NCBI RefSeq assembly: GCF_964204865.1
Contig: NC_135251.1
Span: 15,872,001-15,936,000 of the forward strand
Source: Styela clava
Taxonomy: Eukaryota; Chordata; Ascidiacea; Stolidobranchia; Styelidae
DNA length: 64,000 nt
Direction of reading: 5' to 3'
Shown here one piece after another: positions 1 to 64,000 of this stretch. Each line of letters begins with the position of its first letter. Positions within the stretch are counted from its first letter, which is position 1. The notes below the pieces were generated by a model, which was not told the origin of the DNA, searched no databases, and saw only the letters and a list, made by a program, of their open reading frames with translations. Position numbers and translations under genes: made by a program.

Positions 1-130
1 AAAATTCACTAGATTTTTTGTATTTTAATTACAGTACATACTCAACATACGACATTTTCTTGGTTACTGTGACCTAATTATTGAATTTACTGTTATTTAT
101 GGCTATACTTTCACTTCATCCATAAACTAG

Positions 131-388
131 ATTTTCACCGAGTCGAGGAAAACCAGGAGCTCGAGCTGCTTGGGGTGGCGAAATTGGTGGCACCGGAGTT
201 CGTGGCAAAGGAAAACCAGGACTGTTACCGGGCCGCCAATCCGTACCTGCTACACTTGCTGCAGGAATGACACCCAAGTCCACTAACGTTGTAGTAGACA
301 GACTATCTAAGAGTGCATCTTATTCTTCGTCTTCACAATCCGATCTATCTACAATCTACTCTCATTTGAAAACTTCCCCCAAATCTAA
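131..388 (+). CDS. Penultimate exon of an unrecognised protein-coding gene (partial)
   Basis: Exon inferred from an acceptor (ACTAG at 126-130) and a strong donor (GTGAGT from 389). Frame: base 131 completes a codon from an upstream exon outside or before the window, codons run from 132, and two bases are left over at 388. The peptide is low-complexity: a Gly/Pro/Arg-rich part (FSPSRGKPGARAAWGGEIG) and then a Ser/Thr-rich part (SASYSSSSQSDLST). No family is recognised and no catalytic motif is visible. The frame is open throughout, and the GC-richness of the first 150 bases contrasts with the AT-rich flanks, which supports coding. Earlier exons lie to the left of the window. Confidence 0.6.
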
Positions 389-473
389 GTGAGTCAGAGT
401 TTTGGTTCTTATGAGTTTGGTTGTTATGTGTTATTAGTGTTGCCAGGTATCATAAATTATGTTCTCATTTTAG

Positions 474-663
474 CAGGTTCGACTCCGCCCGTGAGTTTGT
501 CCAATTCAGCCTATCTGCTAAAGTTTACGTTCAGCCTCCAGCGAAAGACGTAAACCAAAGCCGAAATCAGAATTCTATATCCCCAAACAAAAGTTCCATG
601 TCAACTGGAGATCCCGTGTTATCACAGATGAATAATTTTTTAATGTTGCAAACTGTCAAGTAA
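474..663 (+). CDS. Last exon of the same unrecognised gene, with tandem NAGNAG acceptor
   Basis: The acceptor is TTTTAGCAG, so splicing may occur after 473 or after 476; both choices keep the frame set by the exon ending at 388 and differ by one residue (joint codon AAC then AGG, or AAG). Reading continues as FDSAREFVQFSLSAKVYVQP and stays open to TAA at 661-663. The region is rich in Gln, Ser and Asn with no recognised domain. The intron would be 85-88 bp, a short animal intron. The joined C-terminal part is about 148 residues. Confidence 0.6.
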
Positions 664-984
664 TAGTTTTCTCGGATTGCCCCTTTCCCATAACCGTCCC
701 GTGTAGGAATATAAAGAAAAGTACTTTTCCGAATTTTCAACAACACTGTCTATCTTTTGTTAAAGCTAATTCGGGCAAAGTACAGGTTGTATCTTCATTT
801 ATCTATGGCATGAGCTGAGTGCAAACCGGAAAAGGTTCCGAATTCACACGGTTTATTGAAAAATATTTTAAGTACACGAAGCACGATGAGATTATTTATA
901 GCACAATTTTATGAGCCTATTCGTTAAAGCAAACTGTGACACAACAAATGTATTATTATATATTATATTATTTTTGTTTTGCAA

Positions 985-990
985 AATAAA
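985..990 (+). promoter_or_regulatory. Candidate poly(A) signal AATAAA
   Basis: AATAAA in an A-rich stretch about 320 nt after the stop codon at 663. It would end the transcript of the gene at 131-663. AT-rich DNA yields this hexamer by chance, so support is modest. Confidence 0.3.
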
Positions 991-2402
991 AAGCAATTTC
1001 AATGTATATTTTTTGTTAATTATTCGACAGTTTTAATATTATACCCAACACAGATCCATGTCTTCTAAGGGGCCTAGAACATTTGAGCACGATCGAGAGA
1101 AGAGCAAAATAATCGTCATTACTCCATAGTTTTCATCGCAAGCTTCTGTATAATAAATATACTATGACAATAATAATCTTGTTATCGTAGCTCGAAATGG
1201 CCTTCACATTATGAAAACTCTTGTAGCCGATCTTCGTGACAGATTTCCAATTAAATTTTATGAGCATAAGTTTTTGGTCAAGTTCACTTGGGTCAAGTAT
1301 TAATACAACCTTAGATAAAAAATCGTTTTCATGAATATCGGCGATTATTGATAATAATTAGAAATCGGTGGGTCGTGCTGAATTATACATATATGGAAAA
1401 CAATAATGTGAAAAGTATTTTCAATAGTTTAACACAAGCGTCTTATGGTGGACCGCAAACTCGTTGCCAAATTATTCGTATTTTCCTATATTTGGTGTTA
1501 GAATTGGAATTATTTCGGCCTTTCAATAAGATTGCAATGCTTTATTCATGCCATTTATACGATGGTGGTATTTTAGAATAGTAATGCCATTATTTTTCCG
1601 TAAGTAGTACGAGAATACGAAAAAAAATAAACTATAATCCGGCAGTTTACTACACATTTTATGTCCTCAGCGGTATTATTCAGAGTAATAATGCTTTTAT
1701 TTATTCGTAAGTCGACGCAACCACGAGTTACGTTGAACAAAAGTAACTTAATATACAGTAACGCATTTTAAATGCTGGTATCGGTCATGGATTTGAATAT
1801 TTTACGCAACCGAAAATCATCGAAATAAAAATTGATCCAAATTATCAAAATTATTTTCTGAAGAGCGGGAAAAAGTATGAATTCTTGGGTATCGTAACAA
1901 TTACGGCTTCACATAATTCTCACTTTTCGACATTATGGGAATGAATGTGTAAATAAGAAACCTTGCAAGGGAATGGCGACAATGCCCATCACGCAATTGG
2001 GCAAAATTGTCGCAACCATATGGGGCGCACGCTCGCACAGAAGAGAAAAAACAGAGTGCCGATTCTATTTCTCCGTCATTACAATACGCGAAAAAGCGCA
2101 TAAAATCTTTGAAGATTTCCCTCGAAAACGAAACACCTAGCTGACAGCAAAAAATGTCTATCATTCGGGATTATTCGAAAATTTTCCAAACAAGTATTTG
2201 AATACTTCGATATTCGAATCGTTTGACAACCCTGACTTGACTTATTTTAGCCTCCGAAGAAAGAAGTTAATAATGAAGGTGTCCTGCAAAGTAAAACTCT
2301 CTGTGAAAGTGGGCCTCTATAAAAAAAAAAGGGGGTTGAGAAGCACTGGTTTTACATACCTAGCAATTTTAACAATAAAAGAAGACATTTAGATTGGGCT
2401 AT
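991..2402. other. AT-rich intergenic DNA with no supported gene
   Basis: Short open frames on both strands (for example 1348-1581 + and 1901-2164 -) lack splice context, homology or codon bias that I can recognise. At 2333-2348 the string GGGTTGAGAAGCACTG matches the typical right terminus of hAT-type elements, but I cannot find the matching left end. Around 2170-2215 there are imperfect palindromes built on TATTCGAA/TTCGAATA. Confidence 0.5.
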
Positions 2403-2408
2403 TTTATT
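2403..2408 (-). promoter_or_regulatory. Poly(A) signal of the distal bHLH gene
   Basis: AATAAA on the - strand, about 36 nt past the stop codon of the exon at 2444-2590. The position fits a short 3' UTR. Confidence 0.45.
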
Positions 2409-2443
2409 AAAAAACTTTTCAAAGAAAGAATAGAATATTTTCA

Positions 2444-2590
2444 CTATCTTGATTTTGTTGCAGCTGCTTCTATCGCATCAATAAAGGTGCTGTGTGTTGT
2501 TCCTTCTCTCCATAGGAATCTGTGTCGTTCGCTGAAATCTTTTTTACCATCCCGACACTCACGCAAAAATTGTATGTATTGGATGGCAAA
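2444..2590 (-). CDS. Distal bHLH gene, last exon (helix 2 and RHRFLW tail)
   Basis: The acceptor CTTCTTTCAG lies directly upstream (2591-2600 on the - strand). The exon is 48 codons plus TAG (2446-2444). It begins FAIQYIQFLRECRDG, the second half of an HLH helix 2, and continues SERHRFLWREG then IDAIEAAA. Aligned with the proximal paralogue's second exon (LASCYIRFLRGC, DRHRFLWSAG, IDAAAEG), it is clearly homologous. It joins in phase 0 to the exon ending at 3003. Unlike the paralogue, which continues for about 230 more residues, this protein ends soon after, so the acidic C-terminal region is missing. Confidence 0.8.
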   Translation of the reverse strand, partial: FAIQYIQFLRECRDGKKDFSERHRFLWREGTTHSTFIDAIEAAATKSR

Positions 2591-3002
2591 CTGAAAGAAG
2601 TTATGAATGAATGAAAATGAATATTATCCTAGCATTAATTGAATCGTAATTAGTTGCAAAACATAGGCCAGAGTGAGGCCCGGTAAAATAATCAACACTT
2701 GGAATACTACAAATGTGAAATTGAAGTTGTATAGATGTAACACAAATTATCAGCCCATGTCCAATATCCGTAATCGGTAGCCTACACAGATTATTGCAGT
2801 GTTCGCCTGTAACTTATATATTTTTATCGAAATCAACGATTCCATGACTCTATTCTACGAGTGAAAGCCTACATATGGTAGGTTGTAAAAGTTTTACTTT
2901 GGTGTATCAACACTTACGTTCAACTTATTTCATCAGTGCGCGTTGTAAAAAGCGATAGTGAATGTCGGCGTAGTGTAACGCATAAGATTTAAATGTAAAA
3001 AC

Positions 3003-3361
3003 CTGGAGTATCTGCTTCTTTTGGAGTTTTCTTCCTTTGGGCAAACGAACTGGAATAACGTTCTGTAAGGTTGTCATCGCTTGGTTAAATAACTTTAAAC
3101 TTTGTCGCCCTTTCTTAGCTATATCGGCTCGTTTTTTCTTGTGGGAAATTTGAGAATTTTTCCGTATAACGTTGCGGTTCTTGGTCGTTGTACGTTTGGA
3201 AAGACGTAGATTGTGCGTATAATCGTCGCTTTTGTTGTCATTGACGCGCGATGAAATGCCTGCGTTCTCCTGTTGTTCGCCTTCTTGATTGGGTGGTCCT
3301 AATATGTCGGTGTAATAATTATTGAAGTAATCGTTCATCATTTCAGTTCCGTTTATGTCAT
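3003..3361 (-). CDS. Distal bHLH gene, middle exon (degenerate basic region, helix 1, loop)
   Basis: The acceptor GCTTTACAG precedes 3361. The donor is CCAG/GTTTTT after 3003, weak at +3 to +6 but at exactly the codon where the paralogue is spliced. Two bases complete a split Asp codon from the upstream exon, followed by 119 codons. The N-terminal part is Asn/Asp/Tyr-rich (MMNDYFNNYYTDILGPP). Then come a Lys/Arg cluster and the HLH: LKLFNQAMTTLQNVIPVRLP and GRKLQKKQILQ. Against the paralogue's AAIRERERLKIF, this copy reads IAKKGRQSLKLF: the conserved basic-region Glu is Gly and the following Arg-Glu-Arg is not kept. Group A bHLH proteins need that Glu to read the CA of an E-box, so this product may dimerise without normal E-box binding (inference). 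An internal ATG pair at 3341-3336 could be an alternative start. Confidence 0.8.
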
Positions 3362-3439
3362 CTGTAAAGCGAATTCGTAATCATGTTTACAAATTATTAT
3401 GCTACATTATATTTCACATCATCACGTAAGGCCCTAAGT

Positions 3440-3769
3440 CAGTGCTTCCCAACCTTTTATAGCCCGTGGCCCCTTTCCGGAGCTTTTAGCACTCATGACC
3501 TACTTGTTTATCATTCCAAAGGTATTTAGTTTATTTGAGTATTATTTAGATTGATAGATTCCAAATCCCATTATGTTGAAACATGTCATTCTCAACAGTG
3601 AAGTGAAAACAACCTGCGAAATAACCTTACCAAGCAATGAAACTAGGAAGAACAGAGAAATATCTTGTGAAGGGAAAAAGTAAAATCATTCCTGCGCCTA
3701 GCATTATGGGCCCCTGCCAACCGTTCTGTGGTTCCCTCAGAAGCAGCGGGCCCCGGTTAGAAACCGCGT
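3440..3769. mobile_element. Decayed hAT-like MITE inside an intron of the distal bHLH gene
   Basis: The left end CAGTGCTTCCCAACC is a typical hAT-family terminus. The proposed right end, read on the other strand, is ACGCGGTTTCTAACC, which matches 9 of 15 positions. The flanking 8-mers are CCCTAAGT (3432-3439) and CCCTAGGT (3770-3777), a 7/8 target-site duplication as hAT elements make. At 330 bp it has no transposase. The degraded inverted repeats make the right edge uncertain. Confidence 0.4.
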
Positions 3770-3992
3770 CCCTAGGTTATCTATTGTTTTCTACATATAT
3801 TTCACAAGCCAGTAACAAAGTGCATTATATCTGGTTGATTAATCGATACAAATTCTTAAACTTCACCGCTTATCGACGCTATCAGTAAAAGTGCACAGAA
3901 GTGTTCTGACACTGAAACAGGTATTTAGTTTTAATATACATACATTAGTGAGGGAAATATAGTTTGATATCATTATTGTTAAAACAGCCTAC

Positions 3993-4163
3993 CTGTGAAT
4001 TGCATAAGTTCGAAGTTATATTGGTCGATAACAGGACATGTTAAATCTTGGGCATCCATATTTCCCTGTTGCAGTATATCTGACACTAGTAAGCCCATAT
4101 GCTCAAAATTCGAATCAATTATGCTCGCTACAAATATTTTATGCTGGCCTCTCAGTATGACTC
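3993..4163 (-). CDS. Distal bHLH gene, upstream coding exon
   Basis: The acceptor is a long pyrimidine tract ending CGTATAG before 4163. The donor after 3993 is ACAG/GTAGGC. Between them are 2 + 56x3 + 1 bases without a stop, beginning VILRGQHKIFVASIIDSNFE and ending NFELMQFT. The phase-1 end joins the phase-1 start of the exon at 3361 (G+AT gives Asp), so the protein runs through MQFT into DDINGTEMMND. The 629-bp intron between them contains the MITE at 3440. No domain is recognised. Translation may start at Met 4098 if this is the first coding exon. Otherwise an earlier exon ending in phase 1 is needed, and I could not place one. The gene lies 3' of, and in the same orientation as, its paralogue at 4713-6139. 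Confidence 0.6.
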
Positions 4164-4632
4164 CTATACGAGAAGGAGATCAACGAGAAAAAATCTATGA
4201 AATAGCTCTTTTAATTTAACCCACTGTAAGCTTATGCCCGGGTTCCCGCTTTCATTTTCGGTATATCCTAACATTGAAAGTTATAAACAGGTCTTTGTTT
4301 CTTTGATCCTGCGACGTAAGAAGGGGACGAAGGAGCGTTGGTAATTAATCTGACGGACGCGTATTCTAAGTGCGGAAAACCGTTTCCTGCGGGAAGCGTG
4401 GTGATGGCTTGAGTCCGGATTATGCTTGCATCGACATTTCCGATTCATTATTTTTGCCTTCTGATGTAACATATGAACATAAAGACAATGATTCTAAACC
4501 ATTGAAATTAAAAGTCCTTTCATCTTAAGTCTAAATGGAAACATACTACATTCTTGAGAAACTCAATAGATGTACTACACCCAACCCATACTAGTAAAAA
4601 TATAATATTTTATGTATATATTTTTTAAATTT
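4164..4632. other. Spacer between the two bHLH genes
   Basis: This holds the putative promoter or first exon of the distal bHLH gene. On the - strand two overlapping frames stay open over about 4285-4470. One is Arg/Lys/His-rich with an ATG at 4472, and the other is protein-like without an ATG. Neither has a convincing donor in the phase needed to join the exon at 4163, so no exon is called. Confidence 0.35.
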
Positions 4633-4638
4633 TTTATT
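4633..4638 (-). promoter_or_regulatory. Poly(A) signal of the proximal bHLH gene
   Basis: AATAAA on the - strand about 75 nt beyond the stop codon at 4713-4715, in a T/A-rich 3' flank. Confidence 0.4.
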
Positions 4639-4712
4639 GCTAAAACAGGTAAGTAATAAATTAAATAAATAAGTGATAAGTTAAGTAAAATAACTACTCA
4701 GAGTTAATTTCA

Positions 4713-5543
4713 TTACGCAAAATACAAAACTTTGCATAGGTTTGACGAAGGCTTGACATTTCGAGAAAAATTTGAACTCCATGATGTGGCGATATATTCA
4801 TCTGGGTTTATTGTGGTTAGGTTGTCTGTAATGCTAAATGCAGAGCCGTCTATATTATCAACCAGTTGATGTAGTTTTGCGACACTATTCTCAGCATTGT
4901 AGCATGACTCTGCTTCGCTTTGGAATATATATTCATCTGTTGAATCTACATGCCTGTTGACAATTATTGTAGTCGCATCTACTGTGTCGTCGTATATCAT
5001 TGCATTCTGATATACAAATTGTGGCAAAGATTTGGTATTAACAACAAAATCATTTTCAAGTGTACTGTTCGCGAAAACATTGTTGTTTTCCTGTAAAACA
5101 TCTGAGTTTTCTTCAAATGGAACAATTTCGTTCAGATCCTGTAGTAATTCATCTAAATGATTATCTTCTTCTTCTGGAGACATGGGATGGTATTCAGGAA
5201 TATTTATATAAAATGGGGGGAAATTTTCCTCAGTTAGTGATTCTGTGCTTTGTTCGATTTCATTATTTACAGTAAATTGATTTTTAAATATATCTTCATT
5301 GCTGCCATACGATGTGCTTGCAACTGATTCTAGACTTTCTGGCGTATGTGGAGATTCCGGAGGAGTCATTACGCTTTGCAGCTGAGAAGTTTCGACTCTC
5401 GTTAACCCTTCTGCCGCGGCATCAATAGTTGTTATTAAGTCTTCTTGTTGTGAACCCGCACTCCACAAAAAGCGATGTCTGTCTGCCCAATCATTCTGCC
5501 CTTCCAAGCAACCGCGAAGAAATCGTATATAACAAGATGCAAG
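4713..5543 (-). CDS. Proximal bHLH gene, exon 2 (helix 2 and acidic C-terminal region)
   Basis: The acceptor TTCTCTTTACAG immediately precedes 5543. The exon is 276 codons plus TAA. It starts LASCYIRFLRGCLEG, which completes helix 2 after KLHKKQTLT of exon 1. Next comes DRHRFLWSAG, shared with the paralogue at 2444-2590. The remaining ~230 residues are strongly acidic and rich in Ser, Thr, Asn, Glu and Asp (for example MTPPESPHTPESLESVAST and PEYHPMSPEEEDNHLDELL), typical of a transactivation or regulatory tail with many proline-directed phosphorylation sites (inference). The spliced protein is 354 residues if it starts at Met 6139. Confidence 0.85.
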   Translation of the reverse strand, partial: LASCYIRFLRGCLEGQNDWADRHRFLWSAGSQQEDLITTIDAAAEGLTRVETSQLQSVMTPPESPHTPESLESVASTSYGSNEDIFKNQFTVNNEIEQSTESLTEENFPPFYINIPEYHPMSPEEEDNHLDELLQDLNEIVPFEENSDVLQENNNVFANSTLENDFVVNTKSLPQFVYQNAMIYDDTVDATTIIVNRHVDSTDEYIFQSEAESCYNAENSVAKLHQLVDNIDGSAFSITDNLTTINPDEYIATSWSSNFSRNVKPSSNLCKVLYFA

Positions 5544-5905
5544 CTGTAAAGAGAAAAATTATATGATTGCTACACGGTAAACTCTCAGTATTATATATGG
5601 AGGGATGAATATGTTAAAATATAAACAAAATGGAATAAAAACTGGTAATAAAACAGTAGCTAAAATATTTTATTTTGACCATAAATCAGCTATTTTCCGT
5701 GTCCCACAATTTTTAAATTTGTCTGATACAGTATACAAATATTCGACATTGACTAAATAATAAAAAACTAAATTTTGATTCTATTCGAAAGCATGTACTA
5801 TATTTCTTTCATGTGTTCACAAAATATTTACACGTTACATTTATCCATATCCTTACGCCTAAACGTTTTATCTCTTAATTTTTTGAAAATTGTTTCGTTC
5901 CTTAC
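5544..5905 (-). other. Intron splitting helix 2 of the proximal bHLH gene
   Basis: A 362-bp AT-rich GT-AG intron: donor ACA/GTAAGG at 5905, acceptor TTTACAG at 5544. It is phase 0 and inserted after the residue that follows the KKQTL motif, the same place as in the distal paralogue, so it predates their duplication. Confidence 0.8.
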
Positions 5906-6139
5906 TGTGAGCGTTTGCTTTTTATGTAGTTTTCTTCCCCTCGGCAAACGAACGGGAATAGCTTTTTGGAGAGTTTCGAGAGCGTCGTTGAAAATTTTAA
6001 GTCGTTCTCTTTCACGAATTGCAGCATTTGGTCGTCGTCTTTTCTTTTGCGGATTTGGCGTCGATTCACAGGTTTTAATGGTTCTTTTTCGATTCTTACG
6101 TGGTTTTTCAAAGTCATTCTTCACTTGGGTGGAAGACAT
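5906..6139 (-). CDS. Proximal bHLH gene, exon 1 (basic region, helix 1, loop)
   Basis: 78 codons from ATG (6139-6137) to the donor GTAAGG. A Lys/Arg-rich N-terminus leads into KKRRRPNAAIRERERLKIFN, a full basic region with Asn38, Arg42-Glu43-Arg44 and Arg46. Helix 1 (NDALETLQKAIP), a loop with RLPRGRK and the start of helix 2 (KLHKKQTLT) follow. This is a group A bHLH transcription factor by motif, of the Twist/Fer/PTF1 or Mesp-like kind; I cannot assign the orthologue. It should bind E-boxes as a dimer with an E-protein (family knowledge). A good acceptor (TTTTTTCTTTAG) sits at 6161-6172 and the frame stays open between 6160 and the ATG, so a spliced 5' UTR or a further upstream coding exon is possible. 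Confidence 0.85.
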
Positions 6140-6160
6140 TATGAAATAAAATATTAGGAT

Positions 6161-9100
6161 CTAAAGAAAAAATTTAGGAAATTAGCTGGCTGTTTCACAA
6201 TCTTCATGAATTGTTAATATATATATGGCAATTCCTATCAAGTATTTTATTTTATTATCAATTACAAAAAGATTACGATAAAATTAACTTCTTTTAAAAA
6301 TGTAACATTGCGCGAAACATACAGCGCCCTCAAGTGATGTAAGTTTTCTACACCTAAAAGAGTCATCCTGTCATTCTTCAAATTTGCGAACGCACCTTAG
6401 ACAGTTTGTTCTGACTTAACTATATTGGTTGGTCGCGTGTAGACAGAAATTATACTGACTAAACTCCACAGATGCGCGCTGACATAGTATAAAAACTGCG
6501 CAATCCCCATATGTTGGATAACTTGTTGCTGCAGCCTAGCAGATGATGATAATGTATGAGATATTTCCTGATATTTAATACTTATAGATGACAAAAAACA
6601 TGTTTGACCTAATATTTTTCGCTGCTTCAATCTGTTTTCTTTGCGTGTTTAAGAAGGAAGGCGGAAGGGAGATGAGTTGAGAAGATTCCCTCATTAATTT
6701 CTATTTTTGTATCAGCTATATTTTCGAAAACAAGACTTTCATTAGGAAGAGTAGTTTCCGTTCCATCATTATCACTAAGGATTAATTACCTCAACTAAGC
6801 TTAATACTTTCCTATTTATACCCGGAGTACTACTAGATGATAACATACGACGCTAGTAAATAAGATTATTATATATTCGTCGAATTGCACATATTTATGC
6901 TATAGTTTTTCCTGTGCAAAATCTCAAGTTATTTGGTACTGATTGTATATTTTGCTGCTTTGCAACTAAATACATGAGGTTGTCGCGGTATAAAACTTTT
7001 CAAATAAAAATCAAATTGCGAAGTCTGTTTACTTATTCATTCCTCACTATGTATACACCTATGCTTACACGTTTGCAAAGGAAGCAAAGGATGTTGGTTC
7101 CTGTCTTGTATTTTCCAAACAATTATTAAATGATATTTTACAAGGTGCTATCTTATATCTATCTTGTACTTGGTAACGAGAAAGTTAGTCCGTATAGACG
7201 TCGAAATTTAATTTGTTCGCAATCGTAAGCTTTCACGATGTAATAAACTATAGAAGATTCAATACCAAATGACATGATTGGATTTTTGTTGTGATTGTAT
7301 GTAATTCTGCCATAAATACCTATCCTTACTTTTCCGTCAATCACGCTTGATGTTAAACCGAAACGCATGAACTTCTTTGGTCGATGTGACGCTTCTGTCA
7401 TCTCTTATATATCTTTTCGCTGTAAATCTTCGTTTTTTTAATTCTAACTATTCTGTAACTCAATAAAATATGTCTCTGAGATTAACCTGTTGTTACCATA
7501 CATAAAGTTGTTTTAATTTACAAAATGTTTGTGTACATTGTTTACACAGGCGATCTGTTTATGTACAACTTGACAGTAAGCGTTGATTTATTATCGTTAA
7601 TAATGGACCATTTCACACTTTCCCGTCTACAGGTTGTGCGGGGAAGCTTATTGCAGTAGAAACGTTCACACATTTACGTTCACTGATTGAATATTATTTA
7701 TCAATCTAGCCTTCCTGTCCAGGTTATCATCATTTATTTTTTAATGTTCGGAACTGAAAGAATAATTCTTTAATGGGAATTTATCTGTATATACCGGACA
7801 ATGATTTCTGATAGCTGGTATTTTAGAATATTGTTTTACGTTTGTGAAGAAGAATTGAATAACTGAACAGATTACGTATATTCCCTTAACATTCAGTTCC
7901 TCATTCCTCAAATGAATGGATATCTGAGCATGCGTACCATTTTTTCATTCAATTACATGCTGGTTTGATCCTTCCATAATAATAGACTTCCATAATCGTA
8001 ATACGCTAGTAAATATGGAGCCGTGATCGAGTAGCAAAAAGTTTGATTTCTCAGAGAGAATTACTCAAACCCTGATCACGGGTAATGAACTAATTTCAAG
8101 TTTAACATACACACGTGTTTAAGTGTATTCAGGATTGAAAGAGTTGACAGCATTGCGCTAAAATGCCATCCATTATATTTGTGAGCATAAGAGACGATTG
8201 AAAATTCGCTGGAGCCCAGAAAGAAAACATTTGGAAATAAACCGACCATATATATTGAAAGAAGATTTCAACCAAACAGACAAAAGTGTCTTATATATTT
8301 CCCTCGGTTTTCAATTTATAATGTGTAAACAAAAGTTGTTGCTGGATGTCGTACCGATTCAGAATACATGTATCTTCTATGATCTATAGGAACCTGAACA
8401 TAACTAAAACCAAAAAAAGTTATTCCCCATTTCAATAAATCTCGATAATTAGAGGATGAAGATCGAGAGGAATACAGTTTTAAGTTAGTTTTAAACCACC
8501 AAAAAACATCTCAAAATATCATCCTATTCATAATGCTATAGTTTACTTTATTTTTTGTATAAAATATTCTATTTACGGATGTTTTGTATGAGAATATTTT
8601 AAACATATATGAAGGACGAACTCTCTGTGTCTCATGATGAAACCTTTTCAAACATGTGAGTCAATAGACCTTATTCATCAAAAACCCATCCTACGCGCAA
8701 ACAGAAAAGTGATGTAAACAAAACAACTTTAACATTAGCTCTTATGGGGAATGTGATCACCAGAGCAGAAATTTGCATTTTTTGTAATTTTCTGGATATC
8801 TTTCATTGTATACGTGAGCAGTTTTGAGGATAGAATATTTTTTATATTTTTTTTTAATATTTTTAGCATGATAAACATGGTCAAGATTTTTGATAATCGT
8901 TCACTAAAATTTTAATGAGCGCGGTATTTCCGATGACGTCATTGTCACTATACCATGAGATTCTGCCAACGCGCCGTGCTCTGTGGGATATGCGCTGTGA
9001 TAACGGAATACCGGTAGTGGTACACGGACTACAACTGGCGTTTAACGAAAGACCTATTTTGGTTTTTATTGGATGTTATATATTTCATGAATTCCATGTA

Positions 9101-9193
9101 AGTATGTAAATTTCTGGTACACCTTTCAAAATCCAATCGCCTAACTCAGTTCATATGTTGACACCATGCACCTATCCCAAAATTCGTGATGTT
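6161..9193. other. AT-rich region upstream of the bHLH pair, no firm gene
   Basis: I see no gene I can defend. One - strand stretch, 7401-7330, is a possible short first exon: ATG, 24 codons beginning MTEASHRPKKFMRFG, and a strong donor AAA/GTAAGG. It is in the right phase to join the exon that would begin at 6160. A perfect CRE-like palindrome TGACGTCA lies at 8934-8941. Otherwise the region is AT-rich with only short open frames. Confidence 0.4.
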
Positions 9194-9660
9194 CAGGGCT
9201 GGATTTAGACCATGAGAGGCCCTTTCATATTTTTGAGCTCAGAATTTCTCTCTGAACAACATCACATGTCATTGCTTAAAATTTTAAAATATGAGTGCAT
9301 TAAACTTTTTATTCTCCCCATTCATGGGAGCGAATTTTTAAATAAAAGAATACAAATTTACTGGAGGCAGTTTTGCTTTCAATTTATTTATTCAAACAAC
9401 CGCTACAGCCATACTTTAACATAGAAACTTCCAGCAGAATGCGCATAATAATTTCCTTATTATGATGCAAATGCCGCAATAATGGCTGTTTGCAACGTGG
9501 TTGAAACCAGTTGTGTAAAGAATTTTCTACTCTGAAAAGCTTGATAAATATAAATACTTTTCGTAGGGTTTAAACTTGTCAAGTTTTCAAAAGAATTACA
9601 AACTTCGAAACCGAGTTTCGAGGCCCTAGGTTTTAGCCTGTCTGGGTAAATCCAGCCCTG
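9194..9660. mobile_element. Non-autonomous hAT-type MITE with intact ends
   Basis: A 467-bp element bounded by perfect 14-bp terminal inverted repeats: CAGGGCTGGATTTA at the left and TAAATCCAGCCCTG at the right. It is flanked by near-identical 8-mers, GTGATGTT (9186-9193) and GTGATGGT (9661-9668). CAGGG ends plus 8-bp duplications are the hAT signature. There is no transposase; the open frame at 9212-9424 has no recognised similarity. It lies about 600 bp before the tRNA array. Confidence 0.75.
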
Positions 9661-10261
9661 GTGATGGTTCCTACAGCAAATTTCTGGCTCTAATCACTCA
9701 GCAGATTGAAATAAATGGTTTTCAGCATTTGTTAGCAAAGATAGATATTTTGATTAAACATATAGTTCAACTTGAAGCCTGTATATATATATTATAAATA
9801 TATGTTCCCTTATTACTGCATTGTAAGAAGGCTTTCCACGCTATCAGGTCTATAAGGTTTTAGCGTCTTCCAATGTCTCAGAAGGAAACTTCAGTCTTCA
9901 TTTCTCATATTCTTTTTATTAATGTCATTAGCATTTGAAGCTTGACTGATTCCAATGTAAGTTTTCCATTGTTGTTTAATGGAATATCCTAAACGTGACT
10001 TCAAATTTTTTTCTCACTTCAATCATCACATGTTTGAATACCCGAGCTGACTTCAACTGATTTGTTATTGATTTACAATTTTTTTTTATAAATTAACTGC
10101 TGTACTTGATAAGTGTCCACTAAGTGAAAATCTACAAAAAAGCAGTGGTTTAATAATGAACAACGATTTTTCACCGAATCCAGAAATATTCCGAAACTTA
10201 GTCAACCCTTCTTCCAAGGAGTAGGGTTTTTAGTTAAATTGTTCAAACATCTTAATTACTT
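9661..10261. other. AT-rich flank of the tRNA array
   Basis: Unique-looking AT-rich DNA with no gene visible. Array sequence starts abruptly near 10262 with ATTTGTAAAAAAGATCACGC, which is a spacer motif inside each repeat unit, so the boundary falls within a unit rather than at a tRNA end. Confidence 0.5.
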
Positions 10262-10720
10262 AATTTGTAAAAAAGATCACGCATTAAAGAATACGCAGAC
10301 CGTAGCCCGGTTACCTCAGTCGGTAGAGCGTCCTTGTTCCGGGAAGATTGGATTGTGTATAGCTGGCGTTGGACATATCACAATGCAGAAACATACTTAT
10401 ATGTGTATTAGCTGCTAAAACATTGATTTTTACCATCTGTTATGTATTTTGTTTTAATGCAGACCGTAGCCGGGTTAGTTCAATCGGTAGATTGTTGAAC
10501 TTTTTATCCAACGATCAAGGAGTCAAGTGCGCTATCGGGCGCCTCTTTGTTCCGGAAAAGTTCAATTTGTAAAAATAGATCACGCTGAGAAGATTAACGT
10601 TAGATTGTGAATAGCTGGCGTTGGACATAGCACAATGCACAAACACACTTATAATTGTATTGGCTGCAAAATCATTGATTTTTATCATCCGTTAGGTCTT
10701 TTGTTTTAATGCGGACCGTA

Positions 10721-10793
10721 GCCCGGTTAGCTCAGTCGGTAGAGCGTTGGACTTTTAATCCAACGGTCAAGGGTTCAAGTCCCTTATCGGGCG
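10721..10793 (+). tRNA. tRNA-Lys-TTT: tRNA-Lys(TTT), first identical-class copy; reference for the array
   Basis: A 73-nt cloverleaf with every stem paired: acceptor GCCCGGT/ATCGGGC (one G-T), D stem GCTC/GAGC, anticodon stem TTGGA/TCCAA, loop CTTTTAA with anticodon TTT, variable CGGTC, T arm AAGGG-TTCAAGT-CCCTT, discriminator G73. No intron and no encoded CCA. The product reads AAA/AAG codons. Promoter: A box TAGCTCAGTCGG at 10728-10739 and B box GGTTCAAGTCC at 10772-10782. The trailer CCTCTTTGTT has only T3. Confidence 0.93.
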
Positions 10794-10858
10794 CCTCTTT
10801 GTTCCGGGAAGGTTCAATTTGTAAAAAAGATCACGCATTAGAGAATACGCAGACCGTA

Positions 10859-10897
10859 GCCCGGTTACCACAGCCGGTGGAGCGTCTTTGTTCCGGG
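10859..10897 (+). pseudogene. Type C internally deleted tRNA (representative of dozens)
   Basis: GCCCGGTTACCACAGCCGGT is followed by GGAGCGTCTTTGTTCCGGG. This is the tRNA 5' end through residue ~26 fused to the sequence that normally follows the tRNA (CCTCTTTGTTCCGGG), with GCG at the junction. Intermediates that keep the original D arm (CTCAGTCGGTAGAGCGTCTTTG) occur at 17000, 27400, 29140 and 42150. In the common form the D stem changed from GCTC/GAGC to CCAC/GTGG, still paired, and CCCGG can pair with CCGGG downstream. One C copy follows nearly every type A tRNA at a distance of ~65-90 nt. The A box is damaged and the B box is absent, so it is not a tRNA gene. Confidence 0.65.
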
Positions 10898-11523
10898 AAG
10901 ATTAGATTGTGAATAGCTGGCGTTGGACATAGCACAATGCACAAACACACTTATAACTGTATTAACTGCTAATTCATTGATTTTTATCATCTGTTATGTC
11001 TTTTGTTTTAATGCAAACCGTAGCCCGGTTAGCTCAATCGGTAGAGTGTTGAACTTTTTATCCACGCATTTTAAAGAATATGTCCTTAGTTTCAACGAAG
11101 ACCGTAGCCCGGTTACCACAGCCGGTGGAGCGTCTTTGTTCCGGGAAGATTAGATTGTGTATAGCTGGCGTTAGACATAGCAAAATGCACAAACACACTT
11201 ATAATTGTATTAGCTGCTAAATCATTGATTTTTATCATCCGTTATGTCTTTTGTTTTAATGCAGACCGTAGCCCGGTTAGCTCAATCGGTAGAGTGTTGA
11301 AATTTTTATCCAACGATCAAGGAGTGAAGTGCGCTATCGGGCGCCTCTTTGTTCCGGAAAGGTTCAATTTGTAAAAAATAGATCAGGCTGAGAAGATTAA
11401 CGTTAGATTGTGTGTAGCTGGTGTTGGACATAGCACAATGCACAAACACACTTATAATTGTATTAGCTGCTAAATCATTGATTTTTATCATCCGTTATGT
11501 CTTTTGTTTTAATGCGGACCGTA

Positions 11524-11596
11524 GCCCGGTTAGCTCAGTCGGTCGAGCGTTGGACTTTTAATCTGACAGTCAAGGGTTCAAGTCCCTTATCGGGCG
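11524..11596 (+). tRNA. tRNA-Lys-TTT: tRNA-Lys(TTT), variant
   Basis: Differs by GGTCGAGC in the D loop/stem edge and by TCTGACAGTC for TCCAACGGTC. The anticodon stem still closes with two wobble pairs. Anticodon TTT and B box intact. Trailer T3 only. Confidence 0.7.
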
Positions 11597-12080
11597 CCTC
11601 TTTGTTCCGGGAAGGTTCAATTTGTAAAAAAGATCACGCATTAAAGAATATGTCCTTAGTTTCAACGCAGACCGTAGCCCGGTTACCACAGTCTTTATTC
11701 CGAGAAGATTAGATTGTGTATAGCTGGCGTTGGACATAGCAAAATGCACAAACACACTTATAATTGTATTAGCTGCTAAATCATTGATTTTTATTATCCG
11801 TAATGTCTTTTGTTTTAATGCAGACCGTAGCCCGGTTAGCTCAATTAGTAGAGTGTTGAAATTTTTTCCAACTATCAAGGAGTCAAGTGCGCTATCTGGC
11901 GCCTCTTTGTTCCGGAAAGGTTCAATTTGTAAAAATAGATCACGCTGAGCAGATTAACGTTAGATTATGTATAGCTGATGTTGGACATAGCACAATGCAC
12001 AAACACACTTATAATTGTATCAGCTGCTAAATCATTGACTGTTATCATCCGTTATGTCTTTTGTTTTAATGCGGACCGTA

Positions 12081-12153
12081 GCCCGGTTAGCTCAGTCGTT
12101 AGAGCGTTGGACTTTTAATCCAACGGTCAAGTGTTCAAGTCTCTTATCGGGCG
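12081..12153 (+). tRNA. tRNA-Lys-TTT: tRNA-Lys(TTT), weakened variant
   Basis: The D-loop GG is changed to GT (CAGTCGTTAG), and the T stem AAGTG/CTCTT has a T-T mismatch; both touch A and B box bases. Anticodon TTT kept. Trailer T3. Confidence 0.5.
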
Positions 12154-12382
12154 CCTCTTTGTTCCGGGAAGGTTTAATTTGTAAAAAAAATCACGCATTA
12201 AAGAATACGCAGACCGTAGCCCGGTTACCACAGCCGGTGGAGCGTCTATGTTCCGGGAAGATTAGATTGTGTATAGCTGGCGTTGGACAAAGCAAAATGC
12301 TCAAACACACTTATATTTGTATTAGCTGCTAAAACATTGATTTTTACCATCTGTTATATCTTTTGCTTTAACGCATGCCGTA

Positions 12383-12455
12383 GCCCGGTTAGCTCAGTCG
12401 GTAGAGCGTTGGACTTTTAATCCAACGGTCAAGGGTTCAAGTTCTTTATCGGGCG
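12383..12455 (+). tRNA. tRNA-Lys-TTT: tRNA-Lys(TTT), near-reference with T4 terminator
   Basis: T-stem 3' strand TCTTT gives two G-T pairs; otherwise reference. Trailer CCTCTTTTACGGG contains T4, a minimal Pol III terminator. Confidence 0.75.
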
Positions 12456-12697
12456 CCTCTTTTACGGGAAGGATATATCTGTAAAAAAGATCACGCAGTA
12501 AAGAATATATCCTTAGTTCCAACGCAGACCGTAGCCCGGTTACCACAGCTGGTGAAGCGTCTTTGTTCCGAGAAGATTAGATTGTGTATAGCTGGCGTTG
12601 GACATATCACAATGCAGAAACACACTTATATGTGTATTTGCTGCTAAAACAATGATTTTTACCATCTGTTATGTCTTTTGTTTTAATGCGGACCGTA

Positions 12698-12770
12698 GCC
12701 CGGTTAGCTCAGTCGGTAGAGCGTTGGATTTTTGATCCAACGGTCAAGAGTTCAAGTCCCTTATCGGGCG
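12698..12770 (+). tRNA. tRNA-Lys-TTT: tRNA-Lys(TTT), loop variant
   Basis: Anticodon loop TTTTTGA (T32, G37) with anticodon TTT; T stem AAGAG has an A-C mismatch that also alters the B box. Trailer T3. Confidence 0.55.
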
Positions 12771-13457
12771 CCTCTTTGTTCATGGAAGGTTCAATTTGTA
12801 AAAATGATCACGCATTAAAGAATACGCAGCCGTAGCCCGGTTACCACAGCCGGTGGAGCGTCTGTGTTCCGGGAAGATTAGATTGCGTATAGCTGGCGTT
12901 GGACATAGTGCCTCTTTCCGGTGGAGCGTCTTTGTTCCGGGAAGATTAGATTGCGTATAGCTGGCGTTGGACATAGTGCCTCTTTGTTCATGGAAGGTTC
13001 AATTTGTAAAAATGATCACGCATTAAAGAATACGCAGCCGTAGCCCGGTTACCACAGCCGGTGGAGCGTCTTTGTTCCGGGAAGATTAGATTGCGTATAG
13101 CTGGCGTTGGACATAGCACAATGCACAAACACACTTAAAATTGTATTAGCGGCTAAATCATTGATTTTAATCGTTCGTTATGTCTTTTGTTTTAATGCAG
13201 ACCGTAGCCCGGTTAGCTCAATTAGTAGAGTGTTGAAATTTTTTCCAACGATCAAGGAGTCAAGTGCGCTATCGGGCGCCTCTTTGTTCCGGAAAGGTTC
13301 AATTTGTAAAAATAGATCACGCTGAGCAGATTAACGTTAGATTATGTATAGCTGATGTTGGACATAGCACAATGCACAAACACACCTCTAATTGTATTAG
13401 CTGCTACATCATTGATTTTTATCATCCGTTATGTCTTTTGTTTTAATGCGGACCGTG

Positions 13458-13530
13458 GCCCGGTTAGCTCAGTCGGTAGAGCGTTGGACTTTTAATCCGA
13501 CGGTCAAGGGTTCAAGTCTCTTATCGGGCG
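13458..13530 (+). tRNA. tRNA-Lys-TTT: tRNA-Lys(TTT), minor variant
   Basis: Anticodon stem TTGGA/TCCGA (one T-G pair) and T stem CTCTT (one mismatch). The leader ends ACCGTG rather than ACCGTA. Trailer T3. Confidence 0.65.
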
Positions 13531-14011
13531 CCTCTTTGTTCCGGGAAGGTTTAATTTGTAAAAAAGATCACGCATTAAAGAATACGCAGACCGTAGCCCG
13601 GTTACCACAGCCGGTGGAGCGTCTATGTTCCGGGAAGATTAGATTGTGTATAGCTGGCGTTGGACATAGCAAAATGCACAAACACACTTATAATTGTATT
13701 AGCTGCTAAATCATTGATTTTTATTATCCGTAATGTCTTTTGTTTTAATGCAGACCGTAGCCCGGTTAGCTCAATCGGTAGAGTGTTGAAATTTTTATCC
13801 AACGATCAAGGAGTCACGTGCGCTATCGGGCGCTTCTTTGTTCCGGAAAGGTTCAATTTGTAAAAATATATCACGCTGAGAAGATTAACGTTAGATTGTG
13901 TATAGCTGGTGTTGGACATAGCACAATGCACAAACACACCTCTAATTGTATTAGCCGCTACATCATTGATTTTTATCATCCGTTATGTCTTTTGTTTTAA
14001 TGCGGACCGTG

Positions 14012-14084
14012 GCCAGGTTAGCTCAGTCGGTAGAGCGTTGGACTTTTAATCCACCGGTCAAGGGTTCAAGTCCTTTATCGGGCG
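14012..14084 (+). tRNA. tRNA-Lys-TTT: tRNA-Lys(TTT), acceptor variant with T6 terminator
   Basis: Acceptor GCCAGGT puts A4 opposite G69, a mismatch. Anticodon stem 3' strand TCCAC has one mismatch. CCTTT in the T stem. Trailer CCTTTTTTACGG supplies a strong terminator. Confidence 0.55.
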
Positions 14085-14326
14085 CCTTTTTTACGGGAAG
14101 GATATATTTGTAAAAAAGATCACGCAGTAAAGAATATATCCTTAGTTCCAACGCAGACCGTAGCCCGGTTACCACAGCCGGTGAAGCGTCTTTGTTCCGA
14201 GAAGATTAGATTGTGTATAGCTGGCGTTGGACATATCACAATGCAGAAACACAATTATATGTGTATTAGCTGTTAAAACAATGATTTTTACCATCTGATA
14301 TGTCTTTTGTTTTAATGCGGACCGTA

Positions 14327-14399
14327 GCCCGGTTAGCTCAGTCGGTAGAACGTTGGATTTTTGATCCAACGGTCAAGAGTTCAAGTCCCTTATCGGGCG
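14327..14399 (+). tRNA. tRNA-Lys-TTT: tRNA-Lys(TTT), multiply changed variant
   Basis: D stem GCTC/GAAC mismatch, loop TTTTTGA, T-stem AAGAG mismatch. It shares the loop and T-stem changes with 12698, so the two are sister copies. Trailer T3. Confidence 0.45.
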
Positions 14400-15254
14400 C
14401 CTCTTTGTTCATGGAAGGTTCAATTGGAAAAATGATCACGCGTTAAAGAATACGCAGCCGTAGCCCGGTTACCACAGCCGGTGGAGCGTCTTTGTTCCGT
14501 GAAGATTAGATTGCGTATAGCTGGCGTTGGACATAGCACAATGCACAAACACACTTATAATTGTATTAGCTGCTAAATCATTGATTTTTATCGTTCGTTA
14601 TGTCTTTTGTTTTAATGCAAACCGTAGCCCGGTTAGCTCAATCGGTAGAGTGTTGAACTTTTTATCCACGCATTTTAAAGAATATGTCCTTAGTTTCAAC
14701 GCAGACCGTAGCCCGCTTACCACAGCCGGTGGAGCGTCTTTGTTCCGAGAAGATCAGATTGTGTAAAAAAGATCACGCATTAAATAATACGCAGACCGTA
14801 GCCCGGTTACCACAGCCGGTGGAGCGTCTTTGTTCCGGGAAGATTAGATTGTGTATAAGTTGGCGTTGGACATAGCACAATGCACAAACACACTTATAAT
14901 TGTATTAGCTGCTAAATCATAGATTTTTATCGTCCTTTATGTCTTTTGTTTTAATGCAGACCGTAGCCAGGGTAGCTCAATCGGTGGAGTGTTAAACTTT
15001 TTATCCAACGATCAAGGAGTCAAGTGCGCTATCGGGCGCCTCTTTGTTCCGGAAAGGTTCAATTTGTAAAAATAGATCACGCTGAGAAGATTAACGTTAG
15101 ATTGTGTATGACATAGATTGTGTATGATAGATTGTGTATAGACATTAGATTGTGTTGGACATAGCACAATGCACAAACACACTTATAATTGTATTAGCTG
15201 CAAACTTTTTGATTTTTATCATCCGTTATGTCTTTTGTTTTAACGCGGACCGTA

Positions 15255-15327
15255 GCCCGGTTAGCTCAGTCGGTAGAACGTTGGACTTTTAATCCAACGG
15301 TCAAGGGTTCAAGTCTCTTATCGGGCG
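15255..15327 (+). tRNA. tRNA-Lys-TTT: tRNA-Lys(TTT), GAAC D-stem variant with T7 terminator
   Basis: D stem GCTC/GAAC (one mismatch), T stem CTCTT (one mismatch). Leader ACGCGGACCGTA; trailer CCTTTTTTTGCGG. Confidence 0.6.
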
Positions 15328-15570
15328 CCTTTTTTTGCGGGAAGGATCTATTTGTAAAAAAGATCACACAGTAAAGAATATGTCCTTAGTTCCAACGCAG
15401 ACCGTGGCCCGGTTACCACAGCCGGTGGAGCGTCTTTGTTCCGAGAAGATTAGATTGTGTATAGCTGGCGATGGACATAGCACAATGCACAAACACACTT
15501 ATAATTGTATTAGCTGCTAATTCATTGATTTTTATCATCCGTCATGTCTTTTGTTTGACTGCACACCGTA

Positions 15571-15643
15571 GCCCGGTTAGCTCAGTCGGTAGAGCGTTGG
15601 ACTTTTAATCCAACGGTCAAGGGTTCAAGTCCCTTATCGGGCG
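15571..15643 (+). tRNA. tRNA-Lys-TTT: tRNA-Lys(TTT), identical to reference
   Basis: All 73 bases match 10721-10793. Leader GACTGCACACCGTA, the first of a large sub-group with this leader. Trailer T3. Confidence 0.92.
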
Positions 15644-16358
15644 CCTCTTTGTTCCGGGAAAGTTCAATTTGTAAAAAAGATCACGCATTAAAGAATATGT
15701 CCTTAGTTCCAACGCAGACCGTAGCCCGGTTACCACAGCCGGTGGAGCGTCTTTGTTCCGGGAAGATTAGATTGTGTATAGCTGGCGTTGGACATAGCAA
15801 AATGCACAAACACACTTATGATTGTATTAGCTGCTAAATCATTGACTTTTATCATCCGTTATATCTTTTGTTTCAATTAATGCAGACCGTAGCACGTTTA
15901 GCTCAATCGGTAGAGTGTTGAAATTTTCATCCAACGATCAAGGAGTCAAGTGCGCTATCGGGCGCCTCTTTGTTCCGGAATGGTTTAATTTTTAAAAAAG
16001 ATCACGCATTAAAGAATATGTCCTTAGTTCCAACGCAGACCGTAGCCCGATTACCACAGCCGGGAGAGCGTCTTTGTTCTGGGAAGATTAGATTGTGTAT
16101 AGCTGGCGATGGACATAGCACAATGCACACCCACACTTATAATTGTATTAGCTGCAAAATCATTGATTTTTATCATCCGTTATGTATTTTGTTTTAATGT
16201 GGACCGTAGCCCGGTTAGCTCAGTCGGTAGAGCGGTAAACTTTTTATCCAACGATCAAGGAGCCAAGTGCGCTAACAGAAACACACTTATAATTGTATTA
16301 GCTGCTAAATCATTGATTGTTATCATCCGTTATGTCTCTTGTTTTAATGCGGACCGTG

Positions 16359-16431
16359 GCCCGGTTAGCTCAGTCGGTAGAGCGTTGGACTTTTAATCCA
16401 ACGGTCAAGGGTTCAAGTCCCTTATCGGGCG
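16359..16431 (+). tRNA. tRNA-Lys-TTT: tRNA-Lys(TTT), identical to reference
   Basis: Full match; leader TGCGGACCGTG. Its partner 3,820 bp downstream is 20179. Trailer T3. Confidence 0.92.
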
Positions 16432-17411
16432 CCTCTTTGTTCCGGGAAGGTTTAATTTGTAAAAAAGATCACGCATTAAATAATACGCAGACGTAGCCCG
16501 ATTTATTTGTAAAAAAGATCACGCAGTAAAGAATATGTCCTTGATTCCAACGCAGACCGTAGCCCGGTTACCCCAGCCGGTGGAGCGTCTTTTTTCCGGG
16601 AAGATTAGATTTTGTATAGCTGTCGTTGGACATAGCAAAATGCTTAAACACACTTATATTTGTATTAGCTGCTAAATCATTGACTTTTATCATCCGTTAT
16701 GTATTTTGTTTTAATGCAGACCGTAGCCCGGTTAGCTCAATCGGTAGAGTGTTGAACTTTTTATCCAACGATCAAGGAGTCAAGTGCGCTATCGGGCGCC
16801 TCTTTGTTCCGGAAAAGTTCAATTTGTATAAATAAATCACGCTGAGAAGATTCACGTTAGATTGTGTATAGCTGGTGTTGGACATAGCACAATGCTCAAA
16901 CACACTTATAATTGTATTAGCTGCTTAATAAACAGATTCCGACGATCCGGTATATGTTTCGTTTAACGCGGACCGTAGCCCGGTTAGCTCAGTCGGTAGA
17001 GTTACCTCAGTCGGTAGAGCGTCTTTGTTCCGGGAAGATTGGATTGTGTATAGATGGCGTTGGACATATCACAATGCAGAAACACACTTATATGTGTATT
17101 AGCTGCTAAAACATTGATTTTTACCATCTGTTATATCTTTTGTTTTAATGCAGTCCGTAGCCCGGTTAGCTCAATCGGTAGAGTGTTGAACTTTTTATCC
17201 AACGATCAAGGAGTCAAGTGCGCTATCGGGCGCCTCTTTGTTCCGGAAAGGTTCAATTTGTAAAAATAGATCACGCTGAGAAGATTCACGTTAGATTGTG
17301 TATAGCTGGTGTTGGACATAGCACAATGCACAAACACACCTATAATTGTATTAGCTGCAAAATTTTTGATTTTTATCATCCGTTATGTCTTTTGTTTTAA
17401 CGTGGACCGTA

Positions 17412-17484
17412 GCCCGGTTAGCTCAGTCGGTAGAGCGTTGGACTTTTAATCCAACGATCAAGGGTTCGAGTCCTTTATCGGGCG
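17412..17484 (+). tRNA. tRNA-Lys-TTT: tRNA-Lys(TTT), TTCGAGT T-loop variant with T7
   Basis: Variable loop CGATC, T loop TTCGAGT, which restores the more usual B box GGTTCGAGTCC, and CCTTT in the T stem. All stems pair. Trailer T7 terminator. Confidence 0.78.
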
Positions 17485-18129
17485 CCTTTTTTTGCGATAA
17501 GGATCTATTTGTAAAAAAGATCACGCAGTAAAGAATATGTCCTTAGTTCCAACGCAGACCGTAGCCCGGTTACCACAGCCGGTGGAGCGTCTTTGTTCCG
17601 AGAAGATTAGATTGTGTATAGCTGGCGATGGACATAGCACAATGCACAAACACACTTATTATTGTATTAGCTGCAAAATCATTGATTTTTATCATCCGTT
17701 ATGTCTTTTGTTTTAATGCGGACCGTAGCCCGGTTAGCTCAGTCGGTAGAGCGTTAAACTTTTTATCCAACGATCAAGGAGTCAAGTGCGCTAAAACAAA
17801 CACACTTATAATTGTATTAGCTGCTAAATCATAGATTTTTATCGTCCGTTATGTCTTTTGTTTTAATGCAGACCGTAGCCCGGTTAGCTCAATCGGTGGA
17901 GTGTTAAACTTTTTATCCAACGATCAAGGAGTCAAGTGCGCTATCGGGCGCCTCTTTGTTCCGGAAGGGTTCAATTTGTAAAAATAGATCACGCTGAGAA
18001 GATTAACGTTAGATTGTGTATAGCTGGTGTTGGACATAGCACAGTGCACAAACACACTTATAATTGTATTAGCTGCTAAATCATTGATTTTTATCATCCG
18101 TTATGTATTTTGTTTTAATGCGCACCGTA

Positions 18130-18202
18130 GCCCGGTTAGCTCAGTCGGTAGAGCGTTGGACTTTTAGTCCAACGGTCAAGGGTTCAAATCCCTTATCGGG
18201 AG
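18130..18202 (+). tRNA. tRNA-Lys-TTT: tRNA-Lys(TTT), minor variant
   Basis: Loop CTTTTAG (G38), T loop TTCAAAT, discriminator A instead of G. Trailer GCTTCTTTG, T3. Confidence 0.65.
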
Positions 18203-18431
18203 CTTCTTTGTTAGGGGAAGGTTTAATTTGTAAAAAAGATCACGCATTAAAGAATAGGCAGACCGTAGCCCGGTTACCACAGCCGGTGGAGCGTCTTTGT
18301 TCCGGGAAGATTAGATTGTGTAAAGCTGGCGTTGGACATAGCAAAATGCACAAACACACTTATTATTGTATTAGCTGCTAAATCATTGATTTGTATCATC
18401 CGTTATGTCTTTTGTTTTAATGCGGACCGTG

Positions 18432-18504
18432 GCCCGGTTAGCTCAGTCGGTAGAGCGTTGGACTTTTGATCCAACGGTCAAGGGTTCAAGTCCCTTATCG
18501 GGTG
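18432..18504 (+). tRNA. tRNA-Lys-TTT: tRNA-Lys(TTT), near-reference
   Basis: Loop CTTTTGA (G37); the 3' end reads ATCGGGTG, which places T opposite G1 (wobble). Trailer T3. Confidence 0.7.
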
Positions 18505-19071
18505 CCTCTTTGTTCCGGGAAGGTTTAATTTGTAAAAAAGATCACGCATTAAAGAATACGCAGACGTAGCCCGGTCTATTTGTAAAAAAGATCACGCAGT
18601 AAAGAATATGTCCGTGATTCCAACGCAAACCGTAGCCCGGTTACCCCAGCCGGTGGAGCGTCTTTGTTCCGGGAAGATTAGATTGTGTATAGCTGGCGTT
18701 GGACATAGCAAAATGCTCAAACACACTTATAATTGTATTAGCTGCTAAATCATAGATTTTTATCGTCCGTTATGTCTTTTGTTTTAATGCAGACCGTGGC
18801 CCGGTTAGCTTAATCGGTGGAGTGTTAAACTTTTTATCCAACGATCAAGGAGTCAAGTGCGCTATCGGGCGCCTCTTTGTTCCGGAAAGGTTCAATTTGT
18901 AAAAATAGATCACGCTGAGAAGATTAACGTTAGATTGTGTATGATAGATTGTGTATAGACATTAGATTGTGTTGGACATAGCACAATGCACAAACACACT
19001 TATAATTGTATTAGCTGCAAAATTTTTGATTTTTATCATCCGTTATGTCTTTTGTTTTAACGCGGACCGTA

Positions 19072-19144
19072 GCCCGGTTAGCTCAGTCGGTAGAACGTTG
19101 GACTTTTAATCCAACGGTCAAGGGTTCAAGTCCCTTATCGGGCG
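19072..19144 (+). tRNA. tRNA-Lys-TTT: tRNA-Lys(TTT), GAAC variant with T6 terminator
   Basis: A single D-stem change, GAGC to GAAC; the rest is reference. Leader ACGCGGACCGTA; trailer CCTTTTTTGCGG. Confidence 0.7.
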
Positions 19145-19386
19145 CCTTTTTTGCGGTAAGGATCTAATTGTAAAAAAGATCACGCAGTAAAGAATATGTC
19201 CTTAGTTCCAACGCAGACCGTAGCCCAGTTACCACGGCCGGTGGAGCGTCTTTGTTCCGAGAAGATTAGATTATGTATAGCTGGCGATGAACATCGCACA
19301 ATGCACAAACACACTTATAATTGTATTAGCTGCTTATTCATTGATTTTTATCATCCGTCATGTCTTTTGTTTCACTGCAAACCGTA

Positions 19387-19459
19387 GCCCGGTTAGCTCA
19401 GTCGGTAGAGCGTTGGACTTTTAATCCAACGGTCATGGGTTCAAGTCCCTTATCGGGCG
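19387..19459 (+). tRNA. tRNA-Lys-TTT: tRNA-Lys(TTT), one T-stem mismatch
   Basis: AAGGG becomes ATGGG (T50 opposite T64). Otherwise reference. Trailer T3. Confidence 0.75.
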
Positions 19460-20178
19460 CCTCTTTGTTCCGGGAAGGTTCAATTTGTAAAAAAGATCAC
19501 GCATTAAAGAATATGTCCTTAGTTCCAACGCAGACCGTAGCCCGGTTACCACAGCCGGTGGAGCGTCTTTGTTCCGGGAAGATTAGATTGTGTATAGCTG
19601 GCGTTGGACATAGCAAAATGCACAAACACACTTATTTATAATTGTATTAGCTGCTAAATCATTGACTTTAATCATCCGTTATATCTTTTGTTTCAATCAA
19701 TGCAGACCATAGACCGTTTAGCTCAATCGGTAGAGTGTTGAAATTTTCATCCAACGATCAAGGAGTCAAGTGCGCTATCGGGCGCCTCTTCGTTCCGGAA
19801 TGGTTTAATTTTTGAAAAAGATCACGCATTGAAGAATATGTCCTTAGTTCCAACGCAGACCGTAGCCCGATTACCACAGCCGGGGGAGCGTCTTTGTTCT
19901 GGGAAGATTAGATTGTGTATAGCTGTCGATGGACATAGCACAATGCACAAACACACTTATAATTGTATTAGCTGCAAAATCATTGATTTTTATCATCCGT
20001 TATGTCTTTTGTTTTAATGTGGACCGTAGCCCGGTTAGCTCAGTCGGTAGAGCGTTAAACTTTTTATCCAACGATCAAGGAGTCAAGTGCGCTAACACAA
20101 ACACACTTATAATTGTATTAGCTGCTAAATCATTGATTGTTATCATCCGTTATGTCTCTTGTTTTAATGCGGACCGTG

Positions 20179-20251
20179 GCCCGGTTAGCTCAGTCGGTAG
20201 AGCGTTGGACTTTTAATCCAACGGTCAAGGGTTCAAGTCCCTTATCGGGCG
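20179..20251 (+). tRNA. tRNA-Lys-TTT: tRNA-Lys(TTT), identical to reference
   Basis: Full match; leader TGCGGACCGTG; 3,820 bp from its duplicate at 16359. Trailer T3. Confidence 0.92.
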
Positions 20252-21231
20252 CCTCTTTGTTCCGGGAAGGTTTAATTTGTAAAAAAGATCACGCATTAAA
20301 TAATACGCAGACGTAGCCCGATCTATTTGTAAAAAAGATCACGCAGTAAAGAATATGTCTTTGATTCCAACGCAGACCGTAGCCCGGTTACCCCAGCCGG
20401 TGGAGCGTCTTTGTTCCGGGAAGATTAGATTGTGTATAGCTGGCGTTGGACATAGCAAAATGCTCAAACACACTTATAATTGTATTAGCTGCTAAATCAT
20501 TGACTTTTATCATCCGTTATGTCTTTTGTTTTAATGCAGACCGTAGCCCGGTTAGCTCAATCGGTAGAGTGTTGAACTTTTTATCCAACGATCAAGGAGT
20601 CAAGTGCGCTATCGGGCGCCTCTTTGTTCCGGAAAGGTTCAATTTGTATAAATAAATCACGTTGAGAAGATTCACGTTAGATTGTGTATAGCTGGTGTTG
20701 GACATAGCACAATGCCCAAACACACTTATAATTATATTAGCTGCTTAATAAACAGATTCCGACGATCCGGTATATGTTTCGTTTAACGCGGACCGTAGCC
20801 CGGTTAGCTCAGTCGGTAGAGTTACCTCAGTCGGTAGAGCGTCTTTGTTCCGGGAAGATTGGATTGTGTATAGATGGCGTTGGACATATCACAATGCAGA
20901 AACACACTTATATGTGTATTAGCTGCTAAAACATTGATTTTCACCATCTGTTATATCTTTTGTTTTAATGCAGCCCGTAGCCCGGTTAGCTCAATCGGTA
21001 GAGTGTTGAACTTTTTATCCAACGATCAAGGAGTCAAGTGCGCTATCGGGCGCCTCTTTGTTCCGGAAATGTTCAATTTGTAAAAATAGATCACGCTGAG
21101 AAGATTCACGTTAGATTGTGTATAGCTGGTGTTGGACATAGCACAATGCACAAACACACCTATAATTGTATTAGCTGCAAAATTTTTGATTTTTATCATT
21201 CTTTATGTCTTTTGTTTTAACGCGGACCGTA

Positions 21232-21304
21232 GCCCGGTTAGCTCAGTCGGTAGAGCGTTGGACTTTTAATCCAACGGTCAAGGGTTCAAGTCCTTTATCG
21301 AGCG
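21232..21304 (+). tRNA. tRNA-Lys-TTT: tRNA-Lys(TTT), acceptor-mismatch variant with T4
   Basis: The acceptor 3' strand reads ATCGAGC (A70 opposite C3); CCTTT in the T stem. Trailer CCTTTTCTTGC holds T4. Confidence 0.55.
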
Positions 21305-21804
21305 CCTTTTCTTGCGGGAAGGATCTATTTGTAAAAAAGATCACGCAGTAAAGAATATGTCCTTAGTTCCAACGCAGACCGTAGCCCGGTTACCACAGCC
21401 GGTGGAGCGTCTTAGTTCCGGGAAGATTAGATTGTGTATAAGCTGGCGTTGGACATAGCACAATGCACAAACACACTTATTTATACTTGTATTAGCTGCT
21501 AAATCATTCATTTTTATCATTTGTTATGTCTTTTGTTTTAATGCAGACCGTAGTCCGGTTAGCTCAATCGGTAAAGTGTTAAACTTTTTATCCAACGATC
21601 AAGGAGTCAAGTGCGCTATCGGGCGCCTCTTTGTTCCGGAAAGGTTCAATTTGTAAAAATAAATCACGCTGAGAAGATTCACGTTAGATTGTGTATAGCT
21701 GGTGTTCGACATAGCACAATGCACAAACACACTTATAATTGTGTTAGCTGCTAAATCATTGATTTTTATCATCCGTCATGTCTTTTGTTTGACTGCGCAC
21801 CGTA

Positions 21805-21877
21805 GCCCGGTTAGCTCAGTCGGTAGAACGTTGGACTTTTAATCCAACGGTCAAGGGTTCAAGTCCCTTATCGGGCG
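21805..21877 (+). tRNA. tRNA-Lys-TTT: tRNA-Lys(TTT), GAAC variant with T4
   Basis: D-stem GAAC is the only change. Unusual pairing of a GCGCACCGTA leader with a T4 trailer (CCTATTTTACGG), suggesting a recombinant unit. Confidence 0.7.
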
Positions 21878-22435
21878 CCTATTTTACGGGAAGGATGTAT
21901 TTGTAAAAAAGATCACGCAGTAAAGAATATAACCTTAGTTCCAACGCAGACCGTAGCCCGGTTACCACAGCCGGTGGAGCGTCTTTGTTCCGGGAAGATT
22001 AGATTGTGTAAAAGGTGGCGTTGGACATAGCACAATGCACAAACACACTTATAATTGTATTAGCTGCAAAATCATAGATTTTTATCGTCTGTTATGTCTT
22101 TTGTTTTAATGCAGACCGTAGCCAGGTTAGCTCAATCGGTGGAGTGTTAAACTTTTTATCCAACGATCAAGGAGTCAAGTGCGCTATCGGGCGCCTTTTT
22201 TTGCGGGAAGGATCTATTTGTAAAAAAGATCACACAGTAAAGAATATGTCCTTAGTTCCAACGCAGACCGTGGCCCGGTTACCACAGCCGGTGGAGCGTC
22301 TTTGTTCCGAGAAGATTAGATTGTGTATATCTGGCGATGGACATAGCACAATGCACAAACACACTTATAATTGTATTAGCTGCTAATTCATTGATTTTTT
22401 CATCAGTCATGTCTTTTGTTTGACTGCACACCGTA

Positions 22436-22508
22436 GCCCGGTTTGCTCAGTCGGTAGAGCGTTGGACTTTTAATCCAACGGTCAAGGGTTCAAGTCCCTT
22501 ATCGGGCG
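22436..22508 (+). tRNA. tRNA-Lys-TTT: tRNA-Lys(TTT), position-9 variant
   Basis: GGTTTGCTC in place of GGTTAGCTC changes A9, inside the A box. All stems pair. Trailer T3. Confidence 0.75.
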
Positions 22509-23405
22509 CCTCTTTGTTCCGGGAAGGTTCAATTTGTAAAAAAGATCATGCATTAAAGAATATGTCCTTAGTTCCAACGCAGACCGTAGCCCGATTACCA
22601 CAGCCGGGGGAGCGTCTTTGTTCTGGGAAGATTAGATTGTGTATAGCTGGCGATGGATATAGCACAATGCACAAACACACTTATAATTGTATTAGCTGCT
22701 TAATAAACAGATTCCGACGATCCGGTATATGTTTCGTTTAACGCGGACCGTAGCCCGGTTAGCTCAGTCGGTAGAGTTACCTCAGGCGGTAGAGCGTCTT
22801 TGTTCCGGGAAGATTGGATTGTGTATAAATGGCGTTGGACATATCACAATGCACAAACACACTTATAATTGTATTAGCTGCTAAATCATTGACTTTTATC
22901 ATCCGTTATATCTTTTGTTTCAATTAATGCAGACCGTAGCCCGTTTAGCTCAATCGGTAGAGTGTTGAAATTTTCATCCAACGATCAAGGAGTCAAGTGC
23001 GCTATCGGGCGCCTCTTTGTTACGGAATGGTTTAATTTTTAAAAAAGATCACGCATTAAAGAATATGTCCTTAGTTCCAACGCAGACCGTAGCCCGATTA
23101 CCACAGCCGGGGGAGCGTCTTTGTTCTGGGAAGATTAGATTGTGTATAGCTGGCGATGGATATAGCACAATGCACAAACACACTTATAATTGTATTAGCT
23201 GCAAAATCATTGATTTTTATCATCCGTTTTGTATTTTGTTTTAATGTGGAACGTAGCCCGGTTAGCTCAGTCGGTAGAGCGTTAAACTTTTTATCCAACG
23301 ATCAAGGAGTCAAGTGCGCTAACAGAAACACACTTATAATTATATTAGCTGCTAAATCATTGATTGTTATCATCCGTTATGTCTCTTGTTTTAATGCGGA
23401 CCGTG

Positions 23406-23478
23406 GCCCAGTCAGCTCAGTCGGTAGAGCGTTGGACTTTTAATCCAACGGTCAAGGGTTCAAGTCCCTTATCGGGAG
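23406..23478 (+). tRNA. tRNA-Lys-TTT: tRNA-Lys(TTT), 5'-end variant
   Basis: GCCCAGTCAGCTC alters acceptor position 5 and A-box position 8; the discriminator is A. Paired 1,450 bp away with 24856. Trailer T3. Confidence 0.55.
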
Positions 23479-24855
23479 CCTCTTTGTTCCGGGAAGGTCT
23501 AATTTGTAAAAAAGATCACGCATTAAATAATACGCAGACGTAGCCCGATCTAATTGTAAAAAAGATCACGCAGTAAAGAATATGTCCTTGATTCCAACGC
23601 AGACCGTAGCCCGGTTACCCCAGCCGGTGGAGCTTCTTTGTTCCGGGAAGATTAGATTTTGTATAGCTGGCGTTGGACATAGCAAAATGCTCAAACACAC
23701 TTATAATTGTATTAGCTGCTAAATAATTGACTTTTATCATCCGTTATGTATTTTGTTTTAATGCAGACCGTAGCCCGGTTAGCTCAATCGGTAGAGTGTT
23801 GAACTTTTTATCCAACGATCAAGGAGTCAAGTACGCTATCGGGCGCCTTTTTGTTCCGGAAAGGTTCAATTTGTATAAATAAATCACGCTGAAAAGATTC
23901 ACGTTAGATTGTGTATAGCTGGTGTTGGACATAGCACAATGCTCAAACACACTTATAATTGTATTAGCTGCTTAATAAACAGATTCCGACGATCCGGTAT
24001 ATGTTTCGTTTAACGCGGACCGTAGCCCGGTTAGCTCAGTCGGTAGAGTTACCTCAGTCGGTAGAGCGTCTTTGTTCCGGAAAGATTGGATTGTGTATAG
24101 ATGGCGTTGGACATATCACAATGCAGAAACACACTTATATGTGTATTAGCTGCTAAAACATTGATTTTTACCATCTGGTATATCTTTTGTTTTAATGCAG
24201 TCCGTAGCCCGGTTAGCTAAGTCGGTAGAGTTACCTCAGTCGGTAGAGCGTCTTTGTTCCGAGAAGATTAGATTGTGTATAGCTGGCGATGGACATAGCA
24301 CAATGCACAAACACACTTATAATTGTATTAGCTGCTAATTCATTGATTTTTATCATCCGTTATGTCTTTTGTTTGACTGCACCACGTAGCCCGGTTAGCT
24401 CAGTCGGTAGAGTGTTGAAATTTTCATCCAACGATCAAGGAGTCAAGTGCGCTATCGGGCGCCTCTTTGTTCCGGAATGGTTTAATTTTTAAAAAAGATC
24501 ACGCATTAAAGAATTTGTCCTTAGTTCCAACGCAGACCGTAGCCCGATTACCACAGCCGGGGGAGCGTCTTTGTTCTGGGAAGATTAGATTGTGTATAGC
24601 TGGCGATGGACATAGCACAATGCACAAACACACTTATAATTGTATTAGCTGCAAAATCATTGATTTTTATCATTCGTTATGTCTTTTGTTTTAATGTGGA
24701 CCGTAGCCCGGTTAGCTCAGTCGGTAGAGCGTTAAACTTTTTATCCAACGATCAAGGAGTCAAGTGCGCTAACAGAAACACACTTATAATTATATTAGCT
24801 GCTAAATCATTGATTGTTATCATCCGTTATGTCTCTTGTTTTAATGCGGACCGTG

Positions 24856-24928
24856 GCCCGGTTAACTCAGTCGGTAGAGCGTTGGACTTTTAATCCAACG
24901 GTCAAGGGTTCAAGTCCCTTATCGGGCG
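24856..24928 (+). tRNA. tRNA-Lys-TTT: tRNA-Lys(TTT), D-stem variant
   Basis: TAACTC replaces TAGCTC, so A10 faces C25 and the A-box G is lost. Otherwise reference. Trailer T3. Confidence 0.6.
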
Positions 24929-26040
24929 CCTCTTTGTTCCGGGAAGATTTAATTTGTAAAAAAGATCACGCATTAAATAATATTCAGACGTAGCCCGATC
25001 TATTTGTAAAAAAGATCACGCAGTAAAGAATATGTCCTTGATTCCAACGCAGACCGTAGCCCGGTTACCCCAGCCGGTGGAGCGTCTTTGTTCCGGGAAT
25101 ATTAGATTTTGTATAGCTGGCGTTGGACATAGCAAAATGCTCAAAGACACTTATAATTGTATTAGCTGCTAAATCATTGACTTTTATCATCCGTTATGTA
25201 TTTTGTTTTAATGCAGACCTTAGCCCGGTTAGCTCAATCGGTAGAGTGTTGAACTTTTTATCCAACGATCAAGGAGTCAAGTACGCTATCGGGCGCCTCT
25301 TTGTTCCGGAAAGGTTCAATTTGTATAAATAAATCACGCTGAGAAGATTCACGTTAGATTGTGTATAGCTGGTGTTGGACATAGCACAATGCTCAAACAC
25401 ACTTATAATTGTATTAGCTGCTTAATAAACAGATTCCGACGATCCGGTATATGTTTTGTTTAACGCAGACCGTAGCCCGATTACCACAGCCGGGGGAGCG
25501 TCTTTGTTCCGAGAAGATTATATTGTGTATAGCTGGCAATGGACATAGCACAATGCACAAACACACTTATAATAGTATTAGCTGCTAATTCATTGATTTT
25601 TATCATCCGTCATGTCTTTTGTTTGACTGCACACCGTAGCCCGGTTATCTCAGTCGGTAGAGCGTTGAACTTTTTATCCAAAGATCAAGGAGTCAAGTGC
25701 GCTAACACAAACACACTTATAATTGTATTAGCTGCTAAATCATAGATTTTTATCGTCCGTTATGTCTTTTGTTTTAATGCAGACCGTAGCCCGGTTAGTT
25801 CAATCGGTAGAGTGTTAAACTTTTTATCCAACGATCAAGGAGTCAAGTGCGCTATCGGGCGCCTGTTTGTTCCGGAAAATTTCAATTTGTAAAAATAGAT
25901 CACGCTGAGAAGATTAACGTTAGATTGTATACAGCTGGTGTTGGACATAGCACAATGCACAAACACACTTATAATTGTATTAGCTGCAAAATTTTTCATA
26001 TTTATCATCCGTTAAGTCTTTCGTTTTAACGCGGACCGTA

Positions 26041-26113
26041 GCCCGGTTAGCTCAGTCGGTAGAACGTTGGACTTTTAATCCAACGGTCAAGGGTTCAAGT
26101 CCCTGATCGGGCG
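26041..26113 (+). tRNA. tRNA-Lys-TTT: tRNA-Lys(TTT), GAAC/CCCTG variant with T6
   Basis: One D-stem mismatch (GAAC) and one at the base of the T stem (CCCTG). Leader ACGCGGACCGTA; trailer T6. Confidence 0.6.
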
Positions 26114-26354
26114 CCTTTTTTGCGGGAAGGATCTATTTGTAAAAAAGATCACGCAGTAAAGAATATGTCCTTAGTTCCAACGCAGACGTAGCCCGGTTAC
26201 CACAGCCGCTGGAGCGTCTTTGTTCCGAGAAGATTAGATTGTGTATAGCTGGCGATGGACATAGCACAATGCACAAACACACTTATAATTGTGTTAGCTG
26301 CTAAATCATTGATTTTTATCATCCGTCATGTCTTTTGTTTGACTGCACACCGTA

Positions 26355-26427
26355 GCCCGGTTAGCTCAGTCGGTAGAGCGTTGGACTTTTAATCCAACGG
26401 TCAAGGGTTCAAGTCCCTTATCGGGCG
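26355..26427 (+). tRNA. tRNA-Lys-TTT: tRNA-Lys(TTT), identical to reference
   Basis: Full match; leader GACTGCACACCGTA; trailer CCCCTTTG, T3. Confidence 0.92.
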
Positions 26428-26821
26428 CCCCTTTGTTCCGGGAAGGTTCAATTTGTAAAAAAAAACACGCATTAAAGACTATGTCCTTAGTTCCAACGCA
26501 GACCGTAGCCCGATTACCACAGCCGGGGGAGCGTCTTTGTTCCGAGAAGATTTTATTGTGTATAGCTGGCGATGGACATAGCACAATGCACAAACACACT
26601 TATAATAGTATTAGCTGCTAATTCATTGATTTTTATCATCCGTCATGTCTTTTGTTTGACTGCACACCGTAGCCCGGTTAGCTCAGTCGGTAGAGCGTTA
26701 AACTTTTTATCCAACGATCAAGGAGTCAAGTGCGCTAACACAAACACATTTATAATTGTATTAGCTGCTAAATCATAGATTTTTATCATCCGTTATGTCT
26801 TTTGCTTTAATGTGGACCGTG

Positions 26822-26894
26822 GCCCGGTTAGCTCAGTCGGTAGAGCGTTGGACTTTTAATCCAACGGTCAAGGGTTCAAATCCCTTATCGGGCG
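26822..26894 (+). tRNA. tRNA-Lys-TTT: tRNA-Lys(TTT), T-loop variant
   Basis: T loop TTCAAAT (G59 to A) is the only change. Duplicate 1,743 bp downstream at 28565 is unchanged. Trailer T3. Confidence 0.8.
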
Positions 26895-27544
26895 CCTCTT
26901 TGTTCCGGGAAGGTTCAATTTGTAAAAAAGATCACGCATTAAATAATACGCAGACCGTAGCCCGGTTACCACAGCCGGTGGAGCGTCTTTGTTCCGGGAA
27001 GATTAGATTGTGTATAAGCTGGCGTTGGACATAGCACAATGCATAAACACACTTATTTATACTTGTATTAGCTGCTAAATCATTCATTTTTATCATTTGT
27101 TATGTCTTTTGTTTTAATGCAGACCGTAGCCCGGTTAGCTCAATCGGTAGAGTGTTGAACTTTTTATCCAACGATCAAGTAGTCAAGTGCGCTATCGGGC
27201 GCCTCTTTGTTCCGGAAAGGTTCAATTTGTAAAAATAAATCACGCTGAGAAGATTCACGTTAGATTGTGTATAGCTGGTGTTGGACATTGCACAATGCAC
27301 AAACACACTTATAATTGTATTAGTTGCCTAATAAACAGATTCCGACGATCCTGTATGTGTTTCGTTTAACGCGGACCGTAGCCCGGTTAGCTCAGTCGGT
27401 AGAGCGTCTTTGTTCCGGGAAGATTGGATTGTGTATAGATGGCGTTGGACATATCACAATGCAGAAACACACTTATATGTGTATTATCTGCTAAAACATT
27501 GATTTTTACCATGTGTTATATCTTTTGTTTTCATGCAGACCGTA

Positions 27545-27617
27545 GCCCGGTTAGCTCAGTCGGTAGAGCGTTGGACTTTTAATCCAACGGTCAAGGGTTC
27601 AAGTCCCTTATCGGGCG
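27545..27617 (+). tRNA. tRNA-Lys-TTT: tRNA-Lys(TTT), identical; uninterrupted relative of the LINE target unit
   Basis: Full match. Its upstream spacer (ACCATGTGTTATATC...) and downstream linker (AAAAATGAACACGC) are those that flank the LINE insertions, so this unit approximates the empty site. Trailer T3. Confidence 0.92.
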
Positions 27618-28097
27618 CCTCTTTGTTCCGGGAAGGTTCAATTTGTAAAAATGAACACGCATTAAAGAATACGCAGCCTTAGCCCGGTTACCACAGCCGG
27701 TGGAGCGTCTTTGTTCCGGGAAGATTAGATTGCGTATAGCTGGCGTTGGACATAGCACAATGCACAAACACACTTATAATTGTATTAGCTGCTAAATCAT
27801 TGATTTTTATCGTCCAATATGTCTTTTGTTTTAATGCAGACCGTAGCCCGGTTAGCTCAAATGGTAGAGTGTTGAACTTTTTATCCAACGATCAAGGAGT
27901 CAAGTGCGCTATCGGGCGCCTCTTTGTTCCGGAAAGTTTCAATTTGTAAAAATAGATCACGCTGAGAAGATTAACGTTAGATTGTATACAGCTGGTGTTG
28001 GACATAGCACAATGCACAAACACACTTATAATTTTATTAGCTGCAAAATTTTTCATTTTTATCATCCGTTATGTCTTTTGTTTTAGCGCGGACCGTA

Positions 28098-28170
28098 GCC
28101 CGGTTAGCTCAGTCGGTAGAGCGTTGGACTTTTAATCCAACGGTCAAGGGTTCAAATTCCTTATCGGGCG
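28098..28170 (+). tRNA. tRNA-Lys-TTT: tRNA-Lys(TTT), T-arm variant
   Basis: T loop and stem TTCAAATTCCTT: G59 to A and C61 to T (wobble). The latter changes the B box. Trailer T3. Confidence 0.65.
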
Positions 28171-28564
28171 CCTCTTTGTTCCGGAAAGGTTCAATTTGTA
28201 AAAAAGATCACGCATTAAAGAACATGTCCTTAGTTCCAAGGCAGACCGTAGCCCGGTTACCACAGCCGGTGGAGCGTCATTGTTCCGAGAAGATTAGATT
28301 GTGTATAGCTGGCGTTGGACATATCACAATGCAGAAACACACTTATATGTGTATTAGCTGCTAAAACAATGATTTTTACCATGTGTTATATCTTTTGTTT
28401 TAATGCAGACCGTAGCCCGGTTAGCTCAGTCGGTAGAGCGTTGGACTTTTTATCCAACGATCAAGGAGTCAAGTGCGCTAACACAAACACATTTATAATT
28501 GTATTAGCTGCTAAATCATAGATTTTTATCATCCGTTATGTCTTTTGCTTTAATGCGGACCGTG

Positions 28565-28637
28565 GCCCGGTTAGCTCAGTCGGTAGAGCGTTGGACTTTT
28601 AATCCAACGGTCAAGGGTTCAAGTCCCTTATCGGGCG
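28565..28637 (+). tRNA. tRNA-Lys-TTT: tRNA-Lys(TTT), identical to reference
   Basis: Full match; leader TGCGGACCGTG; trailer T3. Second member of the 1,743-bp duplication. Confidence 0.92.
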
Positions 28638-29287
28638 CCTCTTTGTTCCGGGAAGGTTCAATTTGTAAAAAAGATCACGCATTAAATAATACGCAGAACG
28701 TAGCCCGGTTACCACAGCCGGTGGAGCGTCTTTGTTCCGGGAAGATTAGATTGTGTATAAGCTGGCGTTGGACATAGCACAATGCATAAACACACTTATT
28801 TATACTTGTATTAGCTGCTAAATCATTCATTTTTATCATTTGTTATGTCTTTTGTTTTAATGCAGACCGTAGCCCGGTTAGCTCAATCGGTAGAGTGTTG
28901 AACTTTTTATCCAACGATCAAGTAGTCAAGTGCGCTATCGGGCGCCTCTTTGTTCCGGAAAGGTTCAATTTGTAAAAATAAATCACGCTGAGAAGATTCA
29001 CGTTAGATTGTGTATAGCTGGTGTTGGACATTGCACAATGCACAAACACACTTATAATTGTATTAGCTGCCTAATAAACAGATTCCGACGATCCGGTATG
29101 TGTTTCGTTTAACGCGGACCGTAGCCCGGTTAGCTCAGTCGGTAGAGCGTCTTTGTTCCGGGAAGATTGGATTGTGTATAGATGGCGTTGGACATATCAT
29201 AATGCAGAAACACACTTATATGTGTATTAGCTGCTAAAACATTGATTTTTACCATGTGTTATATCTTTTGTTTTCATGCAGACCGTA

Positions 29288-29360
29288 GCCCGGTTAGCTC
29301 AGTCGGTAGAGCGTTGGACTTTTAATCCAACGGTCAAGGGTTCAAGTCCCTTATCGGGCG
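29288..29360 (+). tRNA. tRNA-Lys-TTT: tRNA-Lys(TTT), identical; second empty-site relative
   Basis: Full match; flanks match the LINE-bearing units as at 27545. Trailer T3. Confidence 0.92.
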
Positions 29361-29833
29361 CCTCTTTGTTCCGGGAAGGTTCAATTTGTAAAAATGAACA
29401 CGCATTAAAGAATACGCAGCCGAAGCCCGGTTACCACAGCCGGTGGAGCGTCTTTGTTCCGGGAAGATTAGATTGCGTATAGCTGGCGTTGGACATAGCA
29501 CAAACACACTTATAATTGTATTAGCTGCTAAATCATTGATTTTTATCGTCCGTTATGTCTTTTGTTTTAATGCAGACCGTAGCCCGGTTAGCTCAAATGG
29601 TAGAGTGTTAAACTTTTTATCCAACGATCAAGGAGTCAAGTGCGCTATCGGGCGCCTCTTTGTTCCGGAAAGTTTCAATTTGTAAAAATAGATCACGCTG
29701 AGAAGATTAACGTTAGATTGTATACAGCTGGTGTTGGACATAGCACAATGCACAAACACACTTATAATTTTATTAGCTGCAACATTTTTCATTTTTATCA
29801 TCCGTTATGTCTTTTGTTTTAACGCGGACCGTA

Positions 29834-29906
29834 GCCCGGTTAGCTCAGTCGGTAGAGCGTTGGACTTTTAATCCAACGATCAAGGGTTCGAGTCCCTGAT
29901 CGGGCG
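29834..29906 (+). tRNA. tRNA-Lys-TTT: tRNA-Lys(TTT), CGATC/TTCGAGT/CCCTG variant with T7
   Basis: Shares CGATC and TTCGAGT with 17412, plus a mismatch at 49-65. Leader ACGCGGACCGTA; trailer T7. Confidence 0.65.
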
Positions 29907-30550
29907 CCTTTTTTTGCGGAAAGGATCTATTTGTAAAAAAGATCACGCAGTAAAGAATATGTCCTTAGTTCCAACGCAGACCGTAGCCCGATTACCACAG
30001 CCGGGGGAGCGTCTTTGTTTCGAGAAGATTATATTGTGTATAGCTGGCGATGGACATAGCACAATGCACAAACACACTTATAATAGTATTAGCTGCTAAT
30101 TCATTGATTTTTATCATCCGTCATGTCTTTTGTTTGACTGCACACCGTAGCCCGGTTAGCTCAGTCGGTAGAGCGTTAAACTTTTTATCCAACGATCAAG
30201 GAGTCAAGTGCGCTAACACAAACACACTTATAATTGTATTAGCTGCTAAATCATAGATTTTTATCGTCTGTTATGTCTTTTGTTTTAATGCAGACCGTAG
30301 CCCGGTTAGCTCAATCGGTGGAGTGTTAAACTTTTTATACAACGATCAAGGAGTCAAGTGCGCTATCGGGCGCCCTTTGTTCCGGAAATGTTCAATTTGT
30401 AAAAATAGATCACGCTGAGAAGATTAACGTTAGATTGTGTATAGCTGGTGTTGGACATAGCACAATGCACAAACACACTTATAATTGTATTAGCTGCAAA
30501 ATTTTTGATTTTTATCATCCGTTATGTCTTTTGTTTTAACGCGGACCGTA

Positions 30551-30623
30551 GCCCGGTTAGCTCAGTCGGAAGATCGTTGGACTTTTAATCCAACGGTCAA
30601 GGGTTCAAGTCCCTTATCGGGCA
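30551..30623 (+). tRNA. tRNA-Lys-TTT: tRNA-Lys(TTT), GGAAGATC variant with T7
   Basis: The D loop/stem reads CAGTCGGAAGATC (D-stem mismatch 11-24) and the discriminator is A. The same allele recurs at 35831, 52084 and 61639, tracking the higher-order repeat. Trailer T7. Confidence 0.55.
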
Positions 30624-30866
30624 CCTTTTTTTGCGGGAAGGATCTATTTGTAAAAAAGATCCCACAGTAAAGAATATGTCCTTAGTTCCAACACAGAACG
30701 TAGCCCGGTTACCACAGCCGGTGGAGCGTCTTTGTTCCGAGAAGATTAGGTTGTGTATTGCTGGCGATGGACGTAGCACAATGCACAAATACACCTATAA
30801 TTGTATTAGCTGCTAATTCATTGATTTTTATCATCCGTCATGTCTTTTGTTTGACTGCACACCGTA

Positions 30867-30939
30867 GCCCGGTTAGCTCAGTCGGTAGAGCGTTGGACTT
30901 TTAATCCAACGGTCAAGGGTTCAAGTCCCTTATCGGGCG
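30867..30939 (+). tRNA. tRNA-Lys-TTT: tRNA-Lys(TTT), identical to reference
   Basis: Full match; leader GACTGCACACCGTA; trailer T3. Confidence 0.92.
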
Positions 30940-31925
30940 CCTCTTTGTTCCGGGAAGGTTCAATTTGTAAAAAAGATCACGCATTAAAGAATATGTCCTT
31001 AGTTCCAACGCAGACCGTAGCCCGGTTACCACAGCCGGTGGGGCGTCTTTGTTCCGGGAAGATTAGATTGTGTATAGCTGGCGTTGGACATAGCAAAATG
31101 CACAAACACACTTATAATTGTATTAGCTGCTAAATCATTGACTTTTATCATCCGTTATATCTTTTGTTTCAATTAATGCAGACCGTAGCCCATTTTGCTC
31201 AATTGGTAAAGTGTTGAAATTTTCATCCAACGATCAAGGAGTCAAGTGCGCTATCGGGCGCCTCTTTGTTCCGGAATAGTTCAATTTGTAAAAATAGATC
31301 ACGCTGAGAAGATTAACGTTAGATTGTGTATAGCTGGTGTTGGACATAGCACAATGAACAATCACACTTATAATTGTATTAGCTGCTTAATAAACAGATC
31401 CCGACGATCCGGTATATGTTTCGTTTAACGCGGACCGTAGCCCGGTTAGCTCAGTCGGTAGAGTTACCTCAGTCGGTAGAGCGTCTTTGTTCCGGGAAGA
31501 TTGGATTGTGTATAGATGGCGTTGGACATAGCAAAATGCACAAACACACTTATAATTGTATTAGCTGCTAAATCGTTGACTTTTATCATCCGTTATGTCT
31601 TTTGATTTAATGCAGACCGTAGCCCGGTTAGCTCAATCGGTAGAGTGTTGAAATTTTTATCCAACGATCAAGGAGTCAAGTGCGCTATCGGGCGCCTCTT
31701 TGTTCCGGAAAGGTTCAATTTGTAAAAATAGGTCACGCTGAGAAGATTAACGTTAGATTGTGTATATCTGGTGTTGGACATAGCACAATGCACAAACACA
31801 CTTATTTATACTTGTATTAGCTGCTAAATCATTCATTTTTATCATTTGTTATGTCTTTTGTTTTAATGCAGACCGTAGCCCGGTTAGCTCAATCGGTAGA
31901 GTGTTGAACTTTTTATCCAACGATC

Positions 31926-32037
31926 CAACGATCTTCACCCTGAAATATGGCCAATTTATAATTTAATTTATTGCAATTTGTATGTTTGTGCCTATTTTAA
32001 GTATGGTTAGAAAAAAACTACTGATTACTGATTACTG
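31926..32037 (+). mobile_element. 112-bp retroposon-like insert in a type B pseudo-tRNA, copy 1
   Basis: Interrupts the B copy at 31878 between CCAACGATC and AAGTAGTC. It starts with a repeated CAACGATC and is AT-rich inside. It ends with a tandem CTGATTA tail (CTGATTACTGATTACTG), like the 3' tails of some CR1/L2-type LINEs or SINEs. No family recognised. Confidence 0.55.
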
Positions 32038-32403
32038 AAGTAGTCAAGTGCGCTATCGGGCGCCTCTTTGTTCCGGAAAGGTTCAATTTGTAAAAATAAA
32101 TCACGCTGAGAAGATTCACGTTAGATTGTGTATAGCTGGTGTTGGACATTGCACAATGCACAAACACACTTATAATTGTATTAGCTGCTTAATAAACAGA
32201 TTCCGACGATCTGGTATGTGTTTCGTAACGCGGACCGTAGCCCGGTCAGCTCAGTCGGTAGAGCATCTTTGTTCCGGGAAGATTGGATTGTGTATAGATG
32301 GCGTTGGACATATCACAATGCAGAAACACACTTATATGTGTATTAGCTGCTAAAACATTTATTTTTACTATCTGTTATATCTTTTGTTTTAATGCAGACC
32401 GTA

Positions 32404-32476
32404 CCCCGGTTAGCTCAGTCGGTAGAGCGTTGGACTTTTAATCCAACGGTCAAGGGTTCAAGTCCCTTATCGGGCG
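32404..32476 (+). tRNA. tRNA-Lys-TTT: tRNA-Lys(TTT), C1 variant with T7
   Basis: G1 is C, giving a C-C end mismatch that should impair 5' processing (inference). The rest is reference. Also at 48657 and 59417. Trailer T7. Confidence 0.6.
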
Positions 32477-32719
32477 CCTTTTTTTGCGGGAAGGATCAAT
32501 TTTTAAAAAAGATCACACAGTAAAGAATATGTCCTTATTTCCAACGCAGACCGTAGCCCGGTTACCACAGCCGGTGGAGCGTCTTTGTTCCGAGAAGATT
32601 AGATTGTGTATAGCTGGCGATTGACATAGCACAATGCACAAACCCACTTATAATTGTATTAGCTGCTAATTCATTGATTTTTATCATCCGTCATGTCTTT
32701 TGTTTGACTGCACACCGTA

Positions 32720-32785
32720 GCCCGGTTAGCTCAGTCGGTAGAGCGTTGGAATTTTAATCCAACGGTTAAGGGTTCAAGTCCCTTT
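32720..32785 (+). pseudogene. tRNA-Lys(TTT) lacking its acceptor 3' strand
   Basis: Loop ATTTTAA (C32 to A) and GGTTAAGG. After CCCTT the sequence jumps to TGTTCCGGG: a 14-bp deletion between short CTT repeats removed residues 66-73 and part of the trailer. It cannot form an acceptor stem. Repeated at 48973 and 59733. Confidence 0.75.
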
Positions 32786-33596
32786 GTTCCGGGAAGGTTC
32801 AATTTGTAAAAAAGATCACGCATTAAAGAATATGTCCTTTGTTCCAACGCAGACCGTAGCCCGGTTCCACAGCCGGTGGAGCGTCTTTGTTCCGGGAAGA
32901 TTAGATTGTGTATAGCTGGCGTTGGACATAGCAAAATGCACAAACACACTTATAATTGTTTTAGCTGCTAAATCATTGACTTTTATCATCCGTTATATCT
33001 TTTGTTTCAATTAATGCAGACCGTAGCCCGTTTAGCTCAATCGGTAGAGTGTTGAAATTTTCATCCAACGATCAAGGAGTCAAGTGCGCTATCGGGCGCC
33101 TCTTTGTTCCGGAATGGTTTAATTTTTAAAAAAGATCACGCATTAAAGAATATGTCCTTAGTTCCAACGCAGACCGTAGCCCGGTTACCACAGCCGGTGG
33201 AGCGTCTTTGTTCCGGGAAGATTAGATTGTGTATAGCTGGCGTTGGACATAGCAAAATGCACAAACACACTTATAATTGTATTAGCTGCTAAATCGTTGA
33301 CTTTTATCATCCGTTATGTCTTTTGATTTAATGCAGACCGTAGCCCGGTTAGCTCAATCGGTAGAATGTTGAAATTTTTATCCAACGATCAAGGAGTCAA
33401 GTGCGCTATCGGGCGCCTCTTTGTTCCGGAAAGTTTCAATTTGTGAAAATAGATCACGCAGAGAAGATTAACGTTAGATTGTATATAGCTGGTGTTGGAC
33501 ATAGCACAATGCACAAACACACTTATAATTGTGTTAGCTGCAAAATTTTTTCTTTTTTTATCATCCGTTATGTCTTTTGTTTTAACGCGGACCGTA

Positions 33597-33669
33597 GCCC
33601 GGTTAGCTCAGTCGGTAGAGCGTTGGACTTTTAATCCAACGGTCAAGGGTTCAAGTCCCTTATCGGGCG
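33597..33669 (+). tRNA. tRNA-Lys-TTT: tRNA-Lys(TTT), identical to reference, with T7 terminator
   Basis: Full match plus trailer CCTTTTTTTGCGG. It is one of only three copies that combine a perfect tRNA with a perfect Pol III terminator (also 44048 and 49850). Leader ACGCGGACCGTA. Confidence 0.95.
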
Positions 33670-33912
33670 CCTTTTTTTGCGGGAAGGATCTATTTGTAAA
33701 AAAGATCCCGCAGTAAAGAATATGTCCTTAGTTCCAACACAGGACGTAGTCCGGTTACCACAGCCGGTGGAGCGTCTTTGTTCCGAGAAGATTAGATTGT
33801 GTATAGCTGGCGATGGACGTAGCACAATGCACAAATACACTTATAATTGTATTAGCTGCTAATTCATTGATTTTTATCATCCGTCATGTCTTTTGTTTGA
33901 CTGCACACCGTA

Positions 33913-33985
33913 GCCCGGTTAGCTCAGTCGGTAGAGCGTTGGACTTTTAATCCAACGGTCAAGGGTTCAAGTCCCTTATCGGGCG
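33913..33985 (+). tRNA. tRNA-Lys-TTT: tRNA-Lys(TTT), identical to reference
   Basis: Full match; leader GACTGCACACCGTA; the next copy is exactly 317 bp downstream. Trailer T3. Confidence 0.92.
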
Positions 33986-34229
33986 CCTCTTTGTTCCGGG
34001 AAGGTTCAATTTGTAAAAAAGATCACGCATTAAAGAATATGTCCATAGTTCCAACGCAGACCGTAGCCCGGTTACCACAGCCGGTGGAGCGTCTTTGTTC
34101 AGAGAAGATTAGATTGTGTATAGCTGGCGATGGACGTAGCACAATGCACAAACACACTTATAATTGTATTAGCTGCTAATTCATTGATTTTTATCATCCG
34201 TCATGTCTATTGTTTGACTGCACACCGTA

Positions 34230-34302
34230 GCCCGGTTAGCTCAGTCGGTAGAGCGTTGGACTTTTAATCCAACGGTCAAGGGTTCAAGTCCCTTATCGGG
34301 CG
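34230..34302 (+). tRNA. tRNA-Lys-TTT: tRNA-Lys(TTT), identical to reference
   Basis: Full match; leader GACTGCACACCGTA preceded by TCTATTG. Trailer T3. Confidence 0.92.
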
Positions 34303-34798
34303 CCTCTTTGTTCCGGGAAGGTTCAATTTGTAAAAAAGATCACGCATTAAAGAATATGTCCTTAGTTCCAACGCAGACCGTAGCCCGGTTACCACAGCCG
34401 GTGGAGCGTCTTTGTTCCGGGAAGATTAGATTGTGTATAGCTTGCGTTGGACATAGCAAAATGCACAAACACACTTATAATTGTATTAGCTGCTAAATCA
34501 TTGATTTTTATCGTCCGTTATGTCTTTTGTTTTAATGCAGACCGTAGCCCGCTTAGCTCAAATGGTAGAGTGTTAAACTTTTTATCCAACGATCAAGGAG
34601 TCAAGTGCGCTATCGGGCGCCTCTTTGTTCCGGAAAGTTTCAATTTGTAAAAATAGATCACGCTGAGAAGATTAACGTTAGATTGTATACAGCTGGTGTT
34701 GGACATAGCACAATGCACAAACACACTTATAATTTTATTAGCTGCAACATTTTTCATTTTTATCATCCGTTATGTCTTTTGTTTTAACGCGGACCGTA

Positions 34799-34871
34799 GC
34801 CCGGTTAGCTCAGATGGTAGAGCGTTGGACTTTTAATCCAACGATCAAGGGTTCAAGTCCCTGATCGGGCG
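34799..34871 (+). tRNA. tRNA-Lys-TTT: tRNA-Lys(TTT), CAGATGG/CGATC variant with T7
   Basis: D loop CAGATGG, variable CGATC, T-stem base mismatch (CCCTG). Duplicate at 51052 has the normal D loop. Trailer T7. Confidence 0.6.
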
Positions 34872-35830
34872 CCTTTTTTTGCGGAAAGGATCTATTTGTA
34901 AAAAAGATCACGCAGTAAAGAATATGTCCTTAGTTCCAACGCAGACGTAGCCCGGTTACCACAGCCGCTGGAGCGTCTTTGTTCCGAGAAGATTAGATTG
35001 TGTATAGCTGGCGATAGACATAGCACAATGCAAAACACACTTATAATTGTGTTAGCTGCTAAATCATTGATTTTTATAATCCGTTATGTCTTTGGTTTTA
35101 ATGCAGACCGTAGCCCAGTTAGTTCAATCGGTAGAGTGTTGAAATTTTCATCCAACGATCAAGGAGTCAAGTGCGCTATCGGGCGCCTCTTTGTTCTGGA
35201 AAGGTTCAATTTTTAAAAAAGATCACGCATTAAAGACTATGTCCTTAGTTCCAACGCAGACCGTAGCCCGATTACCACAGCCGGGGGAGCGTCTTTGTTT
35301 CGAGAAGATTATATTGTGTATAGCTGGCGATGGACATAGCACAATGCACAAACACACTTATAATAGTATTAGCTGCTAATTCATTGATTTTTATCATCCG
35401 TCATGTCTTTTGTTTGACTGCACACCGTAGCCCGGTTAGCTCAGTCGGTAGAGCGTTAAACTTTTTATCCAACGATCAAGGAGTCAAGTGCGCTAACACA
35501 AACACACTTATAATTGTATTAGCTGCTAAATCATAGATTGTTATCGTCTGTTATGTCTTTTGTTTTAATGCAGACCGTAGCCCGGTTAGCTCAATCGGTG
35601 GAGTGTTAAACTTTTTATACAACGATCAAGGAGTCAAGTGCGCTATCGGGCGCCCTTTGTTCCGGAAATGTTCAATTTGTAAAAATAGATCACGCTGAGA
35701 AGATTAACGTTAGATTGTGTATAGCTGGTGTTGGACATAGCACAATGCACAAACACACTTATAATTGTATTAGCTGCAAAATTTTTGATTTTTATCATCC
35801 GTTATGTCTTTTGTTTTAACGCGGACCGTA

Positions 35831-35903
35831 GCCCGGTTAGCTCAGTCGGAAGATCGTTGGACTTTTAATCCAACGGTCAAGGGTTCAAGTCCCTTATCGG
35901 GCA
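35831..35903 (+). tRNA. tRNA-Lys-TTT: tRNA-Lys(TTT), GGAAGATC variant with T7
   Basis: Same allele as 30551, 5,280 bp downstream of it. Trailer T7. Confidence 0.55.
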
Positions 35904-36146
35904 CCTTTTTTTGCGGGAAGGATCTATTTGTAAAAAAGATCCCGCAGTAAAGAATATGTCCTTAGTTCCAACACAGAACGTAGCCCGGTTACCACAGCCG
36001 GTGGAGCGTCTTTGTTCCGAGAAGATTAGGTTGTGTATTGCTGGCGATGGACGTAGCACAATGCACAAATACACCTATAATTGTATTAGCTGCTAATTCA
36101 TTGATTTTTATCATCCGTCATGTCTTTTGTTTGACTGCACACCGTA

Positions 36147-36219
36147 GCCCGGTTAGCTCAGTCGGTAGAGCGTTGGACTTTTAATCCAACGGTCAAGGGT
36201 TCAAGTCCCTTATCGGGCG
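36147..36219 (+). tRNA. tRNA-Lys-TTT: tRNA-Lys(TTT), identical to reference
   Basis: Full match; 5,280-bp partner of 30867. Trailer T3. Confidence 0.92.
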
Positions 36220-37205
36220 CCTCTTTGTTCCGGGAAGGTTCAATTTGTAAAAAAGATCACGCATTAAAGAATATGTCCTTAGTTCCAACGCAGACCGTAG
36301 CCCGGTTACCACAGCCGGTGGGGCGTCTTTGTTCCGGGGAGATTAGATTGTGTATAGCTGGCGTTGGACATAGCAAAATGCACAAACACACTTATAATTG
36401 TATTAGCTGCTAAATCATTGACTTTTATCATCCGTTATATCTTTTGTTTCAATTAATGCAGACCGTAGCCCATTTTGCTCAATTGGTAAAGTGTTGAAAT
36501 TTTCATCCAACGATCAAGGAGTCAAGTGCGCTATCGGGCGCCTCTTTGTTCCGGAATAGTTCAATTTGTAAAAATAGATCACGCTGAGTAGATTAACGTT
36601 AGATTGTGTATAGCTGGTGTTGGACATAGCACAATGAACAATCACACTTATAATTGTATTAGCTGCTTAATAAACAGATTCCGACGATCCGGTATATGTT
36701 TCGTTTAACGCGGACCGTAGCCCGGTTAGCTCAGTCGGTAGAGTTACCTCAGTCGGTAGAGCGTCTTTGTTCCGGGAAGATTGGATTGTGTATAGATGGC
36801 GTTGGACATAGCAAAATGCACAAACACACTTATAATTGTATTAGCTGCTAAATCGTTGACTTTTATCATCCGTTATGTCTTTTGATTTAATGCAGACCGT
36901 AGCCCGGTTAGCTCAATCGGTAGAGTGTTGAAATTTTTATCCAACGATCAAGGAGTCAAGTGCGCTATCGGGCGCCTCTTTGTTCCGGAAAGGTTCAATT
37001 TGTAAAAATAGGTCACGCTGAGAAGATTAACGTTAGATTGTGTATATCTGGTGTTGGACATAGCACAATGCACAAACACACTTATTTATACTTGTATTAG
37101 CTGCTAAATCATTCATTTTTATCATTTGTTATGTCTTTTGTTTTAATGCAGACCGTAGCCCGGTTAGCTCAATCGGTAGAGTGTTGAACTTTTTATCCAA
37201 CGATC

Positions 37206-37317
37206 CAACGATCTTCACCCTGAAATATGGCCAATTTATAATTTAATTTATTGCAATTTGTATGTTTGTGCCTATTTTAAGTATGGTTAGAAATAAACTA
37301 CTGATTACTGATTACTG
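37206..37317 (+). mobile_element. 112-bp retroposon-like insert, copy 2
   Basis: Same insert and flanks, 5,280 bp downstream of copy 1, with GAAATAAAC where copy 1 has GAAAAAAAC. It lies about 370 bp before LINE copy 1. Confidence 0.55.
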
Positions 37318-37671
37318 AAGTAGTCAAGTGCGCTATCGGGCGCCTCTTTGTTCCGGAAAGGTTCAATTTGTAAAAATAAATCACGCTGAGAAGATTCACG
37401 TTAGATTGTGTATAGCTGGTGTTGGACATTGCACAATGCACAAACACACTTATAATTGTATTAGCTGCTTAATAAACAGATTCCGACGATCCGGTATGTG
37501 TTTCGTAACGCGGACCGTAGCCCGGTCAGCTCAGTCGGTAGAGCATCTTTGTTCCGGGAAGATTGGATTGTGTATAGATGGCGTTGGACATATCACAATG
37601 CAGAAACACACTTATATGTGTATTAGCTGCTAAAACATTGATTTTTACCATGTGTTATATCTTTTGTTTTA

Positions 37672-38832
37672 ATGCAGACCGTAGCCCGGTTAGCTCAGTC
37701 GGTAGAGCGTTGGACTTTAAATCCAAAAAGATTTGATATACTAATCAATGAAGGGAAAGCGGAAAACATGATCGAAATCAAAAGGCTAAAATCGCAGATC
37801 GAGATAATTCAAGATGAACGAAACAAAAGGGACATACTAATGGCAAAAATGAAAAACCTTGAAGAAGGGGAAAGGCCCACCAAAACCTTTTCTGAAAAAA
37901 TCCGGCGCAGATCTAGGCAAACAACAATAGAAGAGCTGGTGACAAATGACCAAAATGTAAAAACAAATCCCGGGGAGATCATATCAATAGTAGAAAGTTT
38001 CTATAAGAACCTATGGGGCAAAGAGAATATAATGCAAGAACAATACCAAAATCGTTATCTAAACTTAATGGGCTCTTCTAAAATTGCAGATGAGGATAAT
38101 ATCATACTAGAAAGTTATATCTCACAAGAAGAGGTATATAGGGCGATAAAATTTATGGGAAACGATAAATCCCCAGGATTTGATGGTCTATCCAAAGAAT
38201 TCTACCTGACCTTCTGGAACTCTATTAAAAAGCAATTTACTCAACTTATGAATAACATATTATATTTCGGCCAAATACCAAAATCTGCTACCATAGCGAA
38301 AGTTAAATTAGTATACAAGAAGGGAGACAAAACAAATTTAAAAAATTGGAGGCCAATCACAACGCTCAATGCAGACTATAAAATCCTATCAAGAATCCTT
38401 GTTAAACGATTAGAACCAGTACTAAACAAAATCATAAGTCCATCCCAGAAATGCGCACTCAAGCAAAGATGTATGGAAGATGTTCATTATAATATAGACG
38501 CTATAATTAGACACTGCAAAATGAAAAATATCCCCGGATCACTAATAATAATAGACAATCTTAAAGCTTTTGATAGAGTGAATCATGACTTCTTATTTAA
38601 AATTTTACATCAAATTGGACTTGGAAATAGAATCTCAAAAGCAATTAAAAGCATGTATTACGGAATTAAAAGTCAGGTAGATGTAAACGGTAGACTCACG
38701 CAGGAAATCGATATTAGACAAGGATGCCCGTTAAGTATGCTTCTCTACGCCATCAATATAGAGCCCCTAGCAAGATCGGTACAATTAAATGCCAATATAC
38801 ATGGTATCCAACTGGGGAGATACGAGCATTAA
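37672..38832 (+). pseudogene. LINE copy 1 ORF2-like frame, 5' part, ending at a premature stop
   Basis: The frame starts in the tRNA leader and runs to TAA at 38830-38832, where copy 2 has AAA (Lys). The stop falls just before the FADD active site, so this copy cannot make a complete reverse transcriptase. The frame remains open after the stop to 40224. This single substitution is the only disabling change I see between copies. Confidence 0.9.
37684..37726 (+). pseudogene. 5' half of a tRNA-Lys split by LINE copy 1
   Basis: Reads from GCCCGG through GGACTTTAAATCCAA, then enters LINE sequence. The A box is intact. The loop is CTTTAAA instead of CTTTTAA, i.e. anticodon position 36 is A. The 3' half is at 40685-40725. 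Confidence 0.9.
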
Positions 38833-40224
38833 CTCGATCAGTTTGCTGATGATATCACGTTCGCAGTTAGAGATCAATTATCTATTACAGAAATCTTTCA
38901 CGAGCTAGACAATTTCCATTTAGCAACAGGACAAAAAATAAATAAAGATAAGACCGAAGTTCTCTGTATTACAAAAGAATCGCATAATTTAGTGAACAAT
39001 TCGCCACATGGGAACTACATAAAACAAAACACCATAATACTTGGAATACAATTTGGAAATATGGACTTAAACAATATGTGGCAGGTAATCGAAAATAAGA
39101 TGATACGAACCCTAAATTACGTTAAGCTGCGAAACCTCACCTGGTATGGTAAACTGATATCAATCAACTCCATGATTATGTCTGTCATAATCTTCCATAC
39201 GAGAGTAAAGAGAATCCCGAAAACGTATATAAAGAAAATCGAGAGTGCGCTGTTTAAGTTCCTCTGGCACCCGCAAAAGATAGAGGCCATTAGCAGAAAA
39301 TCGCTACAAAGAATGTGGAACGATGGTGGGATCAATATGATTGATGTTGATGCAAAAATAAAGGCATGTGCAGTGGAAAAAATGAGATACATCGTGGGTA
39401 ACGAACCCCTAACTCAATTTTGGCAAACAGAGGCATTATACTCTTTGGGATCCAGAGTCAAGCAAATTAACAAGGATAGATACACCAACTCAATGCCCCA
39501 CAGCAATACTATTCCAGAGCAATGGGCATACATCCTCGACATCTATAAAGAATTGAATTTCTCGCAATCCACCTGGGAGGTTGCAAGACATAAAGACCTG
39601 TACATGAAATTGAAGAACAACAGGACAGCCAAAGACAAACAACAGCTGCTGAATGTGAATTGGGAAGAAGCTCACCTATTTAACCATGATTATAAAAATA
39701 AGTTTACTAACGCGGAACGAATAATCTCGTATCGCATTATAAGAGAGGGGTACATATTCGGCGATCGCTTGAGGGGAATGTCCCTCAGGTATGATGCTCT
39801 CGGAAACTTAAAAATATTAGGCTGCAAATTTTGCAAAGGGCCTGTAGACAATACAGGACATATAATTATAAACTGTAAATCAACGAGGAAATATGCGGTA
39901 AAACTTTTAAAAATTCTTAACAGCGTACTAAGCAACTCCATCAAAATAACTCTAAAGGAAATATTCTACAATAGTTACAGGGGGCATAACCGAATAGTAG
40001 TCACCAAATGTTATGTAATATGGAAAAAGAACTTAATTGGCACCAAAATAAGACTGGATATCCAAAATAAATATTTGTCCCCTATGGACGATGACATAAT
40101 TTCAAAAACAATATCTCACTTTACACAATTTTTAAACACAATGGAGAACACTTTTACTAACCTTAATTTTCTCGGAATAGTAAATAACTGGAAGGAGATC
40201 CTAAATGGATATTCAGCTACATAA
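38833..40224 (+). pseudogene. LINE copy 1 ORF2-like frame, 3' part
   Basis: Continues in the same frame with the FADD motif, thumb region and the CX2CX8HX4C knuckle, ending at TAA 40222-40224. A Met at 38992 could start a 410-residue fragment lacking the catalytic palm. Confidence 0.85.
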
Positions 40225-40384
40225 CGCAATCCACCATAAACAAAAGCATATCTGCCCAAGTGGACTCTGCAATTTTATTCATTTTTTATGTCGGAAATAC
40301 CATCACATATTAAGCGGACGTGATGAATCGGAAGCTTCACGGTGGATGTCATGCTGTGTGCGTGTTAAGCGTCACGCAGTATGT

Positions 40385-40516
40385 ACGGAAGCCGGGGGCG
40401 GAAGTTGAGCTATGCTATGCATGGTGCAGACGGAAGCCCTGGGCGAAAGTTATGCTGTGACATACAGTGTATACCGAACCCCGGGGTGGAAGTTTGTGCT
40501 GTGCAATGGCGCGGCA
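40385..40516 (+). repeat. Three imperfect ~44-bp repeats in the LINE 3' UTR
   Basis: Repeats start at 40385, 40430 and 40473, each with a core like ACGGAAGCCGGGGGCGGAAG followed by TATGCTGTG-like sequence. They are GC-rich in an AT-rich element. LINE 3' UTRs often carry the RT-recognition structure; a role here is only inference. Confidence 0.6.
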
Positions 40517-40644
40517 GATACTGAAGCCTCCATAAGTTTATGACTGCTGCTTATGCAGTGGCATGCTTATGAAGCGTTATACCGATATGACACGGATATG
40601 ACGTGGCATTAGACACTGATCTGTGCCTTGGAAAATTCTGATCC

Positions 40645-40677
<33 letters not shown>

Positions 40678-40684
40678 ATAATAA

Positions 40685-40725
40685 TTTAAATCCAACGGTC
40701 AAGGGTTCAAGTCCCTTATCGGGCG
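40685..40725 (+). pseudogene. 3' half of the tRNA-Lys split by LINE copy 1
   Basis: TTTAAATCCAACGG continues through an intact T arm (B box GGTTCAAGTCC) and ATCGGGCG. Linker AAAAATGAACACGC follows, as at 27545 and 29288. Confidence 0.9.
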
Positions 40726-41573
40726 CCTCTTTGTTTCGGGAAGGTTCAATTTGTAAAAATGAACACGCCGTAGCCGTAGCCCGGTTACCACAGCCGGTGG
40801 AGCGTCTTTGTTCCGAGAAGATTAGATTGTGTATAGCTGGCGATGGACATAGCACAATGCACAAACACACTTATAATTGTGTTAGCTGCTAAATCATTGA
40901 TTTTTATCATCCGTCATGTCTTTTGTTTGACTGCACACCGTAGCCCGGTTACCACAGCCGGTGGAGCGTCTTTGTTCGGGGAAGATTAGATTGTGTATAG
41001 CTGGTGTTGGACATAGCAAATTGCACAAACACACTTATAATTGTATTAGCTGCTAAATCATTGACTTTTATCATCCGTTATGTCTTTGGTTTTAATGCAG
41101 ACCGTATCCCAGTTAGTTCAATCGGTAGAGTGTTGAAATTTTCATCCAACGATCAAGGAGTTAAGTGCGCTATCGGGCGCCTCTTTGTTCCGGAAAGGTT
41201 CAATTTTTAAAAATGATCACGCATTAAAGACTATGTCCTTAGTTCCAACGCAGACCGTAGCCCGATTACCACAGCCGGGGGAGCGTCTTTGTTCCGAGAA
41301 GATTATATTGTGTATAGCTGGCGATGGACATAGCACAATGCACAAACACACTTATAATAGTATTAGCTGCTAATTCATTGATTTTTATCATCCGTCATGT
41401 CTTTTGTTTGACTGCACACCGTAGCCCGGTTAGCTCAGTCGGTAGAGCGTTAAACTTTTTATCCAACGATCAAGGAGTCAAGTGCGCTAACACAAACACA
41501 CTTATAATTGTATTAGCTGCTAAATCATAGATTTTTATCATCCGTCATGTCTTTTGCTTCAATGCGGACCGTG

Positions 41574-41646
41574 GCCCGGTTAGCTCAGTCGGTAGAGCGT
41601 TGGACTTTTAATCCAACGGTCAAGGGTTCAAGTCCCTTATCGGGCG
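41574..41646 (+). tRNA. tRNA-Lys-TTT: tRNA-Lys(TTT), identical to reference
   Basis: Full match; leader TGCGGACCGTG after CTTTTGCTTC. Trailer T3. Confidence 0.92.
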
Positions 41647-42296
41647 CCTCTTTGTTCCGGGAAGGTTCAATTTGTAAAAAAGATCACGCATTAAATAATA
41701 CGCAGACCGTAGCCCGGTTACCACAGCCGGTGGAGCGTCTTTGTTCCGGGAAGATTAGATTGTGTATAAGCTGGCGTTGGACATAGCCCAATGCATAAAC
41801 ACACTTATTTATACTTGTATTAGCTGCTAAATCATTCATTTTTATCATTTGTTATGTCTTTTGTTTTAATGCAGACCGTAGCCCGGTTAGCTCAATCGGT
41901 AGAGTGTTGAACTTTTTATCCAACGATCAAGTAGTCAAGTGCGCTATCGGGCGCCTCTTTGTTCCGGAAAGGTTCAATTTGTAAAAATAAATCACGCTGA
42001 GAAGATTCACGTTAGATTGTGTATAGCTGGTGTTGGACATTGCACAATGCACAAACACACTTATAATTGTATTAGCTGCCTAATAAACAGATTCCGACGA
42101 TCCGGTATGTGTTTCGTTTAACGCGGACCGTAGCCCGGTTAGCTCAATCGGTAGAGCGTCTTTGTTCCGGGAAGATTGGATTGTGTATAGATGGCGTTGG
42201 ACATATCACAATGCAGAAACACACTTATATGTGTATTAGCTGCTAAAACATTGATTTTTACCATGTGTTATATCTTTTGTTCTAATGCAGACCGTA

Positions 42297-42369
42297 GCCC
42301 GGTTAGCTCAGTCGGTAGAGCGTTTGACTTTTAATCCAACGGTCAAGGGTTCAAGTCCCTTATCGGGCG
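42297..42369 (+). tRNA. tRNA-Lys-TTT: tRNA-Lys(TTT), anticodon-stem variant
   Basis: GCGTTTGAC puts T29 opposite C41. Its duplicate at 58549 has the reference base, so the change post-dates the duplication. Trailer T3. Confidence 0.7.
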
Positions 42370-42849
42370 CCTCTTTGTTCCGGGAAGGTTCAATTTGTAA
42401 AAATGAACACGCATTAAAGAATACGCAGCCGTAGACCGGTTACCACAGCCGGTGGAGCGTCTTTGTTCCGGGAAGATTAGATTGCGTATAGCTGGAGTTG
42501 GACATAGCACAATTCACAAACACACTTATAATTGTATTAGCTGCTAAATCATTGATTTTTATCTTCCGTTATGTCTTTTGTTTTAATGCAGACCGTAGCC
42601 CGGTTAGCTCAATCGGTAGAGTGTTAAACTTTTTATCCAACGATCAAGGAGTCAAGTGCGCTATCGGGCGCCTCTTTGTTCCGGAAAGTTTCAATTTGTA
42701 AAAATAGATCACGCTGAGAAGATTAACGTTAGATTGTATACAGCTGGTGTTGGACATAGCACAATGCACAAACACACTTATAATTGTATTAGCTGCAAAA
42801 TTTTTCATTTTTTTCATCCGTTATGTCTTTTGTTTTAACGCGGACCGTA

Positions 42850-42922
42850 GCCCGTTTAGCTCAGTCGGTAGAGCGTTAGAATTTTAATCCAACGGTCAAG
42901 GGTTCAAGTCCCTGATCGGGCG
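42850..42922 (+). pseudogene. Damaged tRNA-Lys(TTT) with T7 terminator
   Basis: G6 to T in the acceptor, anticodon stem TTAGA/TCCAA (mismatch), loop ATTTTAA (C32 to A) and T-stem CCCTG. Four structural changes make a functional tRNA unlikely. Also at 59102. Confidence 0.6.
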
Positions 42923-44047
42923 CCTTTTTTTGCGGAAAGGATCTATTTGTAAAAAAGATCACGCAGTAAAGAATATGTCCTTAGTTCCAACGCAGACGTA
43001 GCCCGGTTACCACAGCCGCTGGAGCGTCTTTGTTCCGAGAAGATTAGATTGTGTATAGCTGGCGATGGACATAGCACAATGCACAAACACACTTATAATT
43101 GTGTTAGCTGCTAAATCATTGATTTTTATCATCCGTCATGTCTTTTGTTCGACTGCACACCGTAGCCCGGTTACTACAGCCGGTGGAGCGTCTTTGTTCC
43201 GGGAAGATTAGACTGTTTATAGCTGGTGTTGGACATAGCAAATTGCACAAACACACTTATAATTGTATTAGCTGCTAAATCATTGACTTTTATCATCCGT
43301 TATGTCTTTGGTTTTAATGCAGACCGTAGCCCAGTTAGTTCAATCAGTAGAGTGTTGAAATTTTCATCCAACGATCAAGGAGTCAAGTGCGCTATCGGGC
43401 GCCTCTTTGTTCCGGAAAGGTTCAATTTTTGAGAAAGATCACGCATTAAAGACTATGTCCTTAGTTCCAACGCAGACCGTAGCCCGATTACCACAGCCGG
43501 GGGAGCGTCTTTGTTCCGAGAAGATTATATTGTGTATAGCTGGCGATGGACATAGCACAATGCACAAACACACTTATAATAGTATTAGCTGCTAATTCAT
43601 TGATTTTTATCATCCGTCATGTCTTTTGTTTGACTGCACACCGTAGCCCGGTTAGCTCAGTCGGTAGAGCGTTAAACTTTTTATCCAACGATCAAGGAGT
43701 CAAGTGCGCTAACACAAACACACTTATAATTGTATTAGCTGCTAAATCATAGATTTTTATCGTCTGTTATGTCTTTTGTTTTAATGCAGACCGTAGCCCG
43801 GTTAGCTCAATCGGTGGAGTGTTAAACTTTTTATACAACGATCAAGGAGTCAAGTGCGCTATCGGGCGCCTCTTTGTTCCGGAAATGTTCAATTTGTAAA
43901 AATAGATCACGCTGAGAAGATTAACGTTAGATTGTGTATAGCTGGTGTTGGACATAGCACAATGCACAAACACACTCATAATTGTATTAGCTGCAAAATT
44001 TTTGATTTTTATCATCCGTTATGTCTTTTGTTTTAACGCGGACCGTA

Positions 44048-44120
44048 GCCCGGTTAGCTCAGTCGGTAGAGCGTTGGACTTTTAATCCAACGGTCAAGGG
44101 TTCAAGTCCCTTATCGGGCG
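44048..44120 (+). tRNA. tRNA-Lys-TTT: tRNA-Lys(TTT), identical to reference, with T7 terminator
   Basis: Full match, leader ACGCGGACCGTA, trailer T7. First tRNA of the 1,669-bp repeat, copy 1. Confidence 0.95.
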
Positions 44121-44363
44121 CCTTTTTTTGCGGGAAGGATCTATTTGTAAAAAAGATCCCGCAGTAAAGAATATGTCCTTAGTTCCAACACAGAACGTAG
44201 TCCGGTTACCACAGCCGGTGGAGCGTCTTTGTTCCGAGAAGATTAGATTGTGTATAGCTGGCGATGGACGTAGCACAATGCACAAATACACTTATAATTG
44301 TATTAGCTGCTAATTCATTGATTTTTATCATCCGTCATGTCTTTTGTTTGACTGCACACCGTA

Positions 44364-44436
44364 GCCCGGTTAGCTCAGTCGGTAGAGCGTTGGACTTTTA
44401 ATCCAACGGTCAAGGGTTCAAGTCCCTTATCGGGCG
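44364..44436 (+). tRNA. tRNA-Lys-TTT: tRNA-Lys(TTT), identical to reference
   Basis: Full match; second tRNA of the 1,669-bp repeat, copy 1; leader GACTGCACACCGTA; trailer T3. Confidence 0.92.
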
Positions 44437-44680
44437 CCTCTTTGTTCCGGGAAGGTTCAATTTGTAAAAAAGATCACGCATTACAGAATATGTCCATAGT
44501 TCCAACGCAGACCGTAGCCCGGTTACCACAGCCGGTGGAGCGTCTTTGTTCCGAAAAGATTAGATTGTGTATAGCTGGCGATGGACGTAGCACAATGCAC
44601 AAACACAGTTATAATTGTATTAGCTGCTAATTCATTGATTTTTATCATCCGTCATATCTATTGTTTGACTGCACACCGTA

Positions 44681-44753
44681 GCCCGGTTAGCTCAGTCGGT
44701 AGAGCGTTGGACTTTTAATCCAACGGTCAAGGGTTCAAGTCCCTTATCGGGCG
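44681..44753 (+). tRNA. tRNA-Lys-TTT: tRNA-Lys(TTT), identical to reference
   Basis: Full match; third tRNA of the 1,669-bp repeat, copy 1; trailer T3. Confidence 0.92.
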
Positions 44754-45716
44754 CCTCTTTGTTCCGGGAAGGTTCAATTTGTAAAAAAGATCACCCATTA
44801 AAGAATATGTCCTTAGTTCCAACGCAGACCGTAGCCCGGTTACCACAGCCGGTGGAGCGTCTTTGTTCCGGGAAGATTAGATTGTGTATAGCTGGTGTTG
44901 GACATAGCAAATTGCACAAACACACTTATAATTTTATTAGCTGCTAAATCATTGACTTTTATCATCCGTTATGTCTTTGGTTTTAATGCAGACCGTAGCC
45001 CAGTTAGTTCAATCAGTAGAGTGTTGAAATTTTCATCCAACGATCAAGGAGTCAAGTGCGCTATCGGGCGCCTCTTTGTTCCGGAAAGGTTCAATTTTTG
45101 AGAAAGATCACGCATTAAAGACTATGTCCTTAGTTCCAACGCAGACCGTAGCCCGATTACCACAGCCGGGGGAGCGTCTTTGTTCCGAGAAGATTATATT
45201 GTGTATAGCTGGCGATGGACATAGCACAATGCACAAACACACTTATAATAGTATTAGCTGCTAATTCATTGATTTTTATCATCCGTCATGTCTTTTGTTT
45301 GACTGCACACCGTAGCCCGGTTAGCTCAGTCGGTAGAGCGTTAAACTTTTTATCCAACGATCAAGGAGTCAAGTGCGCTAACACAAACACACTTATAATT
45401 GTATTAGCTGCTAAATCATAGATTTTTATCGTCTGTTATGTCTTTTGTTTTAATGCAGACCGTAGCCCGGTTAGCTCAATCGGTGAAGTGTTAAACTTTT
45501 TATACAACGATCAAGGAGTCAAGTGCGCTATCGGGCGCCTCTTTGTTCCGGAAATGTTCAATTTGTAAAAATAGATCACGCTGAGAAGATTAACGTTAGA
45601 TTGTGTATAGCTGGTGTTGGACATAGCACAATGCACAAACACACTCATAATTGTATTAGCTGCAAAATTTTTGATTTTTATCATCCGTTATGTCTTTTGT
45701 TTTAACGCGGACCGTA

Positions 45717-45789
45717 GCCCGGTTAGCTCAGTCGGTAGAGCGTTGGACTTTTAATCCAACGGTCAAGGGTTCAAGTTCCTTATCGGGCG
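45717..45789 (+). tRNA. tRNA-Lys-TTT: tRNA-Lys(TTT), one T-stem wobble, T7 terminator
   Basis: TCCTT for CCCTT makes a G-T pair at 53-61 and touches the B box. Repeat copy 2 of 44048. Trailer T7. Confidence 0.8.
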
Positions 45790-46032
45790 CCTTTTTTTGC
45801 GGGAAGGATCTATTTGTAAAAAAGATCCCGCAGTAAAGAATATGTCCTTAGTTCCAACACAGAACGTAGTCCGGTTACCACAGCCGGTGGAGCGTCTTTG
45901 TTCCGAGAAGATTAGATTGTGTATAGCTGGCGATGGACGTAGCACAATGCACAAATACACTTATAATTGTATTAGCTGCTAATTCATTGATTTTTTTCAT
46001 CCGTCATGTCTTTTGTTTGACTGCACACCGTA

Positions 46033-46105
46033 GCCCGGTTAGCTCAGTCGGTAGAGCGTTGGACTTTTAATCCAACGGTCAAGGGTTCAAGTCCCTTATC
46101 GGGCG
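46033..46105 (+). tRNA. tRNA-Lys-TTT: tRNA-Lys(TTT), identical to reference
   Basis: Full match; repeat copy 2 of 44364; trailer T3. Confidence 0.92.
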
Positions 46106-46349
46106 CCTCTTTGTTCCGGGAAGGTTCAATTTGTAAAAAAGATCACGCATTACAGAATATGTCCATAGTTCCAACGCAGACCGTAGCCCGGTTACCACAG
46201 CCGGTGGAGCGTCTTTGTTCCGAAAAGATTAGATTGTGTATAGCTGGCGATGGACGTAGCACAATGCACAAACACACTTATAATTGTATTAGCTGCTAAT
46301 TCATTGATTTTTATCATCCGTCATATCTATTGTTTGACTGCACACCGTA

Positions 46350-46422
46350 GCCCGGTTAGCTCAGTCGGTAGAGCGTTGGACTTTTAATCCAACGGTCAAG
46401 GGTTCAAGTCCCTTATCGGGCG
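46350..46422 (+). tRNA. tRNA-Lys-TTT: tRNA-Lys(TTT), identical to reference
   Basis: Full match; repeat copy 2 of 44681; trailer T3. Confidence 0.92.
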
Positions 46423-47385
46423 CCTCTTTGTTCCGGGAAGGTTCAATTTGTAAAAAAGATCACCCATTAAAGAATATGTCCTTAGTTCCAACGCAGACCG
46501 TAGCCCGGTTACCACAGCCGGTGGAGCGTCTTTGTTCCGGGAAGATTAGATTGTGTATAGCTGGTGTTGGACATAGCAAATTGCACAAACACACTTATAA
46601 TTTTATTAGCTGCTAAATCATTGACTTTTATCATCCGTTATGTCTTTGGTTTTAATGCAGACCGTAGCCCAGTTAGTTCAATCAGTAGAGTGTTGAAATT
46701 TTCATCCAACGATCAAGGAGTCAAGTGCGCTATCGGGCGCCTCTTTGTTCCGGAAAGGTTCAATTTTTGAGAAAGATCACGCATTAAAGACTATGTCCTT
46801 AGTTCCAACGCAGACCGTAGCCCGATTACCACAGCCGGGGGAGCGTCTTTGTTCCGAGAAGATTATATTGTGTATAGCTGGCGATGGACATAGCACAATG
46901 CACAAACACACTTATAATAGTATTAGCTGCTAATTCATTGATTTTTATCATCCGTCATGTCTTTTGTTTGACTGCACACCGTAGCCCGGTTAGCTCAGTC
47001 GGTAGAGCGTTAAACTTTTTATCCAACGATCAAGGAGTCAAGTGCGCTAACACAAACACACTTATAATTGTATTAGCTGCTAAATCATAGATTTTTATCG
47101 TCTGTTATGTCTTTTGTTTTAATGCAGACCGTAGCCCGGTTAGCTCAATCGGTGAAGTGTTAAACTTTTTATACAACGATCAAGGAGTCAAGTGCGCTAT
47201 CGGGCGCCTCTTTGTTCCGGAAATGTTCAATTTGTAAAAATAGATCACGCTGAGAAGATTAACGTTAGATTGTGTATAGCTGGTGTTGGACATAGCACAA
47301 TGCACAAACACACTCATAATTGTATTAGCTGCAAAATTTTTGATTTTTATCATCCGTTATGTCTTTTGTTTTAACGCGGACCGTA

Positions 47386-47458
47386 GCCCGGTTAGCTCAG
47401 TCGGTAGAGCGTTGGACTTTTAATCCAACGGTCAAGGGTTCAAGTTCCTTATCGGGCG
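47386..47458 (+). tRNA. tRNA-Lys-TTT: tRNA-Lys(TTT), one T-stem wobble, T5 terminator
   Basis: Same TCCTT allele as 45717; trailer CCTTTTTCTGCGG (T5). Repeat copy 3. Confidence 0.8.
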
Positions 47459-47701
47459 CCTTTTTCTGCGGGAAGGATCTATTTGTAAAAAAGATCCCGC
47501 AGTAAAGAATATGTCCTTAGTTCCAACACAGAACGTAGTCCGGTTACCACAGCCGGTGGAGCGTCTTTGTTCCGAGAAGATTAGATTGTGTATAGCTGGC
47601 GATGGACGTAGCACAATGCACAAATACACTTATAATTGTATTAGCTGCTAATTCATTGATTTTTTTCATCCGTCATGTCTTTTGTTTGACTGCACACCGT
47701 A

Positions 47702-47774
47702 GCCCGGTTAGCTCAGTCGGTAGAGCGTTGGACTTTTAATCCAACGGTCAAGGGTTCAAGTCCCTTATCGGGCG
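47702..47774 (+). tRNA. tRNA-Lys-TTT: tRNA-Lys(TTT), identical to reference
   Basis: Full match; repeat copy 3 of 44364; trailer T3. Confidence 0.92.
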
Positions 47775-48018
47775 CCTCTTTGTTCCGGGAAGGTTCAATT
47801 TGTAAAAAAGATCACGCATTACAGAATATGTCCATAGTTCCAACGCAGACCGTAGCCCGGTTACCACAGCCGGTGGAGCGTCTTTGTTCCGAAAAGATTA
47901 GATTGTGTATAGCTGGCGATGGACGTAGCACAATGCACAAACACACTTATAATTGTATTAGCTGCTAATTCATTGATTTTTATCATCCGTCATATCTATT
48001 GTTTGACTGCACACCGTA

Positions 48019-48091
48019 GCCCGGTTAGCTCAGTCGGTAGAGCGTTGGACTTTTAATCCAACGGTCAAGGGTTCAAGTCCCTTATCGGGCG
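48019..48091 (+). tRNA. tRNA-Lys-TTT: tRNA-Lys(TTT), identical to reference
   Basis: Full match; repeat copy 3 of 44681; trailer T3. Confidence 0.92.
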
Positions 48092-48656
48092 CCTCTTTGT
48101 TCCGGGAAGGTTCAATTTGTAAAAAAGATCACCCATTAAAGAATATGTCCTTAGTTCCAACGCAGACCGTAGCCCGGTTACCACAGCCGGTGGAGCGTCT
48201 TTGTTCCGGGAAGATTAGATTGTGTATAGCTGGCGTTGGACATAGCAAAATGCACAAACACACTTATAATTGTATTAGCTGCTAAATCATTGACTTTTAT
48301 CATCCGTTATATCTTTTGTTCCAATTAATGCAGACCGTAGCCCATTTAGCTCAATCGGTAGAGTGTTAAAATTTTCATCCATCGATCAAGGAGTCAAGTG
48401 CGCTATCGGGTGCCTCTTTGTTCCGGAATGGTTTAATTTTTAAAAAAGATCACGCATTAAAGAATATGTCCTTAGTTCCAACGCAGACTGTAGCCCGATT
48501 ACCACAGCCGGGGGAGCGTCTTTGTTCCGGGAAGATTAGATTGTGTATAGCTGGCGTTGGACATATCACAATGCAGAAACACACTTATATGTGTATTAGC
48601 TGCTAAAACATTTATTTTTACTATATGTTATATCTTTTGTTTTAATGCAGACCGTA

Positions 48657-48729
48657 CCCCGGTTAGCTCAGTCGGTAGAGCGTTGGACTTTTAATCCAAC
48701 GGTCAAGGGTTCAAGTCCCTTATCGGGCG
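48657..48729 (+). tRNA. tRNA-Lys-TTT: tRNA-Lys(TTT), C1 variant with T7
   Basis: Same G1 to C allele as 32404, 16,253 bp upstream. Trailer T7. Confidence 0.6.
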
Positions 48730-48972
48730 CCTTTTTTTGCGGGAAGGATCAATTTTTAAAAAAGATCACAGAGTAAAGAATATGTCCTTATTTCCAACGC
48801 AGACCGTAGCCCGGTTACCACAGCCGGTGGAGCGTCTTTGTTCCGAGAAGATTAGATTGTGTATAGCTGGCGATTGACATAGCACAATGCACAAACCCAC
48901 TTATAATTGTATTAGCTGCTAATTCATTGATTTTTATCATCCGTCATGTCTTTTGTTTGACTGCACACCGTA

Positions 48973-49038
48973 GCCCGGTTAGCTCAGTCGGTAGAGCGTT
49001 GGAATTTTAATCCAACGGTTAAGGGTTCAAGTCCCTTT
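48973..49038 (+). pseudogene. tRNA-Lys(TTT) lacking its acceptor 3' strand, second copy
   Basis: Same 14-bp deletion and C32 to A change as at 32720. Confidence 0.75.
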
Positions 49039-49849
49039 GTTCCGGGAAGGTTCAATTTGTAAAAAAGATCACGCATTAAAGAATATGTCCTTTGTTCCAA
49101 CGCAGACCGTAGCCCGGTTCCACAGCCGGTGGAGCGTCTTTGTTCCGGGAAGATTAGATTGTGTATAGCTGGCGTTGGACATAGCAAAATGCACAAACAC
49201 ACTTATAATTGTTTTAGCTGCTAAATCATTGACTTTTATCATCCGTTATATCTTTTGTTTCAATTAATGCAGACCGTAGCCCGTTTAGCTCAATCGGTAG
49301 AGTGTTGAAATTTTCATCCAACGATCAAGGAGTCAAGTGCGCTATCGGGCGCCTCTTTGTTCCGGAATGGTTTAATTTTTAAAAAAGATCACGCATTAAA
49401 GAATATGTCCTTAGTTCCAACGCAGACCGTAGCCCGGTTACCACAGCCGGTGGAGCGTCTTTGTTCCGGGAAGATTAGATTGTGTATAGCTGGCGTTGGA
49501 CATAGCAAAATGCACAAACACACTTATAATTGTATTAGCTGCTAAATCGTTGACTTTTATCATCCGTTATGTCTTTTGATTTAATGCAGACCGTAGCCCG
49601 GTTAGCTCAATCGGTAGAATGTTGAAATTTTTATCCAACGATCAAGGAGTCAAGTGCGCTATCGGGCGCCTCTTTGTTCCGGAAAGTTTCAATTTGTGAA
49701 AATAGATCACGCAGAGAAGATTAACGTTAGATTGTATATAGCTGGTGTTGGACATAGCACAATGCACAAACACACTTATAATTGTGTTAGCTGCAAAATT
49801 TTTTCTTTTTTTATCATCCGTTATGTCTTTTGTTTTAACGCGGACCGTA

Positions 49850-49922
49850 GCCCGGTTAGCTCAGTCGGTAGAGCGTTGGACTTTTAATCCAACGGTCAAG
49901 GGTTCAAGTCCCTTATCGGGCG
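49850..49922 (+). tRNA. tRNA-Lys-TTT: tRNA-Lys(TTT), identical to reference, with T7 terminator
   Basis: Full match; duplicate of 33597. Missing from the third block because of a 1,204-bp deletion there. Confidence 0.95.
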
Positions 49923-50165
49923 CCTTTTTTTGCGGGAAGGATCTATTTGTAAAAAAGATCCCGCAGTAAAGAATATGTCCTTAGTTCCAACACAGGACGT
50001 AGTCCGGTTACCACAGCCGGTGGAGCGTCTTTGTTCCGAGAAGATTAGATTGTGTATAGCTGGCGATGGACGTAGCACAATGCACAAATACACTTATAAT
50101 TGTATTAGCTGCTAATTCATTGATTTTTATTATCCGTCATGTCTTTTGTTTGACTGCACACCGTA

Positions 50166-50238
50166 GCCCGGTTAGCTCAGTCGGTAGAACGTTGGACTTT
50201 TAATCCAACGGTCAAGGGTTCAAGTCCCTTATCGGGCG
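50166..50238 (+). tRNA. tRNA-Lys-TTT: tRNA-Lys(TTT), GAAC variant
   Basis: Duplicate of 33913 with one later change in the D stem (GAGC to GAAC). Trailer T3. Confidence 0.75.
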
Positions 50239-50482
50239 CCTCTTTGTTCCGGGAAGGTTCAATTTGTAAAAAAGATCACGCATTAAAGAATATGTCCAAA
50301 GTTCCAACGCAGACCGTAGCCCGGTTACCACAGCCGGTGGAGCGTCTTTGTTCAGAGAAGATTAGATTGTGTATAGCTGGCGATGGACGTAGCACAATGC
50401 ACAAACACACTTATAATTGTATTAGCTGCTAATTCATTGATTTTTATCATCCGTCATGTCTATTGTTTGACTGCACACCGTA

Positions 50483-50555
50483 GCCCGGTTAGCTCAGTCG
50501 GTAGAGCGTTGGACTTTTAATCCAACGGTCAAGGGTTCAAGTCCCTTATCGGGCG
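50483..50555 (+). tRNA. tRNA-Lys-TTT: tRNA-Lys(TTT), identical to reference
   Basis: Full match; duplicate of 34230. Trailer T3. Confidence 0.92.
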
Positions 50556-51051
50556 CCTCTTTGTTCCGGGAAGGTTCAATTTGTAAAAAAGATCACGCAT
50601 TAAAGAATATGTCCTTAGTTCCAACGCAGACCGTAGCCCGGTTACCACAGCCGGTGGAGCGTCTTTGTTCCGGGAAGATTAGATTGTGTATAGCTTGCGT
50701 TGGACATAGCAAAATGCACAAACACACTTATAATTGTATTAGCTGCTAAATCATTGATTTTTATCGTCCGTTATGTCTTTTGTTTTAATGCAGACCGTAG
50801 CCCGGTTAGCTCAAATGGTAGAGTGTTAAACTTTTTATCCAACGATCAAGGAGTCAAGTGCGCTATCGGGCGCCTCTTTGTTCCGGAAAGTTTCAATTTG
50901 TAAAAATAGATCACGCTGAGAAGATTAACGTTAGATTGTATACAGCTGGTGTTGGACATAGCACAATGCACAAACACACTTATAATTTTATTAGCTGCAA
51001 CATTTTTCATTTTTATCATCCGTTATGTCTTTTGTTTTAACGCGGACCGTA

Positions 51052-51124
51052 GCCCGGTTAGCTCAGTCGGTAGAGCGTTGGACTTTTAATCCAACGATCA
51101 AGGGTTCAAGTCCCTGATCGGGCG
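51052..51124 (+). tRNA. tRNA-Lys-TTT: tRNA-Lys(TTT), CGATC/CCCTG variant with T7
   Basis: Duplicate of 34799 but with the normal CAGTCGG D loop. T-stem base mismatch. Trailer T7. Confidence 0.65.
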
Positions 51125-52083
51125 CCTTTTTTTGCGGAAAGGATCTATTTGTAAAAAAGATCACGCAGTAAAGAATATGTCCTTAGTTCCAACGCAGACG
51201 TAGCCCGGTTACCACAGCCGCTGGAGCGTCTTTGTTCCGAGAAGATTAGATTGTGTATAGCTGGCGATAGACATAGCACAATGCAAAACACACTTATAAT
51301 TGTGTTAGCTGCTAAATCATTGATTTTTATAATCCGTTATGTCTTTGGTTTTAATGCAGACCGTAGCCCAGTTAGTTCAATCGGTAGAGTGTTGAAATTT
51401 TCATCCAACGATCAAGGAGTCAAATGCGCTATCGGGCGCCTCTTTGTTCTGGAAAGGTTCAATTTTTAAAAAAGATCACGCATTAAAGACTATGTCCTTA
51501 GTTCCAACGCAGACCGTAGCCCGATTACCACAGCCGGGGGAGCGTCTTTGTTTCGAGAAGATTATATTGTGTATAGCTGGCGATGGACATAGCACAATGC
51601 ACAAACACACTTATAATAGTATTAGCTGCTAATTCATTGATTTTTATCATCCGTCATGTCTTTTGTTTGACTGCACACCGTAGCCCGGTTAGCTCAGTCG
51701 GTAGAGCGTTAAACTTTTTATCCAACGATCAAGGAGTCAAGTGCGCTAACACAAACACACTTATAATTGTATTAGCTGCTAAATCATAGATTTTTATCGT
51801 CTGTTATGTCTTTTGTTTTAATGCAGACCGTAGCCCGGTTAGCTCAATCGGTGGAGTGTTAAACTTTTTATACAACGATCAAGGAGTCAAGTGCGCTATC
51901 GGGCGCCCTTTGTTCCGGAAATGTTCAATTTGTAAAAATAGATCACGCTGAGAAGATTAACGTTAGATTGTGTATAGCTGGTGTTGGACATAGCACAATG
52001 CACAAACACACTTATAATTGTATTAGCTGCAAAATTTTTGATTTTTATCATCCGTTATGTCTTTTGTTTTAACGCGGACCGTA

Positions 52084-52156
52084 ACCCGGTTAGCTCAGTC
52101 GGAAGATCGTTGGACTTTTAATCCAACGGTCAAGGGTTCAAGTCCCTTATCGGGCA
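52084..52156 (+). tRNA. tRNA-Lys-TTT: tRNA-Lys(TTT), A1/GGAAGATC variant with T7
   Basis: Carries the 30551 allele plus G1 to A (leader ACCGTAACCCGG), breaking the first acceptor pair. Trailer T7. Confidence 0.45.
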
Positions 52157-52399
52157 CCTTTTTTTGCGGGAAGGATCTATTTGTAAAAAAGATCCCGCAG
52201 TAAAGAATATGTCCTTAGTTCCAACACAGAACGTAGCCCGGTTACCACAGCCGGTGGAGCGTCTTTGTTCCGAGAAGATTAGGTTGTGTATTGCTGGCGA
52301 TGGACGTAGCACAATGCACAAATACACCTATAATTGTATTAGCTGCTAATTCATTGATTTTTATCATCCGTCATGTCTTTTGTTTGACTGCACACCGTA

Positions 52400-52472
52400 G
52401 CCCGGTTAGCTCAGTCGGTAGAGCGTTGGACTTTTAATCCAACGGTCAAGGGTTCAAGTCCCTTATCGGGCG
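52400..52472 (+). tRNA. tRNA-Lys-TTT: tRNA-Lys(TTT), identical to reference
   Basis: Full match; duplicate of 36147. Trailer T3. Confidence 0.92.
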
Positions 52473-53458
52473 CCTCTTTGTTCCGGGAAGGTTCAATTTG
52501 TAAAAAAGATCACGCATTAAAGAATATGTCCTTAGTTCCAACGCAGACCGTAGCCCGGTTACCACAGCCGGTGGGGCGTCTTTGTTCCGGGAAGATTAGA
52601 TTGTGTATAGCTGGCGTTGGACATAGCAAAATGCACAAACACACTTATAATTGTATTAGCTGCTAAATCATTGACTTTTATCATCCGTTATATCTTTTGT
52701 TTCAATTAATGCAGACCGTAGCCCATTTTGCTCAATTGGTAAAGTGTTGAAATTTTCATCCAACGATCAAGGAGTCAAGTGCGCTATCGGGCGCCTCTTT
52801 GTTCCGGAATAGTTCAATTTGTAAAAATAGATCACGCTGAGTAGATTAACGTTAGATTGTGTATAGCTGGTGTTGGACATAGCACAATGAACAATCACAC
52901 TTATAATTGTATTAGCTGCTTAATAAACAGATTCCGACGATCCGGTATATGTTTCGTTTAACGCGGACCGTAGCCCGGTTAGCTCAGTCGGTAGAGTTAC
53001 CTCAGTCGGTAGAGCGTCTTTGTTCCGGGAAGATTGGATTGTGTATAGATGGCGTTGGACATAGCAAAATGCACAAACACACTTATAATTGTATTAGCTG
53101 CTAAATCGTTGACTTTTATCATCCGTTATGTCTTTTGATTTAATGCAGACCGTAGCCCGGTTAGCTCAATCGGTAGAGTGTTGAAATTTTTATCCAACGA
53201 TCAAGGAGTCAAGTGCGCTATCGGGCGCCTCTTTGTTCCGGAAAGGTTCAATTTGTAAAAATAGGTCACGCTGAGAAGATTAACGTTAGATTGTGTATAT
53301 CTGGTGTTGGACATAGCACAATACACAAACACACTTATTTATACTTGTATTAGCTGCTAAATCATTCATTTTTATCATTTGTTATGTCTTTTGTTTTAAT
53401 GCAGACCGTAGCCCGGTTAGCTCAATCGGTAGAGTGTTGAACTTTTTATCCAACGATC

Positions 53459-53570
53459 CAACGATCTTCACCCTGAAATATGGCCAATTTATAATTTAAT
53501 TTATTGCAATTTGTATGTTTGTGCCTATTTTAAGTATGGTTAGAAATAAACTACTGATTACTGATTACTG
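53459..53570 (+). mobile_element. 112-bp retroposon-like insert, copy 3
   Basis: Same insert before LINE copy 2. The insert and LINE travel together in the higher-order block. Confidence 0.55.
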
Positions 53571-53924
53571 AAGTAGTCAAGTGCGCTATCGGGCGCCTCT
53601 TTGTTCCGGAAAGGTTCAATTTGTAAAAATAAATCACGCTGAGAAGATTCACGTTAGATTGTGTATAGCTGGTGTTGGACATTGCACAATGCACAAACAC
53701 ACTTATAATTGTATTAGCTGCTTAATAAACAGATTCCGACGATCCGGTATGTGTTTCGTAACGCGGACCGTAGCCCGGTCAGCTCAGTCGGTAGAGCATC
53801 TTTGTTCCGGGAAGATTGAATTGTGTATAGATGGCGTTGGACATATCACAATGCAGAAACACACTTATATGTGTATTAGCTGCTAAAACATTGATTTTTA
53901 CCATGTGTTATATCTTTTGTTTTA

Positions 53925-56477
53925 ATGCAGACCGTAGCCCGGTTAGCTCAGTCGGTAGAGCGTTGGACTTTAAATCCAAAAAGATTTGATATACTAATCA
54001 ATGAGGGGAAAGCGGAAAACATGATCGAAATCAAAAGGCTAAAATCGCAGATCGAGATAATTCAAGATGAACGAAACAAAAGGGACATACTAATGGCAAA
54101 AATGAAAAACCTTGAAGAAGGGGAAAGGCCCACCAAAACCTTTTCTGAAAAAATCCGGCGCAGATCTAGGCAAACAACAATAGAAGAGCTGGTGACAAAT
54201 GACCAAAATGTAAAAACAAATCCCGGGGAGATCATATCAATAGTAGAAAGTTTCTATAAGAACCTATGGGGCAAAGAGAATATAATGCAAGAACAATACC
54301 AAAATCGTTATCTAAACTTAATGGGCTCTTCTAAAATTGCAGATGAGGATAATATCATACTAGAAAGTTATATCTCACAAGAAGAGGTATATAGGGCGAT
54401 AAAATTTATGGGAAACGATAAATCCCCAGGATTTGATGGTCTATCCAAAGAATTCTACCTGACCTTCTGGAACTCTATTAAAAAGCAATTTACTCAACTT
54501 ATGAATAACATATTATATTTCGGCCAAATACCAAAATCTGCTACCATAGCGAAAGTTAAATTAGTATACAAGAAGGGAGACAAAACAAATTTAAAAAATT
54601 GGAGGCCAATCACAACGCTCAATGCAGACTATAAAATCCTATCAAGAATCCTTGTTAAACGATTAGAACCAGTACTAAACAAAATCATAAGTCCATCCCA
54701 GAAATGCGCACTCAAGCAAAGATGTATGGAAGATGTTCATTATAATATAGACGCTATAATTAGACACTGCAAAATGAAAAATATCCCCGGATCACTAATA
54801 ATAATAGACAATCTTAAAGCTTTTGATAGAGTGAATCATGACTTCTTATTTAAAATTTTACATCAAATTGGACTTGGAAATAGAATCTCAAAAGCAATTA
54901 AAAGCATGTATTACGGAATTAAAAGTCAGGTAGATGTAAACGGTAGACTCACGCAGGAAATCGATATTAGACAAGGATGCCCGTTAAGTATGCTTCTCTA
55001 CGCCATCAATATAGAGCCCCTAGCAAGATCGGTACAATTAAATGCCAATATACATGGTATCCAACTGGGGAGATACGAGCATAAACTCGATCAGTTTGCT
55101 GATGATATCACGTTCGCAGTTAGAGATCAATTATCTATTACAGAAATCTTTCACGAGCTAGACAATTTCCATTTAGCAACCGGACAAAAAATAAATAAAG
55201 ATAAGACCGAAGTTCTCTGTATTACAAAAGAATCGCATAATTTAGTGAACAATTCGCCACGTGGGAACTACATAAAACAAAACACCATAATACTTGGAAT
55301 ACAATTTGGAAATATGGACTTAAACAATATGTGGCAGGTAATCGAAAATAAGATGATACGAACCCTAAATTACGTTAAGCTGCGAAACCTCACCTGGTAT
55401 GGTAAACTGATATCAATCAACTCCATGATTATGTCTGTCATAATCTTCCATACGAGAGTAAAGAGAATCCCGAAAACGTATATAAAGAAAATCGAGAGTG
55501 CGCTGTTTAAGTTCCTCTGGCACCCGCAAAAGATAGAGGCCATTAGCAGAAAATCGCTACAAAGAATGTGGAACGATGGTGGGATCAATATGATTGATGT
55601 TGATGCAAAAATAAAGGCATGTGCAGTGGAAAAAATGAGATACATCGTGGGTAACGAACCCCTAACTCAATTTTGGCAAATAGAGGCATTATACTCTTTG
55701 GGATCCAGAGTCAAGCAAATTAACAAGGATAGATACACCAACTCAATGCCCCACAGCAATACTATTCCAGAGCAATGGGCATACATCCTCGACATCTATA
55801 AAGAATTGAATTTCTCGCAATCCACCTGGGAGGTTGCAAGACATAAAGACCTGTACATGAAATTGAAGAACAACAGGACAGCCAAAGACAAACAACAGCT
55901 GCTGAATGTGAATTGGGAAGAAGCTCACCTATTTAACCATGATTATAAAAATAAGTTTACTAACGCGGAACGAATAATCTCGTATCGCATTATAAGAGAG
56001 GGGTACATATTCGGCGATCGCTTGAGGGGAATGTCCCTCAGGTATGATACTCTCGGAAACTTAAAAATATTAGGCTGCAAATTTTGCAAAGGGCCTGTAG
56101 ACAATACAGGACATATAATTATAAACTGTAAATCAACGAGGAAATATGCGGTAAAACTTTTAAAAATTCTTAACAGCGTACTAAGCAACTCCATCAAAAT
56201 AACTCTAAAGGAAATATTCTACAATAGTTACAGGGGGCATAACCGAATAGTAGTCACCAAATGTTATGTAATATGGAAAAAGAACTTAATTGGCACCAAA
56301 ATAAGACTGGATATCCAAAATAAATATTTGTCCCCTATGGACGATGACATAATTTCAAAAACAATATCTCACTTTACACAATTTTTAAACACAATGGAGA
56401 ACACTTTTACTAACCTTAATTTTCTCGGAATAGTAAATAACTGGAAGGAGATCCTAAATGGATATTCAGCTACATAA
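53925..56477 (+). CDS. LINE ORF2-like reverse transcriptase, in-frame fusion with the tRNA 5' half
   Basis: 850 residues. Residues 1-18 (MQTVARLAQSVERWTLNP) come from the tRNA leader and tRNA. Residues ~19-110 are the charged linker between endonuclease and RT in L1-type ORF2. The RT follows: NDKSPGFDGLSKEFY, catalytic Asp295 in IIDNLKAFDRV, RQGCP at 349-353 and FADD at 391-394. The three catalytic aspartates (295, 393, 394) are all present. The C-terminal CCHC knuckle is Cys718, Cys721, His730 and Cys735, as in L1/Tx1 proteins. The apurinic-like endonuclease is missing, so the element could not cut DNA by itself even if translated. Stop TAA 56475-56477. Whether the fused start is ever used is unknown. 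Confidence 0.8.
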   Translation: MQTVARLAQSVERWTLNPKRFDILINEGKAENMIEIKRLKSQIEIIQDERNKRDILMAKMKNLEEGERPTKTFSEKIRRRSRQTTIEELVTNDQNVKTNPGEIISIVESFYKNLWGKENIMQEQYQNRYLNLMGSSKIADEDNIILESYISQEEVYRAIKFMGNDKSPGFDGLSKEFYLTFWNSIKKQFTQLMNNILYFGQIPKSATIAKVKLVYKKGDKTNLKNWRPITTLNADYKILSRILVKRLEPVLNKIISPSQKCALKQRCMEDVHYNIDAIIRHCKMKNIPGSLIIIDNLKAFDRVNHDFLFKILHQIGLGNRISKAIKSMYYGIKSQVDVNGRLTQEIDIRQGCPLSMLLYAINIEPLARSVQLNANIHGIQLGRYEHKLDQFADDITFAVRDQLSITEIFHELDNFHLATGQKINKDKTEVLCITKESHNLVNNSPRGNYIKQNTIILGIQFGNMDLNNMWQVIENKMIRTLNYVKLRNLTWYGKLISINSMIMSVIIFHTRVKRIPKTYIKKIESALFKFLWHPQKIEAISRKSLQRMWNDGGINMIDVDAKIKACAVEKMRYIVGNEPLTQFWQIEALYSLGSRVKQINKDRYTNSMPHSNTIPEQWAYILDIYKELNFSQSTWEVARHKDLYMKLKNNRTAKDKQQLLNVNWEEAHLFNHDYKNKFTNAERIISYRIIREGYIFGDRLRGMSLRYDTLGNLKILGCKFCKGPVDNTGHIIINCKSTRKYAVKLLKILNSVLSNSIKITLKEIFYNSYRGHNRIVVTKCYVIWKKNLIGTKIRLDIQNKYLSPMDDDIISKTISHFTQFLNTMENTFTNLNFLGIVNNWKEILNGYSAT
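53937..53979 (+). pseudogene. 5' half of a tRNA-Lys split by LINE copy 2
   Basis: Same structure as 37684-37726, including the CTTTAAA loop. It forms codons 5-18 of the downstream 850-codon frame. Confidence 0.9.
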
Positions 56478-56898
56478 CGCAATCCACCATAAACAAAAGC
56501 ATATCTGCCCAAGTGGACTCTGCAATTTTATTCATTTTTTATGTCGGAAATACCATCACATATTAAGCGGACGTGATGAATCGGAAGCTTCACGGTGGAT
56601 GTCATGCTGTGTGCGTGTTAAGCGTCACGCAGTATGTACGGAAGCCGGGGGGCGGAAGTTGAGCTATGCTATGCATGGTGCAGACGGAAGCCCTGGGCGA
56701 AAGTTATGCTGTGACATACAGTGTATACCGAACCCCGGGGTGGAAGTTTGTGCTGTGCAATGGCGCGGCAGATACTGAAGCCTCCATAAGTTTATGACTG
56801 CTGCTTATGCAGTGGCATGCTTATGAAGCGTTATACCGATATGAAACGGATATGACGTGGCATTAGACACTGATCTGTGCCTTGGAAAATTCTGATCC

Positions 56899-56932
<34 letters not shown>

Positions 56933-56936
56933 ATAA
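53980..56936 (+). mobile_element. 5'-truncated L1/Tx1-type LINE, copy 2, intact RT frame
   Basis: Flanked by TTTAAATCCAA at 53969-53979 and 56937-56947. Tail of 30 A's (56901-56930) and two TAA units, one fewer than copy 1. Differs from copy 1 by only a handful of substitutions over 2.9 kb, so the block duplication is recent. Confidence 0.92.
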
Positions 56937-56977
56937 TTTAAATCCAACGGTCAAGGGTTCAAGTCCCTTATCGGGCG
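56937..56977 (+). pseudogene. 3' half of the tRNA-Lys split by LINE copy 2
   Basis: TTTAAATCC through ATCGGGCG with intact B box; linker as after copy 1. Confidence 0.9.
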
Positions 56978-57825
56978 CCTCTTTGTTTCGGGAAGGTTCA
57001 ATTTGTAAAAATGAACACGCCGTAGCCGTAGCCCGGTTACCACAGCCGGTGGAGCGTCTTTGTTCCGAGAAGATTAGATTGTGTATAGCTGGCGATGGAC
57101 ATAGCACAATGCACAAACACACTTATAATTGTGTTAGCTGCTAAATCATTGATTTTTATCATCCGTCATGTCTTTTGTTTGACTGCACACCGTAGCCCGG
57201 TTACCACAGCCGGTGGAGCGTCTTTGTTCGGGGAAGATTAGATTGTGTATAGCTGGTGTTGGACATAGCAAATTGCACAAACACACTTATAATTGTATTA
57301 GCTGCTAAATCATTGACTTTTATCATCCGTTATGTCTTTGGTTTTAATGCAGACCGTATCCCAGTTAGTTCAATCGGTAGAGTGTTGAAATTTTCATCCA
57401 ACGATCAAGGAGTTAAGTGCGCTATCGGGCGCCTCTTTGTTCCGGAAAGGTTCAATTTTTAAAAATGATCACGCATTAAAGACTATGTCCTTAGTTCCAA
57501 CGCAGACCGTAGCCCGATTACCACAGCCGGGGGAGCGTCTTTGTTCCGAGAAGATTATATTGTGTATAGCTGGCGATGGACATAGCACAATGCACAAACA
57601 CACTTATAATAGTATTAGCTGCTAATTCATTGATCTTTATCATCCGTCATGTCTTTTGTTTGACTGCACACCGTAGCCCGGTTAGCTCAGTCGGTAGAGC
57701 GTTAAACTTTTTATCCAACGATCAAGGAGTCAAGTGCGCTAACACAAACACACTTATAATTGTATTAGCTGCTAAATCATAGATTTTTATCATCCGTCAT
57801 GTCTTTTGCTTCAATGCGGACCGTG

Positions 57826-57898
57826 GCCCGGTTAGCTCAGTCGGTAGAGCGTTGGACTTTTAATCCAACGGTCAAGGGTTCAAGTCCCTTATCGGGCG
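57826..57898 (+). tRNA. tRNA-Lys-TTT: tRNA-Lys(TTT), identical to reference
   Basis: Full match; duplicate of 41574. Trailer T3. Confidence 0.92.
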
Positions 57899-58548
57899 CC
57901 TCTTTGTTCCGGGAAGGTTCAATTTGTAAAAAAGATCACGCATTAAATAATACGCAGACCGTAGCCCGGTTACCACAGCCGGTGGAGCGTCTTTGTTCCG
58001 GGAAGATTAGATTGTGTATAAGCTGGCGTTGGACATAGCACAATGCATAAACACACTTATTTATACTTGTATTAGCTGCTAAATCATTCATTTTTATCAT
58101 TTGTTATGTCTTTTGTTTTAATGCAGACCGTAGCCCGGTTAGCTCAATCGGTAGAGTGTTGAACTTTTTATCCAACGATCAAGTAGTCAAGTGCGCTATC
58201 GGGCGCCTCTTTGTTCCGGAAAGGTTCAATTTGTAAAAATAAATCACGCTGAGAAGATTCACGTTAGATTGTGTATAGCTGGTGTTGGACATTGCACAAT
58301 GCACAAACACACTTATAATTGTATTAGCTGCCTAATAAACAGATTCCGACGATCCGGTATGTGTTTCGTTTAACGCGGACCGTAGCCCGGTTAGCTCAAT
58401 CGGTAGAGCGTCTTTGTTCCGGGAAGATTGGATTGTGTATAGATGGCGTTGGACATATCACAATGCAGAAACACACTTATATGTGTATTAGCTGCTAAAA
58501 CATTGATTTTTACCATGTGTTATATCTTTTGTTCTAATGCAGACCGTA

Positions 58549-58621
58549 GCCCGGTTAGCTCAGTCGGTAGAGCGTTGGACTTTTAATCCAACGGTCAAGG
58601 GTTCAAGTCCCTTATCGGGCG
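58549..58621 (+). tRNA. tRNA-Lys-TTT: tRNA-Lys(TTT), identical to reference
   Basis: Full match; duplicate of the variant at 42297. Trailer T3. Confidence 0.92.
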
Positions 58622-59101
58622 CCTCTTTGTTCCGGGAAGGTTCAATTTGTAAAAATGAACACGCATTAAAGAATACGCAGCCGTAGACCGGTTACCACAG
58701 CCGGTGGAGCGTCTTTGTTCCGGGAAGATTAGATTGCGTATAGCTGGAGTTGGACATAGCACAATTCACAAACACACTTATAATTGTATTAGCTGCTAAA
58801 TCATTGATTTTTATCTTCCATTATGTCTTTTGTTTTAATGCAGACCGTAGCCCGGTTAGCTCAATCGGTAGAGTGTTAAACTTTTTATCCAACGATCAAG
58901 GAGTCAAGTGCGCTATCGGGCGCCTCTTTGTTCCGGAAAGTTTCAATTTGTAAAAATAGATCACGCTGAGAAGATTAACGTTAGATTGTATACAGCTGGT
59001 GTTGGACATAGCACAATGCACAAACACACTTATAATTGTATTAGCTGCAAAATTTTTCATTTTTTTCATCCGTTATGTCTTTTGTTTTAACGCGGACCGT
59101 A

Positions 59102-59174
59102 GCCCGTTTAGCTCAGTCGGTAGAGCGTTAGAATTTTAATCCAACGGTCAAGGGTTCAAGTCCCTGATCGGGCG
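59102..59174 (+). pseudogene. Damaged tRNA-Lys(TTT) with T7 terminator, second copy
   Basis: Same four changes as 42850. Confidence 0.6.
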
Positions 59175-59416
59175 CCTTTTTTTGCGGAAAGGATCTATTT
59201 GTAAAAAAGATCACGCAGTAAAAAATATGTCCTTAGTTCCAACGCAGACGTAGCCCGGTTACCACAGCCGCTGGAGCGTCTTTGTTCCGAGAAGATTAGA
59301 TTGTGTATAGCTGGCGTTGGACATATCACAATGCAGAAACACACTTATATGTGTATTAGCTGCTAAAACATTTATTTTTACTATCTGTTATATCTTTTGT
59401 TTTAATGCAGACCGTA

Positions 59417-59489
59417 CCCCGGTTAGCTCAGTCGGTAGAGCGTTGGACTTTTAATCCAACGGTCAAGGGTTCAAGTCCCTTATCGGGCG
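59417..59489 (+). tRNA. tRNA-Lys-TTT: tRNA-Lys(TTT), C1 variant with T7
   Basis: Third occurrence of the G1 to C allele (32404, 48657), marking the start of the third 10.76-kb block. Confidence 0.6.
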
Positions 59490-59732
59490 CCTTTTTTTGC
59501 GGGAAGGATCAATTTTTAAAAAAGATCACACAGTAAAGAATATGTCCTTATTTCCAACGCAGACCGTAGCCCGGTTACCACAGCCGGTGGAGCGTCTTTG
59601 TTCCGAGAAGATTAGATTGTGTATAGCTGGCGATTGACATAGCACAATGCACAAACCCACTTATAATTGTATTAGCTGCTAATTCATTGATTTTTATCAT
59701 CCGTCATGTCTTTTGTTTGACTGCACACCGTA

Positions 59733-59798
59733 GCCCGGTTAGCTCAGTCGGTAGAGCGTTGGAATTTTAATCCAACGGTTAAGGGTTCAAGTCCCTTT
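59733..59798 (+). pseudogene. tRNA-Lys(TTT) lacking its acceptor 3' strand, third copy
   Basis: Same deletion as 32720 and 48973. Confidence 0.75.
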
Positions 59799-60607
59799 GT
59801 TCCGGGAAGGTTCAATTTGTAAAAAAGATCACGCATTAAAGAATATGTTCTTTGTTCCAACGCAGACCGTAGCCCGGTTCCACAGCCGGTGGAGCGTCTT
59901 TGTTCCGGGAAGATTAGATTGTGTATAGCTGGCGTTGGACATAGCAAAATGCACAAACACACTTATAATTGTTTTAGCTGCTAAATCATTGACTTTTATC
60001 ATCCGTTATATCTTTTGTTTCAATTAATGCAGACCGTAGCCCGTTTAGCTCAATCGGTAGAGTGTTGAAATTTTCATCCAACGATCAAGGAGTCAAGTGC
60101 GCTATCGGGCGCCTCTTTGTTCCGGAATGGTTTAATTTTTAAAAAAGATCACGCATTAAAGAATATGTCCTTAGTTCCAACGCAGACCGTAGCCCGGTTA
60201 CCACAGCCGGTGGAGCGTCTTTGTTCCGGGAAGATTAGATTGTGTATAGCTGGCGTTGGACATAGCAAAATGCACAAACACACTTATAATTGTATTAGCT
60301 GCTAAATCGTTGACTTTTATCATCCGTTATGTCTTTTGATTTAATGCAGACCGTAGCCCGGTTAGCTCAATCGGTAGAATGTTGAAATTTTTATCCAACG
60401 ATCAAGGAGTCAAGTGCGCTATCGGGCGCCTCTTTGTTCCGGAAAGTTTCAATTTGTAAAAATAGATCACGCTGAGAAGATTAACGTTAGATTGTATACA
60501 GCTGGTGTTGGACATAGCACAATGCACAAACACACTTATAATTTTATTAGCTGCAACATTTTTCATTTTTATCATCCGTTATGTCTTTTGTTTTAACGCG
60601 GACCGTA

Positions 60608-60680
60608 GCCCGGTTAGCTCAGTCGGTAGAGCATTGGACTTTTAATCCAACGATCAAGGGTTCAAGTCCCTGATCGGGCG
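60608..60680 (+). tRNA. tRNA-Lys-TTT: tRNA-Lys(TTT), A26/CGATC variant with T7
   Basis: Duplicate of 51052 with G26 to A (GAGCATTGG). Trailer CATTTTTTTGCGG. Confidence 0.6.
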
Positions 60681-61638
60681 CATTTTTTTGCGGAAAGGAT
60701 CTATTTGTAAAAAAGATCACGCAGTAAAGAATATGTCCTTAGTTCCAACGCAGACGTAGCCCGGTTACCACAGCCGCTGGAGCGTCTTTGTTCCGAGAAG
60801 ATTAGATTGTGTATAGCTGGCGATAGACATAGCACAATGCAAAACACACTTATAATTGTGTTAGCTGCTAAATCATTGATTTTTATAATCCGTTATGTCT
60901 TTGGTTTTAATGCAGACCGTAGCCCAGTTAGTTCAATCGGTAGAGTGTTGAAATTTTCATCCAACGATCAAGGAGTCAAGTGCGCTATCGGGCGCCTCTT
61001 TGTTCTGGAAAGGTTCAATTTTTAAAAAAGATCACGCATTAAAGACTATGTCCTTAGTTCCAACGCAGACCGTAGCCCGATTACCACAGCCGGGGGAGCG
61101 TCTTTGTTTCGAGAAGATTATATTGTGTATAGCTGGCGATGGACATAGCACAATGCACACACACACTTATAATAGTATTAGCTGCTAATTCATTGATTTT
61201 TATCATCCGTCATGTCTTTTGTTTGTCTGCACACCGTAGCCCGGTTAGCTCAGTCGGTAGAGCGTTAAACTTTTTATCCAACGATCAAGGAGTCAAGTGC
61301 GCTAACACAAAACACTTATAATTGTATTAGCTGCTAAATCATAGATTTTTATCGTCTGTTATGTCTTTTGTTTTAATGCAGACCGTAGCCCGGTTAGCTC
61401 AATCGGTGGAGTGTTAAACTTTTTATACAACGATCAAGGAGTCAAGTGCGCTATCGGGCGCCCTTTGTTCCGGAAATGTTCAATTTGTAAAAATAGATCA
61501 CGCTGAGAAGATTAACGTTAGATTGTGTATAGCTGGTGTTGGACATAGCACAATGCACAAACACACTTATAATTGTATTAGCTGCAAAATTTTTGATTTT
61601 TATCATCCGTTATGTCTTTTGTTTTAACGCGGACCGTA

Positions 61639-61711
61639 GCCCGGTTAGCTCAGTCGGAAGATCGTTGGACTTTTAATCCAACGGTCAAGGGTTCAAGTCC
61701 CTTATCGGGCA
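61639..61711 (+). tRNA. tRNA-Lys-TTT: tRNA-Lys(TTT), GGAAGATC variant with T6
   Basis: Fourth occurrence of the 30551 allele; trailer T6. Confidence 0.55.
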
Positions 61712-61953
61712 CCTTTTTTGCGGGAAGGATCTATTTGTAAAAAAGATCCCGCAGTAAAGAATATGTCCTTAGTTCCAACACAGAACGTAGCCCGGTTACC
61801 ACAGCCGGTGGAGCGTCTTTGTTCCGAGAAGATTAGGTTGTGTATTGCTGGCGATGGACGTAGCACAATGCACAAATACACCTATAATTGTATTAGCTGC
61901 TAATTCATTGATTTTTATCATCCGTCATGTCTTTTGTTTGACTGCACACCGTA

Positions 61954-62026
61954 GCCCGGTTAGCTCAGTCGGTAGAGCGTTGGACTTTTAATCCAACGGT
62001 CAAGGGTTCAAGTCCCTTATCGGGCG
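61954..62026 (+). tRNA. tRNA-Lys-TTT: tRNA-Lys(TTT), identical to reference
   Basis: Full match; last complete reference copy before the window edge. Trailer T3. Confidence 0.92.
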
Positions 62027-63013
62027 CCTCTTTGTTCCGGGAAGGTTCAATTTGTAAAAAAGATCACGCATTAAAGAATATGTCCTTAGTTCCAACGCAG
62101 ACCGTAGCCCGGTTACCACAGCCGGTGGGGCGTCTTTGTTCCGGGAAGATTAGATTGTGTATAGCTGGCGTTGGACATAGCAAAATGCACAAACACACTT
62201 ATAATTGTATTAGCTGCTAAATCATTGACTTTTATCATCCGTTATATCTTTTGTTTCAATTAATGCAGACCGTAGCCCATTTTGCTCAATTGGTAAAGTG
62301 TTGAAATTTTCATCCAACGATCAAGGAGTCAAGTGCGCTATCGGGCGCCTCTTTGTTCCGGAATAGTTCAATTTGTAAAAATAGATCACGCTGAGTAGAT
62401 TAACGTTAGATTGTGTATAGCTGGTGTTGGACATAGCACAATGAACAATCACACTTATAATTGTATTAGCTGCTTAATAAACAGATTCCGACGATCCGGT
62501 ATATGTTTCGTTTAACGCGGACCGTAGCCCGGTTAGCTCAGTCGGTAGAGTTACCTCAGTCGGTAGAGCGTCTTTGTTCCGGGAAGATTGGATTGTGTAT
62601 AGATGGCGTTGGACATAGCAAAATGCACAAACACACTTATAATTGTATTAGCTGCTAAATCGTTGACTTTTATCATCCGTTATGTCTTTTGATTTAATGC
62701 AGACCGTAGCCCGGTTAGCTCAATCGGTAGAGTGTTGAAATTTTTATCCAACGATCAAGGAGTCAAGTGCGCTATCGGGCGCCTCTTTGTTCCGGAAAGG
62801 TTCAATTTGTAAAAATAGGTCACGCTGAGAAGATTAACGTTAGATTGTGTATATCTGGTGTTGGACATAGCACAATGCACAAACACACTTATTTATACTT
62901 GTATTAGCTGCTAAAATCATTCATTTTTATCATTTGTTATGTCTTTTGTTTTAATGCAGACCGTAGCCCGGTTAGCTCAATCGGTAGAGTGTTGAACTTT
63001 TTATCCAACGATC

Positions 63014-63125
63014 CAACGATCTTCACCCTGAAATATGGCCAATTTATAATTTAATTTATTGCAATTTGTATGTTTGTGCCTATTTTAAGTATGGTTAGAA
63101 ATAAACTACTGATTACTGATTACTG
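63014..63125 (+). mobile_element. 112-bp retroposon-like insert, copy 4
   Basis: Same insert before LINE copy 3. Confidence 0.55.
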
Positions 63126-63479
63126 AAGTAGTCAAGTGCGCTATCGGGCGCCTCTTTGTTCCGGAAAGGTTCAATTTGTAAAAATAAATCACGCTGAGAA
63201 GATTCACGTTAGATTGTGTATAGCTGGTGTTGGACATTGCACAATGCACAAACACACTTATAATTGTATTAGCTGCTTAATAAACAGATTCCGACGATCC
63301 GGTATGTGTTTCGTAACGCGGACCGTAGCCCGGTCAGCTCAGTCGGTAGAGCATCTTTGTTCCGGGAAGATTGGATTGTGTATAGATGGCGTTGGACATA
63401 TCACAATGCAGAAACACACTTATATGTGTATTAGCTGCTAAAACATTGATTTTTACCATGTGTTATATCTTTTGTTTTA

Positions 63480-64000
63480 ATGCAGACCGTAGCCCGGTTA
63501 GCTCAGTCGGTAGAGCGTTGGACTTTAAATCCAAAAAGATTTGATATACTAATCAATGAGGGGAAAGCGGAAAACATGATCGAAATCAAAAGGCTAAAAT
63601 CGCAGATCGAGATAATTCAAGATGAACGAAACAAAAGGGACATACTAATGGCAAAAATGAAAAACCTTGAAGAAGGGGAAAGGCCCACCAAAACCTTTTC
63701 TGAAAAAATCCGGCGCAGATCTAGGCAAACAACAATAGAAGAGCTGGTGACAAATGACCAAAATGTAAAAACAAATCCCGGGGAGATCATATCAATAGTA
63801 GAAAGTTTCTATAAGAACCTATGGGGCAAAGAGAATATAATGCAAGAACAATACCAAAATCGTTATCTAAACTTAATGGGCTCTTCTAAAATTGCAGATG
63901 AGGATAATATCATACTAGAAAGTTATATCTCACAAGAAGAGGTATATAGGGCGATAAAATTTATGGGAAACGATAAATCCCCAGGATTTGATGGTCTATC
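63480..64000 (+). CDS. LINE copy 3 RT fusion frame (partial, 5' part only)
   Basis: ATG at 63480 in the tRNA leader and an open frame to the last base, covering the linker and the first RT block (NDKSPGFDGLS). It is identical in register to the 850-codon frame of copy 2. Whether it is intact further on cannot be seen. Confidence 0.7.
   Translation, partial: MQTVARLAQSVERWTLNPKRFDILINEGKAENMIEIKRLKSQIEIIQDERNKRDILMAKMKNLEEGERPTKTFSEKIRRRSRQTTIEELVTNDQNVKTNPGEIISIVESFYKNLWGKENIMQEQYQNRYLNLMGSSKIADEDNIILESYISQEEVYRAIKFMGNDKSPGFDGL
63492..63534 (+). pseudogene. 5' half of a tRNA-Lys split by LINE copy 3
   Basis: Same junction and CTTTAAA loop as copies 1 and 2. Confidence 0.9.
63535..64000 (+). 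mobile_element. L1/Tx1-type LINE, copy 3, cut by the window edge
   Basis: The first 466 bp match copy 2, including the 5' truncation point. No 3' end is visible. Confidence 0.9.

Follow-up and report, generated by a model that had tools for sequence, protein, structure and literature searches.

The 64,000-nt stretch of Styela clava DNA analysed here (the window) holds a tandem array of tRNA-Lys genes. Read from the sequence, a 2.96-kb 5'-truncated LINE lies within the anticodon loop of one of them, at 37684-40727 (Table 1). The first-pass annotation had described a LINE at this position with both tRNA halves preserved and an 11-bp target-site duplication; re-reading the junctions confirmed both points, and ARAGORN recovers a complete tRNA when the window flanks are joined. 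Its range of 37684-40725 falls 2 bp short of the end of the tRNA.

Table 1. Features of the split tRNA-Lys gene and its array (window coordinates)
Feature	Position	Strand	Basis or remark
Tandem tRNA-Lys array around the insertions, 68 intact tRNA-Lys-TTT	10721..62028	+	ARAGORN
tRNA-Lys 5' part (positions 1-43, with target-site duplication)	37684..37726	+	sequence, ARAGORN
Target-site duplication, left copy, 11 bp, TTTAAATCCAA	37716..37726	+	
5'-truncated LINE copy 1, 2958 bp, in the orientation of the tRNA	37727..40684	+	
3' part of ORF2: RT and C-terminal CCHC-like region	37727..40224	+	
3' UTR and poly(A) tail (29 A, then TAATAATAA)	40225..40684	+	
Target-site duplication, right copy, TTTAAATCCAA	40685..40695	+	
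tRNA-Lys 3' part	40685..40727	+	sequence, ARAGORN
Copy 2 of the window insertion, amplified array	53937..56979	+	99.7% over unit
Copy 3 of the window insertion, interrupted by window end	63492..64000	+	

The ORF2 remnant of copy 1 has one in-frame stop (38830-38832), and that of copy 2, whose duplications lie at 53969 and 56937, is open for 860 codons if the flanking frame is counted in. The split gene is a variant with the anticodon TTA rather than TTT (37712, 53965 and 63520). Within the window, GGACTTTAAATCC occurs at the three insertion sites only, while GGACTTTTAATCC occurs 57 times. The TTA variant and the 11-bp duplication are common to the three window copies and to two more just past the window. 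The likeliest reading of all five is a single insertion that multiplied along with the array, and the earlier view that the three window copies descend from a single event is thus borne out by their common junctions. The TTA anticodon is probably older than the insertion because both duplications carry it; such an anticodon would decode the stop codon UAA. Inspection by eye of 10300-63000 also found numerous truncated units in the array, in which the D arm is directly joined to the trailer TCTTTGTTCCGGGAAG.

Intact copies of the element elsewhere in the genome are about 5.65 kb long and encode ORF1 and ORF2, both open at four loci (L010, L011, L012 and L013). The L010 element spans 5654 bp, with ORF1 starting at 122, and its proteins measure 488 aa (ORF1) and 1160 aa (ORF2). 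In a single ORF2 frame, Pfam places an APE-type endonuclease (PF03372, 5.3e-10) N-terminal to the RT (PF00078, 6.2e-29); it gives no other family in ORF2, and no restriction-like endonuclease was found after the RT. A full-length copy with the endonuclease domain, proposed earlier as something to look for, is therefore present. The nearest solved structure to ORF2 is LINE-1 ORF2p (2.5e-65 over residues 4-894, versus 1.1e-24 for R2), so that the suggested placement on the L1/Tx1 side stands at the level of the L1 group. The element is an APE-type non-LTR retrotransposon of that group. ORF1 gives a zf-CCHC match of 18.8 bits, under the cut-off of 20.8, with Cys/His columns conserved in a second subfamily (B, see below); CCHC zinc knuckles are typical of ORF1 in Tx1-clade elements. 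Pol III is an unlikely promoter for the full element, since its sense strand has 20 runs of at least four T and the B box is left downstream of the insert. The 3' UTR (40290-40646) is 88-89% identical to that of other subfamilies (L020/L021), against about 68-70% for coding DNA, a contrast that hints at constraint or at recombination of the 3' end.

The 376.6-Mb assembly was searched with two queries, and all resulting counts are lower bounds. The interrupted locus (37684-40725) gave 58 matches from the best 40 of 479 candidates, and the 3' UTR gave 41 matches from the best 40 of 185. Copies were counted at ≥98% identity, with fragments included and merged, and insertion events were defined by common junctions. 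Among the matches listed, at least 20 copies reduce to 11 events; with the 3' UTR query, at least 17 listed sites reach 99% identity and the next match falls to 89%. The listed copies lie in the Lys array (five), on C10 (five), C13 (four) and C9 (two), with single copies on C4, C5, C18 and at a second C2 place (C2:9428622). The events comprise Lys-TTT (the window array, five copies), Cys (four copies), Ser-GCT (L011), Lys-CTT (L013), two in Val genes (L009 on C4 and L014 on C5), a Glu/Ile spacer (L010, L012 and L027, which have one 3' junction in common), Glu (L015), Trp (an internal piece in L017), Ser-AGA (L018) and L016. This last copy, on C18, sits in a simple repeat without a tRNA, has lost its 3' end and offers no usable junction at either side; the other ten of these 11 listed events fall within tRNA gene clusters. 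Single events were multiplied in the Lys array (five copies), the Cys array (four) and on C13 (three). A further suggestion, that the array serves as a renewable landing pad, is compatible with these data as an idea, but copy number is low (at least 20 in 11 events) and array amplification itself produced several of the copies.

Flanks were compared with those of older relatives as a control. Among 17 rows of young copies (16 distinct), 13 flanks match a tRNA and four do not (L010, L012, L027 and L015). For L011 and L013 the best match in this comparison is a neighbouring tRNA, and their own halves are shown by the ARAGORN joins. The 3' flanks of older relatives match a tRNA in 3 of 23 cases and none in the remaining 20, and ARAGORN found no tRNA around eight relatives (L019-L026; 72,408 bases).

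The junctions themselves locate the target. Among the matches listed, the poly(A) 3' end lies inside a tRNA gene in six of the seven events that retain poly(A). Offsets were measured from the first base of the anticodon to the target base that adjoins the tail, with a few bases ambiguous at tails that abut A or T. They are -10 (Lys-CTT), -6 (Cys), -2 and -2 (the two Val genes), -1 (the window insertion) and +2 (Ser-GCT); in the second subfamily they are -10 (Ile) and -9 (Pro). Joining the flanks restores an intact tRNA, as judged by ARAGORN, in four of the five Lys-array copies tested, in all four Cys copies, in Ser-GCT and Lys-CTT, and, as Ile-AAT, in a second-subfamily copy: five events in all. 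Where both junctions are intact and poly(A) is present, the duplications measure 6, 7, 8 and 11 bp. Both Val events have a tRNA 3' junction and lack a clean duplication; at L009 the 5' junction falls in another Val gene than the 3' junction, and at L014 the 5' flank is not a tRNA half. The seventh poly(A) event sits some 100 bp past tRNA-Glu, in a spacer, with the duplication TAAAGAATA and three amplified copies. In L015, the internal piece in L017 and L018 the 5' junction falls in a Glu, a Trp and a Ser-AGA half, respectively; all three lack a proper 3' end, so their evidence comes from the 5' junctions. Specificity for tRNA genes is not absolute, as the event downstream of Glu and L016 illustrate.

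The 121-nt leader of the intact copies consists largely of tRNA 5' halves (Lys, Ser-GCT and Thr), with pieces assigned by eye and by exact string match. In L009, L010 and L012 its first 19 nt are tRNA-Lys sequence, with one mismatch in L010 and L012. The next 40 nt match tRNA-Ser-GCT exactly; an unassigned stretch follows, and a 19-nt exact match to tRNA-Thr then precedes the start of ORF1. L009 (in the Val cluster) and L010/L012 (in the Glu/Ile spacer) are two independent insertions that share the same first base; L013 and L015 start further in, without the Lys and Ser pieces. Exact matches to the Thr string number 105 across the genome; of 100 listed, 99 lie on C9 (18.86-19.18 Mb), and the one of them that was read (L055) is tRNA-Thr-AGT. 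The Ser/leader junction of the three copies, TAATCC-T(A/G)AACCTTACTAT, is also that of L011, where the element does split a tRNA-Ser-GCT gene and the Ser piece is the host gene. As this junction also exists at a real target, we read the Ser piece as captured target DNA. The most economical history has a copy in tRNA-Ser being transcribed from a start inside that gene's half, then entering a tRNA-Lys gene and being copied again; the order is uncertain, as L011 could be a descendant of one that already bore the Ser piece and went back into a Ser gene. The second subfamily provides an independent case: L050 begins with a tRNA-Ile 5' part that is host flank at L048. At L013 the 5' junction falls within 13 nt, GGTAGAGCGTTGG, common to leader and target.

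The second subfamily is 49% identical to the window family in ORF1 and 51-53% over residues 1-450 of ORF2. Six of its copies are among the matches listed: two in tRNA genes (an exact insertion in tRNA-Ile, and one in tRNA-Pro with 5' and 3' parts both present), one (L035/L049) in an array of tRNA-Asp genes and three (L036/L050, L037 and L039) at sites where no tRNA was recognised. The Asp array (L049, C8:1400300-1404300) contains repeated 5' halves that end at the anticodon loop. L050/L036 was considered as a further tRNA gene and rejected, as ARAGORN found none in the joined site, where there is a B-box-like string only. In an unrooted ORF2 tree the two tRNA subfamilies do not group together, and the second groups with L020/L021 (support 0.975); one common origin of tRNA targeting and repeated origins are both compatible with such a tree. 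L020/L021 were themselves rejected as site-specific, with no common target found.

Other relatives are associated with other multicopy genes. Four loci (L023, L024, L026 and L047) have a common end point in a tandem repeat with the exon-like end ATTAAG followed by GTAAG/GTGAG, and the duplications there are TTCTGGAGCC (L023) and TTCTGGAGC (L026). At L023, L024 and L026, tandem spliced-leader-like repeats carry several LINE insertions just past the 5' splice site. A search for the relatives' target returned no Rfam match in 13 sources, so we call these repeats spliced-leader-like on the strength of their recurring exon-like end and the GTAAG after it. That end, ATTCGCTATTTGATTAAG, resembles the spliced leader of Ciona, ATTCTATTTGAATAAG (PMC7986045), which points to a tunicate as the likely host. 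By eye and from translations, histone start codons directly follow two of the LINE relatives, that of H4 at L019 (8681-9801) and that of H1 at L046; after the H1 start, L046 has a further piece with a spliced-leader-like string and LINE leader-like sequence. L022 is 81% identical to the window family (first 450 residues of ORF2) and its leader contains a spliced-leader-like piece.

These data support the conclusion that the young element targets tRNA genes generally, not tRNA-Lys. We consider it very probable that an L1-group APE LINE uses target-primed reverse transcription to enter tRNA genes of many isotypes, landing between the A and B boxes and mostly in the anticodon arm. ORF2p would nick the bottom strand in that arm, and the element's transcript would start upstream, within the 5' half of the host tRNA gene, so that each round could add the host tRNA 5' half to the element's 5' end. 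With less confidence, we suggest that the element may reach tRNA genes through tethering to their chromatin or to Pol III machinery, or through a relaxed recognition of the conserved D-arm region; either is preferred over one strict cleavage sequence because the nick wanders over 13 bp and the sequence varies. The first pass suggested that the LINE may target tRNA-Lys; the window copies, L013 and the Lys piece in the leader all agree with a LINE that is specific for tRNA-Lys and cuts its anticodon loop by strict sequence recognition. Such strictness is next to untenable given that Cys, Ser-GCT and two Val genes also carry copies and that cut positions span 13 bp; the empty sites of Cys and Ser-GCT recovered by the ARAGORN joins already refute it, and halves of Glu, Trp and Ser-AGA genes form the 5' junctions of broken copies. 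The genome-wide flank check, also proposed there, did find independent copies in tRNA genes, so that what survives of that proposal is the targeting of tRNA genes as such. Very improbable, too, is random insertion, with tRNA arrays over-represented since insertions there are harmless and amplified. Amplification is real (five Lys-array, four Cys-array and three C13 copies), but after collapsing it tRNA genes on C2, C4, C5, C9, C10 and C13 are still used, with junctions at most 13 bp apart in tRNA coordinates. Six of seven by chance would have a probability of about 1e-11 if tRNA genes made up 1% of the genome (an assumed share), and copies that are 98-99% identical leave little time for the loss of other insertions.

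How the target is found and how the leader arose admit further readings. It is quite possible, if short of an even chance, that ORF2p/ORF1p recognize D-arm DNA directly (such as GGTAGAGCG) and nick at a variable distance downstream, without Pol III factors. Lys-CTT, Ile and Pro are cut almost alike just past the D arm (-10, -10 and -9), and the relatives' cut in spliced-leader-like genes, where a tRNA-type promoter is lacking, always falls at one site; yet Val and Ser genes, whose D arms are unlike that of Lys in sequence, are used as well, and the nick sequences share little. The leader halves might instead stem from the RT jumping onto tRNAs or their fragments as template, and not from a transcribed interrupted gene. 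Short, stacked pieces (19 nt of Lys before 40 nt of Ser) fit this, as does the fact that tRNA halves are abundant RNAs. We think it improbable nonetheless, as the Ser/leader junction of L009, L010 and L012 equals the genomic junction of L011 and the Ile/leader junction in L050 equals that at L048. Speculative, and on balance unlikely, is the notion that the LINE keeps a growing stack of captured halves as a leader and uses it. D-arm sequence common to tRNA genes would let freshly made cDNA pair with the upstream half, whichever tRNA gene is entered, and close the 5' junction, so that target capture would make the element fit for many tRNA genes; the L013 junction is compatible with this. Related subfamilies would have switched among spliced-leader-like, histone and tRNA genes, with the leader as a record of the path (L022).

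Site-specific non-LTR elements usually have one exact target; among elements tied to tRNA genes, Dewa (Tx1 group) and TRE5-A are of the APE type. Dewa, a zebrafish LINE, is reported from a tRNA-Leu spacer (PMC3706591). It resembles the window family in its tie to tRNA genes and differs in using the spacer of one isotype, whereas six of seven poly(A) events of the window family lie inside genes, none of them Leu, and one in a Glu spacer. NeSL-1_TV (tRNA-Pro), LIN15_SM (tRNA-Arg) and LIN25_SM (tRNA-Glu) are described in PMC4640811 as tRNA-gene-specific non-LTR elements; these are NeSL-related, with a restriction-like endonuclease and one isotype each, in contrast to the APE endonuclease and the at least five isotypes used by the one family here. 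TRE5-A of Dictyostelium, by protein interaction, inserts at a distance beside tRNA genes (PMC3706591); it likewise uses many tRNA genes, but beside them, where the window family goes inside. Dada DNA transposons do insert inside tRNA and snRNA genes (PMC3706591 and PMC8869645), with a DDE transposase and one tRNA kind per family. Co-transcription with upstream target sequence is a trait of R1/R2, and R2 is transcribed together with its upstream 28S target (PMC3414825); in R2 a ribozyme trims the 5' end, whereas in the window family the upstream target pieces stay and stack. Non-LTR elements of tRNA genes are thus already known, and the window family is a further variant, not a new kind. Our search of the open-access literature found no report of an APE-type LINE residing within tRNA genes of several kinds; a relative may be catalogued in Repbase.

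What the window family adds is an L1-type enzyme that works within the tRNA gene itself, in one region of many such genes. With relatives in the same genome on other multicopy genes, it forms part of a natural series for following how L1-type enzymes gain, widen and change their targets, and the tRNA pieces in its leader give the order of past targets, a record that is rarely available.
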